Source of the DNA: Devosia sp. YR412
GTDB lineage: Bacteria; Pseudomonadota; Alphaproteobacteria; Rhizobiales; Devosiaceae
Assembly (NCBI RefSeq): GCF_900110945.1
Contig: NZ_FOFL01000001.1
Location: 62,001-126,000, forward strand
Reading direction: 5' to 3'
Length of the DNA stretch: 64,000 bases
Both the position numbers and the translations under genes were made by a program. The notes below the pieces were generated by a model. That model did not search any database. It was not told where the DNA came from and saw nothing but the letters and a program-made list of their open reading frames with translations. Shown here in pieces: positions 1 to 64,000 of the stretch. Position 1 is the stretch's first letter; the number at the start of each line of letters is the position of its first letter.

Positions 1-2536
1 CGCCGTCGATCTCGGCATGGCGCTGCCTGACGAGGATATCGCGGGCCCGCTCGTAGTCGAGGAACTGCCGGGCCGCGGTGGCAAAGCGGCGCAGCCAGAT
101 ATCGCGGCGCTCGGCAATCGCTTCCAGTCCGGCAAATTTCTCCCGGGCGATCGCATCGAGCAGGTCGGCGGCATCGGGGGCCATCACCGAGTGGCCGCTC
201 TCGACAAAGGCGGCAAAGATATCGTGGATGATGGTGCCGCGCTCGCGCGCATCCGGCGCCTCGCCCAAGGGATCGAGTGGGCGGAGCTTCAGCACATGCT
301 TGGCATAGATGTCATAGGGCGAGCGCATCAGCGTCTCGATCTCGGTGACCGACAGCGCCCGTGGCCGTTGCCCGGCCGGAGGATTGGGCATGGGGCTGGG
401 CGCCGATGCGATGGTTTCCACGGCGTCGAGCCGGCGGGCCTGATCGATCCAGGCCACGCCCCTTGCCTGCCACTGATCTATAGCCGCCTTGCCGGCAAAG
501 GCCATCAGCCTTTGCACCAGCCGCGAGGCAATGGCCGGGCTTGATCCGACGCGATCGGCGAAGCTGACGATCACCTCGGCATTCCCCATGCCCTGGGCAA
601 AGTCATGCGCCGCAAGGCCCTGCAGGCGCTCGGGCGGTTGCAGCCCGGCGGCCAGCCGCATGCCGCGGCTGAGCCAGGGGCCAGGATCGGCCGGCTCGGG
701 CCAGATATCCTCGTTAAGGCCGGCGAGGATCAACAGGTCTGGATGCTGCAGCCGCGCCTCGAGCTGGCCCCAGATGGCAATATCCTGGCGGCGCGCCTCG
801 CTGGTGCGCACCTGAAAGCCGGTCATCAGCGCCGCCAGCACGCCGTCGAGCCCGATCGGCGCAAAGCGATGGCCCTCGCCCTGCTGCTGGCTCATCTGCC
901 GCGCCCAGTCGTCCAGCTCGCGCCGGCCGGGCAATTCGGCGCCGTCGGCGACCACGGCAAAGGCGGCGCAAAGGGCGGCGGCAAAGCTGCTGGCGGTGAG
1001 GGTTTTTTCGGCCAGCAAGGCGCGCAGAGGCAGGAGCGCCGTCTCGATGCGCTGGAACAGCGCCTCGATGGCAACTTCGTCATCGGGCTTGAGCCGCTTG
1101 GCCGGATATTTCGTGGTCTCGTCGACATTGGCCCGAAGCAGCAGGCGCAGGCCGGCAAGGCCGGGATTGGGCCGCTGCCCGCGCAGCAGGCCGAGCTCTA
1201 TGGAATCGGTCAGCTCCGCCACCGCAGCACGTTTCAGCCCGAAGCGGCTGGCCTGGTTGCGCAGCAGGGCAATCAAGTCGACCGCCGCGCAATCGCTGCC
1301 GGCCAGCGCCAGGATCTGCCGCAACAACCGGCCGGTGGCCGATTGGAACAGCGGCACGCCGGCCGCATCGTCGACTTCCACCGCGAAGCGACGCAGCTCG
1401 GCGGCGATGCGCCGCGCCAGGTTGCGGTCGGGCGTCACGATGCCGACGCTCTTGCGCTCTTCCAGCGCCTGCCGCGCCGCCAGCGCCACGGCCCGGGCCT
1501 CTTCGTCCTCATTGCGCGCCCGGATCATCGACAGACCCTGGCTCGCCTGGGCTAGGTCGGCGTCGGACAGGCGATGCTCCGCCCAGCGCGCCGTATCCTT
1601 GGTCAGCGCCAGGGCGCGATTGACCAGCGTGGTTCGCGCTCCATCCTTGCCACCCAGTTCCACCACATCGGCCACATCGAGGCCCAGGCTGCGCAACAGC
1701 CGCGCCAGGCCATATTGCGGATGGCCATGCGGGCTATGGGCCGGGTCGAGCAAGGCCGCATGATCGGCAGGCGTCATGGCACAGTCGAGCCCCGGCAGCA
1801 CCACGGCGCCGCGCGGCAGCAGATGCACCGCCTTGAGTAGGCGGGCGGTGGCCGCGATGGAGCCGGTCGAGCCGGCGGCGATCACCGGCCGCTCGCCGAA
1901 CACCAGCGGCGCCGCCAGCGCCTGGCGGTCGAGCCTTTGCCCGCGCAGGGCGGCGATATCGGCCTGCTCGTCCGCCTCCAGCCGCAGCGGCCAATAGGTC
2001 AGCGCAATATCGAGAAAGGCCAGGGTCTGCTGCCAATACTCGCCGATATTGGCCTCGATATCGGGCGCAATGGCGCGGATGTCGGCGGCCTGCTTTTCCT
2101 CGGTCAGCAGGTCGTCGATCAGCGTGCCCAAGGAATCCGCCATCGAGAGGATTTCTCCGGCCGTCGGCGGGCTCGAGAAGGCGCGCTGCCCGGCCGGCGA
2201 ATTGGCCCATTGGTTGACCAGCTCCGACAGCACCAGCCGTCGCTTCAGCCCGCTCGCCGCCGGCAGGGGCGTTGGCGCGTCGAACGGGGGCAGGAAAGGC
2301 TCTTCGTCCTCCACCTCGCCGCCAAAGGTGCGGATATCGGGCAGCAGGCCATGGCCGAGCCGGGAAAATTCTTCGGCCAGCACCAGTTTAGCGCGGCGGG
2401 TCGGCACGACAATGGTGACATCGCTGAGCCAGAATGGCTGGCTCCGGTCGAAGCCCGAGAGCAAAGTACCGTCGCTGACCTTTTCCGCCAGCACACGCAG
2501 GAATTTTGCCTGCGGTGCGATGGAGAAGACGCTCAT
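1..2536 (-). CDS. addB: AddB subunit of AddAB helicase-nuclease (partial, cut by left edge)
   Basis: AddAB processes double-strand DNA ends for RecA loading in the cytoplasm. The frame stays open from the ATG at 2536-2534 to base 1, about 845 codons, so the C-terminus lies outside the window. The N-terminal part begins MSVFSIAPQAKFL and has the degenerate helicase-like region (TIVVPTRRAKLVL) typical of alphaproteobacterial AddB. Near the left edge the RecB-type nuclease domain starts (LSVTEIETLMRSPYDIYAK, then RGTIIHDIF), ending at AEIDG. The start overlaps the stop of the upstream nucleotidyltransferase gene as ATGA, so the two are translationally coupled. addA would be expected just beyond the left edge. 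The family call is firm; the catalytic nuclease residues are mostly outside the window. Confidence 0.93.
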   Translation of the reverse strand, partial: MSVFSIAPQAKFLRVLAEKVSDGTLLSGFDRSQPFWLSDVTIVVPTRRAKLVLAEEFSRLGHGLLPDIRTFGGEVEDEEPFLPPFDAPTPLPAASGLKRRLVLSELVNQWANSPAGQRAFSSPPTAGEILSMADSLGTLIDDLLTEEKQAADIRAIAPDIEANIGEYWQQTLAFLDIALTYWPLRLEADEQADIAALRGQRLDRQALAAPLVFGERPVIAAGSTGSIAATARLLKAVHLLPRGAVVLPGLDCAMTPADHAALLDPAHSPHGHPQYGLARLLRSLGLDVADVVELGGKDGARTTLVNRALALTKDTARWAEHRLSDADLAQASQGLSMIRARNEDEEARAVALAARQALEERKSVGIVTPDRNLARRIAAELRRFAVEVDDAAGVPLFQSATGRLLRQILALAGSDCAAVDLIALLRNQASRFGLKRAAVAELTDSIELGLLRGQRPNPGLAGLRLLLRANVDETTKYPAKRLKPDDEVAIEALFQRIETALLPLRALLAEKTLTASSFAAALCAAFAVVADGAELPGRRELDDWARQMSQQQGEGHRFAPIGLDGVLAALMTGFQVRTSEARRQDIAIWGQLEARLQHPDLLILAGLNEDIWPEPADPGPWLSRGMRLAAGLQPPERLQGLAAHDFAQGMGNAEVIVSFADRVGSSPAIASRLVQRLMAFAGKAAIDQWQARGVAWIDQARRLDAVETIASAPSPMPNPPAGQRPRALSVTEIETLMRSPYDIYAKHVLKLRPLDPLGEAPDARERGTIIHDIFAAFVESGHSVMAPDAADLLDAIAREKFAGLEAIAERRDIWLRRFATAARQFLDYERARDILVRQRHAEIDG

Positions 2537-3186
2537 GGTGTGAGCTGCCGATTGGCTTCGGCCAAACCGGCCGCGTCTTTGATGGCGAACCACGGCGCAT
2601 CGAGCACCACGCCGTAGAGTGTTTCGCGCTCCAGCGCGGCGTCGATCAGCAGGTCGAGCGAAAAAGCGCCGTCCGGCGTACCTGTAAACAGCGACTTACC
2701 CAGTAGCGCCACGCCAGCCCAGATGACGGGCGCGCCATAGTCCCGTGTGACCAGACCCTGGGGCGAGAGGCAGAAATCGTGGCTACGCTGGAACCCCGTG
2801 GCATTGCGGGGATGCACGCAAAGCAGCACGATAGCATCAGGCTGGCTATGTGTGGATAACATGCGCGCCAGTGGCTGGTCGCTGCCGGCCGGCCAGAAGG
2901 CATTGGTCTCCATGACGAAGAAGGGATCGGCATGCAGCATGGGCAGTGCCTGCTTGACGCCACCGCCTGTCCCGAGGGCTTGTTCCTCGCGGCTAACCTT
3001 CACCAGCCCGCCGAAATGCGCCAGCACGCCGTGATCGCCGGGCAGGCCATTGGCGACGAAACGCTTGGCGCCCTCCGCCTTGGCATTGGCCATAACCCGC
3101 TCGACCAGCGGCAGGTCGGCGACCTCGGCAAGGGCCAGGCCATTGCCGGCGGTGAGCAGCATTACATCGGGGAATCGGTCACTCAT
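2533..3186 (-). CDS. Degenerate nucleotidyltransferase (MurU-like fold, signature lost)
   Basis: This 217-residue protein aligns by eye along its whole length with the NTP-transferase family (MurNAc-1-phosphate uridylyltransferase or mannose-1-phosphate guanylyltransferase type). It keeps the GTGGGVKQALPML region and the C-terminal FSLDLLIDAALE region. The N-terminal nucleotide-binding signature, normally AAGxGTRMxPLT with a following Lys, is replaced by TAGNGLALAEVADLP and is about ten residues short. The metal-binding Asp of the usual NSD or NGD motif is replaced (METNAF). It is therefore probably catalytically dead, or a structural or regulatory remnant. In many alphaproteobacteria the gene before addB is an intact nucleotidyltransferase preceded by a sugar kinase and tsaE; those are absent here. 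It overlaps addB by four bases. Confidence 0.7.
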   Translation of the reverse strand: MSDRFPDVMLLTAGNGLALAEVADLPLVERVMANAKAEGAKRFVANGLPGDHGVLAHFGGLVKVSREEQALGTGGGVKQALPMLHADPFFVMETNAFWPAGSDQPLARMLSTHSQPDAIVLLCVHPRNATGFQRSHDFCLSPQGLVTRDYGAPVIWAGVALLGKSLFTGTPDGAFSLDLLIDAALERETLYGVVLDAPWFAIKDAAGLAEANRQLTP

Positions 3187-3224
3187 GGCCGGATAAGACC
3201 GGGGCCTGCGCCCGCTGTCCAGCG

Positions 3225-3521
3225 CTAGTCTTTGGCCGTGTGGCCATCGATATGGCCGAGGCTGCGCTCGGGATCGATCCGGTCGCGCACCAGTTGCTTG
3301 AGCTGCTTGACGTCAGGGAAACCACCATCGCGCTTGCGCTCCCAGATCAACTGGCCATCCAGCGCAATCTCGAAAATTCCCCCGGTGCCGGGGACCAGTG
3401 TCACGGCGCCCATTTCCAAGCTGAAGGTGGACAGCACTTCCTGCGCCATCCAGGCGGAGCGCAGCAGCCAGTTACACTGCGTGCAATAGGTGATGGAGAG
3501 GCTGGGCTTGCTGTTGGCCAA
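3225..3521 (-). CDS. SelT/SelW/SelH (Rdx) family thioredoxin-like protein
   Basis: A 98-residue protein with the Rdx-family layout: an N-terminal beta strand leading to a CxxC redox motif (YCTQCNWLLR), then GTGGIFEIALDG and the FPDVKQLKQLVRD C-terminal helix. Members have a thioredoxin-like fold and are presumed redox proteins; the physiological substrate is not known. It lies three bases downstream of the stop-to-start junction with the cyclic-nucleotide-binding gene and is probably cotranscribed with it. Confidence 0.85.
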   Translation of the reverse strand: MANSKPSLSITYCTQCNWLLRSAWMAQEVLSTFSLEMGAVTLVPGTGGIFEIALDGQLIWERKRDGGFPDVKQLKQLVRDRIDPERSLGHIDGHTAKD

Positions 3522-3523
3522 GA

Positions 3524-3988
3524 TCAGCTCCGCTTGCGCGGATTGCGCACATTGGCCGGATCGACCAGCGTGGCGAGGATGTCGTCGACCATGTCGAGAT
3601 CCTGCCGCTTGCCGGCGGCCTGCTGCTGCAGATCGACCAGATAGGAGGTGGTGTAATACAGCCGCCGCGCCAGCATGGTGGCGATATGCAGGGCAAATTC
3701 CGGCCGGGAATCGAGGAAGGTCAGCGCATCGGGAATTTCATAGGCCGTGACGGCGGAAAGGGCCTTCACCGTCGCCGAATGCGGCATGTCGAGCAGCACG
3801 GCCATTTCGCCGAAGATCGAGCCGGGCTCGTCGACGTGGGAAACCTGAGTGCGTTCGCGGATGACTTCCACTTGGCCTTCGACCAGCACGTAGAGCCGGC
3901 CCAGCCGTTCGCCTTCGGGCAGCATCACCGCGCCGGGCTTGAACGTGGTTTTGGCAAGTCCCGCGCAGTAATCCAGAATGTCGGCCAT
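3524..3988 (-). CDS. Cyclic nucleotide-binding domain protein without DNA-binding domain
   Basis: A 154-residue protein made of one CRP-type cNMP-binding domain (about residues 10-120) and a helical tail of about 35 residues. There is no helix-turn-helix, so it is not a CRP-type transcription factor. The phosphate-binding cassette reads FGEMAVLLDMPHSATV. The Arg that normally contacts the cyclic phosphate (consensus RSATV) is His here, so classical cAMP binding is doubtful. The ligand and partner are unknown. It leads a short leftward pair with the Rdx-family gene. Confidence 0.82.
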   Translation of the reverse strand: MADILDYCAGLAKTTFKPGAVMLPEGERLGRLYVLVEGQVEVIRERTQVSHVDEPGSIFGEMAVLLDMPHSATVKALSAVTAYEIPDALTFLDSRPEFALHIATMLARRLYYTTSYLVDLQQQAAGKRQDLDMVDDILATLVDPANVRNPRKRS

Positions 3989-4081
3989 CGCGCCCTCCCG
4001 ATCGGCTTGGTATAGCGCGGCGCCCGGTCAAAGCAAAGCCGCCCGGGGTGAACCGGGCGGCCAGAGCATGTGGGTAAAAAA

Positions 4082-4729
4082 TTACTGGATCCAGATCACC
4101 GTATTGGTCTGGGCATCGACCAGCGCCGGGCGATCGCCGAAGTAGACATAGCCATAGCGCGAATCCGGAATGGTCGAGACCACGGCGCCATTGGGCAGCA
4201 CCTGGCCGACCACGACGTCACCCGAAAATTCCAGCGGCGCCACCGGATTGCTCAGCGCGAAATCGGCGCTTGTCTGCGGCACGAGATAGCCCGGCGACTG
4301 GACCAGCGCACGGCTCTGCAAGTCAACGATCCAGACGCGGTCATTGGCATAGACGTAGCCGTAATTGGCATCGCCCTCGATCGGGTAGACGGTCACATCG
4401 GCCGGGATCACGAAGCCGACGTCGCTGGCGCCTTCAATATAGATCGGCTCGACCGGATGGGTGCTGACATAGTCGAGCGAGGCCGTCTCGATACCGGCTT
4501 CGGCACCAATGGTGGCGCCGGCAAAGCCGCCGATGACGGCGCCGATCGGGCCGCCGAGCAGACCGCCGACGACAGCGCCGGTGGCGCCGCCGCCCACGCC
4601 GCCAACGGTGGCGCCGGCGGCTTCATTATTGGTCTGGGTTTCGACGCCGACAACCACGTCCTGGGCGAAAGCCGGGACTGCGACGGCGAGCGAGAGTGCG
4701 GCCACGGAGGCCAAAAGGATCTTGTTCAT
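4082..4729 (-). CDS. Secreted DUF1236 protein with glycine-zipper segment
   Basis: This 215-residue protein starts with a clear Sec signal peptide (MNKILLASVAALSLAVAVPAFA, cleavage after AFA). It is followed by a Gly/Ala-rich glycine-zipper stretch (about residues 36-78) that could insert into or lie on a membrane. Two DUF1236 repeats follow: each ends in a YGYVYxNDR or YGYVYFGDR motif with a following xLVDxQT or WIVDLQS strand, and the protein stops right after the second. DUF1236 proteins are common periplasmic or envelope proteins of Rhizobiales with no assigned function. A GGAAC-N16-CGTT element lies about 70 bases upstream, pointing to general-stress control. Confidence 0.85.
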   Translation of the reverse strand: MNKILLASVAALSLAVAVPAFAQDVVVGVETQTNNEAAGATVGGVGGGATGAVVGGLLGGPIGAVIGGFAGATIGAEAGIETASLDYVSTHPVEPIYIEGASDVGFVIPADVTVYPIEGDANYGYVYANDRVWIVDLQSRALVQSPGYLVPQTSADFALSNPVAPLEFSGDVVVGQVLPNGAVVSTIPDSRYGYVYFGDRPALVDAQTNTVIWIQ

Positions 4730-4797
4730 TGTTGTATTCCTTTGCTTGCGGAAGGCGCGGGATAATCTCGCGCCGGAAGTCCGCCCCGTGGCCCATC

Positions 4798-4822
4798 AAC
4801 GGGCGCTCAAGGGCTAGGTTCC
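4798..4822 (-). promoter_or_regulatory. Candidate EcfG (general stress sigma) promoter
   Basis: On the minus strand GGAAC (4822-4818) is followed after 16 bases by CGTT (4801-4798), matching the EcfG-type -35/-10 pattern of alphaproteobacteria (GGAAC-N16/17-CGTT, from memory). It sits about 70 bases upstream of the DUF1236 gene start, giving a plausible leader of about 60 bases. Confidence 0.6.
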
Positions 4823-4841
4823 GCAGCCGAAGGAATTGCCG

Positions 4842-5306
<465 letters not shown>

Positions 5307-5313
5307 GGTAAGA

Positions 5314-5538
5314 TCAGTCCTGTCCGGCGCTCAGCTGCAACACCTCGGCCGAAGCGAGCTTGAGATCATTCTCGCTGACGATGCGCTGGTGGCTCTCGGC
5401 GGTGGACTGCACGCGATACTGGATCACATGGCCCTCATAGGGCAAAAGCGCGACGATCTTGCATTCGCCGGCCTTGCGGCTCGAGGCGCCGCGATTGGGC
5501 AACAGGTCCAGCACCTGGCCGACGGAATATTTGTGCAT
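5314..5538 (-). CDS. Small conserved hypothetical protein upstream of gpx
   Basis: The start is placed at MHKYSVGQ (5538) rather than seven codons upstream, because an AGGAG ribosome site lies seven bases before this ATG. The 74-residue product (MHKYSVGQVLDLLPNRG...YRVQSTAESHQRIVSENDL) resembles short SH3/Tudor-like proteins of Rhizobiales that carry a VRLLPN...QYRIK...ERVV pattern. The function is unknown. It is soluble, without signal or membrane segment, and seven bases separate it from the peroxidase gene. Confidence 0.75.
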   Translation of the reverse strand: MHKYSVGQVLDLLPNRGASSRKAGECKIVALLPYEGHVIQYRVQSTAESHQRIVSENDLKLASAEVLQLSAGQD

Positions 5539-5976
5539 GGGGCGTCTCCTGCTCGACAAGGACCAGACAATCGAGCCCCGAAAGCCCCTTCATACACGCT
5601 TTCCCATAAAAAGGGGGATTATTCGGGAAGACGGGCGTGCCAAGACGCCGGCCAGCCAGGGGGCGTCCGGGGTTGGAAGTCAAGGCGGGTCCCGAGACGG
5701 CTTTCGCCTCCAGGTAAGTTTAGTAGTGAGACGATCACCGTCTCGGAACGTCCGGTTTTATGAACCGCGTCAGGCGGCCGGCATAACCTCGCATACCGAC
5801 GGCCCGGGCGTGAACCCACGGCGACTGGCATAGTCCCGTGCCCGGCCCACTCCCGCCACTGTCGCCTGCAGGCCGCCTGCGCGGGGTGGATGGCAGGAGT
5901 ATGCGCGCAGGTTAAGGGGGCGTGGACAAGGTGGATAGCGTTGCAAGAAAGCAAGACGTTGGTCGCGCGTCCACCT
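5539..5976. other. 438-bp intergenic region with nested inverted repeats
   Basis: No convincing coding sequence. It holds a compact set of inverted repeats: CAGGCGGCC at 5771-5779 with GGCCGCCTG at 5871-5879; inside it GGCGAC at 5820-5825 with GTCGCC at 5861-5866; and CCGAGACGG at 5692-5700 with CCGTCTCGG at 5738-5746. The last arm can also pair locally as GAGAC (5728-5732) with GTCTC (5740-5744), a mutually exclusive choice. The element could be a structured leader of the downstream minus-strand small ORF/gpx pair or an independent RNA. No known RNA family was confidently recognised. Confidence 0.45.
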
Positions 5977-6543
5977 TTAGTCAAACCGCCGAATCCGCGG
6001 CGTGTCCGGTGAAAAAATCTCCGCTGGAGGTGTGGCGCGCACTGGGTCGGGCGGTCCCCGCCGGGCTGCCTGTCCGGCCCTAAAGCCGTCCTCGAAGGCC
6101 GCCTGCCAGCGCCGCTTGGTCATCGTTGCGAGCTTGCTGCGCATGTCCTCGCCGTCATAGGTCTTGGGCGGCGGCGGCAGTTCGGGGCGCAGCCGCTGCA
6201 CCGGCAACTCGCCATATCGCACCCGCCAGCTGCGGCATTTCTTGCCATTGTCCCAGAAACTGTGCTGCGCCTCATAGGCATCGAGCCGCGCCAGCGCCTG
6301 GCCCAATTGCACCAGCAAATCCGCTGCGTCCTCCGCCGCGACCGGCAGTTTCTGACCATCGGCAAAGGGTGCGCAATCGGCAAGCAGGGCTTCGGCACTG
6401 ATGCGAATAGCCGCGCCGACCGTCTGGCCCGACCGCCGGCCGGCCAGCGCCGCCAGATCCTTGTGCAGGGCCGACAGCCGCAACCACAGCGCCTCGTGGC
6501 GCTCGGCCAGGCTATGGGACGTCGTGGGATTGGCCTTGGACAT
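5977..6543 (-). CDS. Hypothetical protein
   Basis: The start is placed at MSKANPTT (6543) because an AGGAG site lies seven bases upstream; an in-frame upstream start has no such site. The 188-residue product is soluble and charged, with a helical N-terminal half (Leu/Ala-rich, about residues 10-90) and a C-terminal tail rich in Pro and Arg. It has a WDNGKKC motif and two further Cys residues but no family I recognise. A weak coiled-coil tendency is seen around residues 15-40. It stands alone between two intergenic regions. Confidence 0.6.
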   Translation of the reverse strand: MSKANPTTSHSLAERHEALWLRLSALHKDLAALAGRRSGQTVGAAIRISAEALLADCAPFADGQKLPVAAEDAADLLVQLGQALARLDAYEAQHSFWDNGKKCRSWRVRYGELPVQRLRPELPPPPKTYDGEDMRSKLATMTKRRWQAAFEDGFRAGQAARRGPPDPVRATPPAEIFSPDTPRIRRFD

Positions 6544-6612
6544 GCGTGTCTCCTCTCGCGGCATGGTCGCAAGAGAATAAGCCCGCCTGGCGGGAGGGGG
6601 ATAAAGCGGCGC

Positions 6613-6870
6613 TTAGTCGACCAGCAGGCCCCATTCCGGGCGCCAGTCGCCATCTTCCACGATAACGGCAATTTTGCTGAGGCCTTCTTCCTGGCGCAGC
6701 GCTTCGGCGGCACGCAGGGCGGCCGGCACAGGCTGGGGGAAATCGGCAATCACTTCCACGGCCGCCACATCGGCCACCATGCGCCCGATGGAGCGGCGCA
6801 CCGTGACGATCACCGCATCATGCGGATGCCGCTCATGGGGCTTCAGGCGCTTGAGTTCTGTCGTGGTCAT
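6613..6870 (-). CDS. Small hypothetical protein
   Basis: The likely start is MTTTELKRLKPHERHPHD (6870), preceded by a GGGGA-like site; longer starts at 6879 and 6900 are possible. The 85-residue product is soluble, mixed alpha/beta, and ends in DGDWRPEWGLLVD. No family is recognised. It is the last host-like leftward gene before the lower-GC retron segment. Confidence 0.55.
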   Translation of the reverse strand: MTTTELKRLKPHERHPHDAVIVTVRRSIGRMVADVAAVEVIADFPQPVPAALRAAEALRQEEGLSKIAVIVEDGDWRPEWGLLVD

Positions 6871-6916
6871 GGCCGTCATCCCCGGGATTATGGTCAACAA
6901 GGGATGAAGGAGTCAG

Positions 6917-6999
6917 GGGTTCCATCACGAGTGGGGGGATTGTGGGTCGAGAGAACGTGGACAGCCAGACGAAAGGGGCGCGGGTTCCATCACAAGTGG
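6917..6999 (+). repeat. 18-bp direct repeat, two copies 65 bp apart
   Basis: The sequence GGGTTCCATCAC followed by G/A AGTGG occurs at 6917-6934 and again at 6982-6999 with one mismatch. It lies at the junction between the host-like leftward genes and the retron region, so it may be a remnant of an insertion boundary, but no matching copy was found on the far side of the retron. Confidence 0.5.
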
Positions 7000-7043
7000 C
7001 GGGGAAAGCCAGTTAGCGCCCAGCACCTAGGATCACATCCGCG

Positions 7044-7077
7044 ATCAAATATCGCCTGAAGTTATATTTCATTTGAT
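7044..7077. promoter_or_regulatory. AT-rich inverted repeat, candidate operator of the retron regulator
   Basis: ATCAAAT (7044-7050) and ATTTGAT (7071-7077) form a perfect seven-base inverted repeat. A second pair, AAATAT (7048-7053) and ATATTT (7064-7069), is nested inside. It is markedly AT-rich against the surroundings and lies just before the candidate structured RNA and the Cro/C1 regulator gene, so autoregulation is plausible. Confidence 0.35.
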
Positions 7078-7104
7078 TAACCCTCTTTAACATGCCAGAA
7101 GGGG

Positions 7105-7335
7105 ATTGTGATGGTTGCTCATCTACTGAACCCGTCTAAGTGTGGGGCCTAGAGCCCTGTGGAAGCTTCGGCTTCCGTCAACCTCGTCGTCTCTCAGGGC
7201 CGTGGCGCGCGCGCCGCACCCGTCCGGGCGCCGGGTGCGGCATATTCGAGGTCAAACGTCGCTGATCAGTTCTCCGATGCCACGGGCGCCAGCAAGTTCG
7301 CTGGTGTATTTGGAGAATAATCGATGAGCATCAAA
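7105..7335 (+). ncRNA. Candidate retron msr-msd RNA
   Basis: The region just upstream of the retron genes has the layout expected of a retron RNA. Complementary ends are GCTCATC (7117-7123) with GATGAGC (7323-7329), extended by TGAT (7109-7112) with ATCA (7330-7333) across a four-base bulge; these would be the a1/a2 repeats. Inside are a UUCG-capped hairpin at 7161-7176, an enclosing GCCCTG/CAGGGC stem (7154-7159 with 7195-7200), a strong ten-pair hairpin at 7213-7241, an ACCTCG/CGAGGT stem (7181-7186 with 7247-7252), and a CCAGC/GCTGG hairpin at 7289-7304. Which stems belong to msr and which to msd, and the branching guanosine, cannot be fixed by eye. Confidence 0.5.
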
Positions 7336-7458
7336 AATCGTCACCAGCGGCGGCGCCGCTGGCCAAACCGATATTGGCTCTGGAAGCTGATATTCGGATG
7401 CGGCCAGGCAGCTGTTTATGTTGTCCGTTTCTGGCTCTGGTGGTCAGACCGGGAATGA
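7324..7458 (+). CDS. 44-residue Trp/Arg-rich small protein in retron locus
   Basis: A short ORF with ATG at 7324, a GGAGAA site about seven bases upstream, and TGA at 7456-7458. The N-terminus is very basic (SIKNRHQRRRRW). It is followed by a hydrophobic, aromatic segment (about residues 17-40, with six Trp) that could be one short membrane helix, and an acidic end. It lies between the candidate msr-msd RNA and the Cro/C1 gene, 35 bases before the latter's start. The composition resembles small membrane-active peptides, but it could also be a leader or part of the RNA. No family is recognised. Confidence 0.4.
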   Translation: MSIKNRHQRRRRWPNRYWLWKLIFGCGQAAVYVVRFWLWWSDRE

Positions 7459-7493
7459 GCGGCGACCTCGAGAAATGCCAGAAAGGAAGTTTT

Positions 7494-7817
7494 ATGAAAG
7501 ATATCAGGCGCCCAATGATCAATGATGCGTTGCGGCTGCTGCGTCTTTATGTCGGTCTGTCGCAGAAGCAACTTTCCGAAAGAATTGAAATTTCTCAGTC
7601 AATGATTTCAGACGTCGAAAAGGGAAACAAATCTGTCTCCATGGAACTTCTAGAGAAATACAGTTCTAACTTAAATATTAGGATGTCAGAGCTTCTTTTT
7701 TTTGCGGAGGAAATTAATGACGGATCGTTTTTGACGCGAGGAAAGCTGATCGTGGCGCCACGTGTTATTGCGCTTCTTGATCGACTAGCGCCAACTGAAA
7801 TATCAGATGCCACGTAG
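7494..7817 (+). CDS. Cro/C1-type HTH regulator of retron locus
   Basis: The start is ATG 7494, with an AAGGAAG site four bases upstream. The 107-residue product has one XRE-type helix-turn-helix near the N-terminus (about residues 7-62: LRLYVGLSQKQLSERIEISQ, then SMISDVEKG) and a C-terminal extension of about 45 residues. It overlaps the reverse-transcriptase start by 11 bases, so the two are translationally coupled. HTH-associated retrons are a described class (type VI in the published scheme, from memory), in which the HTH protein is the accessory component. It may also autoregulate through the inverted repeat at 7044-7077. AT content is higher than in flanking genes, a sign of transfer. 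Confidence 0.8.
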   Translation: MKDIRRPMINDALRLLRLYVGLSQKQLSERIEISQSMISDVEKGNKSVSMELLEKYSSNLNIRMSELLFFAEEINDGSFLTRGKLIVAPRVIALLDRLAPTEISDAT

Positions 7818-8853
7818 AGCTCCGGCAAAGTCGGAACGCTACCAACTTCATCGCTCTCCGTTGGCCCAGCGCCCCACTCAGCGAGACATAGCAAAACTCC
7901 TCGGAGAGACGCGAGACGACCTTCGCCGGCTGGTCAACTATAAAGAAGAATTTGTCCAACGTCGGAAAATTGAGAGCGTTAAGAGCGGAAAGATAAGAGA
8001 ACTGGCTTACCCTGTAGGGAGACTGCGGGGTGTTCATGAGCGGCTAAAATTCCACCTGAACAAAATAAAACAGCCAAGTTATTTATTCAGTCCTCGCCGT
8101 GGATTCGGTCAAAGGGACAATGCTGCCTATCACATTAGGCAGGATCAGTTCTTAACCCTCGATCTAAAGCAGTTCTATCCTTCCACCTCTGGAGCCATCA
8201 TAAAACGCTGGCTCTGGGAAGACCTTGGAATGCCGGAAGATGTGGCTGGCCTGCTTATGCACCTCGTTACGGTGGACGAAAAAGCTTCGCTGGGATCGCC
8301 CGTAACTCCAGTACTATGCAGTCTTATCCATCGGAAAATGTTCGACCGGATTGCGGAGATTTGCGATGCGCGGGGTCTGCGGTACTCAGTCTGGGTTGAC
8401 GACCTGACGATTTCAGGTCGCTTCGTACCTGGGGACGTGTTGATGCAGGTGCGTGACATCATTCGAACCTCTGGGCTTCGCTCTCATAAAATAAAATTTA
8501 GGACGGGCAGCCGTCCAGTTTTCATTACTGGAATTGGGGTAGTTGGACCACATTTGGTGGCGCCCAATACTCTTCATTTGCGCATCCAGGCCGGTTGGGC
8601 TGACTATCATGATGCCGTCACCGACGACGAAAAAGATGCTGCCTGTCAGACCCTCCTCTCATTCTTGGGCACACTTCGGCACATTTCTGGCCGTAAATCC
8701 AAAGCGGGCCAGAAGGTGGCAGATCAGATGAATGCTCTTCGCATGGAACGTGAGGTACGGCAGAAATTCGCTATACAACTGGACAAGGAAAAAGCGGAGC
8801 TTCGCGTCCAGACAAATTACTGCGCCGTCGAAGATTTGCCGTTCGACCTCTAA
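7807..8853 (+). CDS. Retron-type reverse transcriptase
   Basis: A 348-residue stand-alone reverse transcriptase that would synthesise msDNA from its cognate RNA. Visible motifs: the retron-specific NAxxH (NAAYH, residues 105-109); motif A LTLDLKQFYPS with catalytic Asp119; motif B GSPVTPVLCSL (163-173); motif C YSVWVDDLTISG with the Asp pair 198-199; and ITG (240-242) at the place of the retron VTG triplet. The tyrosine of the usual YxDD box is tryptophan (WVDD), which is unusual. Length is normal for retron RTs; there is no intron maturase or integrase domain, arguing against a group II intron or diversity-generating element. Codon use is less GC-rich than in neighbours. An HNH nuclease gene follows after about 40 bases. 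Confidence 0.9.
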   Translation: MPRRAPAKSERYQLHRSPLAQRPTQRDIAKLLGETRDDLRRLVNYKEEFVQRRKIESVKSGKIRELAYPVGRLRGVHERLKFHLNKIKQPSYLFSPRRGFGQRDNAAYHIRQDQFLTLDLKQFYPSTSGAIIKRWLWEDLGMPEDVAGLLMHLVTVDEKASLGSPVTPVLCSLIHRKMFDRIAEICDARGLRYSVWVDDLTISGRFVPGDVLMQVRDIIRTSGLRSHKIKFRTGSRPVFITGIGVVGPHLVAPNTLHLRIQAGWADYHDAVTDDEKDAACQTLLSFLGTLRHISGRKSKAGQKVADQMNALRMEREVRQKFAIQLDKEKAELRVQTNYCAVEDLPFDL

Positions 8854-8892
8854 TAGAGCTCGTATTGTGCGATATCACGTGGAGTCAGAGAA

Positions 8893-9801
8893 TTGACCTT
8901 CGGCGTTTTCATTCATCGTGCCGACTCCATCTACGACGACAGCCCCGCCACCCAATACCAATTCCCCAAGCCCTATCTCGAACGCGCATCGGCCACTGTT
9001 GACGACTGGATCGTCTATTACGAGCCGGTGAAGGTTCGGGGCTCGAAGGGCTATTACGCCATTGCGCGGGTGTCGCAGATCGTGCCGGATCCGACGGCTG
9101 CCAATATGTATCTGGCGCTGATCGAGCCGGGTTCCTATCTCGAATTTCCAAATCCGGTGCCCTTTGATGATGGCATCGGCCTCGTTGAAACCGGCCTGCT
9201 GAACGAACAAGGCCGAATTTCTGGCCGGGCGCAGGCCGCGGTTCGCCCGATTTCGCCCAAAGACTTCGATCGCATCCTGATGCGCGGGCTGGCCGAGGAT
9301 CATCCGCTACTGCCGCGGATCGGCACGGTAGAACCGGCGCTGGACTGGGGCGTGGGCGAGCTGCCGCAGGCGCCTTTTGCTTATGAGCAGGAGCGCGAGC
9401 GGGTCGCTCAGATGACGACGCGGGTGGTGCGGGATCGGGTGTTTCGGCGGGTGGTGCTGCGCGCCTATGGCGAGCGTTGCGCGGTAACCGGGTTGAAGCT
9501 GATCAATGGCGGCGGGCGGGCCGAAGTGGCCGCCGCGCATATCCGGCCGGTGGAGCACAATGGGCCCGACATCATCAACAATGGCGTCGCGCTATCGGGC
9601 ACGGCGCATTGGATGTTTGATCGCGGTCTGATCGGCTTCAGTGATGATCTCGACATCATCATCTCGCGGCAGGTCAATGACCGCGACGGGGTGGAAAGCC
9701 TGATCAACAAGACCGGAAAGCTGATCGGGCCACTGGTGGAGCGAGATCGGCCGCATCCGGCGTTTCTGGCTTGGCATCGGGAGAACTGTTTCAAGGCGTA
9801 A
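8893..9801 (+). CDS. HNH endonuclease with N-terminal PUA/SRA-like domain
   Basis: Start TTG 8893, with GGAG eight bases upstream; 302 residues. The first 140 or so residues (FGVFIHRADSIYDD, DDWIVYYEPVKV, YLALIEPGSYLEF) look like the PUA/SRA/EVE-type base-reading domain found in McrA-like nucleases. The C-terminal 120 residues carry an HNH_2-type nuclease: AYGERCAVTG, AAAHIRPVEHNGPD, then NNGVALSGTAHWMFDRGL. Such two-domain proteins are likely modification-dependent or defence nucleases. It lies 39 bases after the reverse transcriptase on the same strand, yet its GC content is host-like, so it may be an older defence gene beside which the retron landed. Confidence 0.8.
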   Translation: MTFGVFIHRADSIYDDSPATQYQFPKPYLERASATVDDWIVYYEPVKVRGSKGYYAIARVSQIVPDPTAANMYLALIEPGSYLEFPNPVPFDDGIGLVETGLLNEQGRISGRAQAAVRPISPKDFDRILMRGLAEDHPLLPRIGTVEPALDWGVGELPQAPFAYEQERERVAQMTTRVVRDRVFRRVVLRAYGERCAVTGLKLINGGGRAEVAAAHIRPVEHNGPDIINNGVALSGTAHWMFDRGLIGFSDDLDIIISRQVNDRDGVESLINKTGKLIGPLVERDRPHPAFLAWHRENCFKA

Positions 9802-9816
9802 GCTGGTGGGTAAACA

Positions 9817-9934
9817 CACCCCCACCCGACCCCTTCGGGGCCACTCTCCCCACAAGGGGGAGGGATAAGCGGCATCGAGACCGCGGAGCCAGGGCTTCCC
9901 TCCCCCTTGTGGGGAGGGATTGAGGGTGGGGGGT
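9817..9934. repeat. Convergent-gene intergenic repeat, copy A
   Basis: About 118 bp, beginning with CCCCCACCCGACCCCTTCGG and containing CCCCACAAGGGGGAGGGAT; it ends with the reverse-complement arm TTGTGGGGAGGG and GGTGGGG. The two arms can fold into a long imperfect hairpin. The same family recurs at 14914-15042, 22713-22829, 36570-36701 and 62991-63124. This copy lies between the HNH gene (+) and a small minus-strand gene, both of which end toward it. Confidence 0.85.
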
Positions 9935-9967
9935 GTTGTTGGCAGTGTCTTGCCCGCCACCGGGTCA

Positions 9968-10080
9968 CCCCGGCCTTGAGCCGGGGCCCAGCTCGAGATG
10001 GTTGGGCGGCCGCTAGGTGGGTCGGCTGGTTTGGGGGCTGAGCTGAAATCTCAGGATGGATCCCGGCTCAAGGCCGGGAT
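9968..10080. repeat. Pair of REP-like hairpins in opposite orientation
   Basis: CCCCGGC-CTTGA-GCCGGGG at 9968-9986 and ATCCCGGC-TCAAG-GCCGGGAT at 10060-10080 are two short palindromes sharing the core CGGCTCAAGGCCG in opposite orientations, separated by about 75 bp. The arrangement is that of a bacterial interspersed mosaic element. It shares the convergent intergenic region with copy A of the longer repeat. Confidence 0.65.
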
Positions 10081-10100
10081 GACATCGGGGGTGGGGCGGC

Positions 10101-10346
10101 TCAGGTGAACTGAGAGCCGTCGATATAGAGATTGTCACGAACGAGAACGGGCGAAGAGACAGACTTCACCCAGATAGAGTGTCCTTGTCTGACATAGGCA
10201 ATAGCTTCGTCCTCGCTGGACGCATAGACCTTGTTGACCTTGTGGTGCTTAAGGTTGCCGTGCTTAGGGTCACCCAAAACATAGCGCCCGTCCCGGTCAA
10301 CATGGGCTGGCCACTTCTGGCCGCTAAAGAAGCGGTAGATCCGCAC
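10101..10346 (-). CDS. Small hypothetical protein downstream of lepA
   Basis: GTG start at 10346, one base after the lepA stop; 81 residues. The protein is soluble and basic in the middle (HGNLKHHKVNKVY), with no recognised domain; it begins RIYRFFSGQKWPAHVD. Its coding sequence is less GC-rich than lepA. The tight spacing suggests cotranscription with lepA. The GTG has only a weak ribosome site, so expression may depend on coupling. Confidence 0.5.
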   Translation of the reverse strand: MRIYRFFSGQKWPAHVDRDGRYVLGDPKHGNLKHHKVNKVYASSEDEAIAYVRQGHSIWVKSVSSPVLVRDNLYIDGSQFT

Positions 10347-10347
10347 C

Positions 10348-12165
<1,818 letters not shown>

Positions 12166-12267
12166 GGGGCCGCTGATAGCAGAAGCGGGGTGGGTGAGAA
12201 AGATGGTTTCCGCCAAGTTAACCGGCGTGATGCGGTGCCTTTTGGCGCGCTCGCGCGTTGGAGGCAC

Positions 12268-13128
12268 ATGCATAGTCATTTCAAGCTGATCGCCCTCGCC
12301 CCGCTGCTGCTCACCACGCCGGTGCTGGCGCAGGATTTCCTGACACCGCTGCAGGATATGGTGGACCAGTTCACACAAGGCAGCGAGCGGCCGAAACCGC
12401 CACAGAGCACAGCCCCGACACCGGCGGAAATTGCGCCGGTGCCGCGGCCACGGCCACCGGATTTGCCAAGCGCACCGGTGGTGACGCCGCCGGTGGTGGC
12501 GGAGGAGGAAGGGGCGCCGGAGACGCCTGCACCGGAGCCTGAGCCCATTGCGAGTACCGAGCGCGATCGCGTCTACCAGGTCGCCTGTCCGGCGGTAATC
12601 CAGGGGTTGGTCGAGGCAGAAATGGCGCCGCCGCTGAGTGAGGGGATCTGTGGTGAACACTCGCCGCTGGTGGTGACGGCAGTATTGAGCCGGGGACGGA
12701 TGGTGCCGCTGTCCAGTCCGGTGACGACCAATTGCCAGATGGCCTCGGCGCTGCCCGACTGGGTGGCGGATGTCGATGGCTATGCCGAGGCGATGCTGGA
12801 GAGCCGATTGGCTAGCGTTGATACCGGCACCAGCTATATGTGCCGGGCGCGCAATGGCGGTGACGAGGCGTCTATCTCAGAGCACGGCTTTGCCAATGCG
12901 GTGGATGTGACCGGGTTCACGCTGGAGGATGGGCGCAAGATTGGCGTCGAGGCGGATTGGGCCAAGGCCACGGCGCCGGAAGGCCGGTTGCTGCGGCTGG
13001 CGCATGACGCGGCCTGTGGCGGCTTTATGACGGTGCTGGGGCCGGAGGCCAATGCCGAGCACCATGATCACCTGCATCTTGATCTCGGGTGCCATGGCGA
13101 GAGCTGTCAGGCGCGGATTTGCGAGTGA
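12268..13128 (+). CDS. Extensin-family secreted protein
   Basis: The start is ATG 12268, with a GGAGG site three to four bases upstream; 286 residues. Order of parts: signal peptide (residues 1-20, ending VLAQ); a spacer; a Pro-rich low-complexity linker (about residues 45-95); then the extensin-like C-terminal domain with several Cys, the [14 protein letters not shown] motif and the [10 protein letters not shown] metal-site-like motif near the end. The domain belongs to the peptidase-M15-like fold, so a periplasmic peptidoglycan-related role is likely but unproven. It is transcribed divergently from lepA. Confidence 0.87.
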
Positions 13129-13132
13129 AGCC

Positions 13133-13154
13133 ACCCTCGGGCGAGCCCGAGGGT
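13133..13154. terminator. Bidirectional hairpin between convergent genes
   Basis: ACCCTCGGGC (13133-13142) pairs with GCCCGAGGGT (13145-13154), a ten-base perfect stem with a very short loop. It fills the 39-bp gap between the extensin-family gene (+) and a secreted-protein gene (-). No long T-run follows. Confidence 0.6.
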
Positions 13155-13167
13155 GATGTGGGTGCGG

Positions 13168-13665
13168 CTACTGCGCGGGAACGGCAGGCGTAGCGGGCGC
13201 AGCTGGAGTGGCTGCCGCCGCTGGAACCGCTGGCGTTGCGGCGGTGGCTGGGTCAGCCGGTGCCGCGGCAGACTGCGCCTTGTAAATCGCGGTCACGGCG
13301 TCGACGCTGATGCGGTCGGTGCTGCCATCGGTGCAATCCGGCGTGGTTTTTTCGACGTCGGCCTTGACCTGGGCATAGGCTGAGGCGGATGCGGCGGCAT
13401 CCATGCTGAGTGCGGTTTCGAGGCGGGTGCGATCGGCGGCCATGCCTTCCAGCACGTCCGGCTCGACCGACACCGAGCAGAGCTCGATCACCGCCTGGGT
13501 GGCATAAAAGCCGGTCAGCATATTGGCCTGCTTGGGCGAGGTATTGAGCGTCGCGGCCGGGTCGATGACGATGTCGGACGCCGCCGGTGGCGCCACGGCC
13601 TCCTGGGCAATGACGCTGCCGGTGAGAAGAGCCAGGGTGGCCAGTGCGGCGAGGGATCGGATCAT
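13168..13665 (-). CDS. Secreted hypothetical protein with Ala/Pro-rich tail
   Basis: 165 residues with a signal peptide (MIRSLAALATLALLTGSVIA), a central domain of about 95 residues with two Cys (ELCSVSV, TPDCTDG) that could form a disulfide, and a C-terminal tail of about 35 residues made of Ala/Pro/Val repeats (TPAVPAAAATPAAPATPAV). The tail looks like a wall-spanning or flexible linker. No known family. It converges on the extensin-family gene. Confidence 0.7.
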   Translation of the reverse strand: MIRSLAALATLALLTGSVIAQEAVAPPAASDIVIDPAATLNTSPKQANMLTGFYATQAVIELCSVSVEPDVLEGMAADRTRLETALSMDAAASASAYAQVKADVEKTTPDCTDGSTDRISVDAVTAIYKAQSAAAPADPATAATPAVPAAAATPAAPATPAVPAQ

Positions 13666-13724
13666 CGGGAGCTCCTTGAAGGGCGGGATTTTCTATCCCT
13701 CTCTTCAAAGGCCCGATTGTGGCC

Positions 13725-13871
13725 TCAGCACGGCGCGCGGTCGCGCGAGGGGTGATGCGCCGGCAGATCCGCCCAGTCGTGCAGGGACATGCTGTCTGGA
13801 TCGAGCGTGGTCCGCTCGGTGGACAGCATGACCGCGACGAGGCGGTGGAACAGTTTGAGCAGATTTGACAT
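13725..13871 (-). CDS. 48-residue DUF1127-like protein paired with LysR gene
   Basis: The start is ATG 13871, preceded by a strong AAGGAGG site six to seven bases upstream; longer in-frame starts have none. The 48-residue product has an amphipathic basic N-terminus (MSNLLKLFHRLVAV) and a C-terminal SLHDWADLPAHHP motif. It resembles very small DUF1127-type proteins of Rhizobiales. It is divergent from a LysR regulator 104 bases away, the same layout as the DUF1127/LysR pair at 53.7-54.9 kb. Confidence 0.65.
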   Translation of the reverse strand: MSNLLKLFHRLVAVMLSTERTTLDPDSMSLHDWADLPAHHPSRDRAPC

Positions 13872-13974
13872 TTTGTGCCTCCTTTCGGGTCGTATTGACG
13901 GCATGTGCCTGATATGCGCTTGCGCTGCGGGCATCACAATGGACAAGGTTACGCGATCATTGTAGAAAATCTAT

Positions 13975-14889
13975 ATGGCTTCACCCTTTCCCATTCCGCT
14001 CAATGCGTTGCGCGCCATCGAGATCGTCGCCCGACGCGGCGCGCTAGCGCCGGCAGCCGAAGAATTGGGCGTGACCATTGGCGCGGTCAGCCAGCATTTG
14101 CGCCGCGCCGAGGAGCGGTTGGGCATGGAATTGTTCGAGCGCACCTCGGCTGGGCTCCGGCCGACACCGGGCTTGCGGGCCGTGCTGCCGCAACTGACCT
14201 CCGGTTTTGCCGCGTTGCAGGACGGGCTGGCGGCGCTCAAGGGGACCGACGAGGGCGTGCTGAACCTGACGGTGGGCAGCGTCTTTGCCTCGCGTTGGCT
14301 GATCTGGCGCATCAACAAGTTCACCGCGCTCCATCCCGATGTAGAGGTGCGGCTTAATGTGACGGCCACCATGCTCGACCTCAGCCGGCCCGATGTGGAC
14401 TGCGGCATCCGCTATGGCCATGGCAATTGGGCGGGGCTCAATGCCGAGCTGATCGGCGGCACCCAATATCAGCCGGTCTGCGCGCCACCGGTGGCGAAGC
14501 TCCTGAAGCGCCCGGAGGATCTGGCGCAGGTGCCGGTGATCCAGGACGAGACCACCATGTTGAGCTGGGAGGCCTGGCGCGCCGAGGTGGGGCTCGATCC
14601 AGCGCTGAAGCTGGCGGTGGGTCCGACCTATAGCGATGCCTCGCTGGCGGTGGATGCGGCGATTTCCGAACAGGGCGTGCTGATGATGGCTGACATGATG
14701 AGCGCCGATGCGGTGAGCGACGGTCGGCTGGTGCGCCCCTTCGAGCAGCCGGTGGAAGGGCCCCAGGGCTATTACCTGGTGACGGCCAAGGGGCGTCGTG
14801 AAACGCACAAGCTGCGGGCGTTTCGCGAGTGGTTGAAGGTGGAAGTGCCGGCCAGTGTGCACGGCTACGTGCATCAAAGCAGGGGGTAG
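13975..14889 (+). CDS. LysR-family regulator (GcvA-like)
   Basis: A 304-residue LysR-type activator or repressor. The N-terminal winged HTH (about residues 8-66: LNALRAIEIVARRGALAPAA, then EELGVTIGAVSQHLRRAEE) is followed by a substrate-binding domain of the GcvA class (LNLTVGSVFASRWLIWRINK, DVDCGIRYGHGNW, VDAAISEQGVLMM). A probable target is the divergent small DUF1127-like gene. It is followed by copy B of the convergent repeat. The effector is unknown. Confidence 0.9.
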   Translation: MASPFPIPLNALRAIEIVARRGALAPAAEELGVTIGAVSQHLRRAEERLGMELFERTSAGLRPTPGLRAVLPQLTSGFAALQDGLAALKGTDEGVLNLTVGSVFASRWLIWRINKFTALHPDVEVRLNVTATMLDLSRPDVDCGIRYGHGNWAGLNAELIGGTQYQPVCAPPVAKLLKRPEDLAQVPVIQDETTMLSWEAWRAEVGLDPALKLAVGPTYSDASLAVDAAISEQGVLMMADMMSADAVSDGRLVRPFEQPVEGPQGYYLVTAKGRRETHKLRAFREWLKVEVPASVHGYVHQSRG

Positions 14890-14913
14890 CAGGCTGCGGC
14901 TTGTACGGCGCGT

Positions 14914-15042
14914 ACCCCCCCACCCGACCCCCTTTGGGGCCACCCTCCCTACAAGGGGGAGGGATAAGAAAGATCGAGGCCGCTGAACTCACAATTCCCT
15001 CCCCTGAATGGGGAGGGTGGCCCGGAGGGGTCGGGTGGGGTG
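14914..15042. repeat. Convergent-gene intergenic repeat, copy B
   Basis: About 129 bp with the family arms: CCCCCCCACCCGACCCCC at the left, CTACAAGGGGGAGGGAT, then CCCCTGAATGGGGAGGGTGG and GGGGTCGGGTGGGG at the right. It lies between the LysR gene (+) and the repeat-protein gene (-), which converge on it. Confidence 0.85.
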
Positions 15043-15107
15043 ATGGCTGGGCACCGTGCCGAAACAAAGAAAGGACCCAGCCGGGAGGAGACGGCTGGTC
15101 CTGGGCG

Positions 15108-17273
15108 CTAGATCACCACTGGATCAATGAACAGGGTCAGTATGCCAGCCTGGACGGTGGCGCCTATCACCTGATCGAGCGGGATTTCCGCGCCGTCGAG
15201 GACGGCCGAAATGGCCGGATTGGCTTCTAGAGCCGATTGCAGATTGCCCACCTGCGGATCGACGAGGTTGCGCTCGCAGCCTTCGATGCGGACCAGTTCG
15301 AGGCTCTTGGCGCTGGCGATGGTTGCGGCAGAGGCCGGACTGCCCTGGGCGAGGGCCAGCACGCCGATGTCGCAGTCGAGCGCGGCGATATTGAAGCTTT
15401 TGCCGGCCGAGGCAGAGGAAGTGGTGCCGATCGAGCCCGTGGCCGTGGCATCGGTGCGCGTGCCGGGAACGCTGGTGCCGGCACTAGTATTGCCGGTCCC
15501 ACTATTGCCGCCGCCGGTGGCCCCGCCGCCCGTAGAGCCGCCGGATGTGCCGGTTCCGCCATTGCCACCATTACTGCCGCCGGTGCCTGAACCAGTTCCA
15601 GTTCCAGTTCCAGTTCCAGTTTCAGTTCCACCGGTACCGGTGCCTGTTCCTGTGCCGCCAGTGCCAGTGCCGCCGGTATCGCCTCCGCCAGCCGTGCCAC
15701 CCGTTCCACCAGTCCCGCCTGTGCCGGTACCTGTCGCTGGGGTGGTGCCAAGACTGATATCGGCAAGGTCGCCGACGCTGACATCGGCCAGCGTGCCGTC
15801 ATTGTCGAGCAGGCGGACTTCGACGGCCGTCTGCAGGCTTTCCGGCAGCAGGTCGAGGTCGATCTCGGCCAGTTCCTGGTCGGATAGCAGGTCGAGGTTG
15901 AGATTGGCGAGATCGCCAGCACTGAGGTCGGCCAGATCGCCACCGGTGCCGAGCAGGCGCAGGATCACCTGCGTACGCAGCGCTTCGGGCAGGAGGTTGA
16001 GGTCGAGTTCGGCCAGCTCTTCATTGCTCAGCGCATCGATATCAATGGCGCCGAGATTGCCCGCATCGACATCGGCCAGATTGCCATTGGCGCCGCCAAG
16101 GCGAATTTCGACTTCGTTGCGCAGCGCTTCCGCCAGCAGGTCGAGGTTGATCTGGGCCAGCTGCATGTCGGTCAGGGCGCTGATGTCGAGCGTGCCAAGA
16201 TCGCCGAGGTTCAGCGCCAGCACCTCATTGTCATTGCCCAACAGGCGCAGCTGGACCGCGGTGCGCAGCTCGGCCGGCAGGAGGTCCAGATCGATCAGCG
16301 CCAGTTCGGCATCGGTCATGGCATCGACATTAAGATTGGCGAGATCGGGCACATTGAGGTCAACCAGATTGCCTCCATTGCCGAGCAATGCCAGGTCGAT
16401 CGTGTCATCGAGCACGATGACCTGCGTGGCGCCGTTTTCGGCGACCTGCACGGCCAGCACGTCGGAGAGGTCGACGCCCTGATTGCCGAGGATCGAGCCC
16501 AAGACATCGCTGCCATTCAGAGCCTCGAGCAATTCGTCGCGGCCGGCAGAATCGAGGTCGAGATTGGCCTGCAGATTGGCCAGGCCTTCGCTGCCGAGCA
16601 GGTCGCCGACGCCGATAATGGAGACATTGCGGTCATCGATCGTCGCATCGAGGTCGATGTCGGCAAGGTTGGGCGTATTGACCAGGCCGAGCAGCGCATC
16701 GGCACGCGGCGCGTCGCCACCGATGGCGCCAAGGCGGATATCGCCGGTGATCAGATTGTTGCTGCCGCCGGAGGCCGGGGCGCTATTGCCGACATTGACG
16801 CCGACGCCCACACCGCTGCCGCCCGTCGGGCCGGGATTGAGCGTATCGATATCAATATCGATCAGATCGCCGCTGCCCATATTGGGATTATCGAGCGCAT
16901 TGTTGAAGGCGTCGAGATCAATCAGGCTGCCGCCATTGGGGCCGGTGCTAGGCCGCGTATCGCCGATGTCGATATCGACGAGATTGTTGCTGGAGCCCGA
17001 GCCGCCAGCGCTGCCACCGGCATCGACACTGATGCCGCCGCCATTGCCACCGACATTGGCGCCAGCACCGACATTGAGCCCATTGCTGCCACCGGCACTG
17101 ACGCCAGCGTCAATGCCCAGCCCATTGCCGGTGCCGACATTGACGCCGACGCCAAGACCGGAATCGCCGCCGACATTGAGGTTGAGCCCGAGGCCCTGTG
17201 CCTGGGCCAGCTGGGGGGCGGTGATGAGGGCAGCCGCGAGGGCCGCCGCCGAGATATAGCTCCTGGTACGCAT
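15108..17273 (-). CDS. Large secreted protein with 48-residue tandem repeats and Gly/Thr-rich linker
   Basis: 721 residues; ATG 17273 has an AAGGAGCG site upstream. Order: signal peptide (about 1-26, ending QLAQAQ); a Gly/Asn/Val-rich region (27-180); an Asp/Leu-rich region; about four tandem 48-residue units, each with the pattern LADxxxGDLAxLxLDxLSD, ELAEIDLDLLPEAL and RTxVxLRLLG; a Gly/Thr low-complexity linker; and a C-terminal domain of about 95 residues with two Cys (ALDCDIG, IEGCERN) ending LFIDPVVI. The acidic, Gly-rich repeats suggest a surface or matrix protein, possibly calcium-binding, but no family is recognised. No LPxTG or autotransporter barrel is seen. Confidence 0.75.
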   Translation of the reverse strand: MRTRSYISAAALAAALITAPQLAQAQGLGLNLNVGGDSGLGVGVNVGTGNGLGIDAGVSAGGSNGLNVGAGANVGGNGGGISVDAGGSAGGSGSSNNLVDIDIGDTRPSTGPNGGSLIDLDAFNNALDNPNMGSGDLIDIDIDTLNPGPTGGSGVGVGVNVGNSAPASGGSNNLITGDIRLGAIGGDAPRADALLGLVNTPNLADIDLDATIDDRNVSIIGVGDLLGSEGLANLQANLDLDSAGRDELLEALNGSDVLGSILGNQGVDLSDVLAVQVAENGATQVIVLDDTIDLALLGNGGNLVDLNVPDLANLNVDAMTDAELALIDLDLLPAELRTAVQLRLLGNDNEVLALNLGDLGTLDISALTDMQLAQINLDLLAEALRNEVEIRLGGANGNLADVDAGNLGAIDIDALSNEELAELDLNLLPEALRTQVILRLLGTGGDLADLSAGDLANLNLDLLSDQELAEIDLDLLPESLQTAVEVRLLDNDGTLADVSVGDLADISLGTTPATGTGTGGTGGTGGTAGGGDTGGTGTGGTGTGTGTGGTETGTGTGTGTGSGTGGSNGGNGGTGTSGGSTGGGATGGGNSGTGNTSAGTSVPGTRTDATATGSIGTTSSASAGKSFNIAALDCDIGVLALAQGSPASAATIASAKSLELVRIEGCERNLVDPQVGNLQSALEANPAISAVLDGAEIPLDQVIGATVQAGILTLFIDPVVI
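15592..15630. repeat. Hexanucleotide tandem repeat inside the repeat-protein gene
   Basis: About 6.5 copies of CCAGTT with one substitution. On the minus strand it encodes alternating Gly-Thr in the linker of the large secreted protein. Because the unit is six bases, slippage would change linker length without breaking the frame. Confidence 0.8.
15760..16380 (-). repeat. Four tandem 144-bp coding repeats
   Basis: The central part of the large secreted protein is built from about 4.2 units of 48 residues (144 bp), boundaries approximate. Each unit contains a DLDLLPEALRT-like core. The units have diverged at DNA level, so they are an old duplication rather than a recent expansion. Confidence 0.75.
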
Positions 17274-17316
17274 TGTCCGCTCCTTGAAACAAGTGGAGCG
17301 TCAACGCGGAAAATAG

Positions 17317-17347
17317 ACTTCGGGTGCAACACAGTCGCACCCGAAGT
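17317..17347 (-). terminator. Probable terminator of the aldo/keto reductase gene
   Basis: An eleven-base perfect stem, ACTTCGGGTGC (17317-17327) with GCACCCGAAGT (17337-17347) and a nine-base loop. Read leftward it is followed by CTATTTTCC. It lies about 75 bases beyond the reductase stop and about 45 bases before the repeat-protein start, so it could also be a leader structure of the latter. Confidence 0.55.
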
Positions 17348-17421
17348 TAACGTCAGGCTAGGGGATTTTGCCAAAATGCAGGCATAATACGGAATACTAC
17401 TTAGAACGCCGTTTTGTTTCT

Positions 17422-18462
17422 TCAGCGGAGCCAGCCACTTGGTCGTGGGTGCAATTCCATCTGACCATTTTTGGTGGCTTCGTCGATTTTGGCGATTTCC
17501 TCGGGTGTCAGGTCGAGGTTGTTGAGCACGCCGAGATTGTCCTTGAGCTGTTCGAGATTGCGCACCCCGATCAGCGCCGAGGTCATTTCCGGCCGGCGGA
17601 GCACCCAGCTCAGTGCCAGCTGCACCATGGACTGGCCGCGCGAGCGGGCAATCTCGGCAACCTGGTCGACCGCCTCGAGCACGCGTGGCTCGATATGGCT
17701 GGCGCGGAGCGTGCCATTGGGATTGCCGCCCCGCGTGCCTTCGGCGTCCGTCTTGCTGTTGTATTTGCCCGAGAGCACGCCCTGGGCCAGCGGCGAAAAG
17801 GCGATCATGCCGACGCCGAGCTCGCCACAGGCGTCGATCGTGTGATCATTCTCGATCCAGCGGTTGATCATCGAATAGCTGGGCTGGTGGATGGTGGTGG
17901 CGACGCCCATTTCCTTGAGGATGCGATGGGCCTCGCGGGTTTCCTTCTCGGGATAGGAGGAAATGCCGACATAGAGCGCCTTGCCTGAGCGGACGGCATG
18001 GGCCAGCGCGCCCATGGTTTCCTCGAGCGGGGTCTCTGGGTCATAGCGGTGCGAATAGAAGATATCGACATAGTCGAGGCCCATGCGGGTCAGCGACTGG
18101 TCGAGGCTGGCGAGGAGATATTTGCGGCTGCCGAGATCGCCATAGGGGCCGGGCCACATGGTGTAGCCGGCCTTGGTGGAAATGATCAACTCGTCACGAT
18201 AGGGGCGGAAATCGCGCGCCATCACCTGGCCGAACAGCTCTTCGGACGAGCCGGCCGGGGGGCCGTAGTTGTTGGCCAGGTCGAAATGGGTGACGCCCTG
18301 GTCGAAGGCATAGCCGAGGATTTCCATGGCCGAGGGATAGTCGCGCGTGCCGCCGAAATTCTGCCAGAGGCCGAGGCTGATCACCGGCAGTTTCAGGCCG
18401 GACTTGCCCGAGCGGCGGTATTGCATCGTGTCATAGCGTGCCGTATCGGCCCGATAGGTCAT
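17422..18462 (-). CDS. Aldo/keto reductase, L-glyceraldehyde-3-phosphate reductase type
   Basis: The start is ATG 18462 (MTYRADTARYDTMQYRR), with GGGAG seven bases upstream; 346 residues. A NADPH-dependent TIM-barrel reductase of the YghZ/GpgR type that reduces aldehydes such as L-glyceraldehyde 3-phosphate or methylglyoxal. Landmarks: FDLANNYGPPAGSSEE (catalytic Asp and Tyr), ISTKAGYTMWPGPYG (Lys), YSHRYDPETPLEETM (His) and the C-terminal MTSALIGVRNLEQLKDN cofactor motif. The closing PRPSGWLR resembles the family end. It is divergent from trhO. Confidence 0.92.
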   Translation of the reverse strand: MTYRADTARYDTMQYRRSGKSGLKLPVISLGLWQNFGGTRDYPSAMEILGYAFDQGVTHFDLANNYGPPAGSSEELFGQVMARDFRPYRDELIISTKAGYTMWPGPYGDLGSRKYLLASLDQSLTRMGLDYVDIFYSHRYDPETPLEETMGALAHAVRSGKALYVGISSYPEKETREAHRILKEMGVATTIHQPSYSMINRWIENDHTIDACGELGVGMIAFSPLAQGVLSGKYNSKTDAEGTRGGNPNGTLRASHIEPRVLEAVDQVAEIARSRGQSMVQLALSWVLRRPEMTSALIGVRNLEQLKDNLGVLNNLDLTPEEIAKIDEATKNGQMELHPRPSGWLR

Positions 18463-18545
18463 GGTCGTCTCCCGAGAATTTGCGATTTGGCCCCGGACCA
18501 AATCTCGATTGGTCCCAGTGGCCGGGCAATGGTATGAGCGGGCCG

Positions 18546-19586
18546 ATGAAACAGAAACCGGCCACTATGCACGCCAATCTGCCCCAGACCCAGCTGCCAT
18601 ACAAGGTGATGGCAATCTATAAATTTGCGGACCTGCCGGATGCCGAGGCGATCCAGCCCGTGCTGGCCAAATTCTGCTGTGCCCGCGATATCCGCGGCAC
18701 GCTGATCCTGGCGCCGGAAGGCATCAATGGCACGGTGGCGGGGACCGTGGAAGCGATCGACGCGCTGGCGGAATTTCTGTTTGGCGGCGAGGTGTTTGGT
18801 CAGCGGTTGGCGGGGGCCGAGGTCAAATATTCGACGGCCAGCGAAATGCCCTTCCTGCGCATGAAGGTGCGGCTGAAGCCGGAGATCGTGACGCTGCGGG
18901 CTCCCGAGGCCAATCCGGCCAAGACGGTCGGCACCTATGTCGAGGCGCAGGACTGGAACAGCCTGATCGAGCGCAATGACGTGGTGCTGGTCGATACGCG
19001 CAATGACTATGAAGTAGGGCTGGGCACCTTCCAGCGCGCGCTCGATCCGGCGACCAAGAGCTTTACCGAGTTCAAGCACTATGTCGCGGAACACCTCGAT
19101 CCGGCGCGCGACAAGAAGGTCGCCATGTTCTGCACTGGCGGCATCCGCTGCGAAAAAGCGTCCTCATACCTGCTGAGCCAGGGCTTCGAGGAGGTGTTCC
19201 ACCTCAAGGGCGGAATCCTCAAATATCTCGAAGTGGTGCCGGAGGCGGAAAGCCGCTTTGCCGGCGAATGTTTCGTCTTTGATGAGCGCGTTTCGGTCGG
19301 CCATGGCCTGGTCGAGGGCGACGCCACCCTGTGCCGCGCCTGCCGGCACCCATTGACGAGTGAGGATCGCGAAAGCCCGGATTACGTCGAAGGCGTTTCC
19401 TGCCCGCATTGCGTCGGCGAAGCGGAAAAACATGCCGCTGCCGCCGAGCGGCAAAAGCAGATGGACCTGGCCAAACAACGCGGCGCGGCGCATCTGGGCG
19501 ATGACGCGGCGAAATTGGCGGCCGAGCGCAAGGCGGAGAAGCGGGCTTTGGCCGAAGCGTCGCGGGAGCGCAACAAGGCCGGCTAG
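18546..19586 (+). CDS. trhO: tRNA uridine-34 hydroxylase TrhO (rhodanese family)
   Basis: Uses oxygen to hydroxylate U34 of certain tRNAs, the first step to 5-methoxy or 5-oxyacetic uridine. The N-terminal acylphosphatase-like domain has YKFADLPDAEAIQPVL and GTLILAPEGINGTVAG. The central rhodanese domain has the active-site loop CTGGIRCEKASS. The C-terminal part has four paired Cys (LCRACRHP, SCPHCVGEAE) that could bind metal, then a charged Lys/Ala tail. The start is uncertain: ATG 18546 is used, giving 346 residues; 18567 (MHANLPQ) is equally plausible. The stop overlaps the convergent mbfA stop. Confidence 0.92.
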   Translation: MKQKPATMHANLPQTQLPYKVMAIYKFADLPDAEAIQPVLAKFCCARDIRGTLILAPEGINGTVAGTVEAIDALAEFLFGGEVFGQRLAGAEVKYSTASEMPFLRMKVRLKPEIVTLRAPEANPAKTVGTYVEAQDWNSLIERNDVVLVDTRNDYEVGLGTFQRALDPATKSFTEFKHYVAEHLDPARDKKVAMFCTGGIRCEKASSYLLSQGFEEVFHLKGGILKYLEVVPEAESRFAGECFVFDERVSVGHGLVEGDATLCRACRHPLTSEDRESPDYVEGVSCPHCVGEAEKHAAAAERQKQMDLAKQRGAAHLGDDAAKLAAERKAEKRALAEASRERNKAG

Positions 19587-20563
19587 GCGTTGCCGATCAG
19601 GATCCCGGCCGCAAACACCAGCGAGCCGCCCAGCACCACCTGCATCACCGCCCGCCAGAATGGGGTCTTCATGTAGCGGTTCTGGATGAAGGCGATGGCC
19701 CAGAGTTCGAGCAGGACCACGACCACGGCGACCGTCGTGGCCACGGCGAAATCGTGGATCAGATAGGGCAGCGCATGGCCCAGCCCGCCCAGGGCGGTCA
19801 TGATGCCGGCGGCGAGGCCGCGCTTGATCGGGGAACCGCGACCGGTCAGCTTGCCGTCGTCGGAGGCAGCCTCGGTGAAGCCCATGGAAATGCCGGCGCC
19901 AATGGCGGCGGCGAGGCCGACGAGGAAGGTCTGGTGCGTGTCGCCGGTGGCAAAGGCGGCGGCAAACACCGGTGCCAGGGTGGAGACCGAACCATCCATC
20001 AGCCCGGCGAGGCCCGGCTGCACATAGGTCAGGACGAACTGGCGGTGGCTTTCGCCTTTTTCGAGGTGGCGGCCTTCGGCACCGAGGGTCGCAGCATCGA
20101 TGCGGTCGGCGGCATCGGCATGCTTGCGCTCCTGCGCGGCGAGGTCGCCGAGCAGCTTCCGGATGCCGGCGTCGGTCACCTGCTTGGCCGCTTCCATATA
20201 GAAGCGATAGGCGCCTTCCTCCATTTCCCAGACCTGCTGGCGCACGGTTTCCAGCGACAATGTCTTCATCAGCCAGATCGGCTTGCGGGTGAGAAAGCCC
20301 CTCACATGCTCGCGGCGGATCGGCACCAGGCGGGTGCCGAAGCGGGCGACATAGAGGTCTAGCAGGCGGCGGCGATGCTCGTCTTCTTCCGCAGCCATGC
20401 CTTCGAACAGGGCCGCCGAGCCGGGATAGGTCTCAGCCAACCGCGTGGCGAATTCGGAATAAATGCGGCCATCCTCCTCCTCGGCGGCGACGGCCAGCGA
20501 GAGGATTTCGCGTTCGGAAAGCGAGGTGAAGGCGCGGCGGCTATCGGGCAGAAGCGAGAACAT
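19583..20563 (-). CDS. mbfA: Membrane-bound ferritin MbfA (ferritin-like plus VIT1 domain)
   Basis: A 326-residue inner-membrane iron exporter known from Agrobacterium and Bradyrhizobium, protecting against iron and peroxide stress. The N-terminal ferritin-like domain (about residues 15-165) has the di-iron ligands in AAEEEDGRIY, AAEEDEHRRR, EMEEGAYRFY and AAQERKHADAADR. The C-terminal VIT1/CCC1 domain (about 180-326) has several membrane helices (GLAGLMDGSVSTLAPVFAAA, IGAGISMGFTEAASDDG). Two Irr-type boxes lie 14 bases upstream of the start, matching its known control by Irr. It is convergent with trhO (four-base overlap). Confidence 0.95.
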   Translation of the reverse strand: MFSLLPDSRRAFTSLSEREILSLAVAAEEEDGRIYSEFATRLAETYPGSAALFEGMAAEEDEHRRRLLDLYVARFGTRLVPIRREHVRGFLTRKPIWLMKTLSLETVRQQVWEMEEGAYRFYMEAAKQVTDAGIRKLLGDLAAQERKHADAADRIDAATLGAEGRHLEKGESHRQFVLTYVQPGLAGLMDGSVSTLAPVFAAAFATGDTHQTFLVGLAAAIGAGISMGFTEAASDDGKLTGRGSPIKRGLAAGIMTALGGLGHALPYLIHDFAVATTVAVVVVLLELWAIAFIQNRYMKTPFWRAVMQVVLGGSLVFAAGILIGNA

Positions 20564-20576
20564 GGCGGCATCATAG

Positions 20577-20615
20577 TTTGGAATGGTTCTAAAGATTGTT
20601 TAGAACCATTCCAAA
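20577..20615. promoter_or_regulatory. Two tandem Irr-type iron control elements upstream of mbfA
   Basis: TTTGGAATGGTTCTAAA (20577-20593) and TTTAGAACCATTCCAAA (20599-20615), separated by five bases, each match the Irr box TTTAGAA-N3-TTCTAAA with one mismatch. The two boxes are also perfect reverse complements of one another, making a 39-bp palindrome. It lies 14 bases before the mbfA start, so Irr bound here would block transcription under iron limitation. Confidence 0.85.
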
Positions 20616-20628
20616 GTTCACGCAAGCC

Positions 20629-21519
20629 TCACTTGAGCATCGACTGCTGCGCAAAGATCGCTGCCATGGCGCCTTGCGAGGTCGCGAGCGTCACGCTGGC
20701 CATGGGGTTGGCGAGGTCGCCGGCGGCGTAGATGCCGGGGACATTGGTTTCGCGGCGGTCGTCGATTTTGATCGTCGCCCCCAGGGGGTTCTCTACCAGT
20801 GCTATGCCCAGCGCCTCGTGCAGATTGGCCGAGGGACGGTTGCGCGGATGGGCGAACAGCACGTCGATCGCAACGGAGCGGGCACCGTCGAGCGTCACGG
20901 CAGAAATCTGCCCGTCCCGGTGGGCGATACCGGTGACCTTGCCTTCAACCAGCTCGATGTTGCGACGCGCCAGATCGGCGCGGATTTCGGGGGCGATGTC
21001 GTGGCCATCGGCAAAGATGGTCAGGTGATCGGTCCAGTCGAGAAACAGCGAGGCGGCATGGGCGGCATGCGGGCCGGACCACAACAGGCCCCAATGCTTG
21101 CCAGCCACTTCAAAGCCGTCGCAATAGGGGCAGGGCACGATAGACTGGCCCCAGCATTCGGCAAAGCCGGGCAGGTCCGGCATCTGGTCGGCAATGCCAT
21201 AGGCCAGAAGAATGCGACGCGATTTAAGGACCTCGCCGGAGTCCAGGGTGACGGAAAAGTCGTCGAGCGCGCCGGCAATAGCGGTGGCGCGGGCATTGAC
21301 CAGATTGAGCGTCGGATAGCGGGTCAACTGTTGGCGGGCTTCGGCGAGAATGTCGAGCGGCGCCTTGTGATCGTGGCCGAGTAGGCCATGCGAATGCGGC
21401 GCGAAGCGGTTGCGCGGCAGTCCGGTGTCGATGACCGTGACCTTGCGACGGGCGCGGACCAGCTGTAGCGCGCCGGCGAGACCGGCAAAGCTGCCGCCGA
21501 TGACGATGAGATCATCCAT
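20629..21519 (-). CDS. NAD(P)/FAD-dependent oxidoreductase, thioredoxin reductase-like
   Basis: A 296-residue flavoprotein with an N-terminal FAD-binding motif (VIGGSFAGLAGALQL), the redox-active CxxC of thioredoxin reductases (CPYCDGFEVAG) and a C-terminal FAD motif (GIYAAGDLANPMASV). The NADP domain lies between but its GxGxxA motif is weak (LLWSGPHAAHAASL). The start is MDDLIVIGG (21519), which overlaps the rrf2 stop by eight bases; an upstream GTG-frame extension is not needed. The substrate is probably a thioredoxin-like or small disulfide. It is regulated with its Rrf2 partner. Confidence 0.88.
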   Translation of the reverse strand: MDDLIVIGGSFAGLAGALQLVRARRKVTVIDTGLPRNRFAPHSHGLLGHDHKAPLDILAEARQQLTRYPTLNLVNARATAIAGALDDFSVTLDSGEVLKSRRILLAYGIADQMPDLPGFAECWGQSIVPCPYCDGFEVAGKHWGLLWSGPHAAHAASLFLDWTDHLTIFADGHDIAPEIRADLARRNIELVEGKVTGIAHRDGQISAVTLDGARSVAIDVLFAHPRNRPSANLHEALGIALVENPLGATIKIDDRRETNVPGIYAAGDLANPMASVTLATSQGAMAAIFAQQSMLK

Positions 21520-21967
21520 GATGATGGGCTCCATGGTGGGGGTGAAGGGGGTTGGGCGTGGCCGCATTGGCGATATCGGCCAGTGAAACGCGCTCCAGCC
21601 TTGCCGCCAGCAGCGCCTCGGCATCGGCAATGAACTCACCCATGACCACATTGACGGTGCGGACAATGCCGCACTGGATGTCGCCGGGATCGCTCTCGGT
21701 GCGAATGAGCAGGCTTTCGCCCATGGCGGCATAAATGGCGCGGAGGGTAATGTCCTGCGCCGGGCGGAGCAGGCGCCAACCACCATCATGCCCCTTGGTC
21801 GAGCCGACAATGCCGGCTTCGCGAAGTTCACCCAGAGCGCGGCGCACCACGACGGGATTGGTCATCAGGCAGGTGGCGAGGGTGGTGGAGGTGACGGCCT
21901 CGTCGGGCTGCTTGTGCAGGTGGACGAGGGCATGGAGGGCGAGCGAGAGGCGGCTGGAACGTTTCAT
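21512..21967 (-). CDS. Rrf2-family transcriptional regulator
   Basis: A 151-residue winged-helix regulator, starting MKRSSRLSLALHALVHLH (21967). HTH region about residues 25-60 (TTLATCLMTNPVVVRRALGE), wing STKGHDGGWRLLRP. It has only two separate Cys, not the three-Cys [Fe-S] cluster of IscR or NsrR, and a His-rich end (LHPHHGAHHHG) that may bind metal. It is in an operon with the flavoprotein, which it probably represses. An inverted repeat directly before the start codon is a likely autoregulatory operator. Confidence 0.88.
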   Translation of the reverse strand: MKRSSRLSLALHALVHLHKQPDEAVTSTTLATCLMTNPVVVRRALGELREAGIVGSTKGHDGGWRLLRPAQDITLRAIYAAMGESLLIRTESDPGDIQCGIVRTVNVVMGEFIADAEALLAARLERVSLADIANAATPNPLHPHHGAHHHG

Positions 21968-21984
21968 GTAACTATAATTGTTAC
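21968..21984. promoter_or_regulatory. Candidate Rrf2 operator
   Basis: GTAAC-TATAATT-GTTAC is a 17-bp inverted repeat that abuts the regulator start codon; repression by occlusion of the ribosome or promoter region is plausible. Confidence 0.55.
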
Positions 21985-22075
21985 GTTTGATCGCGCTGTC
22001 AACCCTGTTGGGCGTTCGCGCTTTCGCCATGCTGCCGTGCTGCTATGCTCGGGCAATGATCCGGGAGGACTTTCG

Positions 22076-22681
22076 ATGAAGATGCTGTTCGCCGCTCTGG
22101 CGCTGACGCTGGCCACGAGCTCTGCCGCTCTGGCTTTCGATAGCGAAACGCAGGCTCTGGTCGACATCTACAAGCCCGGAAAACCGGTGTCTGGCGCCGA
22201 TATGGCGCAGCTGATGCAGTCGAGCGAGGCCTGGTGCTACGACAGGCAGGACCAGAGCTGCGCCTGGCGCGAAATCTATCTCGACATTTCCGGCGACGAC
22301 GTCAGCTTCGAGCTCAGCAACAATTGGGACGTCGACACCGACTATGCCTTTACCGACAAGGCCACGCTGTCCGGCGGCCAGATCTGCCAGTCTGGCTATA
22401 ACTGGATCGACAATCTGCGCGCGATCCGCCGGGCCGACGGCAGTGCGATCGGCGGGCGGGAGCTCAACGATTTCAAGCGGACCATGGCTGAGGCCCGGCC
22501 CGATCTCGACAGCTATGACGATTGCTTTGACTACGTCTATCTGGCGTCCGATGATGCGCTGGAGACGGTGACGCTGCGCCAGCGGCAATATGCCGATGGG
22601 GTCTATGATGCCGCCAATGATGTTGAGGTGACGGTATATTTTGATGCCGAGGCGGCGAAGGGATTGTCGCTGCGGGAGTGA
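22076..22681 (+). CDS. Secreted hypothetical protein
   Basis: The start is ATG 22076, with GGGAGG about six bases upstream; 201 residues. Signal peptide MKMLFAALALTLATSSAALA, then an acidic mature domain with five Cys (AWCYDRQDQSCAW, GGQICQSG, DDCFDYVYL), suggesting two disulfides in the periplasm. No recognised family. It is divergent from the rrf2/flavoprotein operon and followed by copy C of the convergent repeat. Confidence 0.7.
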   Translation: MKMLFAALALTLATSSAALAFDSETQALVDIYKPGKPVSGADMAQLMQSSEAWCYDRQDQSCAWREIYLDISGDDVSFELSNNWDVDTDYAFTDKATLSGGQICQSGYNWIDNLRAIRRADGSAIGGRELNDFKRTMAEARPDLDSYDDCFDYVYLASDDALETVTLRQRQYADGVYDAANDVEVTVYFDAEAAKGLSLRE

Positions 22682-22712
22682 TTTTGGCCTTGGCTCCTAT
22701 TGAGCCATCGCA

Positions 22713-22829
22713 ACCCCCACCCGACCCCTTCGGGGCCACCCTCCCCACAAGGGGGAGGGACAGAAAGAGCCGAGACCACAAAGCGCTGACTTCCCTCCCC
22801 TGAATGGGGAGGGATTGAGGGTGGGGTGA
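22713..22829. repeat. Convergent-gene intergenic repeat, copy C
   Basis: About 117 bp: CCCCCACCCGACCCCTTCGG, CCCCACAAGGGGGAGGGA, then CCCTCCCCTGAATGGGGAGG and GGTGGGGTG. It lies between a secreted-protein gene (+) and a Gfo/Idh/MocA gene (-), which converge on it. Confidence 0.85.
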
Positions 22830-22850
22830 TTTCTGGGCGCGATGTCCGGT

Positions 22851-23975
22851 CTAGATCCGTCCATCCTTCAGCGACATCGCTAGCGGCTCCGGCCGCTCGA
22901 CCGGCGTCCTGATCTCCACGGTCCGCCCCTCGCGCGACGCCACTTCGAACGCTTCCATGACTTCGAGCACATGCAGCGCCAGGTCGCCATTAGCGCGGTG
23001 AGGGCGGTTGTCGAGAATGGCCTGCGCCATGTCGGCGACGCCCAGCGAGCGGTAATTGCCGTCGGCATAGGGCTGGGTGACCGGCACTGGCGTCCAGACT
23101 TCCTCGCGACCGCGCTTCTTGAATTCCACATCGCCGCCAAAGAGATTGGGATCGGGCACGATGAGGCTGGCCTCGGTGCCATAGAGTTCGAGCGGCACAT
23201 GCTTGTGCGCGGCGACATCAAAGCTCATGCCGACCTGCACCACCGCGCCATTGGCAAAACCCAGCGATCCAGTGACATGGGTGTCGACCTTCACATCCAT
23301 GATCTGTCCCTGCTTGGGCTCGGACAGCACCGGGCGGGTCAGCCGCAGGCGCGAAGCCATGGCTGAGACGCGGGCCACCGGACCGAGCAGATTGACCAGA
23401 TCCGTGATGTAATAGGGACCCATGTCGAGCACCGGGCCGCCGCCGATATCATAGTAAAAGGCCGGATCGGGATGCCAGGCCTCGTGGCCGGGCACCTGCA
23501 TGAAGGCGGTGCCGCCGACGATCTGGCCCAGGGCGCCGCTATCGACCACGGCGCGTGCCTGTTGGTGCGATCCGCCGAGGAAAGTGTCTGGGGCCGAGCC
23601 CACGCGCAGACCAGCCTTGTTGGCTGTGTCGAGCAGGATCTTGCCCTCGGTGAAATTGATGCCGAGAGGCTTTTCCGAATAGACGTGTTTGCCGGCGGTC
23701 AGAGCGCGCAGTCCGACGGCCGCATGCGCGCGGGGAATGGTCAGGTTGACGATGAGCGCGATCTCGGAATCGGCCAGCATATCCTCGATGCTCATCGCCT
23801 CGAGGCCGAATTCGCTGGCCCGCGCCTGGGCGGCTTCGGGCCGCATGTCGGCCAGGCCCTTGATGTCGAGCACCGGAAAGCCGGGCAGGCTGTCGTGGCC
23901 AATGATGGCGCGAAGATAGGCCGATGAAATATTGCCGGTGCCGATAAAGCCGACACCGAGGCGCTTGGTGGTCAT
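22851..23975 (-). CDS. Gfo/Idh/MocA family oxidoreductase
   Basis: A 374-residue NAD(P)-dependent sugar or polyol dehydrogenase. The N-terminal Rossmann domain has GVGFIGTGNISSAYLRAI; the family motif is EKPLGINFTEG with catalytic Lys, and the C-terminal alpha/beta domain includes DIGGGPVLDMGPYYITDLVN with the conserved Asp and His-like positions. A GGAGG site lies ten bases before ATG 23975. The actual sugar substrate cannot be told. It stands alone with an inverted repeat in its promoter. Confidence 0.9.
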   Translation of the reverse strand: MTTKRLGVGFIGTGNISSAYLRAIIGHDSLPGFPVLDIKGLADMRPEAAQARASEFGLEAMSIEDMLADSEIALIVNLTIPRAHAAVGLRALTAGKHVYSEKPLGINFTEGKILLDTANKAGLRVGSAPDTFLGGSHQQARAVVDSGALGQIVGGTAFMQVPGHEAWHPDPAFYYDIGGGPVLDMGPYYITDLVNLLGPVARVSAMASRLRLTRPVLSEPKQGQIMDVKVDTHVTGSLGFANGAVVQVGMSFDVAAHKHVPLELYGTEASLIVPDPNLFGGDVEFKKRGREEVWTPVPVTQPYADGNYRSLGVADMAQAILDNRPHRANGDLALHVLEVMEAFEVASREGRTVEIRTPVERPEPLAMSLKDGRI

Positions 23976-23990
23976 TGCGCACAGTCCTCC

Positions 23991-24008
23991 CTGACGTACG
24001 TATGTCAG
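23991..24008. promoter_or_regulatory. Inverted repeat upstream of Gfo/Idh/MocA gene
   Basis: CTGAC (23991-23995) and GTCAG (24004-24008) form an 18-bp inverted repeat with a near-palindromic GTACGTAT centre, 16 bases before the start codon. It may be an operator; the regulator is unknown. Confidence 0.4.
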
Positions 24009-24048
24009 GCTAGCCGCAGGCCGGACTTTGCGCCAGAGCGTTTTGCGA

Positions 24049-24432
24049 TCAGGCGGGCTCGATCGGCGTGATGACGTCGATCAGGATGCCGTCGGGATCG
24101 GCGAGGATGAAATGGCGCTGGCCGAACACTTCGTCGCGCAGCGGCTGGGTGATCGTCAGCCCGGCGGCGATCAGCCGTTCAAGCTCGGCAGCGGCGTCCT
24201 CGACATAAAGGCTGAGGATGACACTCTTGCTGGCGCCCTGCGCCGAGACGGGAATGCTGTCATGATCCTGGCCGATCAGGGCGATTTCGAAGGGGTGGTC
24301 GGCGGTGGCACGCAATTGCACATACCAGTCGCTGGAGAAAATGCGGGTAAAGCCGAAATGAGTCTCGTAGAAGCGGGCGCTGGCCTCGACATCCTTCACC
24401 TGGAAAAGCGGGTATAGGCTGGTGATACGCAT
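24049..24432 (-). CDS. VOC-family (glyoxalase/bleomycin-resistance) protein
   Basis: 127 residues with the paired beta-alpha-beta-beta-beta fold: FQVKDVEASARFYETHFGF at the N-terminus and HFILADPDGILIDVITP at the C-terminus. Such proteins are metal-dependent isomerases or dioxygenases, or drug-binding proteins; which applies here is unknown. It is divergent from a TetR regulator that is likely to control it, with a candidate operator between them. Confidence 0.87.
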   Translation of the reverse strand: MRITSLYPLFQVKDVEASARFYETHFGFTRIFSSDWYVQLRATADHPFEIALIGQDHDSIPVSAQGASKSVILSLYVEDAAAELERLIAAGLTITQPLRDEVFGQRHFILADPDGILIDVITPIEPA

Positions 24433-24463
24433 CGGGAGTTCCTTGTCATGGCGTCACAAAAGA

Positions 24464-24478
24464 TACATACTGAATGTA
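24464..24478. promoter_or_regulatory. Candidate TetR operator between VOC and TetR genes
   Basis: TACAT-ACTGA-ATGTA is a perfect 15-bp inverted repeat in the 80-bp divergent intergenic region. Confidence 0.5.
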
Positions 24479-24512
24479 GCTATTAGGACAAAGTAACATA
24501 CGGGCAGCATGC

Positions 24513-25100
24513 ATGCAAGTTGAATCGAGGCGAACCCAGGCCGAGCGGCGCGAGCAGACGCAGCGCCTGCTGCTATCAGCGGCGCGCAAACTGTTTGCCG
24601 AAAAGGGCTATGCCGAGACCAGCACGCCGGAAATCGTCGCGGCGGCGGGGGTGACGCGCGGCGCGCTCTATCACCACTATGCCGACAAGCTGGCGCTGTT
24701 CACCGCGGTGGTCGAGGAAGAGCATCTGCTGATGGCCATGGCGATCAATGCGGCGGGCGAGAGCGATGACGAGCCGGGGCCGATCAAGGCGTTGATGGCG
24801 GGCTGTGACGCCTTTCTCGATGCCATGCAGGACGCCGGGCGGCGGCGGATCCTGCTGGTCGATGCGCCCGCCGTGCTGGGCCGGCCGGCAGTGGATGCCA
24901 TCGATGCGCGGCATGGCATGGAAACGCTGATCTGCGGCCTGCGCGATGCCATGGAGGCCGGGGCCCTGCGGAAACTGCCGGTAAACGCATTGGCGCATCT
25001 GTTTGGCGCGCTGTTCGACCGGGCGGCCCTGGCCGCGCCGGAGGAACTGGCGGACTACCGCAAGAGCATCAAGGCGCTCATCCGCGGTTTGAGGACCTAG
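24513..25100 (+). CDS. TetR/AcrR-family regulator
   Basis: 195 residues; the N-terminal HTH (about residues 12-60) has LLLSAARKLFAEKGYAETST and the helix-turn-helix core IVAAAGVTRGALYHHYADK. The C-terminal ligand-binding domain is helical and variable. It is divergent from the VOC-family gene, which is the likely target. Its stop overlaps the convergent S74-protein gene by 23 bases. Confidence 0.9.
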   Translation: MQVESRRTQAERREQTQRLLLSAARKLFAEKGYAETSTPEIVAAAGVTRGALYHHYADKLALFTAVVEEEHLLMAMAINAAGESDDEPGPIKALMAGCDAFLDAMQDAGRRRILLVDAPAVLGRPAVDAIDARHGMETLICGLRDAMEAGALRKLPVNALAHLFGALFDRAALAAPEELADYRKSIKALIRGLRT

Positions 25101-26142
25101 CTTCGAGCTGCCTGACACGCAGTTCCAACTCCTGTACCGCCATCACCAGCGGAGCGATGAAGGCGTCGTAGCGGAGGCCTTGTTGGCTATCGGGGTCGGA
25201 TGGATCGGCGAGCACATGGCCGGCGAAGTCCTTGCCGTCCAATGCCTCAAGCACCTGCTGGGCCATGAAGCCATAATGGCTGCGGCGGCCGGAGCGTGCT
25301 TCGCCATCCTCACTGCCGCCCACGATCCAGCGGTATTTGATGGGCGCCAGCGCAAGGATGAAGTCGAGACCGAGGTCGCTGGGTTCGATATCGGTCTTCT
25401 GCCGACTGTCCGAGGTCTGGATCGTGCCGGTGGCCGACCAGATGCTGGACCAGCGGGCGCCGGTGGCGCCGAGGGTGACGGCATTGTCGGCAGCGGGACG
25501 GAGACTTGCAGCGACCGTGGCAATGCCGGTGGCCGCATTGACGGTCAGGGCATTGATCCAGCTGGAGCCATCCGGGCTGACTTTCAGGCGCCAATTATCG
25601 TCGCCGGAGAGGCCCATTTCGGCGCGGCCGGACCAGTTGCTCTGGTAGAGCAGGCTCGCTGTGTCACCGGCAGCCGCCTTGTTGATCTTGACCTGATGGC
25701 CGCTGCCGGCGTGGGTGAGCAGCGTTGCCGGGGAGGCGACGGCGAGGCGGTTGGTGCTGTCGGCGCTGGTGTTGATGCCGAGCGTGCCGAGACCGGAGCC
25801 CAATGAGGCCAGCGGCGTCCAGGCGCCGGTATCGAAGACATAATGCGTCTTGTCGGCTTTGACGAAGACCTGCCAGCCGGCAGAGGGATCAAGGAAATGC
25901 CAGGCGCCGGACTGGAAGGCGGCGATCTCGTCGGCATGGCCGGTCCAGGCGCCGCTGGCCCCGGCCGGCACGATCCAGGCCTCGCCCTCCAGCGGCAGGG
26001 TGGGCGGCGTAGTCAGCGCGCGGCTTTCGACGACGGGCTGTACTAGGGCGTCGAGCGCCTGGATGGCTTCATTGTGGGTGACATGCTTTTGCGCCTGGCT
26101 TGGCATGATCAGCGGCAGGGTGAGGCGGGGCGTGTGGTCCAT
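25078..26142 (-). CDS. DUF2793 protein with C-terminal peptidase S74 chaperone (tail-fibre-like)
   Basis: 354 residues. The N-terminal DUF2793 domain (about 1-95: LTLPLIMPSQAQKHVTHNEA) is found in phage and gene-transfer-agent receptor-binding proteins. A beta-rich repeat region follows (about 110-235). The C-terminal S74 intramolecular chaperone has the cleavage-site motif TSDSRQKTDI (about 242-251) and YGFMAQQVLEAL, ending in a trimerising helix (QELELRVRQLEARS). No head, tail or integrase genes are nearby, so this is an orphan. An inverted repeat covers its ribosome site. Confidence 0.85.
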   Translation of the reverse strand: MDHTPRLTLPLIMPSQAQKHVTHNEAIQALDALVQPVVESRALTTPPTLPLEGEAWIVPAGASGAWTGHADEIAAFQSGAWHFLDPSAGWQVFVKADKTHYVFDTGAWTPLASLGSGLGTLGINTSADSTNRLAVASPATLLTHAGSGHQVKINKAAAGDTASLLYQSNWSGRAEMGLSGDDNWRLKVSPDGSSWINALTVNAATGIATVAASLRPAADNAVTLGATGARWSSIWSATGTIQTSDSRQKTDIEPSDLGLDFILALAPIKYRWIVGGSEDGEARSGRRSHYGFMAQQVLEALDGKDFAGHVLADPSDPDSQQGLRYDAFIAPLVMAVQELELRVRQLEARSSNRG

Positions 26143-26145
26143 GGG

Positions 26146-26167
26146 ATACTCCTTTGAGGAGGAGTAT
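26146..26167 (-). promoter_or_regulatory. Hairpin covering the ribosome-binding site of the S74 gene
   Basis: ATACTCCT (26146-26153) pairs with AGGAGTAT (26160-26167) around a six-base loop. On the mRNA the 3' arm is the AAGGAG Shine-Dalgarno itself, six bases from ATG 26142. Folding would hide the ribosome site, so translation may be restrained; a DNA operator is the alternative. Confidence 0.5.
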
Positions 26168-26202
26168 CGGGCCAGCTGGAGGGGGTGGGGATAGAGGGTG
26201 GC

Positions 26203-27042
26203 CTAGACGGCCACCACCAGGGGTTTGCGGGTTGTGGTGACGAGGAAGGTCACCACAAAAGTCGCGCTCATCAGCAGGACAATGGTGGGGGCCGGGGCGC
26301 TGTCGATGAAGAAGCTGAGATAGATGCCGACCAGCGAGCTGAGGACCGAGACGGTCACCGCGATCAGCATCATCGGCGCGAAACGTTTGGAGATCAGATA
26401 GGCGATGGCGCCGGGGGCGACCAGCAAAGCGATGACCAGCACGATGCCCACGGCGGTGAGCGCTGCGACAATGGTCAGGGACAGCAGGGCGAGCAGGCCA
26501 TAATGCAGCCAGCGCACCGGCAGGCCGATGGCGCCGGCCTGCTGCGGATCGAAGGTGAAGAGCAGCAGGTCCCGCCATTTGGCGAGGACAATGAGGGTCA
26601 CGACGAGGGCGATAATGCCGGTCTGGATCAGGTCGCCCGGCGAGACGCCCAGGATGTCGCCGAACAGGATGTGGTCGAGATGCACATCGGTCTGGATCGA
26701 GGTGTAGAGCACGATGCCGAGGCCAAACAGGCCGGCAAACACCACGCCCATCACCGTATCTTCCTTGATGCGGGAGTTTTCCTTGAGGAAGCCGACCGAC
26801 AGCGCGCAGCCCATGCCAGCGGCGAAGGCACCCACGCCGAGCGGCAGGCCGACGATATAGGCCAACACCACGCCGGGCAGCACGGCGTGGGAAATGGCGT
26901 CACCCATCAGCGACCAGCCCTTGAGGACGAGGAAGCAGCTCAGCAGCGCCGTCGGGATGGACACCATGACGGCAATGGCCATGGCCTGGGTCATGAATGG
27001 AAAGCTGAATGGCCAGAAGGCATAGGTGATGAAGTCGCTCAT
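26203..27042 (-). CDS. sitD: Mn/Fe ABC transporter permease SitD
   Basis: 279 residues, ABC-3 family permease with about eight membrane helices. It starts [17 protein letters not shown] at ATG 27042, overlapping the sitC stop as ATGA. Typical landmarks are KGWSLMGDAISHAVLPGVVLAY and VVALTAVG-like segments (AALTAVGIVLVIALLVAPGA). It pairs with SitC to form the membrane channel. Distinguishing manganese from zinc import relies on context: the Mur/Fur-type box upstream of sitA. Confidence 0.9.
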   Translation of the reverse strand: MSDFITYAFWPFSFPFMTQAMAIAVMVSIPTALLSCFLVLKGWSLMGDAISHAVLPGVVLAYIVGLPLGVGAFAAGMGCALSVGFLKENSRIKEDTVMGVVFAGLFGLGIVLYTSIQTDVHLDHILFGDILGVSPGDLIQTGIIALVVTLIVLAKWRDLLLFTFDPQQAGAIGLPVRWLHYGLLALLSLTIVAALTAVGIVLVIALLVAPGAIAYLISKRFAPMMLIAVTVSVLSSLVGIYLSFFIDSAPAPTIVLLMSATFVVTFLVTTTRKPLVVAV

Positions 27043-27893
27043 GAGGCGATCTCCGCTTTCGCTTTGCGCCGGGCGGCGAGCATGCCGTGCTTTGGGGCGA
27101 AGAAGAAGGCGGCGAGGAACACCAGGGTCTGCAGCACGACGATGACCCCGCCCGTGGCGCCATCGAGGAAGAAGCTGATATAGGCGCCGATCAGGGAGGA
27201 GAGGGTCCCCACTGCAATGGCGATGAGGATAAGCCGCGGAAAGCGGTCGGTGAGCAGATAGGCCGTGGCGCCGGGCGTGACCACCATGGCGATGACCAGG
27301 AAAGCGCCAACGGTCTGCATGGCAGCGACGGTGCAGGCGGCCAGCAGGGTGAAGAAGATCACCCGCAGCAGCGGCGGATTGAGGCCGATGGAGCGGGCAT
27401 GGCTCTCGTCGAAGAAGGTGACCATCAGGTCCTTCCAGATGAAGAACATGACGGCGAGGGTGACCACGGAAATGATCACCAGCTGCAACGTGTCCTCGGG
27501 AGTGACGGCGAGGATATTGCCCATGACGATGGTCTGGATATTCACCGAGGTGGGCGACAGCGAGATCATGAAAAGGCCAAGGCCGAAAAAGGCGGTGAAG
27601 ATCAGGCCGATGACGGCATCTTCCTTGAGCTTGGTGCGCTGGGTGAGAAACAGCATAGCACCGGCGGCGAGCCCACCGGAGAAGAAGGCGCCGATGGAGA
27701 AGGGGAGACCCAGCATATAGGCGCCGGCGACGCCGGGGACGATGGAATGGGAGAGCGCATCGCCGATCAGCGACCAGCCTTTGAGCATCAGATAGGCCGA
27801 GAGGAAGGCGCAGACGCCTCCCACGAGGGCCGAAACCCACATGGCGTTGATCATATAGTGGTAGTTGAAGGGCAGCAGCAGATGTTCGATCAT
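27039..27893 (-). CDS. sitC: Mn/Fe ABC transporter permease SitC
   Basis: 284 residues, ABC-3 family permease homologous to SitD, with the [20 protein letters not shown] motif and about eight or nine membrane helices. Both start and stop overlap neighbours by four bases (ATGA), so translation is coupled through the operon. The length is normal for SitC/MntC-type permeases. It acts in the inner membrane with SitD and the SitB ATPase. Confidence 0.9.
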
Positions 27894-28783
27894 TTGTCGT
27901 CCACCGGGTCGGACTGGCGCGTGGTCATCTTGCCCTTCTCGCCATACATGACCAGCGGGCGTTCATCGTCGGTCAGCACCGAAATGGCGCGCGGATCGTC
28001 GTCGTCATGTAGGCCCGAGCCGGCCAGCACGAAATGGCGCAGGGCGCCGCCGAAGGTTTCTTCGAGCCATTCGCGGGTGAAGATTTCCGAGGTCGGGCCA
28101 GAGGCTAGCACGGTGCCCTTGACCAGTACCGTGCGGTCGCAGAATTCGGGGACCGACCCGAGGTTATGCGTGGAAACCAGCATGACCTTGCCCTCGTCGC
28201 GCAAGGCGCGCAGCAGGTCGACAATGGCATCCTCGGTCTTGACGTCGACGCCGGTGAAGGGCTCGTCGAGCAGGATCACCTGGCCCTCCTGCGCCAGCGC
28301 CCGGGCGAGGAAGACGCGCTTCTTCTGCCCGCCGGAGAGTTCGCCGATCTGGCGGTGGCGGAATTCGAGCATGTTGACGCGTTCAAGCGCCGAAGTGACC
28401 ATGGCGTGGTCGATCTTCTTGGGGCGGCGCAGCATGCCCATGTGGCCATAGCGGCCCATCATCACCACGTCCTCGACCAGCACCGGGAAATTCCAGTCGA
28501 CGTCTTCCGACTGCGGCACATAAGCGACGAGATTGCGCTTCAGCGCCTGCTTGCCGGGTACGCCGAGAATGTCCACCGAGCCGCCGGCCAGCGGCACAAA
28601 GCCCATGATGGCCTTGAACAGCGTCGACTTGCCCGAGCCGTTGACCCCCACCAGCGCCGTGATCGAGCCGCGCGGGATCGAGAAGCTGGCATGCTTGATG
28701 GCGGTGGTGCCATTGCGATAGGCGACGGTGATGTCGCTGACCGTGAGGCCCGAGACGACAGTATTCTGGCTCATGTCGTTCAT
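27890..28783 (-). CDS. sitB: Mn/Fe ABC transporter ATP-binding protein SitB
   Basis: A 297-residue ATPase that energises SitCD. Walker [10 protein letters not shown], signature [15 protein letters not shown], Walker [14 protein letters not shown]-loop VSTHNLGS, and the Q-loop in [15 protein letters not shown], which is the metal-transporter form. The C-terminal extension of about 50 residues is acidic (LHDDDDP) and could sense metal. ATGA overlaps at both ends. Confidence 0.93.
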
Positions 28784-29670
28784 GGGGTCAGGCCTTCGAC
28801 AATGGTATTGGAGGTGACCGAGAGCAGGTCGAGATAGGTCGGCACCGGGCCGTCGGGCTCGCTCAGCGAATCCGCATAGAGCACCCCGCCGTATTTGATA
28901 CCGGTCTCGCGGGCGACCTGTTCGGCCGGTTTGGAAGAGATGGTCGATTCCGAAAAGATTGCCGGCACGGCGTTTTCGCGCACGGCGTCGATGACGAGAC
29001 GCACCTGCTGCGGCGTGCCCTGCTGGTCGGCATTGATCGGCCAGAGATAGAGCTCCTTGAGGACGAAATCGCGGGTGAGATAGGAAAAGGCGCCTTCCGA
29101 GGTGGCGAGCCAGCGGCGCTCCTCTGGAATGGCATCGATGGCGGCGCGGATCGGCGCCACGGTGGCGGTGATCTCGGCTGCATAGGCCTTGGCATTCGCA
29201 TCATAGGTAGCGGCGTTGGTCGGATCGGCGGACGCGAAAGCGGCGCGGATATTCTCGACATAGATCAGCGCATCTGTCGGCGACATCCAGGCATGGGGGT
29301 TTGGCTTGCCTGCGTAGGGACCTTCGCCAATGCCCATTGGTTCCACGCCTTCGGTGACAACGGCCGAGGGCACATCGCCCAGATTGGACAGGAACTGCTC
29401 GAACCATTGTTCGAGATTGAGCCCGTTCCACAGGATCAGGTCGGCATCCTGGGCGGAGATCAAGTCGCCCGGGGTGGGCTGGTAATTGTGGATCTCGGCG
29501 CCAGGCTTGGTGATCGAGACGACGTCAGCCGCATCGCCGGCAACGTTGCGGGCCATGTCGGCAATGATGGTGAAGGTGGTGACGACCTTGAGGCGGTCCT
29601 GAGCGGTGCCAGGGAGGGCTGCGGCCAATGCGACAGCAGCAACGAGAACGGGCAGCAAACGACGACGCAT
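28780..29670 (-). CDS. sitA: Mn/Fe ABC transporter substrate-binding protein SitA
   Basis: The start is ATG 29670 ([16 protein letters not shown]), with GGAG six bases upstream; 296 residues. Signal peptide to about residue 23. Cluster A-I metal-binding protein: [16 protein letters not shown] (His ligand), [16 protein letters not shown] (second His), then the SEGAFSYL region (Glu) and [13 protein letters not shown] (Asp). It lacks the His-rich loop of zinc-binding ZnuA, favouring Mn/Fe. It leads the sitABCD operon. Confidence 0.93.
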
Positions 29671-29708
29671 GAAGCACTCCAACTCAGGACATGTCAGAGG
29701 TAGTGCAA

Positions 29709-29725
29709 TTGCAAATCATTCGCAA
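29709..29725. promoter_or_regulatory. Mur/Fur-type box upstream of sitABCD
   Basis: TTGCAAAT-C-ATTCGCAA is a 17-bp palindrome with one mismatch, of the TGCAAAT/ATTTGCA class bound by Mur (Fur-family) in Rhizobiales. It lies 39 bases before sitA, in the divergent region shared with the GT8 gene. Manganese-dependent repression is the expected effect. Confidence 0.7.
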
Positions 29726-29844
29726 TAGCAAAATGAATCGCCGCTCCGAGTTGACGCTGCGGAGCGTGGGTGCCAAAGCAGCGCCACCACTGGCAGACCC
29801 GCGCGCCGCTCCTGTCGTGCGCCTTGTCGAATTCGAGAATGCGC

Positions 29845-30723
29845 ATGACCGACCGGGCCATCCATATTGCCCTTACCTTCGATGATGACTTCTGGGCGCC
29901 GGCTTTTGCCACCATGCGCTCGATCTGCCTGTTCAGCCGGCGGCGCAGCGACCTGGTGTTCCACCTGCTGCATCGCACGCTTAGCCCGCAGCACCGGGCC
30001 GATCTCGAGGACATCGCCAAGGAATTCCCGGTCGAGCTGCGCTGGTATGATCTCGATCAGTCGCCGCTGTTCGAAGACATTGCCGCGCGCATGCCGGTCA
30101 ACAAGCGGTTGTCCAACATTGTCTATGCAAGGCTGATCGTCGACCGGCTGATCGATCCTGCCATCAACCGCATCCTCTATCTCGATTGCGACATGCTGGT
30201 GCGTGACGACATCGCCACGCTGTATGAATGGGATTTGCAGGGCGCGCCGATCGCCGCCGTGCGCGACTCGATCGGCGCCTGGCTGGTGGCTGGGCGCGAC
30301 GTGGCCAATAATCGCGACATTTTCGATGTCGCCCATCCCTATTTCAATGCCGGCATGGTGCTGATCGATATCGCGCAATGGCGCGCAGCCGACATTATCG
30401 GCTGCATGGAACAGGCCTATGCCGACGGGGTGATGCAGCGCATCTACTACGACCAGGATCTGCTCAACCTGGTGTTCCAGGATCGCTGGTTGCAATTGCC
30501 ATGGCGCTGGAACCTGATCGATGCGCGGCCGGTACATGAAGGGCTCGATCCGGCCATCATCCACTATACCGGCGAGTCAAAGCCCTGGTTTACCCTGACC
30601 AGCATGCGCCGCTCGGTGGCCTTTGCCCGCTTCTATCGGCATGTGATGACCAACAAGCTGTTCTACGATTTCGCCCGCCATCGCCGGAAGCGCTGGTGGC
30701 AGAAGCTGTTGCGTCGCGCCTAA
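29845..30723 (+). CDS. Glycosyltransferase family 8 protein
   Basis: 292 residues; ATG 29845 (MTDRAIHIALTFDDDFW). GT8 retaining transferases use nucleotide sugars; the metal-binding DxD motif is in RILYLDCDMLVRDD, followed by YFNAGMVLIDIAQWR and YYDQDLLN, then the IHYTGESKPW end typical of LgtC/RfaJ-type lipopolysaccharide galactosyl- or glucosyltransferases. The C-terminus is very basic (RHRRKRWWQKLLRRA), suggesting membrane association. The sugar is unknown. Confidence 0.9.
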   Translation: MTDRAIHIALTFDDDFWAPAFATMRSICLFSRRRSDLVFHLLHRTLSPQHRADLEDIAKEFPVELRWYDLDQSPLFEDIAARMPVNKRLSNIVYARLIVDRLIDPAINRILYLDCDMLVRDDIATLYEWDLQGAPIAAVRDSIGAWLVAGRDVANNRDIFDVAHPYFNAGMVLIDIAQWRAADIIGCMEQAYADGVMQRIYYDQDLLNLVFQDRWLQLPWRWNLIDARPVHEGLDPAIIHYTGESKPWFTLTSMRRSVAFARFYRHVMTNKLFYDFARHRRKRWWQKLLRRA

Positions 30724-30727
30724 GCGG

Positions 30728-30937
30728 TCATACCCGATGCGGGCCGCCGGAATGCGGCGGCTCCGGCAGGTGGAAATAGGCGGCGTCGCCTTCGCGATAG
30801 GCGCGGGCTTCGCAGCGGCGACACGCCTCTTCGACCAAAAGCCGGATCACCTCGCTGCCTTCCAGTGGCAGAATGGCGATGGCCTGCAACAGGTGGTCGC
30901 GGGCGGCCTCGTAACGGAGATCAGGCAATGCTCCCAT
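30728..30937 (-). CDS. Small hypothetical protein
   Basis: 69 residues; ATG 30937 with a strong AGGAGG six bases upstream. Mostly helical (YEAARDHLLQAIAILPLEGS), with two Cys (EEACRRCEARA) in a CxxC, and a Pro/His/Gly-rich end. Unknown family. Its stop is five bases from the convergent GT8 stop. Confidence 0.6.
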   Translation of the reverse strand: MGALPDLRYEAARDHLLQAIAILPLEGSEVIRLLVEEACRRCEARAYREGDAAYFHLPEPPHSGGPHRV

Positions 30938-31132
30938 AGTGCCCTCCTCATTTGTGAGAGGCTAGGCGCGCTTAACTTCCGGTTCCTTACGAAAAGTGCG
31001 CCAATTTTAGCGATAGTCTCGGCACGCCCGCTGACCCGCGATAAACCACGGCAAAGAATGCAGTGGCGCAGCGGCTCACAATCTGGATAACTGCGGCTCG
31101 CGATGCCTTACGGCAGCGCGTGGGGAGAGGGC

Positions 31133-32854
31133 ATGAGGGCGCCAAGTCTTTCGCTCAGCCAGAGATTGCTGCTGCTGACCGCCGTGGCTCTGCTGCCGGC
31201 CCTGGCCATTCTCGGCTTCAACGAATTTGCCCTGCGCAAGGCCCGCGAAGCCGAGGTGCATGATTATGCGCTGCGGCTCAGCGAATTGGCGGCGCTCGAG
31301 ATGGAGCGGATCCTGACCGGTGCGGCTGCACTGATGGTGGCGGTCGCCAATGCGCCGGTGGTGCAGGACGTCGATAGCGGCTGCGAGGTCTATCTCACCC
31401 GCCTCGGCAATCTGCTGCCGCAGGTCACGCTGATCAATATCACCGATCTTGATGGCAACAGCATCTGTGCCAATAGCGACGCGGCCGAGGATCTGGCGCC
31501 GGCCCTGAGCCAGACGGTGCGCACGGCCCTGCATGCCGAATTTTTCCGGGTCGGGGAATATGTCGAGACCTCGCGCGGGCCGGGGCTGCTGCTGGGCACG
31601 CAGCGCACCGATGCGGACGGGACGATCAATGGCGCGGTGCTGGCCACCATTGGCCTCGACTATTTGGGCAAGCTGATCAAGGAGCGGCCGGCGCTGAGCG
31701 GCAGCGCCATGACCATTGCCGATCGCAATGGCGTCTATCTGGCACGCGAGCCGCAGCCGGAAAACTACGTCGGCACCCAGATTGCCGATAGTTTCATGCC
31801 GCGCCTGCTGGGCGAAAATTCTGGCACGCTGCAGGTGCTGAGCGCCGATGGCACCGAACGCATCATCGGTTATCAGCCGGCGACCAAGGGTCTGGGGCTC
31901 TACGTCAGCGCCGGTCTGCCGGTAGCTGACAGCATGGCGCCGATCAACGAGGCGACCCTGCGTGGCGTGGTGCTGGCGGTGATCGGCGGGCTGGTGGCGC
32001 TGTTGCTGGCGCTGAGCTTTGGCCGCCAGTTCATCCGCCGCCCGGTGCTGCGCCTGCTGCTGACCATTCGCGCCTGGCGCTCGGGCGATCATGCGGCGCG
32101 CACCGGCATGGTCGGCAAGGCCGAATTCCACCAGGTTGGCGAGGCCATCGACGCTTTGCTCGACGAGCTGACCCAGCGCCAGATTGCCCAGCAGGAGGCC
32201 GAGCAGCATCGTGACCTGCTCGCGCGCGAACTCGACCACCGGATCAAGAACCTCCTGGCGACGGTACAGGCGGTGGCGCGGCAGAGCTTCCGTAATTCGG
32301 GCATTGCCGAGGCCTCGCTGCAGGCCTTCTATGGCCGGCTGGCGGTCATGGCCGATGCGCACAAGCTGCTGACCGCCACGCATAGCGAAAGCGCTTCGGT
32401 GGGCGCGGTGGTGCAGACGGCGATCGAGCCGTTCTTTGGCCGCGAGCAGCAGCGCTTTGCCGCCTCGGGGCCGGAGGTCGAACTGCATGCCAAGGCGGCG
32501 CTGTCGCTGGCCATGGCGCTGCATGAGCTCTGCACCAATGCCAGCAAATATGGCGCGCTGAGCAATGAGACCGGCACGGTGACGATCGGCTGGGCGCTGA
32601 CCGAGGGCCACAAGCTGATCCTGACCTGGCGCGAGGCGGGCGGACCCGAGGTGGTCGTGCCGGCGGACAAGGGTTTTGGCTCACGCATGATCGAGCGGGC
32701 GCTGGCAGCGGATCTCGGCGCGACCGTGGCCTTCGACTATGCGCCGGGCGGGCTGACCTGCACCATCATTGCCGCCGAGACGGCGCTGGTCGATCGGCAG
32801 GATATCGGCAGCGGGCCGTTCCAGCCGGTGCGCGCGGTGATGGAGCGGGGTTAG
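31133..32854 (+). CDS. HWE-family sensor histidine kinase
   Basis: 573 residues from ATG 31133 (MRAPSLSLSQ; GAGAGG upstream). Two membrane helices (about 10-28 and 280-302) bracket a periplasmic sensor domain of about 250 residues of dCache type (LINITDLDGNSICANS, MTIADRNGVYLAREP). A HAMP-like linker follows, then the HWE/HisKA_2 dimerisation domain with phospho-His in ARELDHRIKNLLATVQA (about residue 369). The ATPase domain has ALHELCTNASKYGALS (N box), the LTWREAGGPE Trp-x-Glu motif and GFGSRMIERAL (G box). Such kinases often feed the general stress or chemotaxis-like pathways. No response regulator is adjacent. The stop overlaps the next gene by four bases, convergent. Confidence 0.92.
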   Translation: MRAPSLSLSQRLLLLTAVALLPALAILGFNEFALRKAREAEVHDYALRLSELAALEMERILTGAAALMVAVANAPVVQDVDSGCEVYLTRLGNLLPQVTLINITDLDGNSICANSDAAEDLAPALSQTVRTALHAEFFRVGEYVETSRGPGLLLGTQRTDADGTINGAVLATIGLDYLGKLIKERPALSGSAMTIADRNGVYLAREPQPENYVGTQIADSFMPRLLGENSGTLQVLSADGTERIIGYQPATKGLGLYVSAGLPVADSMAPINEATLRGVVLAVIGGLVALLLALSFGRQFIRRPVLRLLLTIRAWRSGDHAARTGMVGKAEFHQVGEAIDALLDELTQRQIAQQEAEQHRDLLARELDHRIKNLLATVQAVARQSFRNSGIAEASLQAFYGRLAVMADAHKLLTATHSESASVGAVVQTAIEPFFGREQQRFAASGPEVELHAKAALSLAMALHELCTNASKYGALSNETGTVTIGWALTEGHKLILTWREAGGPEVVVPADKGFGSRMIERALAADLGATVAFDYAPGGLTCTIIAAETALVDRQDIGSGPFQPVRAVMERG

Positions 32855-33432
32855 AGTTTTCCGACGGCCTTGCGCAGGCGGGCGGTAAAGCGATCCAGCT
32901 TGGTTGCATCCATCTCCTCGGCCCCATGCAGCGACAGCATGCGAAATTTTGCCTGCGGCGCGCAGGCAAACACCAGCCCGGTCTTGAGCACACGCCTGAC
33001 CGGCTGGCGCATCACCACTGTGTCGATCCACCAGGGCGAGCCCAGCGTGGCGATGATGAGGCAGGATTTGAGCCCGGTCAGCAGCGGTGTGATCGGCGTG
33101 CCCTGGTCGAAGGCAAATTTTGGCGTCCAGACGCGATCGAACCAGCCCTTGAGAATTGCCGGCAGCGAAAACCACCAGATGGGGAAGACCAGTACCAGCG
33201 TGTCGGCCGCGGCGAGGCGCTGCTGCAGGGCGGTGATGTCGGGACTGGGGTGAGGCGTGCTGTAATGCAGGCGCCGTTCGTCGGCGGTGAGGGCTGGCTG
33301 AAAATCCTCGGCATAGAGGTCGAGCACATCAACCGTCGCGCCACGGGCCTGCAAGGCTTCGGTCGCCTGTCGGGCCAGATGGGCGCAGAGGCTGTCGCCG
33401 AGGGGGTGGGCGAGGACGAGCAGGGCGCGCAT
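32851..33432 (-). CDS. NAD(P)H-dependent oxidoreductase, flavodoxin-like fold
   Basis: 193 residues from ATG 33432 (MRALLVLAHPLGDSLCAHLA), with GGAG six bases upstream. Flavodoxin_2 family of FMN quinone or nitro reductases: FMN phosphate loop AHPLGDS, and LVLVFPIWWFSLPAILKGWF with the family WxxSxPAxLKGxxDRV pattern. The function is likely quinone reduction or ModB-like detoxification. It is convergent with the histidine kinase and follows the YtrA-type operon. Confidence 0.87.
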   Translation of the reverse strand: MRALLVLAHPLGDSLCAHLARQATEALQARGATVDVLDLYAEDFQPALTADERRLHYSTPHPSPDITALQQRLAAADTLVLVFPIWWFSLPAILKGWFDRVWTPKFAFDQGTPITPLLTGLKSCLIIATLGSPWWIDTVVMRQPVRRVLKTGLVFACAPQAKFRMLSLHGAEEMDATKLDRFTARLRKAVGKL

Positions 33433-33503
33433 GCAAAACTCCAAAACGAAACCGCCGCGCTGGCAAAAGCGCGGCGGCACGATGGAGGTCACTTGGGCTC
33501 AGG

Positions 33504-34391
33504 TCAATTGTCGTTCACACGGCGGCGGTACTCGCTGGCGGCGTAGATCACTACGATCGCAAACACCGCGCCGATGCCGACCTGTAGCCAGTCCATGTGG
33601 CTGATCAGGTCCGTAGCGAAGATGACACCATTAAAGGTCTCGGCCGACACCGACCAGTCTTGGACATAGGGTGTCTCGGGCAGCTTGCCGCGATACTCGA
33701 TGAAGCGCCAGGTATGGGTCGCGAAGGGATGCAGGCCGCCAAGAGTGACCCATTCCAGCGTCGAAACAATGGCCGGCATCAGCAGCGAGATCGGAATAGC
33801 CCAGCGGCCGATGGCGGTGGCGACAGCCCCGACCAGCGCCATGGCCGGCAGGTACCATAAGAGGCCGCAGACAATGCTGACGAGAATGGCCAAAGCCACA
33901 TTGCCATAGATGACGACAATGCTGCCGAGGGTGGCGACGGTCGCCGTGCCATTGATCAGCATGGTCACATAGGCCACGCCATAGAGCAGGACGCCGCTCA
34001 GGAGAGCCACGGCATAAACCGTGCCCGGTAGCACGGTGAGGCCGGCGGTGAGCTTGCTCAGCAGCACCTTGAAGTCGCTGACGGGCATGGACTTCCAGAA
34101 CAGCATGGCATTGTTGCGCTTGTCGGCGGCAAAGCCGTCGGCGCAGTAAAAGAACAGCACCGAGATCATGTAGAGCGACCAGCCGAGGCCGAAGAACAAA
34201 AAGCCCAGCTCATAGACCCGCAGCGGCGCCACGGTGAACAGTGCTCCCGAGAAGCGCGCATCGACGCGGCCGACGGTGAAGGCGAGAATGGTGGCGCCGA
34301 ACAGCACGGCCACCAGCAGCAGCGGGCCGAGCAGGAAGGCGCCGCGATGTTCGATCAGCTCGCGGTGGACGAGCGCGAAAAAGGCCTTCAT
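33504..34391 (-). CDS. ABC-2 type transporter permease
   Basis: 295 residues with about six membrane helices in an ABC-2 topology (LLGPLLLVAVLFGATILAFT, VVIYGNVALAILVSIVCGLL). Its ATG overlaps the ATPase stop by four bases. It belongs to a GntR(YtrA)-ATPase-permease operon, a class typically induced by cell-wall-active compounds; the substrate here is unknown. The last part has a short cytoplasmic Arg-rich tail (SEYRRRVNDN). Confidence 0.88.
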   Translation of the reverse strand: MKAFFALVHRELIEHRGAFLLGPLLLVAVLFGATILAFTVGRVDARFSGALFTVAPLRVYELGFLFFGLGWSLYMISVLFFYCADGFAADKRNNAMLFWKSMPVSDFKVLLSKLTAGLTVLPGTVYAVALLSGVLLYGVAYVTMLINGTATVATLGSIVVIYGNVALAILVSIVCGLLWYLPAMALVGAVATAIGRWAIPISLLMPAIVSTLEWVTLGGLHPFATHTWRFIEYRGKLPETPYVQDWSVSAETFNGVIFATDLISHMDWLQVGIGAVFAIVVIYAASEYRRRVNDN

Positions 34392-35293
34392 CGGGCGGGC
34401 TCCGGATTGGCGGTCGGACGCTGCATCAGCGCCACGAAGAGATCGGAAAGGGTCGGCGTCGAGAGCCGGCCAAAGGGTTCGAGGATCGCGCGATCGACGC
34501 CGTCGAAGATCATCACGGTCTGCCCGAAGCGCGTTTCCTCATAGACCGGGCCGTAAGCGCGGGCAGCAGCCTGCTGCTCGGGATCATTGACCACCAGCTG
34601 GGTGAACTTCTCGTTCACCGTCTCCATCTGCATATGCAGGATCATGTCGCCATCGCGGATGAACATGATGTCGGAGAGCATGAACTCGATCTCGTCCACC
34701 TGATGGGTGGTGATGATCAGGGTGCGCTCCTCGGTCATGTAGTCTTCCAGCAGCCGCCGGTAAAAGCGCTTGCGATAGGTGATGTCGAGGCCCAGCGTCG
34801 GCTCGTCCAGCACCAAAAGCTTGGCGTCGATCGCCATGACGACCGCCAGATGGAGCTGCGCCACCATGCCCTTAGACAGGTGTTTCACCTTCATCTCGGG
34901 CTTGATGTCGGTGCCTTCGAGGAAGCTGCGCGCCTTGTCCTGCGAGAAGTTGGGGTGGATGTTGCTCAGCAGCGCGAAGAGTTCGCGCACCCGCAGGAAG
35001 CGCGGCAGGCTGGCGACGTCGGAAATGAAGGCGACATTTTCCATCAGCTTGGCGCGCTTGGCGAAGGGGTCTTCGCCGAGGACGCGGATGGTGCCCTCGC
35101 AGGCGGTGAGGCCCAGCATGGCATTGAGCGTTGTGGTCTTGCCGGCGCCGTTGTGCCCGATCAGCCCATAGATGCGGCCGGGCGGAATGTCGAAGTCGAG
35201 ACCATGGAGGATTTCCTTGCCGCCGAATTTCTTGCGCAACCCGCGGGCCGAAACGATGGGTTCGACGGCGGTGGAAACGGACAGCTCGCTCAT
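34388..35293 (-). CDS. ABC transporter ATP-binding protein
   Basis: 301 residues from ATG 35293 (MSELSVSTAVEPIVSARGL). Walker A GHNGAGKTTT, signature LSKGMVAQLHLA (variant of LSGGQ), Walker B LLVLDEPTLGLD, H-loop TTHQVDE. The degenerate signature is characteristic of YtrB-type ATPases. A C-terminal regulatory extension of about 80 residues follows (DILHMQMETVNEKF to LMQRPTANPEPAR). ATGA overlaps with both the GntR and permease genes. Confidence 0.92.
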   Translation of the reverse strand: MSELSVSTAVEPIVSARGLRKKFGGKEILHGLDFDIPPGRIYGLIGHNGAGKTTTLNAMLGLTACEGTIRVLGEDPFAKRAKLMENVAFISDVASLPRFLRVRELFALLSNIHPNFSQDKARSFLEGTDIKPEMKVKHLSKGMVAQLHLAVVMAIDAKLLVLDEPTLGLDITYRKRFYRRLLEDYMTEERTLIITTHQVDEIEFMLSDIMFIRDGDMILHMQMETVNEKFTQLVVNDPEQQAAARAYGPVYEETRFGQTVMIFDGVDRAILEPFGRLSTPTLSDLFVALMQRPTANPEPAR

Positions 35294-35655
35294 TGGATCT
35301 CTCCCTGGCCGGCAGGCGCCAGCAGCGTCTTGATATCGAGGTTCAGCGCCTTGATCTGCGCGGCGATGCGCGGCCATTCCTCTTTGAGAAACTTGTCGCG
35401 TTCAAAAGCGAGCAGCTCGGCCCGCGCTCCGGTCTTGACGAACATCCCTAGCCCTCTTCGTTTTTCGACGACGCCGACATCGACCAGGGCTTCGAAGGCC
35501 TTGGTGACAGTCAGCGGATTGACCGACAGGTCTGCGGCGATCTGGCGGACCGAGGGCAAAGCCTCGCCCTCCGCCACCGATCCGCGCAGGATCATCTCGG
35601 TAAGCCTTTGCCGGATCTGCACGAAGATCGGCTGGCTGGTGTGAAAATCATCCAT
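35290..35655 (-). CDS. GntR-family regulator, YtrA subfamily
   Basis: 121 residues from ATG 35655 (MDDFHTSQPIFVQIRQRL). GntR winged helix (about residues 9-75): ILRGSVAEGEALPSVRQIAA, DLSVNPLTVTKAFEALVDVG and VVEKRRGLGMFV. The effector part is only about 45 residues, the YtrA hallmark. It probably represses its own operon by binding the perfect inverted repeat 15 bases upstream. Confidence 0.92.
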   Translation of the reverse strand: MDDFHTSQPIFVQIRQRLTEMILRGSVAEGEALPSVRQIAADLSVNPLTVTKAFEALVDVGVVEKRRGLGMFVKTGARAELLAFERDKFLKEEWPRIAAQIKALNLDIKTLLAPAGQGEIQ

Positions 35656-35670
35656 GTGTGATGCCTTGGT

Positions 35671-35694
35671 AGTGTGCTGGTGTTGTAGCACACT
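35671..35694. promoter_or_regulatory. Operator of the YtrA-type regulator
   Basis: AGTGTGCT-N8-AGCACACT is a perfect eight-base inverted repeat, 15 bases before the gntR start. YtrA-type regulators bind GTGTA..TACAC-like palindromes, so this is a strong candidate for autorepression; the divergent FhuF-like gene starts nearby and may share it. Confidence 0.75.
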
Positions 35695-35763
35695 AAAACA
35701 ATGCGTCAAGCGGGATTCTGCGGCCGGGCTTTTCTCGGCGCGGCGGGGGCGCTAGAAGGCGGC

Positions 35764-36549
35764 ATGGCTCGCTCCTTCCTCTTTGCCCAAGATAGCGCCG
35801 ACGCCGCGACGACGCGGCTGATCGCGACGGCGGCGCAACTCACCGGCTTCATGAAGGGTGAGCCCGGGCCAGCACGGCCGGGCTGGTACGTGCCCGGGGC
35901 GGATAATTCGATCCTGCTGGCAGAGTTGCATGCGGCGCTGGTCGCAGCCTATCCGCAGGCCGGGCCGGCCTTTTATGCCGTGCGGCTGTGGACCAACCTG
36001 CTGTGGCAACCGGCCTATCTCGCAGTGATATCAGCGCATGTGCACGGCGCCATGCCCGATCTGGCAAGGCTCAGCCAGCAGCGGCGCGGCATTTTCATCG
36101 ACGGCTACCGGCTGACGCCGGGTGCGCAGACTGCGGATACCGTGGAGGAGCTGATCGCCGAAGCGGCACGGCAGTTCAAGCCGATGACGGCCACGCTGTT
36201 CGACGAGGTCAATGCGCTGGTCAAGCTCAAGCCGCTGCCGTCACGGCGGCTCCTGGCGGGGCGCATGCTGAGCCTGATGGTCTGGCTGAGCCAGCGTCGG
36301 CGCGATATTCCGGCCGAGACGATAGAGGCATATTCGGAATTGTGGATGGAAGCGCTGGGGCTCAGCGGCCAAGGCACGCTTGAGCCTATCGCGGGACCGA
36401 AAGGGCAGCGGCTGCTAATCATCAAGCGTCGGGATTGCTGTCTCGATGACCGTATTCCGCCCGGCACGCTTTGCGCCAGTTGCCCCAAGCAGGACAATGC
36501 GGTGCGTGTGGCGCGGCAGACGGCGAACGCGGTGGCGGAGTTGGGTTAG
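35764..36549 (+). CDS. FhuF-like siderophore ferric-iron reductase family protein
   Basis: 261 residues from ATG 35764 (MARSFLFAQDSADAA); a start at 35701 with 21 more residues is possible. The C-terminus has the FhuF cysteine pattern C-C-x10-C-x2-C (RRDCCLDDRIPPGTLCASC), which binds a [2Fe-2S] cluster. The N-terminal domain is helical, as in FhuF. It would reduce ferric siderophores in the cytoplasm. No siderophore receptor is nearby. It is divergent from the ytrA-type operon. Copy D of the convergent repeat follows. Confidence 0.8.
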   Translation: MARSFLFAQDSADAATTRLIATAAQLTGFMKGEPGPARPGWYVPGADNSILLAELHAALVAAYPQAGPAFYAVRLWTNLLWQPAYLAVISAHVHGAMPDLARLSQQRRGIFIDGYRLTPGAQTADTVEELIAEAARQFKPMTATLFDEVNALVKLKPLPSRRLLAGRMLSLMVWLSQRRRDIPAETIEAYSELWMEALGLSGQGTLEPIAGPKGQRLLIIKRRDCCLDDRIPPGTLCASCPKQDNAVRVARQTANAVAELG

Positions 36550-36569
36550 GGTGATTGTGCCCAAAACGT

Positions 36570-36701
36570 ACCCCCACCCGACCCCCTTCGGGGGCCACCC
36601 TCCCCACAAGGGGGAGGGAGAAGAAAGATCGAGTGCGCTGAACTTGCCTATCCCTCCCCTGAATGGGGAGGGTGGCCCCGGAGGGGTCGGGTGGGGTGAT
36701 G
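36570..36701. repeat. Convergent-gene intergenic repeat, copy D
   Basis: About 132 bp: CCCCCACCCGACCCCCTTCG, CCCCACAAGGGGGAGGGAG, then CCCTCCCCTGAATGGGGAGG, CCCCGGAGGGGTCGGGTGGG. It is between the FhuF-like gene (+) and the SH3 gene (-), which converge on it. Confidence 0.85.
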
Positions 36702-36748
36702 GTTAGCCACAGCGGTTCGTTTGACGACCAAGCAAGGCGACGACGTCG

Positions 36749-37321
36749 CTAGTCGAACACTTCATCCGGATAGACGCCCCAGAGTTCGTCCTGGTGCATA
36801 TAGCCGGAATAGGTGGTGGAACGCTGATTGGGATCGCCGGCGCTGACTTCGCACCAGGTGCCGTCGCATTCCTTGATGGTGACCTTGAGGCCGGGCCCCA
36901 GCCGGGCGCGCAGGCTCGCATCGTCGGAGCGGTTGGACAGCAGCGCGATTTCGCCATTGGCTACGATTGGCGTCACATAGCCGGAGCGGGTGCCGGCGAG
37001 CAGGTTCTGGTGAATCCAGCCCTCGCTGCCATCCATGTCGCGAATCTTGCGCCAGGTGTCGAACTCCTGGAGGATTTCGACCGGAATGCCGGATTTGAGA
37101 TAGGTCCAGGCGATGTCGTATTTCTGGCCCGGCCCCACGCGCACATTGATCGGCTCGCTGCGCGTGGTGACAAAGCGCGGCAGTGGCAGCCCGCTCGGAT
37201 TATTGGCCTGCGCCAGGGCGGGCGGCGTCAACAAGGCAACAAGCAGAGCCAGCCAGGGCAGCAGGCGGAACAGCGATGTCAGGGGGTTGGCGATGGGGCG
37301 GCTCACGGTCTTGTCAAACAT
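36749..37321 (-). CDS. Secreted protein with two bacterial SH3 domains
   Basis: 190 residues. N-terminal signal or membrane anchor (LLPWLALLVALLTPPALAQA) after a short cytoplasmic start. Then two SH3_4-type domains: one from INVRVGPGQKYDIAWTY to SEGWIHQNLLAG, one from LRARLGPGLKVTIKECDG to the end (YMHQDELWGVYPDEVFD). Bacterial SH3 proteins often bind cell-wall peptides in the periplasm. It is alone between two intergenic regions and is divergent from the dehydrogenase gene. Confidence 0.87.
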   Translation of the reverse strand: MFDKTVSRPIANPLTSLFRLLPWLALLVALLTPPALAQANNPSGLPLPRFVTTRSEPINVRVGPGQKYDIAWTYLKSGIPVEILQEFDTWRKIRDMDGSEGWIHQNLLAGTRSGYVTPIVANGEIALLSNRSDDASLRARLGPGLKVTIKECDGTWCEVSAGDPNQRSTTYSGYMHQDELWGVYPDEVFD

Positions 37322-37425
37322 GACTTTGCAGGCAAAAGGATTTGTCCTATCACTAGCAAAAGATCCTTAATGGGCGCTGAAGGATGGGTTTTCCACACCC
37401 CGAGCGCCGCCCGATCCCGGACCAT

Positions 37426-38448
37426 ATGGCTAGCCAAAAACCCAATATTCTCGTCACCAGGCGCCTGCCCGAGACCATCGAGGCGCGCATGGCGACGCTG
37501 TTCGAGACCCATGTCAACGAGGGTGATGTCACCCTCACCGGCGACGATATCGTGGAAGGGCTCGATGGCAAGGATGTGCTGGTCTCCTCCATCACCGACC
37601 GCATCGATGCCGAGCTGATCGCCCGCCTGCCCAAGAGCGTGCGGCTGATCGCCCAGTTCGGCAATGGCGTCGACAATATCGACGTCGAGGCCGCCTGGGC
37701 CGCCGGGTTGACGGTGACCAATACGCCCAGCGTGCTCACCGAAGACACCGCCGATATGGCCATGGTGCTGATGCTGGCGCTGCCGCGCCGGCTGGTCGAA
37801 GGCACGCAGATGCTGGTGCGTGACGGGGTCTGGGCCGGCTGGTCGCCGACCTCCATGCTCGGCAACCGGTTGCGCGGCAAGGCGCTGGGCATTGTCGGCA
37901 TGGGCCGCATCGGTACGGCGGTGGCGCAGCGCGCCAAGGCCTTCGGGCTCAACATCCATTATTTCTCGCGCAACCGCCGTCCGCCCGGCGTCGAAGATCC
38001 GCTGGAAGCCACCTATTGGCACGATCTCGACGCGATGATCGAAGCGGTGGATATCGTCTCGCTGCATACGCCGCACACCCGCGAAACCTTCCATATTCTC
38101 TCGGCGGAACGGCTGAGGCGGATGAAGCCGGGGAGTTTTGTGGTCAATGTCAGCCGGCCCGAACTGGTCGACGAGGCGGCAATGCTCGACGAGATCGAAA
38201 GCGGACATTTGAGCGGCGCAGCGCTGGACGTGTTCGAGAACCGCAATGGCATCGATGCGCGGCTTCTGGCACTGGCCGAAGCCAACAAGGTGGTGCTCAC
38301 CGCCCATATGGCCTCTGCCACGCTCGAGGCGCGGGTGGAAATGGGCGAGACGGTGATCGTCAATATCCGGGCCTTCATGGATGGCCACCAGCCACCGCAT
38401 CGCGTGCTGCCCGAGGGCGTGCATGGCCGGCCCAGCCCGCGCAGCTAA
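37426..38448 (+). CDS. D-2-hydroxyacid dehydrogenase (glyoxylate/hydroxypyruvate reductase type)
   Basis: 340 residues from ATG 37426 (MASQKPNILVTRRLPETIEA). NAD-binding motif GIVGMGRIGTAVAQRA. Active-site region: NGVDNIDVEAAWAAGLTVTN, an Arg in VVNVSRPELVDEAAM, Glu in DVFENRNG and His in LTAHMASATLEARV. The Arg motif differs from the usual NTARG. The reaction is reversible reduction of glyoxylate or hydroxypyruvate. It precedes rbfA by 44 bases, an unusual place between translation genes. Confidence 0.9.
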   Translation: MASQKPNILVTRRLPETIEARMATLFETHVNEGDVTLTGDDIVEGLDGKDVLVSSITDRIDAELIARLPKSVRLIAQFGNGVDNIDVEAAWAAGLTVTNTPSVLTEDTADMAMVLMLALPRRLVEGTQMLVRDGVWAGWSPTSMLGNRLRGKALGIVGMGRIGTAVAQRAKAFGLNIHYFSRNRRPPGVEDPLEATYWHDLDAMIEAVDIVSLHTPHTRETFHILSAERLRRMKPGSFVVNVSRPELVDEAAMLDEIESGHLSGAALDVFENRNGIDARLLALAEANKVVLTAHMASATLEARVEMGETVIVNIRAFMDGHQPPHRVLPEGVHGRPSPRS

Positions 38449-38492
38449 GTCCGCCGATTGACGGCAGCCCAGCAAGGGCTTAATTCCCGCCA

Positions 38493-38903
38493 ATGAGCAA
38501 AGACAACAAACAGACCGGCCCCAACCAGCGCATGCTGCGCGTCGGCGAACTGGTGCGCCACGCGCTGGCCGCCATTTTCGCCCGGGGCGACGTGGACGAT
38601 GACGCCCTGCGCAATGCGGTGATCACCGTGCCCGAAGTGCGCATGACCAATGATCTCAAGATCGCCAATGCCTATATCATGCCGCTCGGCGGCCAGCATG
38701 CGGTGGAAATCGTCGCGGCGCTGAACCGCAATGCCAAGTTCATCCGCGGCCGCGTGGCGCCGCAGATCAACATGAAATTCGCGCCCGAAGTGCGCTTCCA
38801 TGTCGACGAGACCTTTGCCGAAGCCAGCCGCATCGATGCGCTGCTGCGCTCCGACAAGGTGAAGCAGGATCTCGAAAACGACGAAGACGGCGACGACGCG
38901 TGA
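38493..38903 (+). CDS. rbfA: Ribosome-binding factor A
   Basis: 136 residues, KH-domain assembly factor for the 30S subunit and 16S rRNA 5' end maturation. Landmarks: QRMLRVGELVRHALAAIF, ITVPEVRMTNDLKIANAYI, RGRVAPQINMKFAPEVRFHV, with an acidic tail (LENDEDGDDA). It is followed immediately by truB. The usual nusA-infB genes are not upstream. Confidence 0.96.
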   Translation: MSKDNKQTGPNQRMLRVGELVRHALAAIFARGDVDDDALRNAVITVPEVRMTNDLKIANAYIMPLGGQHAVEIVAALNRNAKFIRGRVAPQINMKFAPEVRFHVDETFAEASRIDALLRSDKVKQDLENDEDGDDA

Positions 38904-39805
38904 ACGACAAGCCCAAGCGTATCAAGCGCGCCATTTCCGGCTGGGTGGTGCTCGACAAGCCGTTCAATATGACCTCCACCCAGGCGGTGGGAAAAGTCCG
39001 CTGGCTATTCAGCGCCGCCAAGGCCGGTCATGCTGGCACGCTCGATCCGCTGGCCACCGGCATATTGCCGATCGCTCTGGGCGAGGCGACCAAGGCCGTG
39101 CCCCAGGTGCAGGACGGCACTAAGATCTATCGCTTTGCGATCAAATGGGGCAGCGCCACCACCACCGATGACGCGGAGGGCGAAGTGATCGCCACCTCCG
39201 ACGTGCGGCCGGAGCAGGCCGCGCTCGAAGCGGTGCTGCCACAGTTCACCGGCGTGATCCTGCAGCGGCCCCCAATTTTTTCGGCGCTCAAGATCGACGG
39301 CGAGCGCGCCTATGACCTGGCGCGGGCCGGCGAAGTGGTGGAATTGCAGCCGCGCGAGATCGAGGTCGATCATATCGCACTGATCGAGCATGGCGCCGAG
39401 CAGAGCATCTTGGAAGTCACCTGCGGCAAGGGCACCTATGTGCGCTCGCTGGCGCGCGACATTGCCGAAGTGCTCGGCACGCGCGGCCATGTGAGCCTCT
39501 TACATCGTGCGGCCGTCGGGCCATTCCATGACGAAGATGCGCTGACCATCGACCAGCTCGAAGCGCTGTCACAGGACGAGCGCGATGCGCTGCTCAAGCC
39601 CGTCTCGGCCGGCTTTGCCGACCTGCCGGAAATCCGTCTCGATGCGCAGCAGGCGACGGCGGTGCGGCATGGCAATGCGGTGCTGCTGACCGGAGCCGGT
39701 TCGCCGATTTCGTTGGATGAATGCTGGGCCAGCTTCAAGGGTGAATGCCTGGCCACCGGCTGGGTGGAGTTTGGCCAGTTCAAATGCCGGCGGGTGTTTA
39801 ACTAG
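38900..39805 (+). CDS. truB: tRNA pseudouridine-55 synthase TruB
   Basis: 301 residues; GTG start at 38900 overlapping the rbfA stop as GTGA. Catalytic Asp in HAGTLDPLATGILPIALG; RPPIFSALKIDGERAYDLAR and CGKGTYVRSLARDIAE are the other family motifs. It makes pseudouridine 55 in the T-loop of tRNAs. rpsO and pnp, which usually follow, are absent; a strong terminator follows. Confidence 0.96.
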   Translation: MNDKPKRIKRAISGWVVLDKPFNMTSTQAVGKVRWLFSAAKAGHAGTLDPLATGILPIALGEATKAVPQVQDGTKIYRFAIKWGSATTTDDAEGEVIATSDVRPEQAALEAVLPQFTGVILQRPPIFSALKIDGERAYDLARAGEVVELQPREIEVDHIALIEHGAEQSILEVTCGKGTYVRSLARDIAEVLGTRGHVSLLHRAAVGPFHDEDALTIDQLEALSQDERDALLKPVSAGFADLPEIRLDAQQATAVRHGNAVLLTGAGSPISLDECWASFKGECLATGWVEFGQFKCRRVFN

Positions 39806-39831
39806 GTCGCGTCACACAGACAAAATACAGA

Positions 39832-39857
39832 AAAGGCGGGGATTGCTCCCCGCCTTT
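39832..39857. terminator. Bidirectional intrinsic terminator after truB
   Basis: AAAGGCGGGG (39832-39841) pairs with CCCCGCCTTT (39848-39857) around ATTGCT. T-rich tracts follow on both strands (TTT on plus, TTTTCTGTATTTTG on minus), so it would serve truB (+) and the convergent small-protein operon (-). Confidence 0.85.
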
Positions 39858-39864
39858 GCTCTTC

Positions 39865-39942
39865 CTAGCGCAGGAAGAAGATGATGATGATGATCAGCCA
39901 GATCGGCACGCCGAGAAGCCAAAGTCCGATACCACGGAGCAT
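39865..39942 (-). CDS. 25-residue membrane peptide
   Basis: ATG 39942, stop at 39865-39867. The product MLRGIGLWLLGVPIWL continues as IIIIIFFLR: almost one hydrophobic helix with an Arg at each end. An AAAGGAAC site lies eight bases upstream. It starts 21 bases after the stop of the 297-residue membrane protein, so it is probably the last gene of that operon. Similar tiny membrane peptides (MLRGILLWLLGIPIPIIILL type) are common in proteobacteria and are often stress-related. Confidence 0.7.
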   Translation of the reverse strand: MLRGIGLWLLGVPIWLIIIIIFFLR

Positions 39943-39963
39943 GTTGTGTTCCTTTCCTGACTG

Positions 39964-40857
39964 TTAGAAGCGCTTGAAGATGCCGGCGAAAACGGTGTTT
40001 TCGTCGCGATGGTTGCCACCCTTCTGGGCTGCCCAGAAGGCGCCGATGGCCGAGACCAGCAGCGAAGCAGCGAGTAGGAAGGCACCGATGATCGCCGTGT
40101 TGCGGGCAATACGCGCCGCTTCGAGAGCCGTCTGGCGGGCTTCTTCAACCGACTGGATGGCCTGATCGACGCGGGCTTCAGCTTCCGGCTGCGGGATGCC
40201 GGTATTGGCGGCAACGACCGAGGCCAGATAGGTGCGGTCGGCATCGGCAACGACGCCATCACCAAGAGCAGCCTGGGCAAAGATCCGGCCGGCTTCACCG
40301 CGGGCCGCGTCAGCGTCGACCGGCTGGGTCGTGCGGAACATGGTGTCGATGAAATAGGCGTTTGGATCAACCGCATCTGCAGCGCCTTCGGCGACGTTCG
40401 ATGCTGCATTGGTTGCAGTGGCGGCAACATTGCCGGCCGTGCTGGCCGCAGCACCGATACCGCCGACGGCGATCACGGTGCCGAGGATGGCAGCACCGGC
40501 CCAGACCAACAGGCCATGGGCGCCGTCACGCAGGTCGCTCTCGTCTTCGGTGGCGTCGAAATAGCGGCGACGCAGGCGACCGGTCAGGTAACCGCCAGCC
40601 ATGAAGCTGGAGATCTGCACCCAGAGGATCCAGGTTGCGGCAGCGATGCCGACGAAGATCGGGTTAGGGCCGTCACCATAACCGAAATCAAGGAAATTGA
40701 GGCCGACGGCCGAACCGAAGCTGATCAGCACGAGGCTGATGGCCGAGGCCAGCACGATGCCGGCAATAATCGCAGGCCAATCGACATAGGACGACTGGTC
40801 GCGATTGGCGGCGACAGTAGAGGGAACGACAACGCCCGCAGGCGCATCAATGGTCAT
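39964..40857 (-). CDS. Conserved membrane protein, Rhizobiales type
   Basis: 297 residues with an N-terminal cytoplasmic segment, about four membrane helices (for example IIAGIVLASAISLVLISFGS, LLVWAGAAILGTVIAVGGIG), a long periplasmic loop rich in Ala/Asp (about 130-240, with a predicted helix IQSVEEARQTALEAARIARN), and a last membrane helix (IIGAFLLAASLLVSAIGAFW) before a basic end. It resembles uncharacterised Mesorhizobium-type proteins annotated only as hypothetical. It is flanked by two tiny membrane peptides in the same operon, behind a near-EcfG promoter. Confidence 0.75.
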   Translation of the reverse strand: MTIDAPAGVVVPSTVAANRDQSSYVDWPAIIAGIVLASAISLVLISFGSAVGLNFLDFGYGDGPNPIFVGIAAATWILWVQISSFMAGGYLTGRLRRRYFDATEDESDLRDGAHGLLVWAGAAILGTVIAVGGIGAAASTAGNVAATATNAASNVAEGAADAVDPNAYFIDTMFRTTQPVDADAARGEAGRIFAQAALGDGVVADADRTYLASVVAANTGIPQPEAEARVDQAIQSVEEARQTALEAARIARNTAIIGAFLLAASLLVSAIGAFWAAQKGGNHRDENTVFAGIFKRF

Positions 40858-40903
40858 TGTGGTGACTCCTGGAATTTATTGGTGATGTTCTTGCCAGGAA
40901 TGA

Positions 40904-40978
40904 TCAAGCAAGACCGATGAACGACAGGATGGCCATGACGATGACGATGAGGCCGACGATATAGATGATCGAGTTCAT
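40904..40978 (-). CDS. 24-residue membrane peptide
   Basis: ATG 40978 with an AGAAGGG-like site upstream; TGA at 40904-40906. The product MNSIIYIVGLIVIVMAILSF continues as IGLA: one membrane helix with no charge. It leads an operon with the 297-residue membrane protein. Near-identical 'MNSIIYIVGLVVIVLAVLSF' peptides are seen in many Rhizobiales, from memory. Confidence 0.75.
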   Translation of the reverse strand: MNSIIYIVGLIVIVMAILSFIGLA

Positions 40979-41018
40979 GAGGATTGCCCTTCTTGATTGA
41001 CGCAGTCAGTGAGCCATC

Positions 41019-41043
41019 AACCGTGGGCGGGGTGAATCGTTCC
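41019..41043 (-). promoter_or_regulatory. Near-EcfG promoter of small membrane operon
   Basis: GGAAC (41043-41039) is followed after 16 bases by GGTT (41022-41019); consensus is CGTT, so one mismatch. It lies 40 bases before the 24-residue peptide start. Confidence 0.5.
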
Positions 41044-41094
41044 GGGGTTGCATCAATTATGTGCAGGTTGGCGTGATCCCGCCCGGAAACGAAA

Positions 41095-41118
41095 AAGGCG
41101 GGGATCGCTCCCCGCCTT
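41095..41118 (-). terminator. Intrinsic terminator of the pyrimidine operon
   Basis: AAGGCGGGG (41095-41103) and CCCCGCCTT (41110-41118) around ATCGCT; leftward it continues as a T5 run. It is 22 bases beyond the substrate-binding-protein stop. The stem is nearly identical to that at 39832-39857. Confidence 0.88.
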
Positions 41119-41139
41119 CGTCAGTGCAGTCGGATCAGC

Positions 41140-42114
41140 CTACAGGCCGTCGGTGACGACGGTGGTGAAGGCGCCTTCCGGCTCAGCCTTGATGATCTTC
41201 TGGTCGAGCAGGGCTTTCACCGTGCGCTCATAGGTGGCCGGGTCGAGCGCGGCATCGGAGGGATCGACCAGCTTGGCGACTTCGCCGGTCATGTAGAGCT
41301 GGTGCTCCAGCGTTGCGGCGCCGGTATCGTCCATGTCGACGACGATCTGCGCGGCTTCCTCAGGATTGGCCGCGGCATATTCCCAGCCCTTCATCGAGGC
41401 GCGGACGAAGCGGGTATAGGCGTCGACCTTGGCCGGATCGGCCAGGGTGTCTTCCATCACATAGAGACCGTCTTCGAGCAGGTCATTGCCCATTTCGGTA
41501 TAGTTGAAGATGGTCAGGTTATCCGGGCCGTAGCCGGCATCGAGCGCCTGGCCATATTCGTTATAGGTCATGACCGAAATGCAATCGGCCTGGCCCTGGA
41601 TCATCGGCTGGATGTCAAAGCTCTGCTGCAGCACGGTGACGCCGCCGGCCGAACCGTCGGTGGCAATGCCTTCCTTGTTCATCCAGGCAAAGAACGGATA
41701 TTCATTGCCGAAGAACCAGACGCCCAGCGTGTGACCCGGGAAATCGGCAACGGTCTTGATCTCCTTTTCGGCCGGACAGATCATCATCAGGCCCGACTTC
41801 TTGAACGGCTGGGCGATATTGACCAGCGGCACGCCGGTTTCGCGGGCGGCCATGCCGGCTGCCATCCAGGTGACGATGATGTCGGCACCACCGCCGGCAA
41901 TCACCTGTTCCGGAGCAATGTTCGGGCCACCGGGCAGGATGGTGATGTCGAGATTTTCCTCGTCATAGAAACCCTTGGACTCGGCGACCAGATAGCCGGC
42001 GAACTGCGCCTGGGTGACCCACTTGAGCTGCAGGGTCAAAGCGTCCTGTGCGAAAGCGGGCGCGGCCGAAAGCGCCAGGGCGCTGACGAGCAGACCTCCA
42101 ATTACGTTCTTCAT
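41140..42114 (-). CDS. NMT1/THI5-like ABC transporter substrate-binding protein
   Basis: 324 residues; ATG 42114 (MKNVIGGLLVSALALSAAPA; signal peptide to AFAQ). NMT1-type periplasmic binding protein: LKWVTQAQFAGYLVAESKG, LPGGPNIAPEQVIAGGGADI, EYPFFAWMNKEG. Members bind pyrimidine-like or riboflavin-precursor molecules. Position at the end of the dihydropyrimidine catabolic operon implies uptake of a uracil/thymine-type or hydantoin-type substrate. Confidence 0.9.
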   Translation of the reverse strand: MKNVIGGLLVSALALSAAPAFAQDALTLQLKWVTQAQFAGYLVAESKGFYDEENLDITILPGGPNIAPEQVIAGGGADIIVTWMAAGMAARETGVPLVNIAQPFKKSGLMMICPAEKEIKTVADFPGHTLGVWFFGNEYPFFAWMNKEGIATDGSAGGVTVLQQSFDIQPMIQGQADCISVMTYNEYGQALDAGYGPDNLTIFNYTEMGNDLLEDGLYVMEDTLADPAKVDAYTRFVRASMKGWEYAAANPEEAAQIVVDMDDTGAATLEHQLYMTGEVAKLVDPSDAALDPATYERTVKALLDQKIIKAEPEGAFTTVVTDGL

Positions 42115-42133
42115 TGTCGTTCCCTTTTCCCTG

Positions 42134-43234
42134 TTACGCCCGTCCACCACGGACAGACGGATGCCAGAAGGTGACGCCCCTTTCGATGAGGGCGATCACC
42201 CCGTAGAAGACAGACCCCGCGACCGCGGCAACCGCGATCTCTGCCCAGACCAGGTCGATGGCCAGTCGGCCAACGCCTGTCGATATCCGGAAGCCCATTC
42301 CCACAATGGGCGTCCCGAAGAATTCCGCTACGATTGCGCCGATCAAGGCCAGAGTCGAGTTGATCTTGAGGGCGTTAAATATGAAGGGGCCCGCAGCGGG
42401 AAGCCGTAACTTCATAAGAGTTTGCCAGTAGCCGGCGGCATAGGTGCGCATCAGGTCGCGCTCGATGCTGGAGCTGGCGTTGAGGCCGGCCACGGTGTTG
42501 ACCAGCATCGGGAAGAAAGTCATCGCCACGACGACGGCGGCCTTGGACTGCCAGTCAAAGCCGAACCACATCACCATGATCGGCGCGATGCCGATGATCG
42601 GCAGGGCCGACATGAAATTGCCGATCGGCAGGAGGCCGGCCTTGAGAAAGGGCGAACGGTCGACAAGGATCGCCACCACGAGGCCGGAGAGGCAGCCGAT
42701 GGCATAGCCGGGCAACACGGATTTGATGAAGGTCTGGACGAAATCGGCCCAGAGGATCGATGCTGAATTGGCCAGCTGGGCGCCGATCATCGATGGCGCG
42801 GGCAGCAGCACCGGCGGCACATTGGCGCCGCGGGTGACCACTTCCCAGATGACCAGCAGCGCTGCGCCGAAGACGACAGGGATCAGCAGGCCCAAACCGG
42901 CATTGTCACCCAGCTTGGGCGCCAGCGCCTTGCTGAGCCGCTCGACGAACAGCCAGGCAAACAGCCAGGCCGCCACCAGTGCCATCCAGAAGAAAGCCGG
43001 GGTCGGGTCGAAAATGCCCAGGCTGGTGAGCAGAGCGACTGCGCCCAAGAGCGCAAAGGCGCCATCAGCCCAGAGACCAAGCGGAATGAAGAAGCGGATC
43101 AGGGACAGGAAGCCCAGCGCCAGAAAGGCCTTCAGCAGCAGCGCCTGTTCGAAGGGCGTCACCACGCTGAGCGCAAAGGCCGCGGCGGAGAGACCGCCGG
43201 CAACGAGGGCGAGAAAGATTTGCAGCTGGCTCAT
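42134..43234 (-). CDS. ABC transporter permease (pyrimidine operon)
   Basis: 366 residues with an N-terminal block of four extra membrane helices (about 1-115) and a C-terminal BPD_transp_1 domain of six helices; the EAA-type loop is NASSSIERDLMRTYAAGYWQ. It partners with the next permease, the ATPase and the NMT1 protein. Stop 42134 leaves 19 bases to the binding-protein gene. Longer than usual, owing to the N-terminal block. Confidence 0.88.
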   Translation of the reverse strand: MSQLQIFLALVAGGLSAAAFALSVVTPFEQALLLKAFLALGFLSLIRFFIPLGLWADGAFALLGAVALLTSLGIFDPTPAFFWMALVAAWLFAWLFVERLSKALAPKLGDNAGLGLLIPVVFGAALLVIWEVVTRGANVPPVLLPAPSMIGAQLANSASILWADFVQTFIKSVLPGYAIGCLSGLVVAILVDRSPFLKAGLLPIGNFMSALPIIGIAPIMVMWFGFDWQSKAAVVVAMTFFPMLVNTVAGLNASSSIERDLMRTYAAGYWQTLMKLRLPAAGPFIFNALKINSTLALIGAIVAEFFGTPIVGMGFRISTGVGRLAIDLVWAEIAVAAVAGSVFYGVIALIERGVTFWHPSVRGGRA

Positions 43235-44100
43235 GCGGGGCGGGCCCCCATGCGCCGGTTGACGGCGCTTTCGGCGAAACCGACGATCATAACCAAGACA
43301 GCGGCCAGCGCGGCGGCGATGAACAGGGCCGCCCAGATCTGTATGGTCTGGCCATTGTAGGAGCCGGTGAGCAGCCGCACGCCGAGGCCACCGCCAGCAG
43401 CATTGGACAGCTCGGAAACCACGGCACCGATCAGTGAAATGGCGATACCCACCTTCATCGAGGCAAACAGCATAGGCATGGCGGCGGGCCAGCGCAGCTT
43501 CCAGAAGGTCTGCCAGGGCGAGGCGTCGTAGGTGCGCATCAGGTCGAGCTGAATGCCCTCGGGCGAGCGCAGACCCTTGACCATGCCGACCACCACCGGA
43601 AAAAAGCTCAGATACATCGAGATCAGCGCCCGCGGCACCGTGCCGGTGACGCCGATCGAGCCCAGCCCAACCACCACCATGGGCGCGATGGCGAGGATCG
43701 GAATGGTCTGGCTGGCGATGATCCAGGGCATCAGCGAGCGATTGGCCGCTTCATTGTGAACGATGAACACCGCCAGCGCCGCGCCCAGCGCCGTGCCGAG
43801 CACGAAACCGAGCAGCGTCGAGGAGAGCGTGATCCAGCCGTGATAGGCCAGCGAGCGCTTGGAGGTCAGCTCCAGCGCCACGGTGGCATTCCAGATTTCC
43901 CCCACCACCTGATGCGGCGCCGGCAGCAGCGGGCGGTCCTGCGCCCAGGTCTGCAGCGCAAAATCGGTGAACGACACGTCGGTCAGCTCGGCGCGGCTAT
44001 TGAGCGTATTCTGCCACGGCGCGTTCATCGCGATGGCGCCGACATACCAGATGACCAGAATGGCCAGCAGCACCGTGAGAATGGGCAGGACGCGGTTCAA
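43231..44100 (-). CDS. ABC transporter permease (pyrimidine operon)
   Basis: 289 residues; six membrane helices and the EAA loop GLRSPEGIQLDLMRTYDASP. It is the second permease of the NMT1-type importer. It overlaps both neighbours by four bases (ATGA). An early soluble loop (about 30-85) faces the periplasm. Confidence 0.9.
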   Translation of the reverse strand: MNRVLPILTVLLAILVIWYVGAIAMNAPWQNTLNSRAELTDVSFTDFALQTWAQDRPLLPAPHQVVGEIWNATVALELTSKRSLAYHGWITLSSTLLGFVLGTALGAALAVFIVHNEAANRSLMPWIIASQTIPILAIAPMVVVGLGSIGVTGTVPRALISMYLSFFPVVVGMVKGLRSPEGIQLDLMRTYDASPWQTFWKLRWPAAMPMLFASMKVGIAISLIGAVVSELSNAAGGGLGVRLLTGSYNGQTIQIWAALFIAAALAAVLVMIVGFAESAVNRRMGARPA

Positions 44101-44885
44101 ACGTGATCCCCGTCGTAGCTATGGCCGGCCCGCAGTCCGTCGCGCACCCGCGCGGCAATGGCCAAAAACTCCGGCGTCTCGCGGATATCCAGCGGGCGCT
44201 CGCGCGGCAGGTTGCTCTCGATCACATCGGTAACGCGGCCGGGGCGGGGCGACATGACGACGATCTTGGTCGAAAGGTACACCGCCTCGGGAATGGAATG
44301 GGTGACGAAACAGATGGTCTTTTTCGTCGCCTCCCAGAGTTTCAGCAGTTCGGAATTGAGATGGTCGCGGACGATTTCGTCGAGTGCACCAAAGGGCTCG
44401 TCCATCAGCAGCAGGTCGGCATCGAAGGCCAGAGCGCGGGCAATGGAGGCGCGCTGCTGCATGCCGCCTGACAGCTGCCAGGGATATTTCTTCTCGAAGC
44501 CCGAAAGATTGACCAGATCCATTGTGCGTTTGATGCGCTCGGCCTGCTGGCTTTGCGAATAGCCCATGATTTCGAGCGGCAGGGCGATGTTCTTTTCGAT
44601 GGTCCGCCAAGGATAGAGCGCCGGCGCCTGGAACACATAGCCATAGGCCCGGTCCTTGCGCGCGTCGCCCGGCGTTTGGCCATTGATGGTCAATGTGCCC
44701 GAGGTCGGTTGTTCCAGATCGGCAATGGTGCGGAGGAATGTGGTCTTGCCGCAGCCCGAAGGCCCAATGAAGGAGACGAACTCGCCCTTTTCAATGGTGA
44801 GATTGACGTCGCTCAGCGCGACGACATCGCCATCATTGGTCTTGAAGGTGAGGCCGAGATTTTGCGCCGAGACTACCGCTGACAA
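44097..44885 (-). CDS. ABC transporter ATP-binding protein (pyrimidine operon)
   Basis: 262 residues, nitrate/taurine/NMT1-type ATPase: Walker A GPSGCGKTTFL, Q-loop YVFQAPALYPWRT, signature LSGGMQQRASIARAL, Walker B LLLMDEPFGALDE, H-loop FVTHSIPEAVYLS. Starts four bases after the hydantoinase stop. It energises uptake into the cytoplasm. Confidence 0.94.
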   Translation of the reverse strand: MSAVVSAQNLGLTFKTNDGDVVALSDVNLTIEKGEFVSFIGPSGCGKTTFLRTIADLEQPTSGTLTINGQTPGDARKDRAYGYVFQAPALYPWRTIEKNIALPLEIMGYSQSQQAERIKRTMDLVNLSGFEKKYPWQLSGGMQQRASIARALAFDADLLLMDEPFGALDEIVRDHLNSELLKLWEATKKTICFVTHSIPEAVYLSTKIVVMSPRPGRVTDVIESNLPRERPLDIRETPEFLAIAARVRDGLRAGHSYDGDHV

Positions 44886-44889
44886 GCTT

Positions 44890-46341
44890 TCAAACCCCCG
44901 AAGCCGGAATGCCCGACCGTTCCACCTTGCGCGGTGCGACGATGTCTTTCCACTGCGACAGCGCCCGGTTCACAGGGTTCTTTGCCTCGCGGCCGACAAA
45001 CTTGCCATGGCCCGGCTCCGCATCGACGGAATTCTCGGTAACCGAGACCTTGCCACGGCTCAGCACGAAGCGCGGCAGGCCGGTGACCTCGAAACCTTCG
45101 AAGACATTGTAGTCGATGACCGACTGCTGGGCGGAAGCGGTGATGGTCTTCTTGCGCGCCGGGTCCCAGACAATCAGGTCGGCATCGGCGCCAACCAGCA
45201 CAGCGCCCTTTTTGGGATAGAGGCCCAGGATCTTCGCAATATTGGTCGAGGTGACGGCGACGAATTCGTTCATGGTCAGGCGACCGGTGTTGACGCCCGC
45301 GGTCCACAGCACCGGCAGGCGATCTTCCAAGCCGCCCGTGCCATTGGGAATTTTCGAGAAATCGCCAAGGCCACTGCGCTTCTGCGCCGTGGTGAAGGCA
45401 CAGTGATCTGTTGCGACACAGGACAGAGAGCCCGACTGCAGCCCGGCCCACAGCGAATCTTGGTGGCTCTTGTTGCGGAAGGGCGGCGACATGACGCGAC
45501 GGGCGGCGTGATCCCAGTCCTGGTTGAAATATTCGCTTTCATCCAGCGTCAAATGCTGCACCAGCGGCTCGCCATAGACGCGCATGCCCTTCTGGCGGGC
45601 GCGGCGAATGGCTTCATGCGCCTGTTCGGAGCTGACATGCACGACATAAAGCGGCACGCCCGCCATATCCGCGATCATGATGGCGCGATTGGTGGCCTCG
45701 CCTTCGACTTCCGGCGGGCGCGAATAGGCATGGCCTTCGGGGCCATTATTGCCCTCGGCAAGCAGCTTGGCCGTCATCGCCGCAACCACGTCGCCGTTCT
45801 CGGCATGCACCAGCGGCAGGGCGCCAAGCTCGGCGCAGCGCTGGAACGACGAGAACATCTCGTCGTCATTGACCATCAGCGAACCCTTGTAGGCCATGAA
45901 ATGCTTGAAGCTGGTGATGCCGCGATCGACCACCTCCTCCATTTCGCGCCACACCTGCTCGCCCCACCAGGTAATCGCCATGTGGAAGCTGTAGTCGGCA
46001 CTCGCCTTGCCGGTCTTGTTGTCCCACATGTGGAGGGCCTCGATCAGGCTCTGGTTGGGATTGGGCAGGCAGAAATCCACCACCATGGTAGTGCCGCCGG
46101 CCAGGCCCGCGCGAGTGCCGCTCTCGAAGTCATCGGCGGAATAGGTGCCCATGAAGGGCATTTCCAGATGGGTATGCGGATCGATGCCACCGGGCATGAT
46201 GTAACAGCCACTGGCGTCGAGCACCTCGTCTCCGGAAAGGTTTTGGCCGATCTCGACGATCACATCGCCTTCAATCTTGACGTCCGCCTTGTAGGTTAGA
46301 TCAGCGGTAACGACGGTGCCGTTCTTGATGACTTTGCTCAT
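44890..46341 (-). CDS. hydA: Dihydropyrimidinase (D-hydantoinase)
   Basis: 483 residues. Amidohydrolase that opens dihydrouracil or dihydrothymine to N-carbamoyl-beta-alanine (or -aminoisobutyrate). Zinc site: PGGIDPHTHLEMPF (two His), carboxylated Lys in TSFKHFMAYKG, His in PLVHAENGD and LYVVHVSSEQ, Asp in CVATDHCAFTTAQK. Length and the C-terminal AHPGHGKFVGR-like motif (AEPGHGKFVGREAKN) match the family. It follows an immunity-like gene by 16 bases and precedes the ABC ATPase by four. Confidence 0.95.
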   Translation of the reverse strand: MSKVIKNGTVVTADLTYKADVKIEGDVIVEIGQNLSGDEVLDASGCYIMPGGIDPHTHLEMPFMGTYSADDFESGTRAGLAGGTTMVVDFCLPNPNQSLIEALHMWDNKTGKASADYSFHMAITWWGEQVWREMEEVVDRGITSFKHFMAYKGSLMVNDDEMFSSFQRCAELGALPLVHAENGDVVAAMTAKLLAEGNNGPEGHAYSRPPEVEGEATNRAIMIADMAGVPLYVVHVSSEQAHEAIRRARQKGMRVYGEPLVQHLTLDESEYFNQDWDHAARRVMSPPFRNKSHQDSLWAGLQSGSLSCVATDHCAFTTAQKRSGLGDFSKIPNGTGGLEDRLPVLWTAGVNTGRLTMNEFVAVTSTNIAKILGLYPKKGAVLVGADADLIVWDPARKKTITASAQQSVIDYNVFEGFEVTGLPRFVLSRGKVSVTENSVDAEPGHGKFVGREAKNPVNRALSQWKDIVAPRKVERSGIPASGV

Positions 46342-46357
46342 ACTGCCTGTCCTATGG

Positions 46358-46801
46358 TCAATCGAGCCACTCCCCGCCCCATCCTCGCTTGGGCGGATTG
46401 TCGCTGTTCATTTCGAGAAAGAAGATGGCGTCGGCGACGATGTCCTCGGGAATGCGCTTGTCGATGCGGTGAACGAGGTCCACGGCCTCGGTTTGCAAAT
46501 CCTTGTGCCCGGCCCAGAACTGGCGGGGAATTTCATGGATCAGCATTGTCAGCAGCAAGGTCCGGTCGAGCTTTACCGCAGGGTCCGCTTCCACCCTGTC
46601 GAGCAGGTAGCGCACCACAATCTCGACCTCTGCCTCCTGCACGATCAGCCGCACCAGATCGACGTCGTTCAGCGAGCCGATAGGGGCCGCGCAGGCCGCG
46701 TGGAACGCTTCGTGCGACGTACTCTCAAACGGGCCGGTGAAGTCCGGGTGCCCGGTCATCTCGTTGATCGATTTGGTCACGTCGATCAACGGCCTCGTCA
46801 C
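46358..46801 (-). CDS. CdiI immunity-like small protein in pyrimidine operon
   Basis: 147 residues from a GTG at 46801 that overlaps the ureidopropionase stop as GTGA. The core SLNDVDLVRLIVQEAEVEIV with VRYLLDRVEADP resembles the all-helical fold of proteins annotated as contact-dependent-inhibition immunity (pattern LxDLRxLIxQxxGLxxLVPLAL), but no CdiA toxin or other immunity gene is near. The rest is charged and soluble, ending NPPKRGWGGEWLD. Its job between two enzyme genes is unknown; it may be a chaperone, regulator or repurposed fold. Confidence 0.5.
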   Translation of the reverse strand: MTRPLIDVTKSINEMTGHPDFTGPFESTSHEAFHAACAAPIGSLNDVDLVRLIVQEAEVEIVVRYLLDRVEADPAVKLDRTLLLTMLIHEIPRQFWAGHKDLQTEAVDLVHRIDKRIPEDIVADAIFFLEMNSDNPPKRGWGGEWLD

Positions 46802-48048
46802 TCGACAATCTCCGCCGTTTCCAGCACGGCGTGGAACAGCACGTCGCAACCGGCGGCGGCCCATTCCATGGAAATGTCCTCGGCCTCGTTGTGGCTGAGG
46901 CCGTCGACGCAGGGGCACATGATCATGGTGGTGGGGGCGAGGCGATTGGTCCAGCAGGCGTCGTGGCCAGCGCCGGAGATGATGTCCATGTGCGAATAGC
47001 CGAGCTTTTCGGCCGCCGAGCGCACACGGCCAACGAGGACCGGATCGAAGGCCACCGGATCGAAATGCCCCACGGCCTCCATGGCATAGCCGACGCCGAG
47101 TTCGGCACAGATAGCCTGTGCACGCGCCTCGATCTGGCTCCGCATTGACGTCAGCTTGCCCAGCTCCGGCGAACGGATATCGACCGTGAACACCACCGTG
47201 CCCGGTAGCACATTGCGCGAATTGGGCGAGAACTTCATCTGCCCCACGCCACCGACGGCGCCCGGCTGATGCGCCATGGCGATCTCCTGCACCGCTTCGA
47301 TGATGCGTGCGGTGGCTAGACCCGCATTGACCCGCATCAGCATCGGCGTCGAGCCGGTATGGGCTTCCTTGCCGGTCAGGGTGAATTCGAGCCACCACAG
47401 GCCCTGGCCGTGGGTGACGACGCCGATCTGCTTGTTCTCGGCCTCAAGGATCGGGCCTTGCTCGATGTGATATTCGAAATAGGCATGCATCTTGCGGGCG
47501 CCGACCTGTTCCTCGCCGCGCCAGCCGATGCGGGCCAGTTCATCACCATAGGTCTTGCCGTCCTGGTCCTTGCGGCCATAGGCGTAGTCCTGCGTGTGGA
47601 TTCCCGCAAAGACGCCCGAGGCCAGCATGGCGGGGGCGAAACGCGCGCCCTCTTCATTGGCCCAATTGGTGACGACAATCGGATGCTTGGTCTTGATGCC
47701 GAGGTCGTTGAGCGAACGCACGACTTCGAGCCCGGCCAAAACGCCAAGCACGCCGTCATATTTGCCGCCGGTCGGCTGGGTATCGAGATGGCTGCCGACA
47801 TAGACCGGCAGGGCATCGGGATCCGTGCCCGGACGCGTCATGAACATCGTCCCCATCTGGTCGACGCCCATGGTCAGCCCGGCGTCGTCGCACCAGCGCT
47901 GGAACAGGCGACGGCCTTCGCCATCCTCGTCGGTCAGCGTCTGGCGGTTATTGCCCCCGGCAATGCCGGGACCAATCTTGGCCATATCCATCAGGCTGTC
48001 CCAGAGCCGATCACCGTTGATACGAAGGTTTTCTCCTGGGGCAGACAT
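46798..48048 (-). CDS. Beta-ureidopropionase / N-carbamoyl amidohydrolase (M20 family)
   Basis: 416 residues from ATG 48048 (MSAPGENLRINGDRLW; AGGA eight bases upstream). Zinc-dependent hydrolase of the HyuC/AmaB type: VGSHLDTQPTGGKYDGVLG (metal His and Asp), TNWANEEGARFAPAM (Glu), EYHIEQGPILE (His), SGAGHDACWTNRLAP (His). It converts N-carbamoyl-beta-alanine to beta-alanine, CO2 and ammonia. Stop overlaps the GTG of the CdiI-like gene. Confidence 0.93.
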   Translation of the reverse strand: MSAPGENLRINGDRLWDSLMDMAKIGPGIAGGNNRQTLTDEDGEGRRLFQRWCDDAGLTMGVDQMGTMFMTRPGTDPDALPVYVGSHLDTQPTGGKYDGVLGVLAGLEVVRSLNDLGIKTKHPIVVTNWANEEGARFAPAMLASGVFAGIHTQDYAYGRKDQDGKTYGDELARIGWRGEEQVGARKMHAYFEYHIEQGPILEAENKQIGVVTHGQGLWWLEFTLTGKEAHTGSTPMLMRVNAGLATARIIEAVQEIAMAHQPGAVGGVGQMKFSPNSRNVLPGTVVFTVDIRSPELGKLTSMRSQIEARAQAICAELGVGYAMEAVGHFDPVAFDPVLVGRVRSAAEKLGYSHMDIISGAGHDACWTNRLAPTTMIMCPCVDGLSHNEAEDISMEWAAAGCDVLFHAVLETAEIVE

Positions 48049-48058
48049 GGTCATATTC

Positions 48059-49551
<1,493 letters not shown>

Positions 49552-49552
<1 letters not shown>

Positions 49553-50880
49553 TATGCAATGCTCCGCAACACGGCGCGAATGCCGTCGATCAGTTCGGCG
49601 ATCTGCGCCTTGGAGATGATCAGCGGCGGGCTGAGCGCGATGATGTCGCCGGTGGTGCGGATCAGAAAGCCGCTTTCATAGGCGGCGAGGAAGGCCGAGA
49701 AGGCCCGTTTGGTCGGCGAGCCAGCGATCGGTTCGAGCTCGATCGCGCCGACCATGCCGATATTGCGGATGTCGATGACATGCGGTTCGCCCTTGAGCGA
49801 ATGCAGCGCCTCGGCGAAATGCACGCCCATCTCGGTGCCGCGCGTGAGCAGATCCTCGTCCTTGTAGGTTTCGAGCGTGGCGAGAGCTGCCGCGGAAGCC
49901 ACCGGATTGCCCGAATAGGTATAGCCGTGGAAGAATTCGATGACGTGCTCCGGCCCGCCCATGAAGGCATCATGGATCTCCGAGCTGACCAGCACGGCAC
50001 CCATCGGGATAATGCCATTGGTCAGGCCCTTGGCGGTGACCATGATATCGGGCGTCACGCCGAAATAGTCGGCGCCAAACGGCGTGCCGAGACGGCCAAA
50101 GCCGGTGATGACCTCGTCGAATATAAGAAGGATGCCATGCTTCTTGGTGATCTCGCGCAGGCGCTTGAGATAGCCGACCGGCGGGATCAGCACGCCTGTG
50201 GAGCCGGCGACCGGCTCGACGATGACGGCAGCAATGGTGGACGCGTCATGCAGCGTGACGATGCGTTCCAGCTCATCGGCCAGCTCGGTGCCATATTCCG
50301 GCACCCCCTTGGTGAAGGCGTTTTTGCTGAGGTTATGGGTATGGGGCATGTGGTCGACGCCGCCGAGCAGCGTGCCGAACATTTTCCGGTTGGTGACAAT
50401 GCCGCCCACCGAAATGCCGCCGAAATTGACGCCGTGATAGGCGCGCTCGCGGCCGATCAGCCTTGTGCGCGCACCTTCGCCCTTCACGCGGTGATAGGCC
50501 AGCGCCACCTTGAGCGCCGTCTCGACCGATTCAGAACCTGAATTGGTATAGAGCACATGGTTGAGCCCCTCGGGGGCAATGTCCACGAGACGATTGGCCA
50601 GCTCGAAGGCCTTGGGATGGCCCATCTGGAAGGCGGGGGCGTAGTCGAGCTCGGCCGCCTGCTTGGCAATCGCTTCCACGATCTTGGGACGCGCGTGACC
50701 AGCATTGACGCACCACAGGCCCGCAGTGCCGTCGAGCACCTGGCGACCGTCACTGGTCGTGTAATGCATATCCTTGGCCGCAACGAACATGCGTGGCGAT
50801 TTCTTGAACTGCCGATTGGCCGTAAACGGCATCCAGAAGGCGCTCAGATCGTTCGGCACCACGGCGTTGGAATTGGACAC
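49552..50880 (-). CDS. Beta-alanine:pyruvate aminotransferase (class III)
   Basis: 442 residues from GTG 50880 ([20 protein letters not shown]), with GGGGAG ten bases upstream; a longer GTG (50916) is possible. PLP enzyme: Lys in [18 protein letters not shown], cofactor motif [28 protein letters not shown] (Asp). Omega-amino acid transaminase converting beta-alanine and pyruvate to malonate semialdehyde and alanine. First gene of the nine-gene operon, behind a RutR-type box. Confidence 0.94.
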
Positions 50881-50955
50881 GAAACGCTCACTCCCCTTGA
50901 TTCTGGTCTGGTCCACGTTTTGGCTCTTGACGCCGACGCTTTAAGTCCAGAAATT

Positions 50956-50971
50956 TTGACCAGTTGGAAAA
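50956..50971. promoter_or_regulatory. RutR-type box between rutR and the pyrimidine operon
   Basis: TTGACCA-GT-TGGAAAA fits the RutR box TTGACCA-N2-TGGTCAA at all but two positions. It lies midway in the divergent region (76 bases from the transaminase start, 36 before rutR). Confidence 0.7.
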
Positions 50972-51006
50972 ATGTTAGCACTCCCAAACTTTCCCGCAAG
51001 GCGAAA

Positions 51007-51723
51007 ATGCCGCCGACCAAAGTGAAAAGTGCCGAAGTCCCGATCGCTCCCAAGCGCCAGCACAAGGCTGACGCCAAGGCGGCTACGCATGCCCCGCCCA
51101 AGCCGCGGCCGCTGACCCGGATTCAGCGCGAAAAGCAGGATATTATCCTCGAAGCGGCGCTGGATGTGTTTTCGCTGCATGGCTTTCGCGGCGCCACCAT
51201 CGACCAGATCGCCGAAGTGGCAGGGATGAGCAAACCCAACCTGCTGTATTATTTCCCGCGCAAGGAAGAGATCCATCGCCGCCTGATGGGCGAGCTGCTG
51301 GTGACCTGGCTGGCCCCCTTGCGTGAAATGGATGCCGACGGCGATCCCTTCCCCGAAATCCGCTCTTATATTCGCCGCAAGCTGGAGATGGCACGCGACT
51401 TTCCGCGCGAAAGCCGGTTGTTCGCCAATGAAATGCTGCAGGGCGCGCCGCGCATCATCGAGATGATCGAGGTCGATCTCAAAAACCTCGTCGATGAAAA
51501 GGCGCGCGTGCTGCTGACCTGGATGGACCAAGGCAAGTTGACGCGCACCGACCCCTATCACCTGATCTTTTCGATCTGGGCGACCACGCAGCATTATGCC
51601 GATTTCGACGTGCAGGTGCGCGCCGTGCTCGGTCCCGGTCGCGGTGGCGAGGGACGGTTCGAGGATGCGGCGCGCTATCTCGAACAGCTGTTCCTGTTCG
51701 GCCTGACGCCGCGGCCGCGTTGA
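51007..51723 (+). CDS. rutR: RutR-family TetR regulator of pyrimidine catabolism
   Basis: 238 residues from ATG 51007; the first 35 are a basic tail (PKRQHKADAKAATHAPPKPR). HTH about 45-95: ILEAALDVFSLHGFRGATID, QIAEVAGMSKPNLLYYFPRK. C-terminal domain with the RutR signature HLIFSIWATTQHYADFDVQV, in which uracil or thymine binds. In absence of uracil RutR represses; divergent operon encodes uracil degradation enzymes, fitting the role. Confidence 0.92.
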   Translation: MPPTKVKSAEVPIAPKRQHKADAKAATHAPPKPRPLTRIQREKQDIILEAALDVFSLHGFRGATIDQIAEVAGMSKPNLLYYFPRKEEIHRRLMGELLVTWLAPLREMDADGDPFPEIRSYIRRKLEMARDFPRESRLFANEMLQGAPRIIEMIEVDLKNLVDEKARVLLTWMDQGKLTRTDPYHLIFSIWATTQHYADFDVQVRAVLGPGRGGEGRFEDAARYLEQLFLFGLTPRPR

Positions 51724-51788
51724 GCCGCGCTTGACAGCGGCTCGGCCTCTATAGCTCCATAGGGCAATAATTCGGCAGGGAGGCCGTC

Positions 51789-52388
51789 ATGACCCAGCAG
51801 GTTCGCGCCCATATGATGCTGTCGCTGGACGGCTTCGGTAGCGGTCTCAACCAGAGCCGCGAGCGCCCATTCGGCACGGTGGACCCGCGCCAACTGGCGC
51901 GCTGGATGTTCGAGGATGCCGACACCAACCGCGCCGAGATCGACGCCATTGTCGATCACGGCGCCTTCGTCATGGGCCGCAACATGTGGGCCGCACCCGG
52001 GCCGGGCGTCTGGGAGGAAGAGTGGACCGGCTGGTGGGGCCCCAATCCGCCCTATCGCGCGCCGGTCTTCGTCTTGACCCACTACGAGCGCCCGCCGATC
52101 GAGATGGAGGGTGGGACCACGTTCCATTTCGTCACCCAGGGCCCCGAAGTGGCACTGGCCCGTGCCAAGGAGGCGGCCGGTGGACGCAATGTCGCCATTG
52201 CCGGCGGGGTCACCACCTTGCGCCACTATCTCAATGCCGGTGCGGTGGACACGCTGCACCTCAAGATCGTGCCGCTGATCGTCGGACAGGGCGAGCGGCT
52301 GTGGGAAGGGTTGACCGCCCAACTCGAGCCGACCGGTTCGCGCCACACCCGCTTTGCCACCCATGTGGACTATCGCGTGACCCGCTAG
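51789..52388 (+). CDS. Dihydrofolate reductase-family (RibD C-terminal domain) protein
   Basis: 199 residues; GGGAGG six bases upstream. RibD_C fold: MMLSLDGFGSGLNQSRERPF at the N-terminus, VMGRNMWAAPGPGVWEEEW, PVFVLTHYERPPIEM, NVAIAGGVTTLRHYLNAGAV, and LHLKIVPLIVGQGERLWEGL. NADPH-dependent reductase of unknown substrate. Four-base convergent overlap with the DUF4260 gene. Confidence 0.9.
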   Translation: MTQQVRAHMMLSLDGFGSGLNQSRERPFGTVDPRQLARWMFEDADTNRAEIDAIVDHGAFVMGRNMWAAPGPGVWEEEWTGWWGPNPPYRAPVFVLTHYERPPIEMEGGTTFHFVTQGPEVALARAKEAAGGRNVAIAGGVTTLRHYLNAGAVDTLHLKIVPLIVGQGERLWEGLTAQLEPTGSRHTRFATHVDYRVTR

Positions 52389-52771
52389 GCGCGGGCCTTG
52401 CCGACCGCGCCGAGATGGGTCTGGGTGAAGCTGCCGAGCTTGAGGCCATAGCCCAGCGCCCGGTCAAAACCGATATGGGCGACCCAGATGGCAGCCAGAC
52501 CATAGGCCAGCGGGCCGAAGACCAGTCCCGACAGCGCCAGTACAGCCGGCGCTACATAGGTGTGGCCAAAATTATAGGTCAGCCGGCCGAACGTCGCATT
52601 GCGCAGATAGCCCAGCATGGTCAGGTCGGGCGCCAGGAACAAAAGGGCGAAGATCAGCCAGGATTGGCCCAGAACATAATAGGCGGCTACGCCCAACCCG
52701 ACGGCGGCAAGGCCTTCGAGACGCTGCAGCATGATGGCGTGGGAGGCGGTGTGGTTTGTTGCGGTGGTCAT
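52385..52771 (-). CDS. DUF4260 membrane protein
   Basis: 128 residues from ATG 52771 (GAGGA upstream). About four membrane helices with the DUF4260 pattern: LQRLEGLAAVGLGVAAYYVL, FLAPDLTMLGYLRN, YNFGHTYVAPAVL, IGFDRALGYGLKL and TQTHLGAVGK. The function is unknown; inner membrane. Confidence 0.9.
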   Translation of the reverse strand: MTTATNHTASHAIMLQRLEGLAAVGLGVAAYYVLGQSWLIFALLFLAPDLTMLGYLRNATFGRLTYNFGHTYVAPAVLALSGLVFGPLAYGLAAIWVAHIGFDRALGYGLKLGSFTQTHLGAVGKARA

Positions 52772-53278
52772 CGTGGTTTTCCTCGTTTGATCAACAGACG
52801 CTAGCTCCATGCGTGGCTGGTTTGAATTCCCGCAAAACAAACACTTCCTATTCAATAATGAATAGGATGGATGAGGTAGGTCGAGGTCCTAAGCGACAAA
52901 ATGGCAAGATTGCTGCCACAATCGTGCCTGATTTCGGCTTTTCGCACCGCCAAAACACCCCAATTTTCGGCGCAACCACACCCACAACGCAGAAAAGGTC
53001 AGTTAGGCTGGAACCGTGACCTCTCGGCCACAGGGCGCAAGATGAATCTCCACTTGGGGAGATTCCGGAATGACGCTGGACAAGATTCGCGTGGATTCCG
53101 GATTCATTTCCTCCAATTGCGCCGAGTCATTCAGCAAGACGGCGAAATTAGTGCCCGGAATCTTGAGGCAATTGGGCAACAGACGGCCAAGCAGGCCGAA
53201 ACTGCCGGGTTTGGGCACATTGTGGCCGATAGCGCCCTTTAACAAACGCCTCACCTTAACTGACGTGAGTTTAGTCGT
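52772..53278. other. 507-bp intergenic region upstream of rlpA
   Basis: No convincing coding sequence on either strand. A perfect eight-pair hairpin GAATCTCC/GGAGATTC lies at 53044-53065 and a seven-base pair CCGGAAT/ATTCCGG at 53065-53071 and 53095-53101. The long gap carries the rlpA and DUF4260 promoters; the hairpins may shape the rlpA leader. Confidence 0.4.
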
Positions 53279-53632
53279 TTGATTAGAAAAGCCGTTTCCG
53301 CCGCATTTGTTGCTGCAGCCCTTCTGTCCCTTTCCACTGCAGCCTATGCCCAATGCGGCGGCGCGTCCTGGTATGGCCCTGGCTTCAATGGCAAGCGTGC
53401 CGCCTCCGGACAAATCTTCAACGAGAACGCCATGACGGCAGCGCATCGTTCTCTTCCCTTCGGCACCAAGGTTGTCGTGACCGACCAGAATACCGGCAAG
53501 CATGTTGAGGTCACCATCAACGATCGTGGCCCCTTCCACGGCAAGCGCATCATCGATCTGAGCAAGGCCGCCGCCACCGCGCTCGGCTTCCGCAACCGCG
53601 GCACTACTTCTGTCTGCCTCGCCGAAGGCTGA
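53279..53632 (+). CDS. RlpA-like septal ring lytic transglycosylase domain protein
   Basis: 117 residues; TTG start (53279) is the only in-frame start after a stop at 53261. Signal peptide MIRKAVSAAFVAAALLSLSTAAYAQ. Double-psi-beta-barrel domain: GGASWYGPGFNGKRAASGQI, AAHRSLPFGTKVVVTD, VTINDRGPFHGKRIIDLSKA (catalytic Asp). Consists of the barrel only, without the SPOR domain, so it is a short form that may not target the septum. Followed by an intrinsic terminator. Confidence 0.9.
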   Translation: MIRKAVSAAFVAAALLSLSTAAYAQCGGASWYGPGFNGKRAASGQIFNENAMTAAHRSLPFGTKVVVTDQNTGKHVEVTINDRGPFHGKRIIDLSKAAATALGFRNRGTTSVCLAEG

Positions 53633-53665
53633 TCTCTCCTCGCGTTCGTCTTGACGATCGCCACC

Positions 53666-53691
53666 GGCCGCCCCTCGGGGCGGCCTTTTCT
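53666..53691 (+). terminator. Intrinsic terminator after rlpA-like gene
   Basis: GGCCGCCCC/GGGGCGGCC stem with a very short loop, then TTTTCTTT. Confidence 0.88.
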
Positions 53692-53697
53692 TTGGCG

Positions 53698-53853
53698 CTA
53701 GCAGACGTCGTCGCAGCCCTGGACGCTGCAGGCGATATCCTGGCGCTTTATGCCCATGTCGGCCAGCAGCCGATCGTCCAGCGCTTGCAGTCTTTGAACG
53801 GCGGTCTGGCGCCCCCACCAGTCCACCAGCTTGCGTGTCATGGTTTCAATCAT
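53698..53853 (-). CDS. DUF1127 small protein paired with LysR gene
   Basis: 51 residues from ATG 53853 (AAGGAG seven bases upstream; the ATG three bases earlier is also possible). Classic DUF1127 pattern: RKLVDWWGRQTAVQRLQALD, DRLLADMGIKRQDI, followed by a Cys-containing tail (ACSVQGCDDVC). DUF1127 proteins have been linked to RNA turnover and phosphate or carbon metabolism in Agrobacterium and Rhodobacter. Divergent from a LysR gene, as in the pair at 13.7 kb. Confidence 0.88.
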   Translation of the reverse strand: MIETMTRKLVDWWGRQTAVQRLQALDDRLLADMGIKRQDIACSVQGCDDVC

Positions 53854-54033
53854 CATCAGTCTCCTTGTTTGACGCAAAGCTTCGCCTCCCCGAAACCTGA
53901 GGCCTCGAATTTTCATTTCTGGTGGTTCAGCTATTGCGGTGTGGCGCTCGATAGCGCCGCAAGACCGATACTTGCGCATTTCCGGGGGCGATCTCTATAG
54001 TCGAAATCGCAAGGCTCTTTGCAGAAATGAAAA

Positions 54034-54912
54034 ATGGATTTTAGCTGGGACGATCTACGGCTGTTTCTCGATGTGGCGCGGCTGGGCGGGTTGAGCGCCG
54101 CCACGACCACCACCGGATTGAGCGCAGCAACGCTCGGCCGCCGCATCACCGCGCTGGAACGCCAGCTTGGCCAGCCGCTATTTTTGCGCCGCCAGCAAGG
54201 CTACAGCCTGACCCAGGCCGGCGAAGACCTGCTGGAGCGCGCCGAAGATGTCGAAGCGGCGATGCATTCGCTCAAGCGCTGGAAGGAAGGCGCGGCCGGT
54301 GATCGCGTGGTGCGCGTCTCGGCCGGACCCTGGACCTCCGCTTTTGTCGCCAGCCATATCGGCGAGATCTGGACCGTCGCCGACCGGTTCGGGCTGGAGC
54401 TGGTTACCGCCAACCAGAAGGTCGATATCGGCCGCCGCCATGCTGATCTCGGCATTCGCAGCCATCGCCCGACCGAGCAGTGGCTGGCCGGCCGGCTGAT
54501 CGGCAAGGTGGCGCATGCGCTCTATTCCGGGCTCAATCTCGTCAATGGCATCGAGGCCGGCTATTTCGTCGGCACGGTCGGCGAGGGTTCCCAGATCGCT
54601 TCGGCCCGCTGGCTGCAGGCTCATCATGGCGATCGCATCGGCCTACGCGGCAATGATGCAATGAGCGTGCGCGAACTGGTTGCGGCCGGCGCCGGCCTTT
54701 CGGTGTTTCCCTGCTTTGTCGGCGACAGCGATCCGCGGCTGGTGCGTGTGGCGCTGCCGATCCGCGAGCTGGAGACCGAGCAATGGCTGGTCAGCCATCA
54801 CGAGGAGCGCCATGAGCCCTCGGTGCATCTTGTCGGCGACCGGATCGCTGCCCTGATGCAACAGCGTGGCGCCCTGTTCAGGGGCGAGCTGCCACGAAAA
54901 GCCGGACCCTAG
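54034..54912 (+). CDS. LysR-family transcriptional regulator
   Basis: 292 residues. HTH (about residues 5-60): LRLFLDVARLGGLSAATTTT, GLSAATLGRRITALERQLGQ. Effector domain with ADLGIRSHRPTEQWLAGRL and VRELVAAGAGLSVFPCFVGD. Divergent from the DUF1127 gene, which is the probable target. Effector unknown. Confidence 0.9.
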   Translation: MDFSWDDLRLFLDVARLGGLSAATTTTGLSAATLGRRITALERQLGQPLFLRRQQGYSLTQAGEDLLERAEDVEAAMHSLKRWKEGAAGDRVVRVSAGPWTSAFVASHIGEIWTVADRFGLELVTANQKVDIGRRHADLGIRSHRPTEQWLAGRLIGKVAHALYSGLNLVNGIEAGYFVGTVGEGSQIASARWLQAHHGDRIGLRGNDAMSVRELVAAGAGLSVFPCFVGDSDPRLVRVALPIRELETEQWLVSHHEERHEPSVHLVGDRIAALMQQRGALFRGELPRKAGP

Positions 54913-55019
54913 GTCCAAAAATGCAACGTTGCAAAAATTGTCCGAAAACGTTTGCACCCGGTCTTTGCGCGCCGCTGATTCTCGCATAGTTTCGCCGGGA
55001 CTATTTTGCGAGTGCAGCC

Positions 55020-56192
55020 ATGACGTTCGGCATCAACCTGCCGCCCCAGATGAAGGTCTTCGGGGCGTTCTTTGTCTATTCCTTCTGCATGGGTTCGATG
55101 TTCCCGCGCTTGCCGGAAATCCAGCGGGCCATGGGCGTTGGCGAGGGGCAGCTCGGCCTGGCTCTGATCGGCTCGGCCGTCGGCACGCTGATCTCGCTGA
55201 CCTTTGCCGGCCGCTTCATCGAAGCGATTGGCTATCGCCGGGTGCTGCTCACCGCCATTCCGCTGCTCTCGGCGCTTTATGCCTTGGCCATGTGGGCGCA
55301 GGGCCCGCTGGTGTTTTTCCTGCTGCTGATCCCGGTGGGCCTGACCATCGGCTGCATCGAAATCATCATCAATATCGAGGCCGATCGCGTCGAACACGCC
55401 ATCGGCCGCCGCATCATGAATCGCGCCCATGCTTTCTGGAGTCTGGGCTTTTTTGCCGCCGGCATGGTGGGGTCCTTCATTGCCCAGACCGGTCTGGCGC
55501 CGCGCTATCACCTGATGCTGATGATCCCGGTCATTCTCGTCGCCACGCTGGTCATTCTCGGCCGCTTCCAGCCCGCCGCCCATCGTACCGGCTCAAGCAC
55601 CGATGACACGCCGCATCTGGCGCGGCCCACCGTCACCATCATGCTGCTGGTCGGCGTCTGCCTCTCGGCCATGCTGATGGAGGGAGCCGGCATCGACTGG
55701 TCGGCCATCTATATGCGCGACGTGTTTGGCGCTGCGCCCTTCTGGGCCGGCATTGCCGTGGCCACCGTGGCCGGTTCGCAGGCATTTGCCCGTTTCTTCG
55801 CCGATGGCTTCGTCGATCGCTACAATCCGGTAGCCGTGGCGCGGACGCTGCTGTCCATCCTCGGCCTTGGCGTGCTGCTGGTGTTCTTCGCGCCGGTCGA
55901 CTGGTCGGCCTATCTGGGCTTCGCGCTGATCGGCATCGGCTCTTCGGCGCTTTTCCCGCTCGCCATGTCGGCTGCAGCGCAGCAGACTGATCGCCCCGCC
56001 GCCATCAATGTGGCGGCGCTGGCGCAATTCTCCTTCACCGCCTTCCTGCTCGGACCGCCTTTGCTAGGCTATGTCGCCGAGCATTTCGGCATCCAATGGA
56101 CCTTTGGCGTTGGCCTGCCGCTGGTCGTGCTGGGTCTTGTCACGGCGCATGTGCTGGCGCCCGCTCCTGCTACCAAGGTCGTTACCCCGTGA
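55020..56192 (+). CDS. MFS transporter, paralogue 1
   Basis: 390 residues, 12 membrane helices. YbjJ-like MFS family: MFPRLPEIQRAMGVGEGQLG, IIINIEADRVEHAIGRRIMN, HAFWSLGFFAAGMVGS, MEGAGIDWSAIYMRDVFGAA, PAAINVAALAQFSFTAFLLG. The Asp/Glu-rich motif in helix 4-5 may bind cation or sugar. Start of a rightward four-gene run with two paralogues and mmcB. Next gene overlaps as GTGA. Confidence 0.9.
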   Translation: MTFGINLPPQMKVFGAFFVYSFCMGSMFPRLPEIQRAMGVGEGQLGLALIGSAVGTLISLTFAGRFIEAIGYRRVLLTAIPLLSALYALAMWAQGPLVFFLLLIPVGLTIGCIEIIINIEADRVEHAIGRRIMNRAHAFWSLGFFAAGMVGSFIAQTGLAPRYHLMLMIPVILVATLVILGRFQPAAHRTGSSTDDTPHLARPTVTIMLLVGVCLSAMLMEGAGIDWSAIYMRDVFGAAPFWAGIAVATVAGSQAFARFFADGFVDRYNPVAVARTLLSILGLGVLLVFFAPVDWSAYLGFALIGIGSSALFPLAMSAAAQQTDRPAAINVAALAQFSFTAFLLGPPLLGYVAEHFGIQWTFGVGLPLVVLGLVTAHVLAPAPATKVVTP

Positions 56193-57379
56193 AGATTGCC
56201 CCGCAGCACCGGCTCTATGCCTGCTTTTTTCTGTTTGCCCTGACCACAGGCGCGCTGATGGCGCGCCTGCCCGATATCCAGACGCATCTCCAGGTCGACA
56301 AGGCCCAGCTGGGCCTCACCATGATCGGCATGTCGATCGGCTCGCTGATCTCGTTGACCTTTGGGGCTTCGGTGATCGAACGTATCGGCGTCCGCACCAC
56401 GGCTTTCTTCACCGTGCTCGGCCCGGCGCTGCTGTTTGCCAGCATTCCCTGGCTGGGTTTCGCCCCTGCCGTGTTCGGCGTGCTGTTCCTCACCGGTCTT
56501 TTGTCTGGCGCGCTGGAAATCAATCTCAATGTCGAGATCGACCGGCTCGAAATCCACACCGGCGGGCATTTCATGAACCGCGCGCATGGCTTCTGGAGTG
56601 TCGGCTTTTTCGTCACCGCCTTGTTCGGCGCCGGTATCCGACAGTCGGGGCTCTCCGTCGAAGCCCATCTCGGGCTGGTGGCGCTGATCGTCGTGCTGGT
56701 CGGCGGCTATATGATCTCGGGCATCAGGCCAGCCCCGGCGCCCAAGCGCACCGAGAGCGAAAATACCCATCGCATCGCCTTCCCCAATTGGGGCCTGCTG
56801 CCGCTCTGCCTGATCGGCTTTGCTGCTTTCCTCGTCGAAGGCGCCGGCATCGACTGGTCGGCCATCTATATGGACGAAATTTTCTCTACGGCCCCCTTTG
56901 TCAGCGGCATGGGGCTGACGCTGTTTGCTTTTTTCATGGCCGCGATGCGCCTGACTGCCGATCCGGTGGTGGCACGCTTCGGCCCGCGCCATGTCGCCAT
57001 GGTGCTGCTGGCTCTGGCCAGTATCGGCGTGCTGATGGTGGGCTATGCGCCCATGCCGGAAGTGGCCCTGGCCGGCTTTGCCCTGATGGGTATCGGCTGT
57101 TCGGCCGTTTACCCGCTGGCCGTCTCGGCCGCGGCACAGCGCACCGATCGCCCCTCGGCGGTCAATGTCGCTGCACTGGGGCAGGTGAGCTTTGTCGTCT
57201 TCTTCATGGCGCCGCCGCTGCTCGGCTTCGTCGCCGAACACTTGGGCATCCGCAATTCCTACCTGATCTGTCTGCCGCTTCTGCTGGCCGGGCTCTGGGC
57301 CTCGAGCTTTGCGCTGGGCACCCGCAAGCTGCCCGATCCGCATGGCCTGCCGCCGGAACCCGTGTCGCCCCATGCCTGA
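56189..57379 (+). CDS. MFS transporter, paralogue 2
   Basis: 396 residues from GTG 56189, overlapping paralogue 1 as GTGA. Same family motifs: LMARLPDIQTHLQVDKAQLG, EINLNVEIDRLEIHTGGHFM, HGFWSVGFFVTALFGAGI, VEGAGIDWSAIYMDEIFSTA. 12 helices. Transport substrate unknown. The paralogue probably arose by tandem duplication. Confidence 0.9.
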   Translation: MKIAPQHRLYACFFLFALTTGALMARLPDIQTHLQVDKAQLGLTMIGMSIGSLISLTFGASVIERIGVRTTAFFTVLGPALLFASIPWLGFAPAVFGVLFLTGLLSGALEINLNVEIDRLEIHTGGHFMNRAHGFWSVGFFVTALFGAGIRQSGLSVEAHLGLVALIVVLVGGYMISGIRPAPAPKRTESENTHRIAFPNWGLLPLCLIGFAAFLVEGAGIDWSAIYMDEIFSTAPFVSGMGLTLFAFFMAAMRLTADPVVARFGPRHVAMVLLALASIGVLMVGYAPMPEVALAGFALMGIGCSAVYPLAVSAAAQRTDRPSAVNVAALGQVSFVVFFMAPPLLGFVAEHLGIRNSYLICLPLLLAGLWASSFALGTRKLPDPHGLPPEPVSPHA

Positions 57380-57833
57380 ACTGGGCCCGATCGTCGATCT
57401 GCGTCAATCGGCGACCGCGCTGCGCGTGCAGCGCGGGGTGATGCGGCTGCTGCGCGAGACCTACGACATGGCCTGCTATGCCGAGGTCACGCTGCGCTCT
57501 GGCCGCCGCGCCGATGTGCTGGGCGTCGGGCCCAAGGGCGAGATCTGGATCGTCGAGATCAAGTCGAGCCTGATAGACTTCCAGGTCGACAAGAAGTGGC
57601 ACGAGTATCGGGAATTTTCCGACCGCTTCTTCTTCGCCAAGCCGCCCGAGCTGGAAGCCGAAATCTTTCCTGAAAGCGAAGGCCTGATCGTGGCGGACGG
57701 GCATGACGGTGCCATCCTGCGCGACAGTCCGCTGACGCCGATGGCCGGCGCACGGCGCAAGGCGCTGATGTTGAAATTGGCGCGCATGGGCGCCGATCGC
57801 ATCCATATCTTGATGGACCCCGGCCCGAAGTGA
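57372..57833 (+). CDS. mmcB: MmcB-family DNA repair protein
   Basis: 153 residues from ATG 57372, eight bases inside paralogue 2. MmcB is an SOS-linked alphaproteobacterial protein with a PD-(D/E)XK-like fold: RADVLGVGPKGEIWIVEIKS has Asp and E-x-K at the nuclease positions; DKKWHEYREFSDRFFFAK follows. In Caulobacter the mmcB gene is in the LexA regulon (from memory). Being between two transporter genes suggests cotranscription, a curious mix. Confidence 0.9.
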   Translation: MPELGPIVDLRQSATALRVQRGVMRLLRETYDMACYAEVTLRSGRRADVLGVGPKGEIWIVEIKSSLIDFQVDKKWHEYREFSDRFFFAKPPELEAEIFPESEGLIVADGHDGAILRDSPLTPMAGARRKALMLKLARMGADRIHILMDPGPK

Positions 57834-58990
57834 CAGCCCTGCCCATCACCCGCTGGCGCATCATAGCGCTGTTCTTCGTCCATGCCCTGGCGCTGGGCGC
57901 CATCCATACGCGCATCCCCGATATCCAATTGATGATCGGCCTTTCCGAGGCGCAGCTCGGCCTGGTGCTGATCGGCCAGCCGCTGGGCGGGCTGGGCATG
58001 TTCCTGTTTTCCAGCAGAATCATCGAGCGCTTCGGGCCGCGCAAGGTGATCCTGGTCATGCTGCCGATCGTCACCGTGAGCGCGGCGCTGATCACCGTCC
58101 TGCTCAATCCCTTCGCCATGTTCGCGCTTCTGGCGGTCAATGGCGTCGGTTTTTCGCTGACCAATATCGCCATCAATGTCGAGGCCGACCGCATCGAGGC
58201 CGCCTCGGGCCAGCGCATCATGAACACCTGCCATGGCGCCTGGAGTGTTGGATTCCTGGTGACCTCGCTGCTGGGCGCGGCTTTGCGCGGTTTCGACGTC
58301 TCGCCGGCCATTCATCTCTGGACCATGGTGCCGATGATTGCGGCGCTGACCTGGCTGGTGGTGGCGCCCATGCCGCTGACCCCAGCGCGGCCTTACACGG
58401 GCGAACCGACGAAAAAGCTGGCCTGGCCGACGCTTGCCACCATGGGTCTGGTCGCATTCGGCCTCGGCGCCGGGCTGACCGAAGGCGCGGCCCGCGCCTG
58501 GTCGATCATTTTCCTGCGCGACAGTTTCGAGGTCGCCGCCTGGATCGAATCGCTGGCGCTACCGGCTCTGCTGGTCACCATGGCCTTGGGCCGATTGGTG
58601 GCGGATCGCTGGATCGATCGTTTTGGTCCGGTGCTGGTGGCGCGGGCGCTGTCCAGCATTGCCATCATGGGGCTTGTGCTGCTGGTACTGTCGCCCAATG
58701 CCGGCGCGGCGCTGGCCGGTTTTGGCCTCGTCGGCATCGGCATCTGCGTGCTCTATCCGCTGATGCTCTCGGCCGCTGCCCGGCTGGGCGACCGGCCGGC
58801 GAGTCAGAATGTGGCGGCGACGACGCTGATTTTCCAGTTCGTCAACCTGGGCGCGCCGGTGCTGATCGGGGCGGTGGCGCAGGGCTTTGGCATTCGCATA
58901 GCCTTTGCCATGCTCCTGCCATTGCTGGGTTTAACCTGGGTGATGGCCGGAAAGCTCTCGCCTATCAGACCGTCGCTACCCGTTCCTTGA
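57830..58990 (+). CDS. MFS transporter, paralogue 3
   Basis: 386 residues from GTG 57830, overlapping mmcB as GTGA. Same family: GAIHTRIPDIQLMIGLSEAQ, AINVEADRIEAASGQRIMNT, CHGAWSVGFLVTSLLGAAL, LTEGAARAWSIIFLRDSFEV; here the GIDWSAIYM motif is AARAWSIIF, so the third copy has diverged most. 12 helices. Convergent overlap with the isomerase gene. Confidence 0.9.
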   Translation: MTALPITRWRIIALFFVHALALGAIHTRIPDIQLMIGLSEAQLGLVLIGQPLGGLGMFLFSSRIIERFGPRKVILVMLPIVTVSAALITVLLNPFAMFALLAVNGVGFSLTNIAINVEADRIEAASGQRIMNTCHGAWSVGFLVTSLLGAALRGFDVSPAIHLWTMVPMIAALTWLVVAPMPLTPARPYTGEPTKKLAWPTLATMGLVAFGLGAGLTEGAARAWSIIFLRDSFEVAAWIESLALPALLVTMALGRLVADRWIDRFGPVLVARALSSIAIMGLVLLVLSPNAGAALAGFGLVGIGICVLYPLMLSAAARLGDRPASQNVAATTLIFQFVNLGAPVLIGAVAQGFGIRIAFAMLLPLLGLTWVMAGKLSPIRPSLPVP

Positions 58991-59786
58991 CGATCTGCAG
59001 CACTTCGTCGCCGGGGCGCTTCCACCAATTGTCCTGGCTGAAGATTTCCACTTCCTGCGGGCCATGGAAGCCGGCGTCCTCGATCATCTTGCGAATGGCC
59101 GGCAGGTCGATGACGCCGTCGCCCATCATGCCGCGGTCGAGCAACATGTCCCTGGTTGGTACCAGCCAGTCGCAGATGTGGTGAGCGAAGATGCGCTTCA
59201 TTCTGCCAGCGCGCTCAATGGCTTGCGCCAGTCTTGGGTCCCACCACACGTGGTAGACGTCGATGGCGACGCCGACGGTTTCGCCGAGGTCCTCGCAGAT
59301 GTCGAGGGCTTGGTCGATGGTGTTCACGCAGGCGCGGTCGGCGGCATACATGGGGTGCAACGGCTCGATGGCGATCTTGACGCCCGAGGCCTTGGCATGC
59401 GGCAGCATGGCGGCTATGCCGTCGCGCACCATGCCGCGGGCGCCGGGCAAGTCCTTGCTGCTGCCGGGTAATCCGCCGACCACCAACACCAGGCAATCGG
59501 CATTGAGAGCAGCTGCTTCGTCGATGGCCCGCAGGTTATCGTCGATCTGCGCCTGCCTGCCGGCCGCGGTTTCGGCTGGAAACATGCCGCCGCGGCAGAG
59601 GCCGGTGAGCTGGAGGCCATTGGCCTTGACGATCCGGGCGGCCTCGTCGAGGCCGATGGCGGCGACCTGGTCGCGCCAGGGGGAAATGGCAGTGATGCCG
59701 GCTTTCAGGCACCCGTCGACGGCTTCCTTGAAGCCCCAGACCTGACGGGTGGTGGCAAGGTTCAATGAGATAGCGCGCTGGATCAT
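58965..59786 (-). CDS. Sugar phosphate isomerase/epimerase (xylose-isomerase-like TIM barrel)
   Basis: 273 residues. AP-endonuclease-2-like TIM barrel: LTGLCRGGMFPAETAAGRQA, LVLVVGGLPGSSKDLPGARG, IAIEPLHPMYAADRACVNTI (metal Glu), VGVAIDVYHVWWDP (Asp and His), IFAHHICDWLVPTRDMLLDR. Typical of IolE- or OtnI-like enzymes. Overlaps the DUF993 gene by four bases; third gene of the sugar-catabolism trio. Confidence 0.9.
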   Translation of the reverse strand: MIQRAISLNLATTRQVWGFKEAVDGCLKAGITAISPWRDQVAAIGLDEAARIVKANGLQLTGLCRGGMFPAETAAGRQAQIDDNLRAIDEAAALNADCLVLVVGGLPGSSKDLPGARGMVRDGIAAMLPHAKASGVKIAIEPLHPMYAADRACVNTIDQALDICEDLGETVGVAIDVYHVWWDPRLAQAIERAGRMKRIFAHHICDWLVPTRDMLLDRGMMGDGVIDLPAIRKMIEDAGFHGPQEVEIFSQDNWWKRPGDEVLQIVKERVATV

Positions 59787-60955
59787 TTGGTTAGCACACT
59801 GTTAACATCGAGCACCGCTTTCATGCGCGAAACCGCGACATCCGGGTCACTCAAGACACGTGCCCTGTCGGCCAGCCGGAACAGTTCTGCCAAGTGCTGC
59901 AGGGATCTGGTCGATTGCTGGCCGCCAATCATTTGGAAATGGTCCTGCAGCCCGTTGAGATAGGCGAGGAAGACCACGCCGGTCTTGTAGAAGCGGGTCG
60001 GCGCGGCAAAGATATGCCGGCTGAGCGGCACGGTCGGTTCGAGCAGGTCGAAGAACTCGTTATTGTTACCCTTGCCCAGAGCGGCGAGCCCCGCCGAAGC
60101 GGCAGGAGCAATGGCGTCGAAAATGCCGAGTAGCGCGTGGCTGTAACCTTGGTTGTCACCGGCGATCAGTTCGGCATAGTTGAAATCGTCGCCGGTATAC
60201 ATCTTGACCGACGCCGGCAGGCGCCGGCGCATGGCGATCTCCTTCTCCGCCGAGAGCAGCGAGATCTTGATGCCGTCCACCTTGTCGGCATGGGCGGCGA
60301 TGACGTCGAGGCAGGTGTTCATGGCGCGGTCATGGTCAATGTCGCCCCAATAGCCCTGCAGGGCAGGATCGAACATTTCGCCCAGCCAGTGCATCACCAC
60401 CGGCTGCTTCACCTGGCTGAGGATGTGGCCATAGACGCGGGCGTAGTCGTCGGGCGATTTCGCCGCAGCGGCCAGCGCCCGCGAGGCCATCAGGATGACA
60501 CGGCCGCCCTGCGCTTCTACGAAGCCGACCTGCTCCTCATAGGCGCGGATGATCTGGTCGATCGTCACGTCCGGGCCGGGCATCAGGTGATCGGTGCCGG
60601 CGCCATAGGCGATCAGCGCATCGTCGCGGGTGCGGGCTTCGGCCTGGGCGCGGCGGATCAGCTCCTGCGCCTCGGCCCAGCCCAGACCCATACCACGCTG
60701 CGCGGTATCCATGGCCTCGGCGACGCCAAGGCCAAGGTCCCACAGGCGGTGACGGAATTTGAGCGTGGTGTCCCAGTCGATCGCCGGGGTCAGCCAGGGG
60801 TCGTTGCTGGCCAGGGGATCGGCGACGACATGGGCAGCGGCATAGGCAATGCGGTTGAAGTCGCTGGCCTTGTGCTTGACGAAGGGGATCGGCTCCCCGG
60901 TCAGCACATAGGGCGTGATCGAGCGGTCGGGATTGGGCAGGTTGATGCTGACCAT
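59783..60955 (-). CDS. DUF993 family aldolase-like protein
   Basis: 390 residues. DUF993 proteins are distant dihydrodipicolinate-synthase/NAL-type TIM-barrel enzymes. Landmarks: YVLTGEPIPFVKHKASDFNR, IAYGAGTDHLMPGPDVTIDQ, VMHWLGEMFDPALQGYWGD, KVDGIKISLLSAEKEIAMRR (candidate Schiff-base Lys in GIKIS). Aldolase activity on a sugar acid is likely but unproven. Between the isomerase and the Gfo/Idh gene with ATGA and three-base junctions. Confidence 0.88.
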   Translation of the reverse strand: MVSINLPNPDRSITPYVLTGEPIPFVKHKASDFNRIAYAAAHVVADPLASNDPWLTPAIDWDTTLKFRHRLWDLGLGVAEAMDTAQRGMGLGWAEAQELIRRAQAEARTRDDALIAYGAGTDHLMPGPDVTIDQIIRAYEEQVGFVEAQGGRVILMASRALAAAAKSPDDYARVYGHILSQVKQPVVMHWLGEMFDPALQGYWGDIDHDRAMNTCLDVIAAHADKVDGIKISLLSAEKEIAMRRRLPASVKMYTGDDFNYAELIAGDNQGYSHALLGIFDAIAPAASAGLAALGKGNNNEFFDLLEPTVPLSRHIFAAPTRFYKTGVVFLAYLNGLQDHFQMIGGQQSTRSLQHLAELFRLADRARVLSDPDVAVSRMKAVLDVNSVLTK

Positions 60956-60958
60956 GGA

Positions 60959-62110
60959 CTAGAACTCCAGCTTTGGCACATCCAGCCAGCGGCGTTCGGC
61001 CCAGCTCTTCAATCCGAGCTCGGCAAGCTGGACGCCCTTGGCGCCGGCTTCGAGGCCATATTCCCAAGGTGCATCCTCGGCGACGTGGCGCAGGAACATT
61101 TCCCACTGCACCTTGAAGCCATTGTCGGCTGGCCAATTGTCCGGCACCTCTTCCCAGTCGTTGAAGAAGTTCATGGTTTGCGGCTGGTCGGGGTTCCACA
61201 CCGGCTTGGGCGTGTTGACGCGATGCTGGGTCCAGCATTTGTGCAGCCCCGCCACCGCCGAGCCATGCGTGCCGTCGACATGGAAGGTCACGAGATCGTC
61301 GCGGCGGACGCGGGTGGTCCAGGAGGAATTGATCTGGGCGACAATGCCGCCTTCGAGCGCGAAGGTCGCATAGGCGGCGTCATCGGTATCGGCCGTGTAG
61401 GGCACGCCCTTTTCATCGACACGGCTCGGAATATGGGTGGCGCCGAGGCAGGACACGGCCTTGACCTCGCCGAACAGGTTATCCAGCACATAGCGCCAGT
61501 GGCACAGCATATCGAGGATGATGCCGCCGCCATCCGCCTTGCGATAATTCCAGCTCGGCCGCTGCGCCTTCTGCCAGTCGCCCTCGAACACCCAATAGCC
61601 GAACTCGCCGCGTACCGAGAGGATTTTGCCGAAGAACCCCGAGTCGGCCAGCATCTTGATCTTCATCAGACCCGGCAGGAACAGCTTGTCCTGCACCACG
61701 CCATGCTTGAGGCCCGAAGCGCGCGCGGTCTTGGCCAGATTGACGGCGACTTCGAGATCATCGGAAGTCGGCTTTTCGCAATAGACATGCTTGCCGGCGG
61801 CCAGCGCCTTTTCGATCAGTCCGGCCCGCATCAGCGTGGTGCCTGCATCGAAAAAAACCGTGTCCTCGCGATTGGCGAGGGCAGCGTCGAGGTCGGAGCC
61901 CCAGCGCGCGATGTTATGCTTTTTGGCCAGCCGCTCGATCTTGTCGGCATCGCGGCCGACGATGATCGGATCGACCACCAGACGATCGCCATTGCTGAGC
62001 GCAATGCCGCCCTGGTCGCGAATGGCGAGAATGGAGCGCACCAGATGCTGGTTATAGCCCATGCGTCCGGTGACGCCGTGCATGATGATGCCAATCCGCC
62101 TGTCTGCCAT
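60959..62110 (-). CDS. Gfo/Idh/MocA family oxidoreductase (sugar cluster)
   Basis: 383 residues; AGGAGG eight bases before ATG 62110. NAD-binding part (RIGIIMHGVTGRMGYNQHLV, an unusual variant of the GxGxxG motif), family motif CEKPTSDDLEVAVNLAKTAR with Lys, and the DGGGIILDMLCHWRYVLDNL region (Asp, His). It starts the trio with DUF993 and isomerase, an oxidoreductase-aldolase-isomerase set for an unknown sugar. A TetR gene is divergent. Confidence 0.9.
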   Translation of the reverse strand: MADRRIGIIMHGVTGRMGYNQHLVRSILAIRDQGGIALSNGDRLVVDPIIVGRDADKIERLAKKHNIARWGSDLDAALANREDTVFFDAGTTLMRAGLIEKALAAGKHVYCEKPTSDDLEVAVNLAKTARASGLKHGVVQDKLFLPGLMKIKMLADSGFFGKILSVRGEFGYWVFEGDWQKAQRPSWNYRKADGGGIILDMLCHWRYVLDNLFGEVKAVSCLGATHIPSRVDEKGVPYTADTDDAAYATFALEGGIVAQINSSWTTRVRRDDLVTFHVDGTHGSAVAGLHKCWTQHRVNTPKPVWNPDQPQTMNFFNDWEEVPDNWPADNGFKVQWEMFLRHVAEDAPWEYGLEAGAKGVQLAELGLKSWAERRWLDVPKLEF

Positions 62111-62140
62111 GTCGATTTCCTCCTGAGCCGCTTTGCGCGT

Positions 62141-62156
62141 GTAACTGATTAGTTAC
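62141..62156. promoter_or_regulatory. Candidate operator between sugar cluster and TetR
   Basis: GTAACT-GATT-AGTTAC is a perfect 16-bp inverted repeat, 31 bases upstream of the Gfo/Idh start; the outer GTGTA (62139-62143) and TACAC (62162-62166) are a second pair. Likely TetR-type site. Confidence 0.6.
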
Positions 62157-62311
62157 TTAGCTACACGGGACAAGGCTGCGGCGTCAAGCGACCTCAAGAC
62201 TTGTAGGACGAATGGCGCATGAGGCCGCGCTCTTTACGCTGGCAAAGCCCGCTGCTATCTGGGAAAGCCTTGCAGCATTCAGTAACCGCGGCGTTCGCCG
62301 CATGAGGGGCA

Positions 62312-62971
62312 ATGGACGAGGCTCTCGCCGTCAAAGCGCCGGTCAAGCGCGCCAGGAATTCGGAAAAGACCAAGGCGGCCATTCTGGTCGCCGGCCGGGC
62401 CGAATTCGCCGAGCGCGGCTTCGAGGGTGCGCGGGTGGACGCCATTGCCTCGTTGGCCGGCGCCAACAAGCGACTGCTCTACCACTACTTCGGCAACAAG
62501 GAAGACCTGTATCGGGCGGTGCTGCTCGATGCCTATCAGGAGATCCGTCGTGGCGAGCGGGCGCTGAGCCTCGACCAGTTCGGCCCGGTCGATGCCATGG
62601 ACCGGCTGGTGCGGTTTACCTTCCGCCACTTCCTGGCTAATCCCTGGTTTCCGCGCCTGCTCGGCACGGAAAACATAGAGAATGCGCGGTTTCTCAAAAC
62701 CCTGCCGGATATCCAGGCGCTGCATTCGCCCCTGGTCGGGCAGATCAAGACCATCATGGATCGCGGCGCCGATGCCGGGATTTTCCGCCGCGACGTCGAT
62801 CCGGTGCAGCTCTACATTTCCATCGCCGCGCTGGGGTTCTTCTATGTGTCCAACATGGCGACGCTATCGGTGATCTTTGCGCGGGACCTCAGCGCCATCG
62901 ACATGGTGCAGGAGCGCGAGGCCCAGGCGGTGCAGATGGTGGTGGATTATTTGAAGACGCGGGCTGGGTGA
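62312..62971 (+). CDS. TetR/AcrR-family regulator of sugar cluster
   Basis: 219 residues from ATG 62312 (GAGGGGC upstream). HTH (about 25-70): ILVAGRAEFAERGFEGARVD, AIASLAGANKRLLYHYFGNK. C-terminal domain of the TetR_C type (FRHFLANPWFPRLLGTENIE). Divergent from the sugar trio across 200 bases that hold the inverted repeat at 62141-62156. Followed by copy E of the repeat. Confidence 0.9.
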   Translation: MDEALAVKAPVKRARNSEKTKAAILVAGRAEFAERGFEGARVDAIASLAGANKRLLYHYFGNKEDLYRAVLLDAYQEIRRGERALSLDQFGPVDAMDRLVRFTFRHFLANPWFPRLLGTENIENARFLKTLPDIQALHSPLVGQIKTIMDRGADAGIFRRDVDPVQLYISIAALGFFYVSNMATLSVIFARDLSAIDMVQEREAQAVQMVVDYLKTRAG

Positions 62972-62990
62972 CGAAAAGCCTCTGTGGCTC

Positions 62991-63124
62991 ACCACCCCAC
63001 CCGACCCCCTTCGGGGGCCACGCTCCCCACAAGGGGGAGGGATAAGCGGCATCGAGTGCGCTGAGCCGGCAATTCCCTCCCCTGAATGGGGAGGGTGGCC
63101 CCGGAGGGGTCGGGTGGGGTGATT
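62991..63124. repeat. Convergent-gene intergenic repeat, copy E
   Basis: About 134 bp: CACCCCACCCGACCCCCTTC, CCCCACAAGGGGGAGGGAT, CCCTCCCCTGAATGGGGAGG, CCCCGGAGGGGTCGGGTGGG. It lies between TetR (+) and LysR (-), which converge on it. Confidence 0.85.
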
Positions 63125-63156
63125 GCTAGCCATTGGCCTGGGGGCAGTGCTCCCCT

Positions 63157-64000
63157 CTATTCCAACGCCGGCAATACCGGCTTTGCCGCCGCGGTAATCC
63201 GCTTCACCATATCCCGCACCCTTGGATCATCCCGCTGCTCGGTCAGCAGATAAATCCCCATGCGGCTGATGCGGGGCGGTTCGGCCTGGGTCACTTCCAC
63301 CAGACCGCGCCCGGCGAAGTCGTCGCGCATTACATGGGTGTGGCGCAGTACGGCGTCGGTGGCGCGGGTATAGTCTACGCAGGCGGCGAGTGAATTGCTG
63401 GCGAAAGCCGAGCTGGAACGATCGAAAACCGTCTCGATCCGTGTGCGCCGCCTGGCGCTGTCGAAATAGCGCTGGTGCCGGCTCTCGGCAGGCGATGAGC
63501 TGACATAGGGATAGGCATCCACTTCGGCCGCGCTGCGTGGCCTGGCCAACAGGGGATGGTTCTGGCGGACGAAATAGGCGTGATAGACCGTGCTGAGTGG
63601 CACAAATTCCGCGCCGACGCCGGGGCTGAGCCCTTCGATTTCATGGGCCAGAAACAGCAGGATATCGCCCGAGATCAGCTGGTCCATGCAGCGCAACTGG
63701 TTGCCGAGGCTGACCTGCGCCGGGGCATTGGGGAATTCCTGCTGATAGGCGACCACCATATCCTTGAGGAACATGGTCCACCAGGAGTAGCCCGAGCCAA
63801 TGGAAATGCCGCGTTCGCTGCGCTCGCGCTGGTCGGCAATGGCGCCCAGCATATTGTGATGCAGGCGCCGCATCAGCCGGGCGTTTTCATACAGCGTCTC
63901 GCCATAGGGTGTCAGCGTCACGCCGCGCGACGAGCGCTGCAGCAGCTGCACGCCGAGCTCCTGTTCGAGCTTGCGCATGTTGAAAGTCAGCGTCGGCTGG
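63157..64000 (-). CDS. LysR-family regulator (partial, cut by right edge)
   Basis: The frame is open to the right edge. The end of the HTH is visible (QPTLTFNMRKLEQELGVQLL, QRSSRGVTLTPYGETLYENA); the N-terminal 30 or so residues are outside the window. The effector domain (about 180 residues) includes ISIGSGYSWWTMFLKDMVVA and the C-terminal ISRMGIYLLTEQRDDPRVRD. Effector and target unknown. Confidence 0.9.
   Translation of the reverse strand, partial: QPTLTFNMRKLEQELGVQLLQRSSRGVTLTPYGETLYENARLMRRLHHNMLGAIADQRERSERGISIGSGYSWWTMFLKDMVVAYQQEFPNAPAQVSLGNQLRCMDQLISGDILLFLAHEIEGLSPGVGAEFVPLSTVYHAYFVRQNHPLLARPRSAAEVDAYPYVSSSPAESRHQRYFDSARRRTRIETVFDRSSSAFASNSLAACVDYTRATDAVLRHTHVMRDDFAGRGLVEVTQAEPPRISRMGIYLLTEQRDDPRVRDMVKRITAAAKPVLPALE

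Follow-up and report, generated by a model that had tools for sequence, protein, structure and literature searches.

A type VI retron of Devosia sp. YR412 with a tryptophan in motif C of its reverse transcriptase and a candidate peptide effector

Genes of the locus and their surroundings

The window, a stretch of 64,000 nucleotides from Devosia sp. YR412 (contig NZ_FOFL01000001.1), holds a reverse transcriptase (RT) gene, an overlapping gene for a helix-turn-helix (HTH) protein and, upstream of both, a small open reading frame (ORF):

7324–7458, + strand: 44-codon ORF MSIKNRHQRRRRWPNRYWLWKLIFGCGQAAVYVVRFWLWWSDRE, the proposed effector gene (pS/pN count; comparable ORFs in type VI loci)
7494–7817, + strand: Cro/C1 HTH ORF (HTH_VI), 107 residues (PADLOC HTH_VI, 1.5e-27; Pfam HTH_3, 8.1e-12)
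7807–8853, + strand: ORF of a type VI retron RT with WVDD, 348 residues (PADLOC RT_VI, 2.4e-55; tree)

An earlier note on this DNA had described the RT and HTH genes with their overlap of 11 bases (7807–7817) and, in the RT, an NAxxH motif reading NAAYH, ITG in place of VTG and a motif C reading VWVDD. Both ORFs and all of these motifs are confirmed, the motifs lying at residues 105 (NAAYH), 119 (motif A, DLKQFYPS), 195 (VWVDD) and 240 (ITG). Amongst the PADLOC profiles RT_VI gave the best match to the RT, with RT_III-A as runner-up (6.9e-33); a group II intron as best match, which the note had held would speak against a retron, did not occur. Maximum-likelihood analysis of 48 RTs (30 of type VI and 18 from other retron types) places the RT with the 29 other type VI RTs, the 30 making up one side of a branch with support of 100/100. 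Five of 53 rows, short or split, were dropped from this tree (L010, L042, L043, L049 and L087) and 12 further loci were unused, namely L001 and L031, which are this locus, L021, which is L003, and L015, L017, L022, L034–L036, L045, L047 and L084. In the HTH protein the match to HTH_VI covers residues 8–97, the HTH_3 domain being narrower (13–67). By sequence, the retron Ec86 RTs are the nearest solved structures (6.4e-9), and retron RTs were also the top fold match (1.8e-12) of an AlphaFold model of the RT, which, with a pLDDT of 63.5 only from five sequences, served for the fold match only and is too weak to say anything on the tryptophan. Judged by its profiles and the RT tree the locus is a retron of the little-studied type VI (HTH) class, as the note had proposed, and its role is probably phage defence. 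The note's two-gene system stands in that the RT and HTH genes are both present, but at least one further gene, the small ORF, belongs to it; this ORF and the RNA elements around it had been overlooked.

Type VI retrons were reportedly described by Mestre and colleagues in 2020. The portions of PMC8541194 covered here speak, citing Mestre 2020, of type VI retrons with ‘genes encoding small auxiliary proteins’ and name short ORFs of this kind in phages, so the existence of the small gene is not claimed as new. According to the same portions, Shewanella phage MuM16-1, Klebsiella phage ST147-VIM1phi7.1, Escherichia virus P2_2H1 and Burkholderia phage KS5 likewise have a short ORF before an HTH gene that overlaps the RT gene. 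Three of these loci were read directly (KS5, L056; P2_2H1, L057; ST147, L058), and they have a tyrosine in motif C, unlike the tryptophan found here. With type VI retrons the present locus shares both protein families (RT and HTH), the order of the genes and their overlap; it is unlike their descriptions in the WVDD of motif C, while the small-peptide gene and the anti-a2 element described below are additions for the type as a whole. Within the parts of papers that it covered, a limited literature search gave no account of the breadth of the peptide, of the anti-a2 element or RNA architecture, or of WVDD.

The transfer suggested in the note from a GC content lower than that of the flanks is borne out by several marks. 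GC is 0.47–0.53 in 500-base windows across 7251–9000 and about 0.60–0.71 in nearly all others of positions 1–20000; three relatives, from Rhizobium rhizogenes, Agrobacterium vitis and Leisingera, are plasmid-borne; and the nearest RT by tree path is from Stappia, closer than the RT of Devosia ureilytica. Close relatives are found in Stappia, D. ureilytica, Rhizobium tropici and Shinella, and a 40% relative (L083) in a genome of the same order. The genus holds one close relative (G458, 68% identity), with 3954 bases identical to the D. ureilytica locus. From about 8891 onwards the flanks are conserved again, and the stretch 6619–6930 matches only L093, in another arrangement; a clean empty site was not found in the genus genomes compared. 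The downstream HNH gene (8893–9801) was rejected as a part of the retron and belongs to the genus chromosome, since it was found in 16 of 74 other genus genomes, nine of these loci having the same next segment beside it, while a retron of this clade was found in one of the 74 (G458), where it lies ~460 kb from the HNH gene.

Tryptophan in motif C of the reverse transcriptase

The canonical YxDD tyrosine is missing from the RT, which reads WVDD instead, and with its tree position inside type VI this makes it a variant of the usual RT within that type. The earlier note had called the tryptophan unusual and suggested an effect on fidelity or priming, for which the results give no support. A survey of the position in relatives finds it to be a fixed clade trait: the first residue of motif C is tryptophan in 9/9 members of one RT clade (support 100/99), here called the W clade, and tyrosine in the 21 other type VI RTs on the tree and in all 18 RTs of other retron types. 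Because the tryptophan members form one clade and the remaining type VI RTs have tyrosine, the change, as read from the tree, arose once in this sample and then stayed, leaving a natural collection of RTs whose first YxDD residue was replaced once and retained. The residue before it is V, C, I or L in the 30 type VI RTs and R in the 18 others. Amongst viral contigs, a scan in which one of the patterns permitted either residue gave 44 type VI loci, three with tryptophan (L140, L141 and L144) and 41 with tyrosine; a single-protein search of these contigs had found no relatives, whereas an alignment-based search did find them.

Asp119, Asp198 and Asp199 of motifs A and C are invariant in the five aligned W members, as are the motif B and motif E cores, and the tryptophan RT is presumably a fixed, active variant of the first YxDD residue. 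It could be supposed that such an RT no longer makes DNA, or makes it atypically, with the system working by RNA and protein only; in favour of this, none of the 18 RTs of other retron types and the 21 remaining type VI RTs on the tree has lost the tyrosine. The invariant aspartates and motif cores argue against it, as does an msr-msd-like RNA that is kept with covariation (below), and we regard it as very improbable.

RNA elements and the small ORF between them

Upstream of the HTH gene the following elements were placed:

7049–7067, + strand: operator-like inverted repeat ATATCGCCTGAAGTTATAT, imperfect (W-clade alignment)
7073–7078, + strand: −35-like TTGATT (by eye from the alignment)
7108–7120, + strand: a1 arm, close to where the transcript is expected to begin (from the helix that closes the consensus fold)
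7126–7242, + strand: msr-msd-like RNA with conserved CTGAACCCGTC (alignment of eight loci, covariance model R1)
7144–7158 and 7161–7176, + strand: short hairpins of the msr-msd-like RNA
7212–7242, + strand: GC-rich msd-like hairpin
7245–7263, + strand: a2 strand (duplex energies with the 5′ region versus the post-stop element)
7272–7315, + strand: hairpin whose 3′ arm contains GGAG, the small ORF's ribosome-binding site (arm-exchange test, 11 W loci)
7458–7472, + strand: anti-a2 element, directly 3′ of the small ORF stop (nine W loci, permutation and shuffle tests)

The msr-msd-like RNA spans 7108–7263 overall and runs, from 5′ to 3′, through a1, CTGA, the two short hairpins, the GC-rich hairpin and a2, which is the layout of an msr-msd RNA. 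Across eight W loci, 96.2% of cells are paired and 9 of 40 pairs show changes on both sides, counted on a structure derived from the same eight-locus alignment on which the pairs were scored; none of 500 shuffles gave covariation as high. One of five RNA measures runs in the opposite direction (further pair types, 13 versus 16.8), and the RNA of this locus folded alone is unremarkable (z −1.4). Covariance model R1, from the eight W loci, matches three loci not used in building it, L083 (1.6e-4), L144 (3.5e-33) and L141 (7.8e-22). When run against the 21 type VI loci with tyrosine it matched only L007, of another clade, and weakly (0.004), the other 20 being without a match at 0.01; in 24 of the 44 viral loci two W members matched and the other 22 gave nothing at 0.01. 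Rfam gave no match in this stretch. On the alignment and these model matches a structured RNA is conserved upstream in the W clade; its absence from homologues, which the earlier note had also thought would speak against a retron, is contradicted by its retention in the close ones. The a1/a2 helix is predicted; its two parts have 91.5 and 95.5% paired cells and no both-sided changes, and L025 can pair here with other letters. One consensus fold had suggested that a 5′ element pairs with the small ORF's start codon, but this failed a blind test across loci, in which the mean was 24.3 for own and 22.1 for exchanged partners and this locus ranked 18 of 37, and it was weak on explicit count (54 of 72 cells paired, both-sided changes at two of eight pairs); a1/a2, as in R1, is therefore preferred for the 5′ side.

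The small ORF surfaced on aligning the DNA upstream of the HTH gene in relatives, where it lies 3′ of the conserved RNA block. It has 44 codons in relatives (41 in L024 and L025), and its peptide has an arginine-rich N-terminus followed by a hydrophobic helix. Pooled over six loci of equal length, a count that leaves out L024 and L025, pS is 0.47 and pN 0.27 in frame, and both are 0.31–0.32 in the other two frames; on this measure the small ORF is under purifying selection. Across ten W loci the first 24 residues have a net charge of +3 to +9 and there is one hydrophobic stretch, with a Kyte-Doolittle value of 1.2–2.2 over 19 residues. The helix of the W-member peptides is thus only moderately hydrophobic, which counts against the preferred reading given below.

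Comparable ORFs were counted with a filter that demands an ATG start, 30–75 codons, a stop 15–75 bases before the HTH gene, a net charge of +3 or higher over residues 1–24 and a hydrophobic window in the rest. It is passed by 24 of the 30 type VI loci (shuffles 2.4%), a count that was not blind, many of these ORFs having been inspected before the filter was set. In the six that fail (L005, L011, L025, L054, L057 and L086) manual reading gives a similar ORF if a different start codon, spacing or length limit is allowed. The viral loci were fetched afterwards and form a blind test of the filter, save for the P2-like relatives of L057 and L058; of these, 29 of 40 loci and 15 of their 18 clusters satisfy it (shuffles 1.5%). 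The 11 that fail include L140, which has no upstream DNA, and four of the 44 were uncounted, three having no HTH match (L120, L145 and L146) and one lying at a contig edge (L131). Seven example peptides belong to no Pfam family (best 0.07) and match no PADLOC profile up to E 1. A tblastn search with the peptide alone found no match in plasmids, though as three plasmids carry relatives this search is too insensitive to show absence.

The a2 strand is complementary to 7458–7472, the anti-a2 element. In nine W loci 71 of 72 cells are paired in arm 1 of this helix, with both-sided change at five of eight pairs, and 57 of 63 in arm 2, with both-sided change at none and all failures in L083, the arms having been placed by eye. 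The duplex of a2 with the post-stop element is stronger than its best 5′ duplex in 9/9 W loci (in eight, −21.2 to −30.4 for the post-stop site and −11.0 to −17.0 for the 5′ region; in L083, −14.3 and −11.1), that best 5′ duplex differing in several loci from a1 at 7108–7120. By these counts the a2/anti-a2 helix covaries in the W clade.

The pairing was followed into other, unrelated type VI loci by a blind permutation test, in which upstream stretches were paired with their own or with other loci's post-stop stretches (20,000 permutations). For 15 viral cluster representatives the own value was 25.6 and the exchanged value 20.4 (p 5e-5, the permutation floor), and for the 13 of them outside the W members 24.7 and 20.2 (p 1e-4). 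Seventeen non-viral loci gave 27.5 and 23.8 (p 0.0014), and the 13 left without the four best-looking gave 25.6 and 23.6 (p 0.04); this set of 17 omits 13 of the 30 loci, namely seven W members (this locus included), L007 and L053 (near L051), and L009, L011, L057 and L058. Against shuffles of the locus's own post-stop stretch p was 5e-5 in both the viral and the non-viral set. The strongest single loci are L026 (z 6.8) and L055 (z 4.9); L008, L111 and L113 show no such pairing, and z lies below 0.2 in 9 of 32 loci, one of which, L025, has an arm partly outside the stretch tested. Averaged over unrelated type VI loci, then, a2 pairing beats the permutation and shuffle controls, but not every locus has it. 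In a first blind scan of 27 loci L025, L055 and L026 ranked 1, other W loci 2–9 of 37 and most non-W loci poorly, and the best duplex of L004 and L083 was a different one. An initial duplex scan over the whole flanks returned long, unspecific duplexes and was discarded as a test. The 16-base a2 word occurs in 23 viral contigs, about the number estimated for chance.

The hairpin around the ribosome-binding site was tested by exchanging arms amongst 11 W loci (own 25.4, exchanged 20.7, p 5e-5, again the permutation floor); it is not supported in L025 (rank 11 of 11) or L141 (6 of 11). With the ribosome site inside a hairpin, and with the W-clade stop codon abutting the anti-a2 element, which a ribosome halted there would mask, the small ORF could encode a leader peptide whose translation, rather than its product, controls RNA folding and expression of the HTH protein and RT. 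The basic start and hydrophobic end are, however, kept across dissimilar sequences, as the filter counts above show (24 of 30 type VI loci, 15 of 18 viral clusters), and pN lies below pS, both of which point to the product as what matters. A leader therefore seems improbable to us; we read the peptide as the likely effector.

The HTH protein and the proposed mechanism

The inverted repeat upstream of the RNA is the putative natural operator of the HTH protein. The segment described in the earlier note begins, at 7044, just ahead of this repeat. In relatives the repeat reads TATCGCY-N3-RGCGATA or TTCGCT-N3-AGCGAA, and a strict GCY-N3-RGC palindrome lies 276–321 bases before the small ORF in 18 of the 30 type VI loci (shuffles 1.0%). 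The strict scan fails in 12, the copy of this locus included, and the P2_2H1 and ST147 loci differ in having no operator palindrome in the stretch scanned. Several relatives have TTGAC with a TATNNT box 17 bases on; the −10 of this locus is weak. From its family and the repeat, the HTH protein is a probable autoregulator.

A different division of labour would make the HTH protein the effector or antitoxin and the peptide an accessory whose arginine-rich end binds RNA or msDNA, so anchoring the complex at the membrane. RNA-binding peptides are arginine-rich, as is the N-terminus of this one, an HTH gene adjoins the RT gene in 30/30 type VI loci, and the match to HTH_VI (8–97) extends beyond the HTH_3 domain (13–67). 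The family is nonetheless that of a plain Cro/C1 regulator with an inverted repeat upstream in most loci, and in L005, where the remaining parts are kept, a stop codon interrupts the HTH frame, which fits poorly with an indispensable antitoxin. We consider this arrangement rather unlikely.

The reading we prefer, with a probability of roughly 55%, is that the locus is a complete type VI retron operon of the WVDD clade with a membrane-acting peptide as effector, a message that is folded shut and an RT with msDNA as the phage sensor. The operon would run from operator and promoter through the msr-msd RNA, the small peptide and the HTH protein to the RT. Binding of the HTH protein to the upstream repeat would set the dose of the operon, and folding of the transcript would hold down synthesis of the peptide, so that little of it is made while the RT and RNA are in order. 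By analogy with other retrons the RT with its msDNA would sense the phage, and upsetting them would free the peptide and stop the cell, as in abortive infection. The parts and their conservation are shown by comparing loci; the roles given to them here are inferred.

A bolder form of this proposal, which we put forward tentatively and hold to be possible rather than probable, would extend it to the type: type VI retrons would be retrons fused to a self-closing toxin message, with the peptide and not the HTH protein as the effector of the type. The a2 strand would then choose between two partners, forming with a1 the retron RNA for the RT to copy, or closing the toxin message by pairing with anti-a2 after the stop codon. 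RT activity, RNA processing or ribosomes at the stop codon would decide between the two, and loss of the RT, of msDNA or of translation during infection would be sensed and lead to toxin synthesis.

For the preferred operon reading, a peptide tied by RNA pairing to a retron strand offers a concrete effector candidate and a testable mechanism for type VI, whose effector and RNA are not settled in the portions of the literature covered; if it holds, defence annotations that list the RT and HTH genes alone miss the acting gene. The mRNAs of type I toxins, hok and aapA1 for example, encode a small membrane peptide, with the ribosome site in a hairpin and long-range pairing between the two sides of the mRNA. 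The present locus is like them in its small hydrophobic peptide and in a ribosome site and ORF bracketed by predicted, coevolving RNA pairing, and unlike them in that a retron RNA supplies the closing strand. Amongst retrons, Ec48 has a membrane effector, and the effector proposed here would likewise be of membrane type, although the RT of Ec48 is of another type and its effector is different and longer.

The HNH gene next to the retron

The HNH gene that lies downstream of the retron (8893-9801) resembles the family of restriction endonucleases that bind phosphorothioated DNA (NCBIfam NF045808, 1.6e-29, a match that falls under the cut-off of the model), and is present in 16 of the 74 other genomes of the genus.

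Neighbours of type VI retrons on plasmids

At two plasmid loci, L051 and L059, a gene encoding a TIR domain (3462-4421 and 3399-4364, respectively) is located directly 3' of a type VI retron with tyrosine as the first residue of RT motif C. These genes may represent an additional effector. On a Sphingobium plasmid (L050) a PemK/MazF toxin gene (954-1403) is found upstream of the type VI retron, and on an Acetobacter plasmid (L054) the retron is positioned between two IS110 transposase genes (1-775 and 4525-5547).

An interrupted and a possibly divided reading frame

In the relative from Shinella (L005), the HTH gene (2667-2990) is interrupted by an in-frame stop codon past codon 37, while the small ORF, the upstream RNA and the RT frame of this locus are open or conserved. 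At two neighbouring places in a single genome (L042 and L049) one half of the profile matches a type VI RT at the first place and the other half at the second, directly beside it; this is perhaps a split gene.
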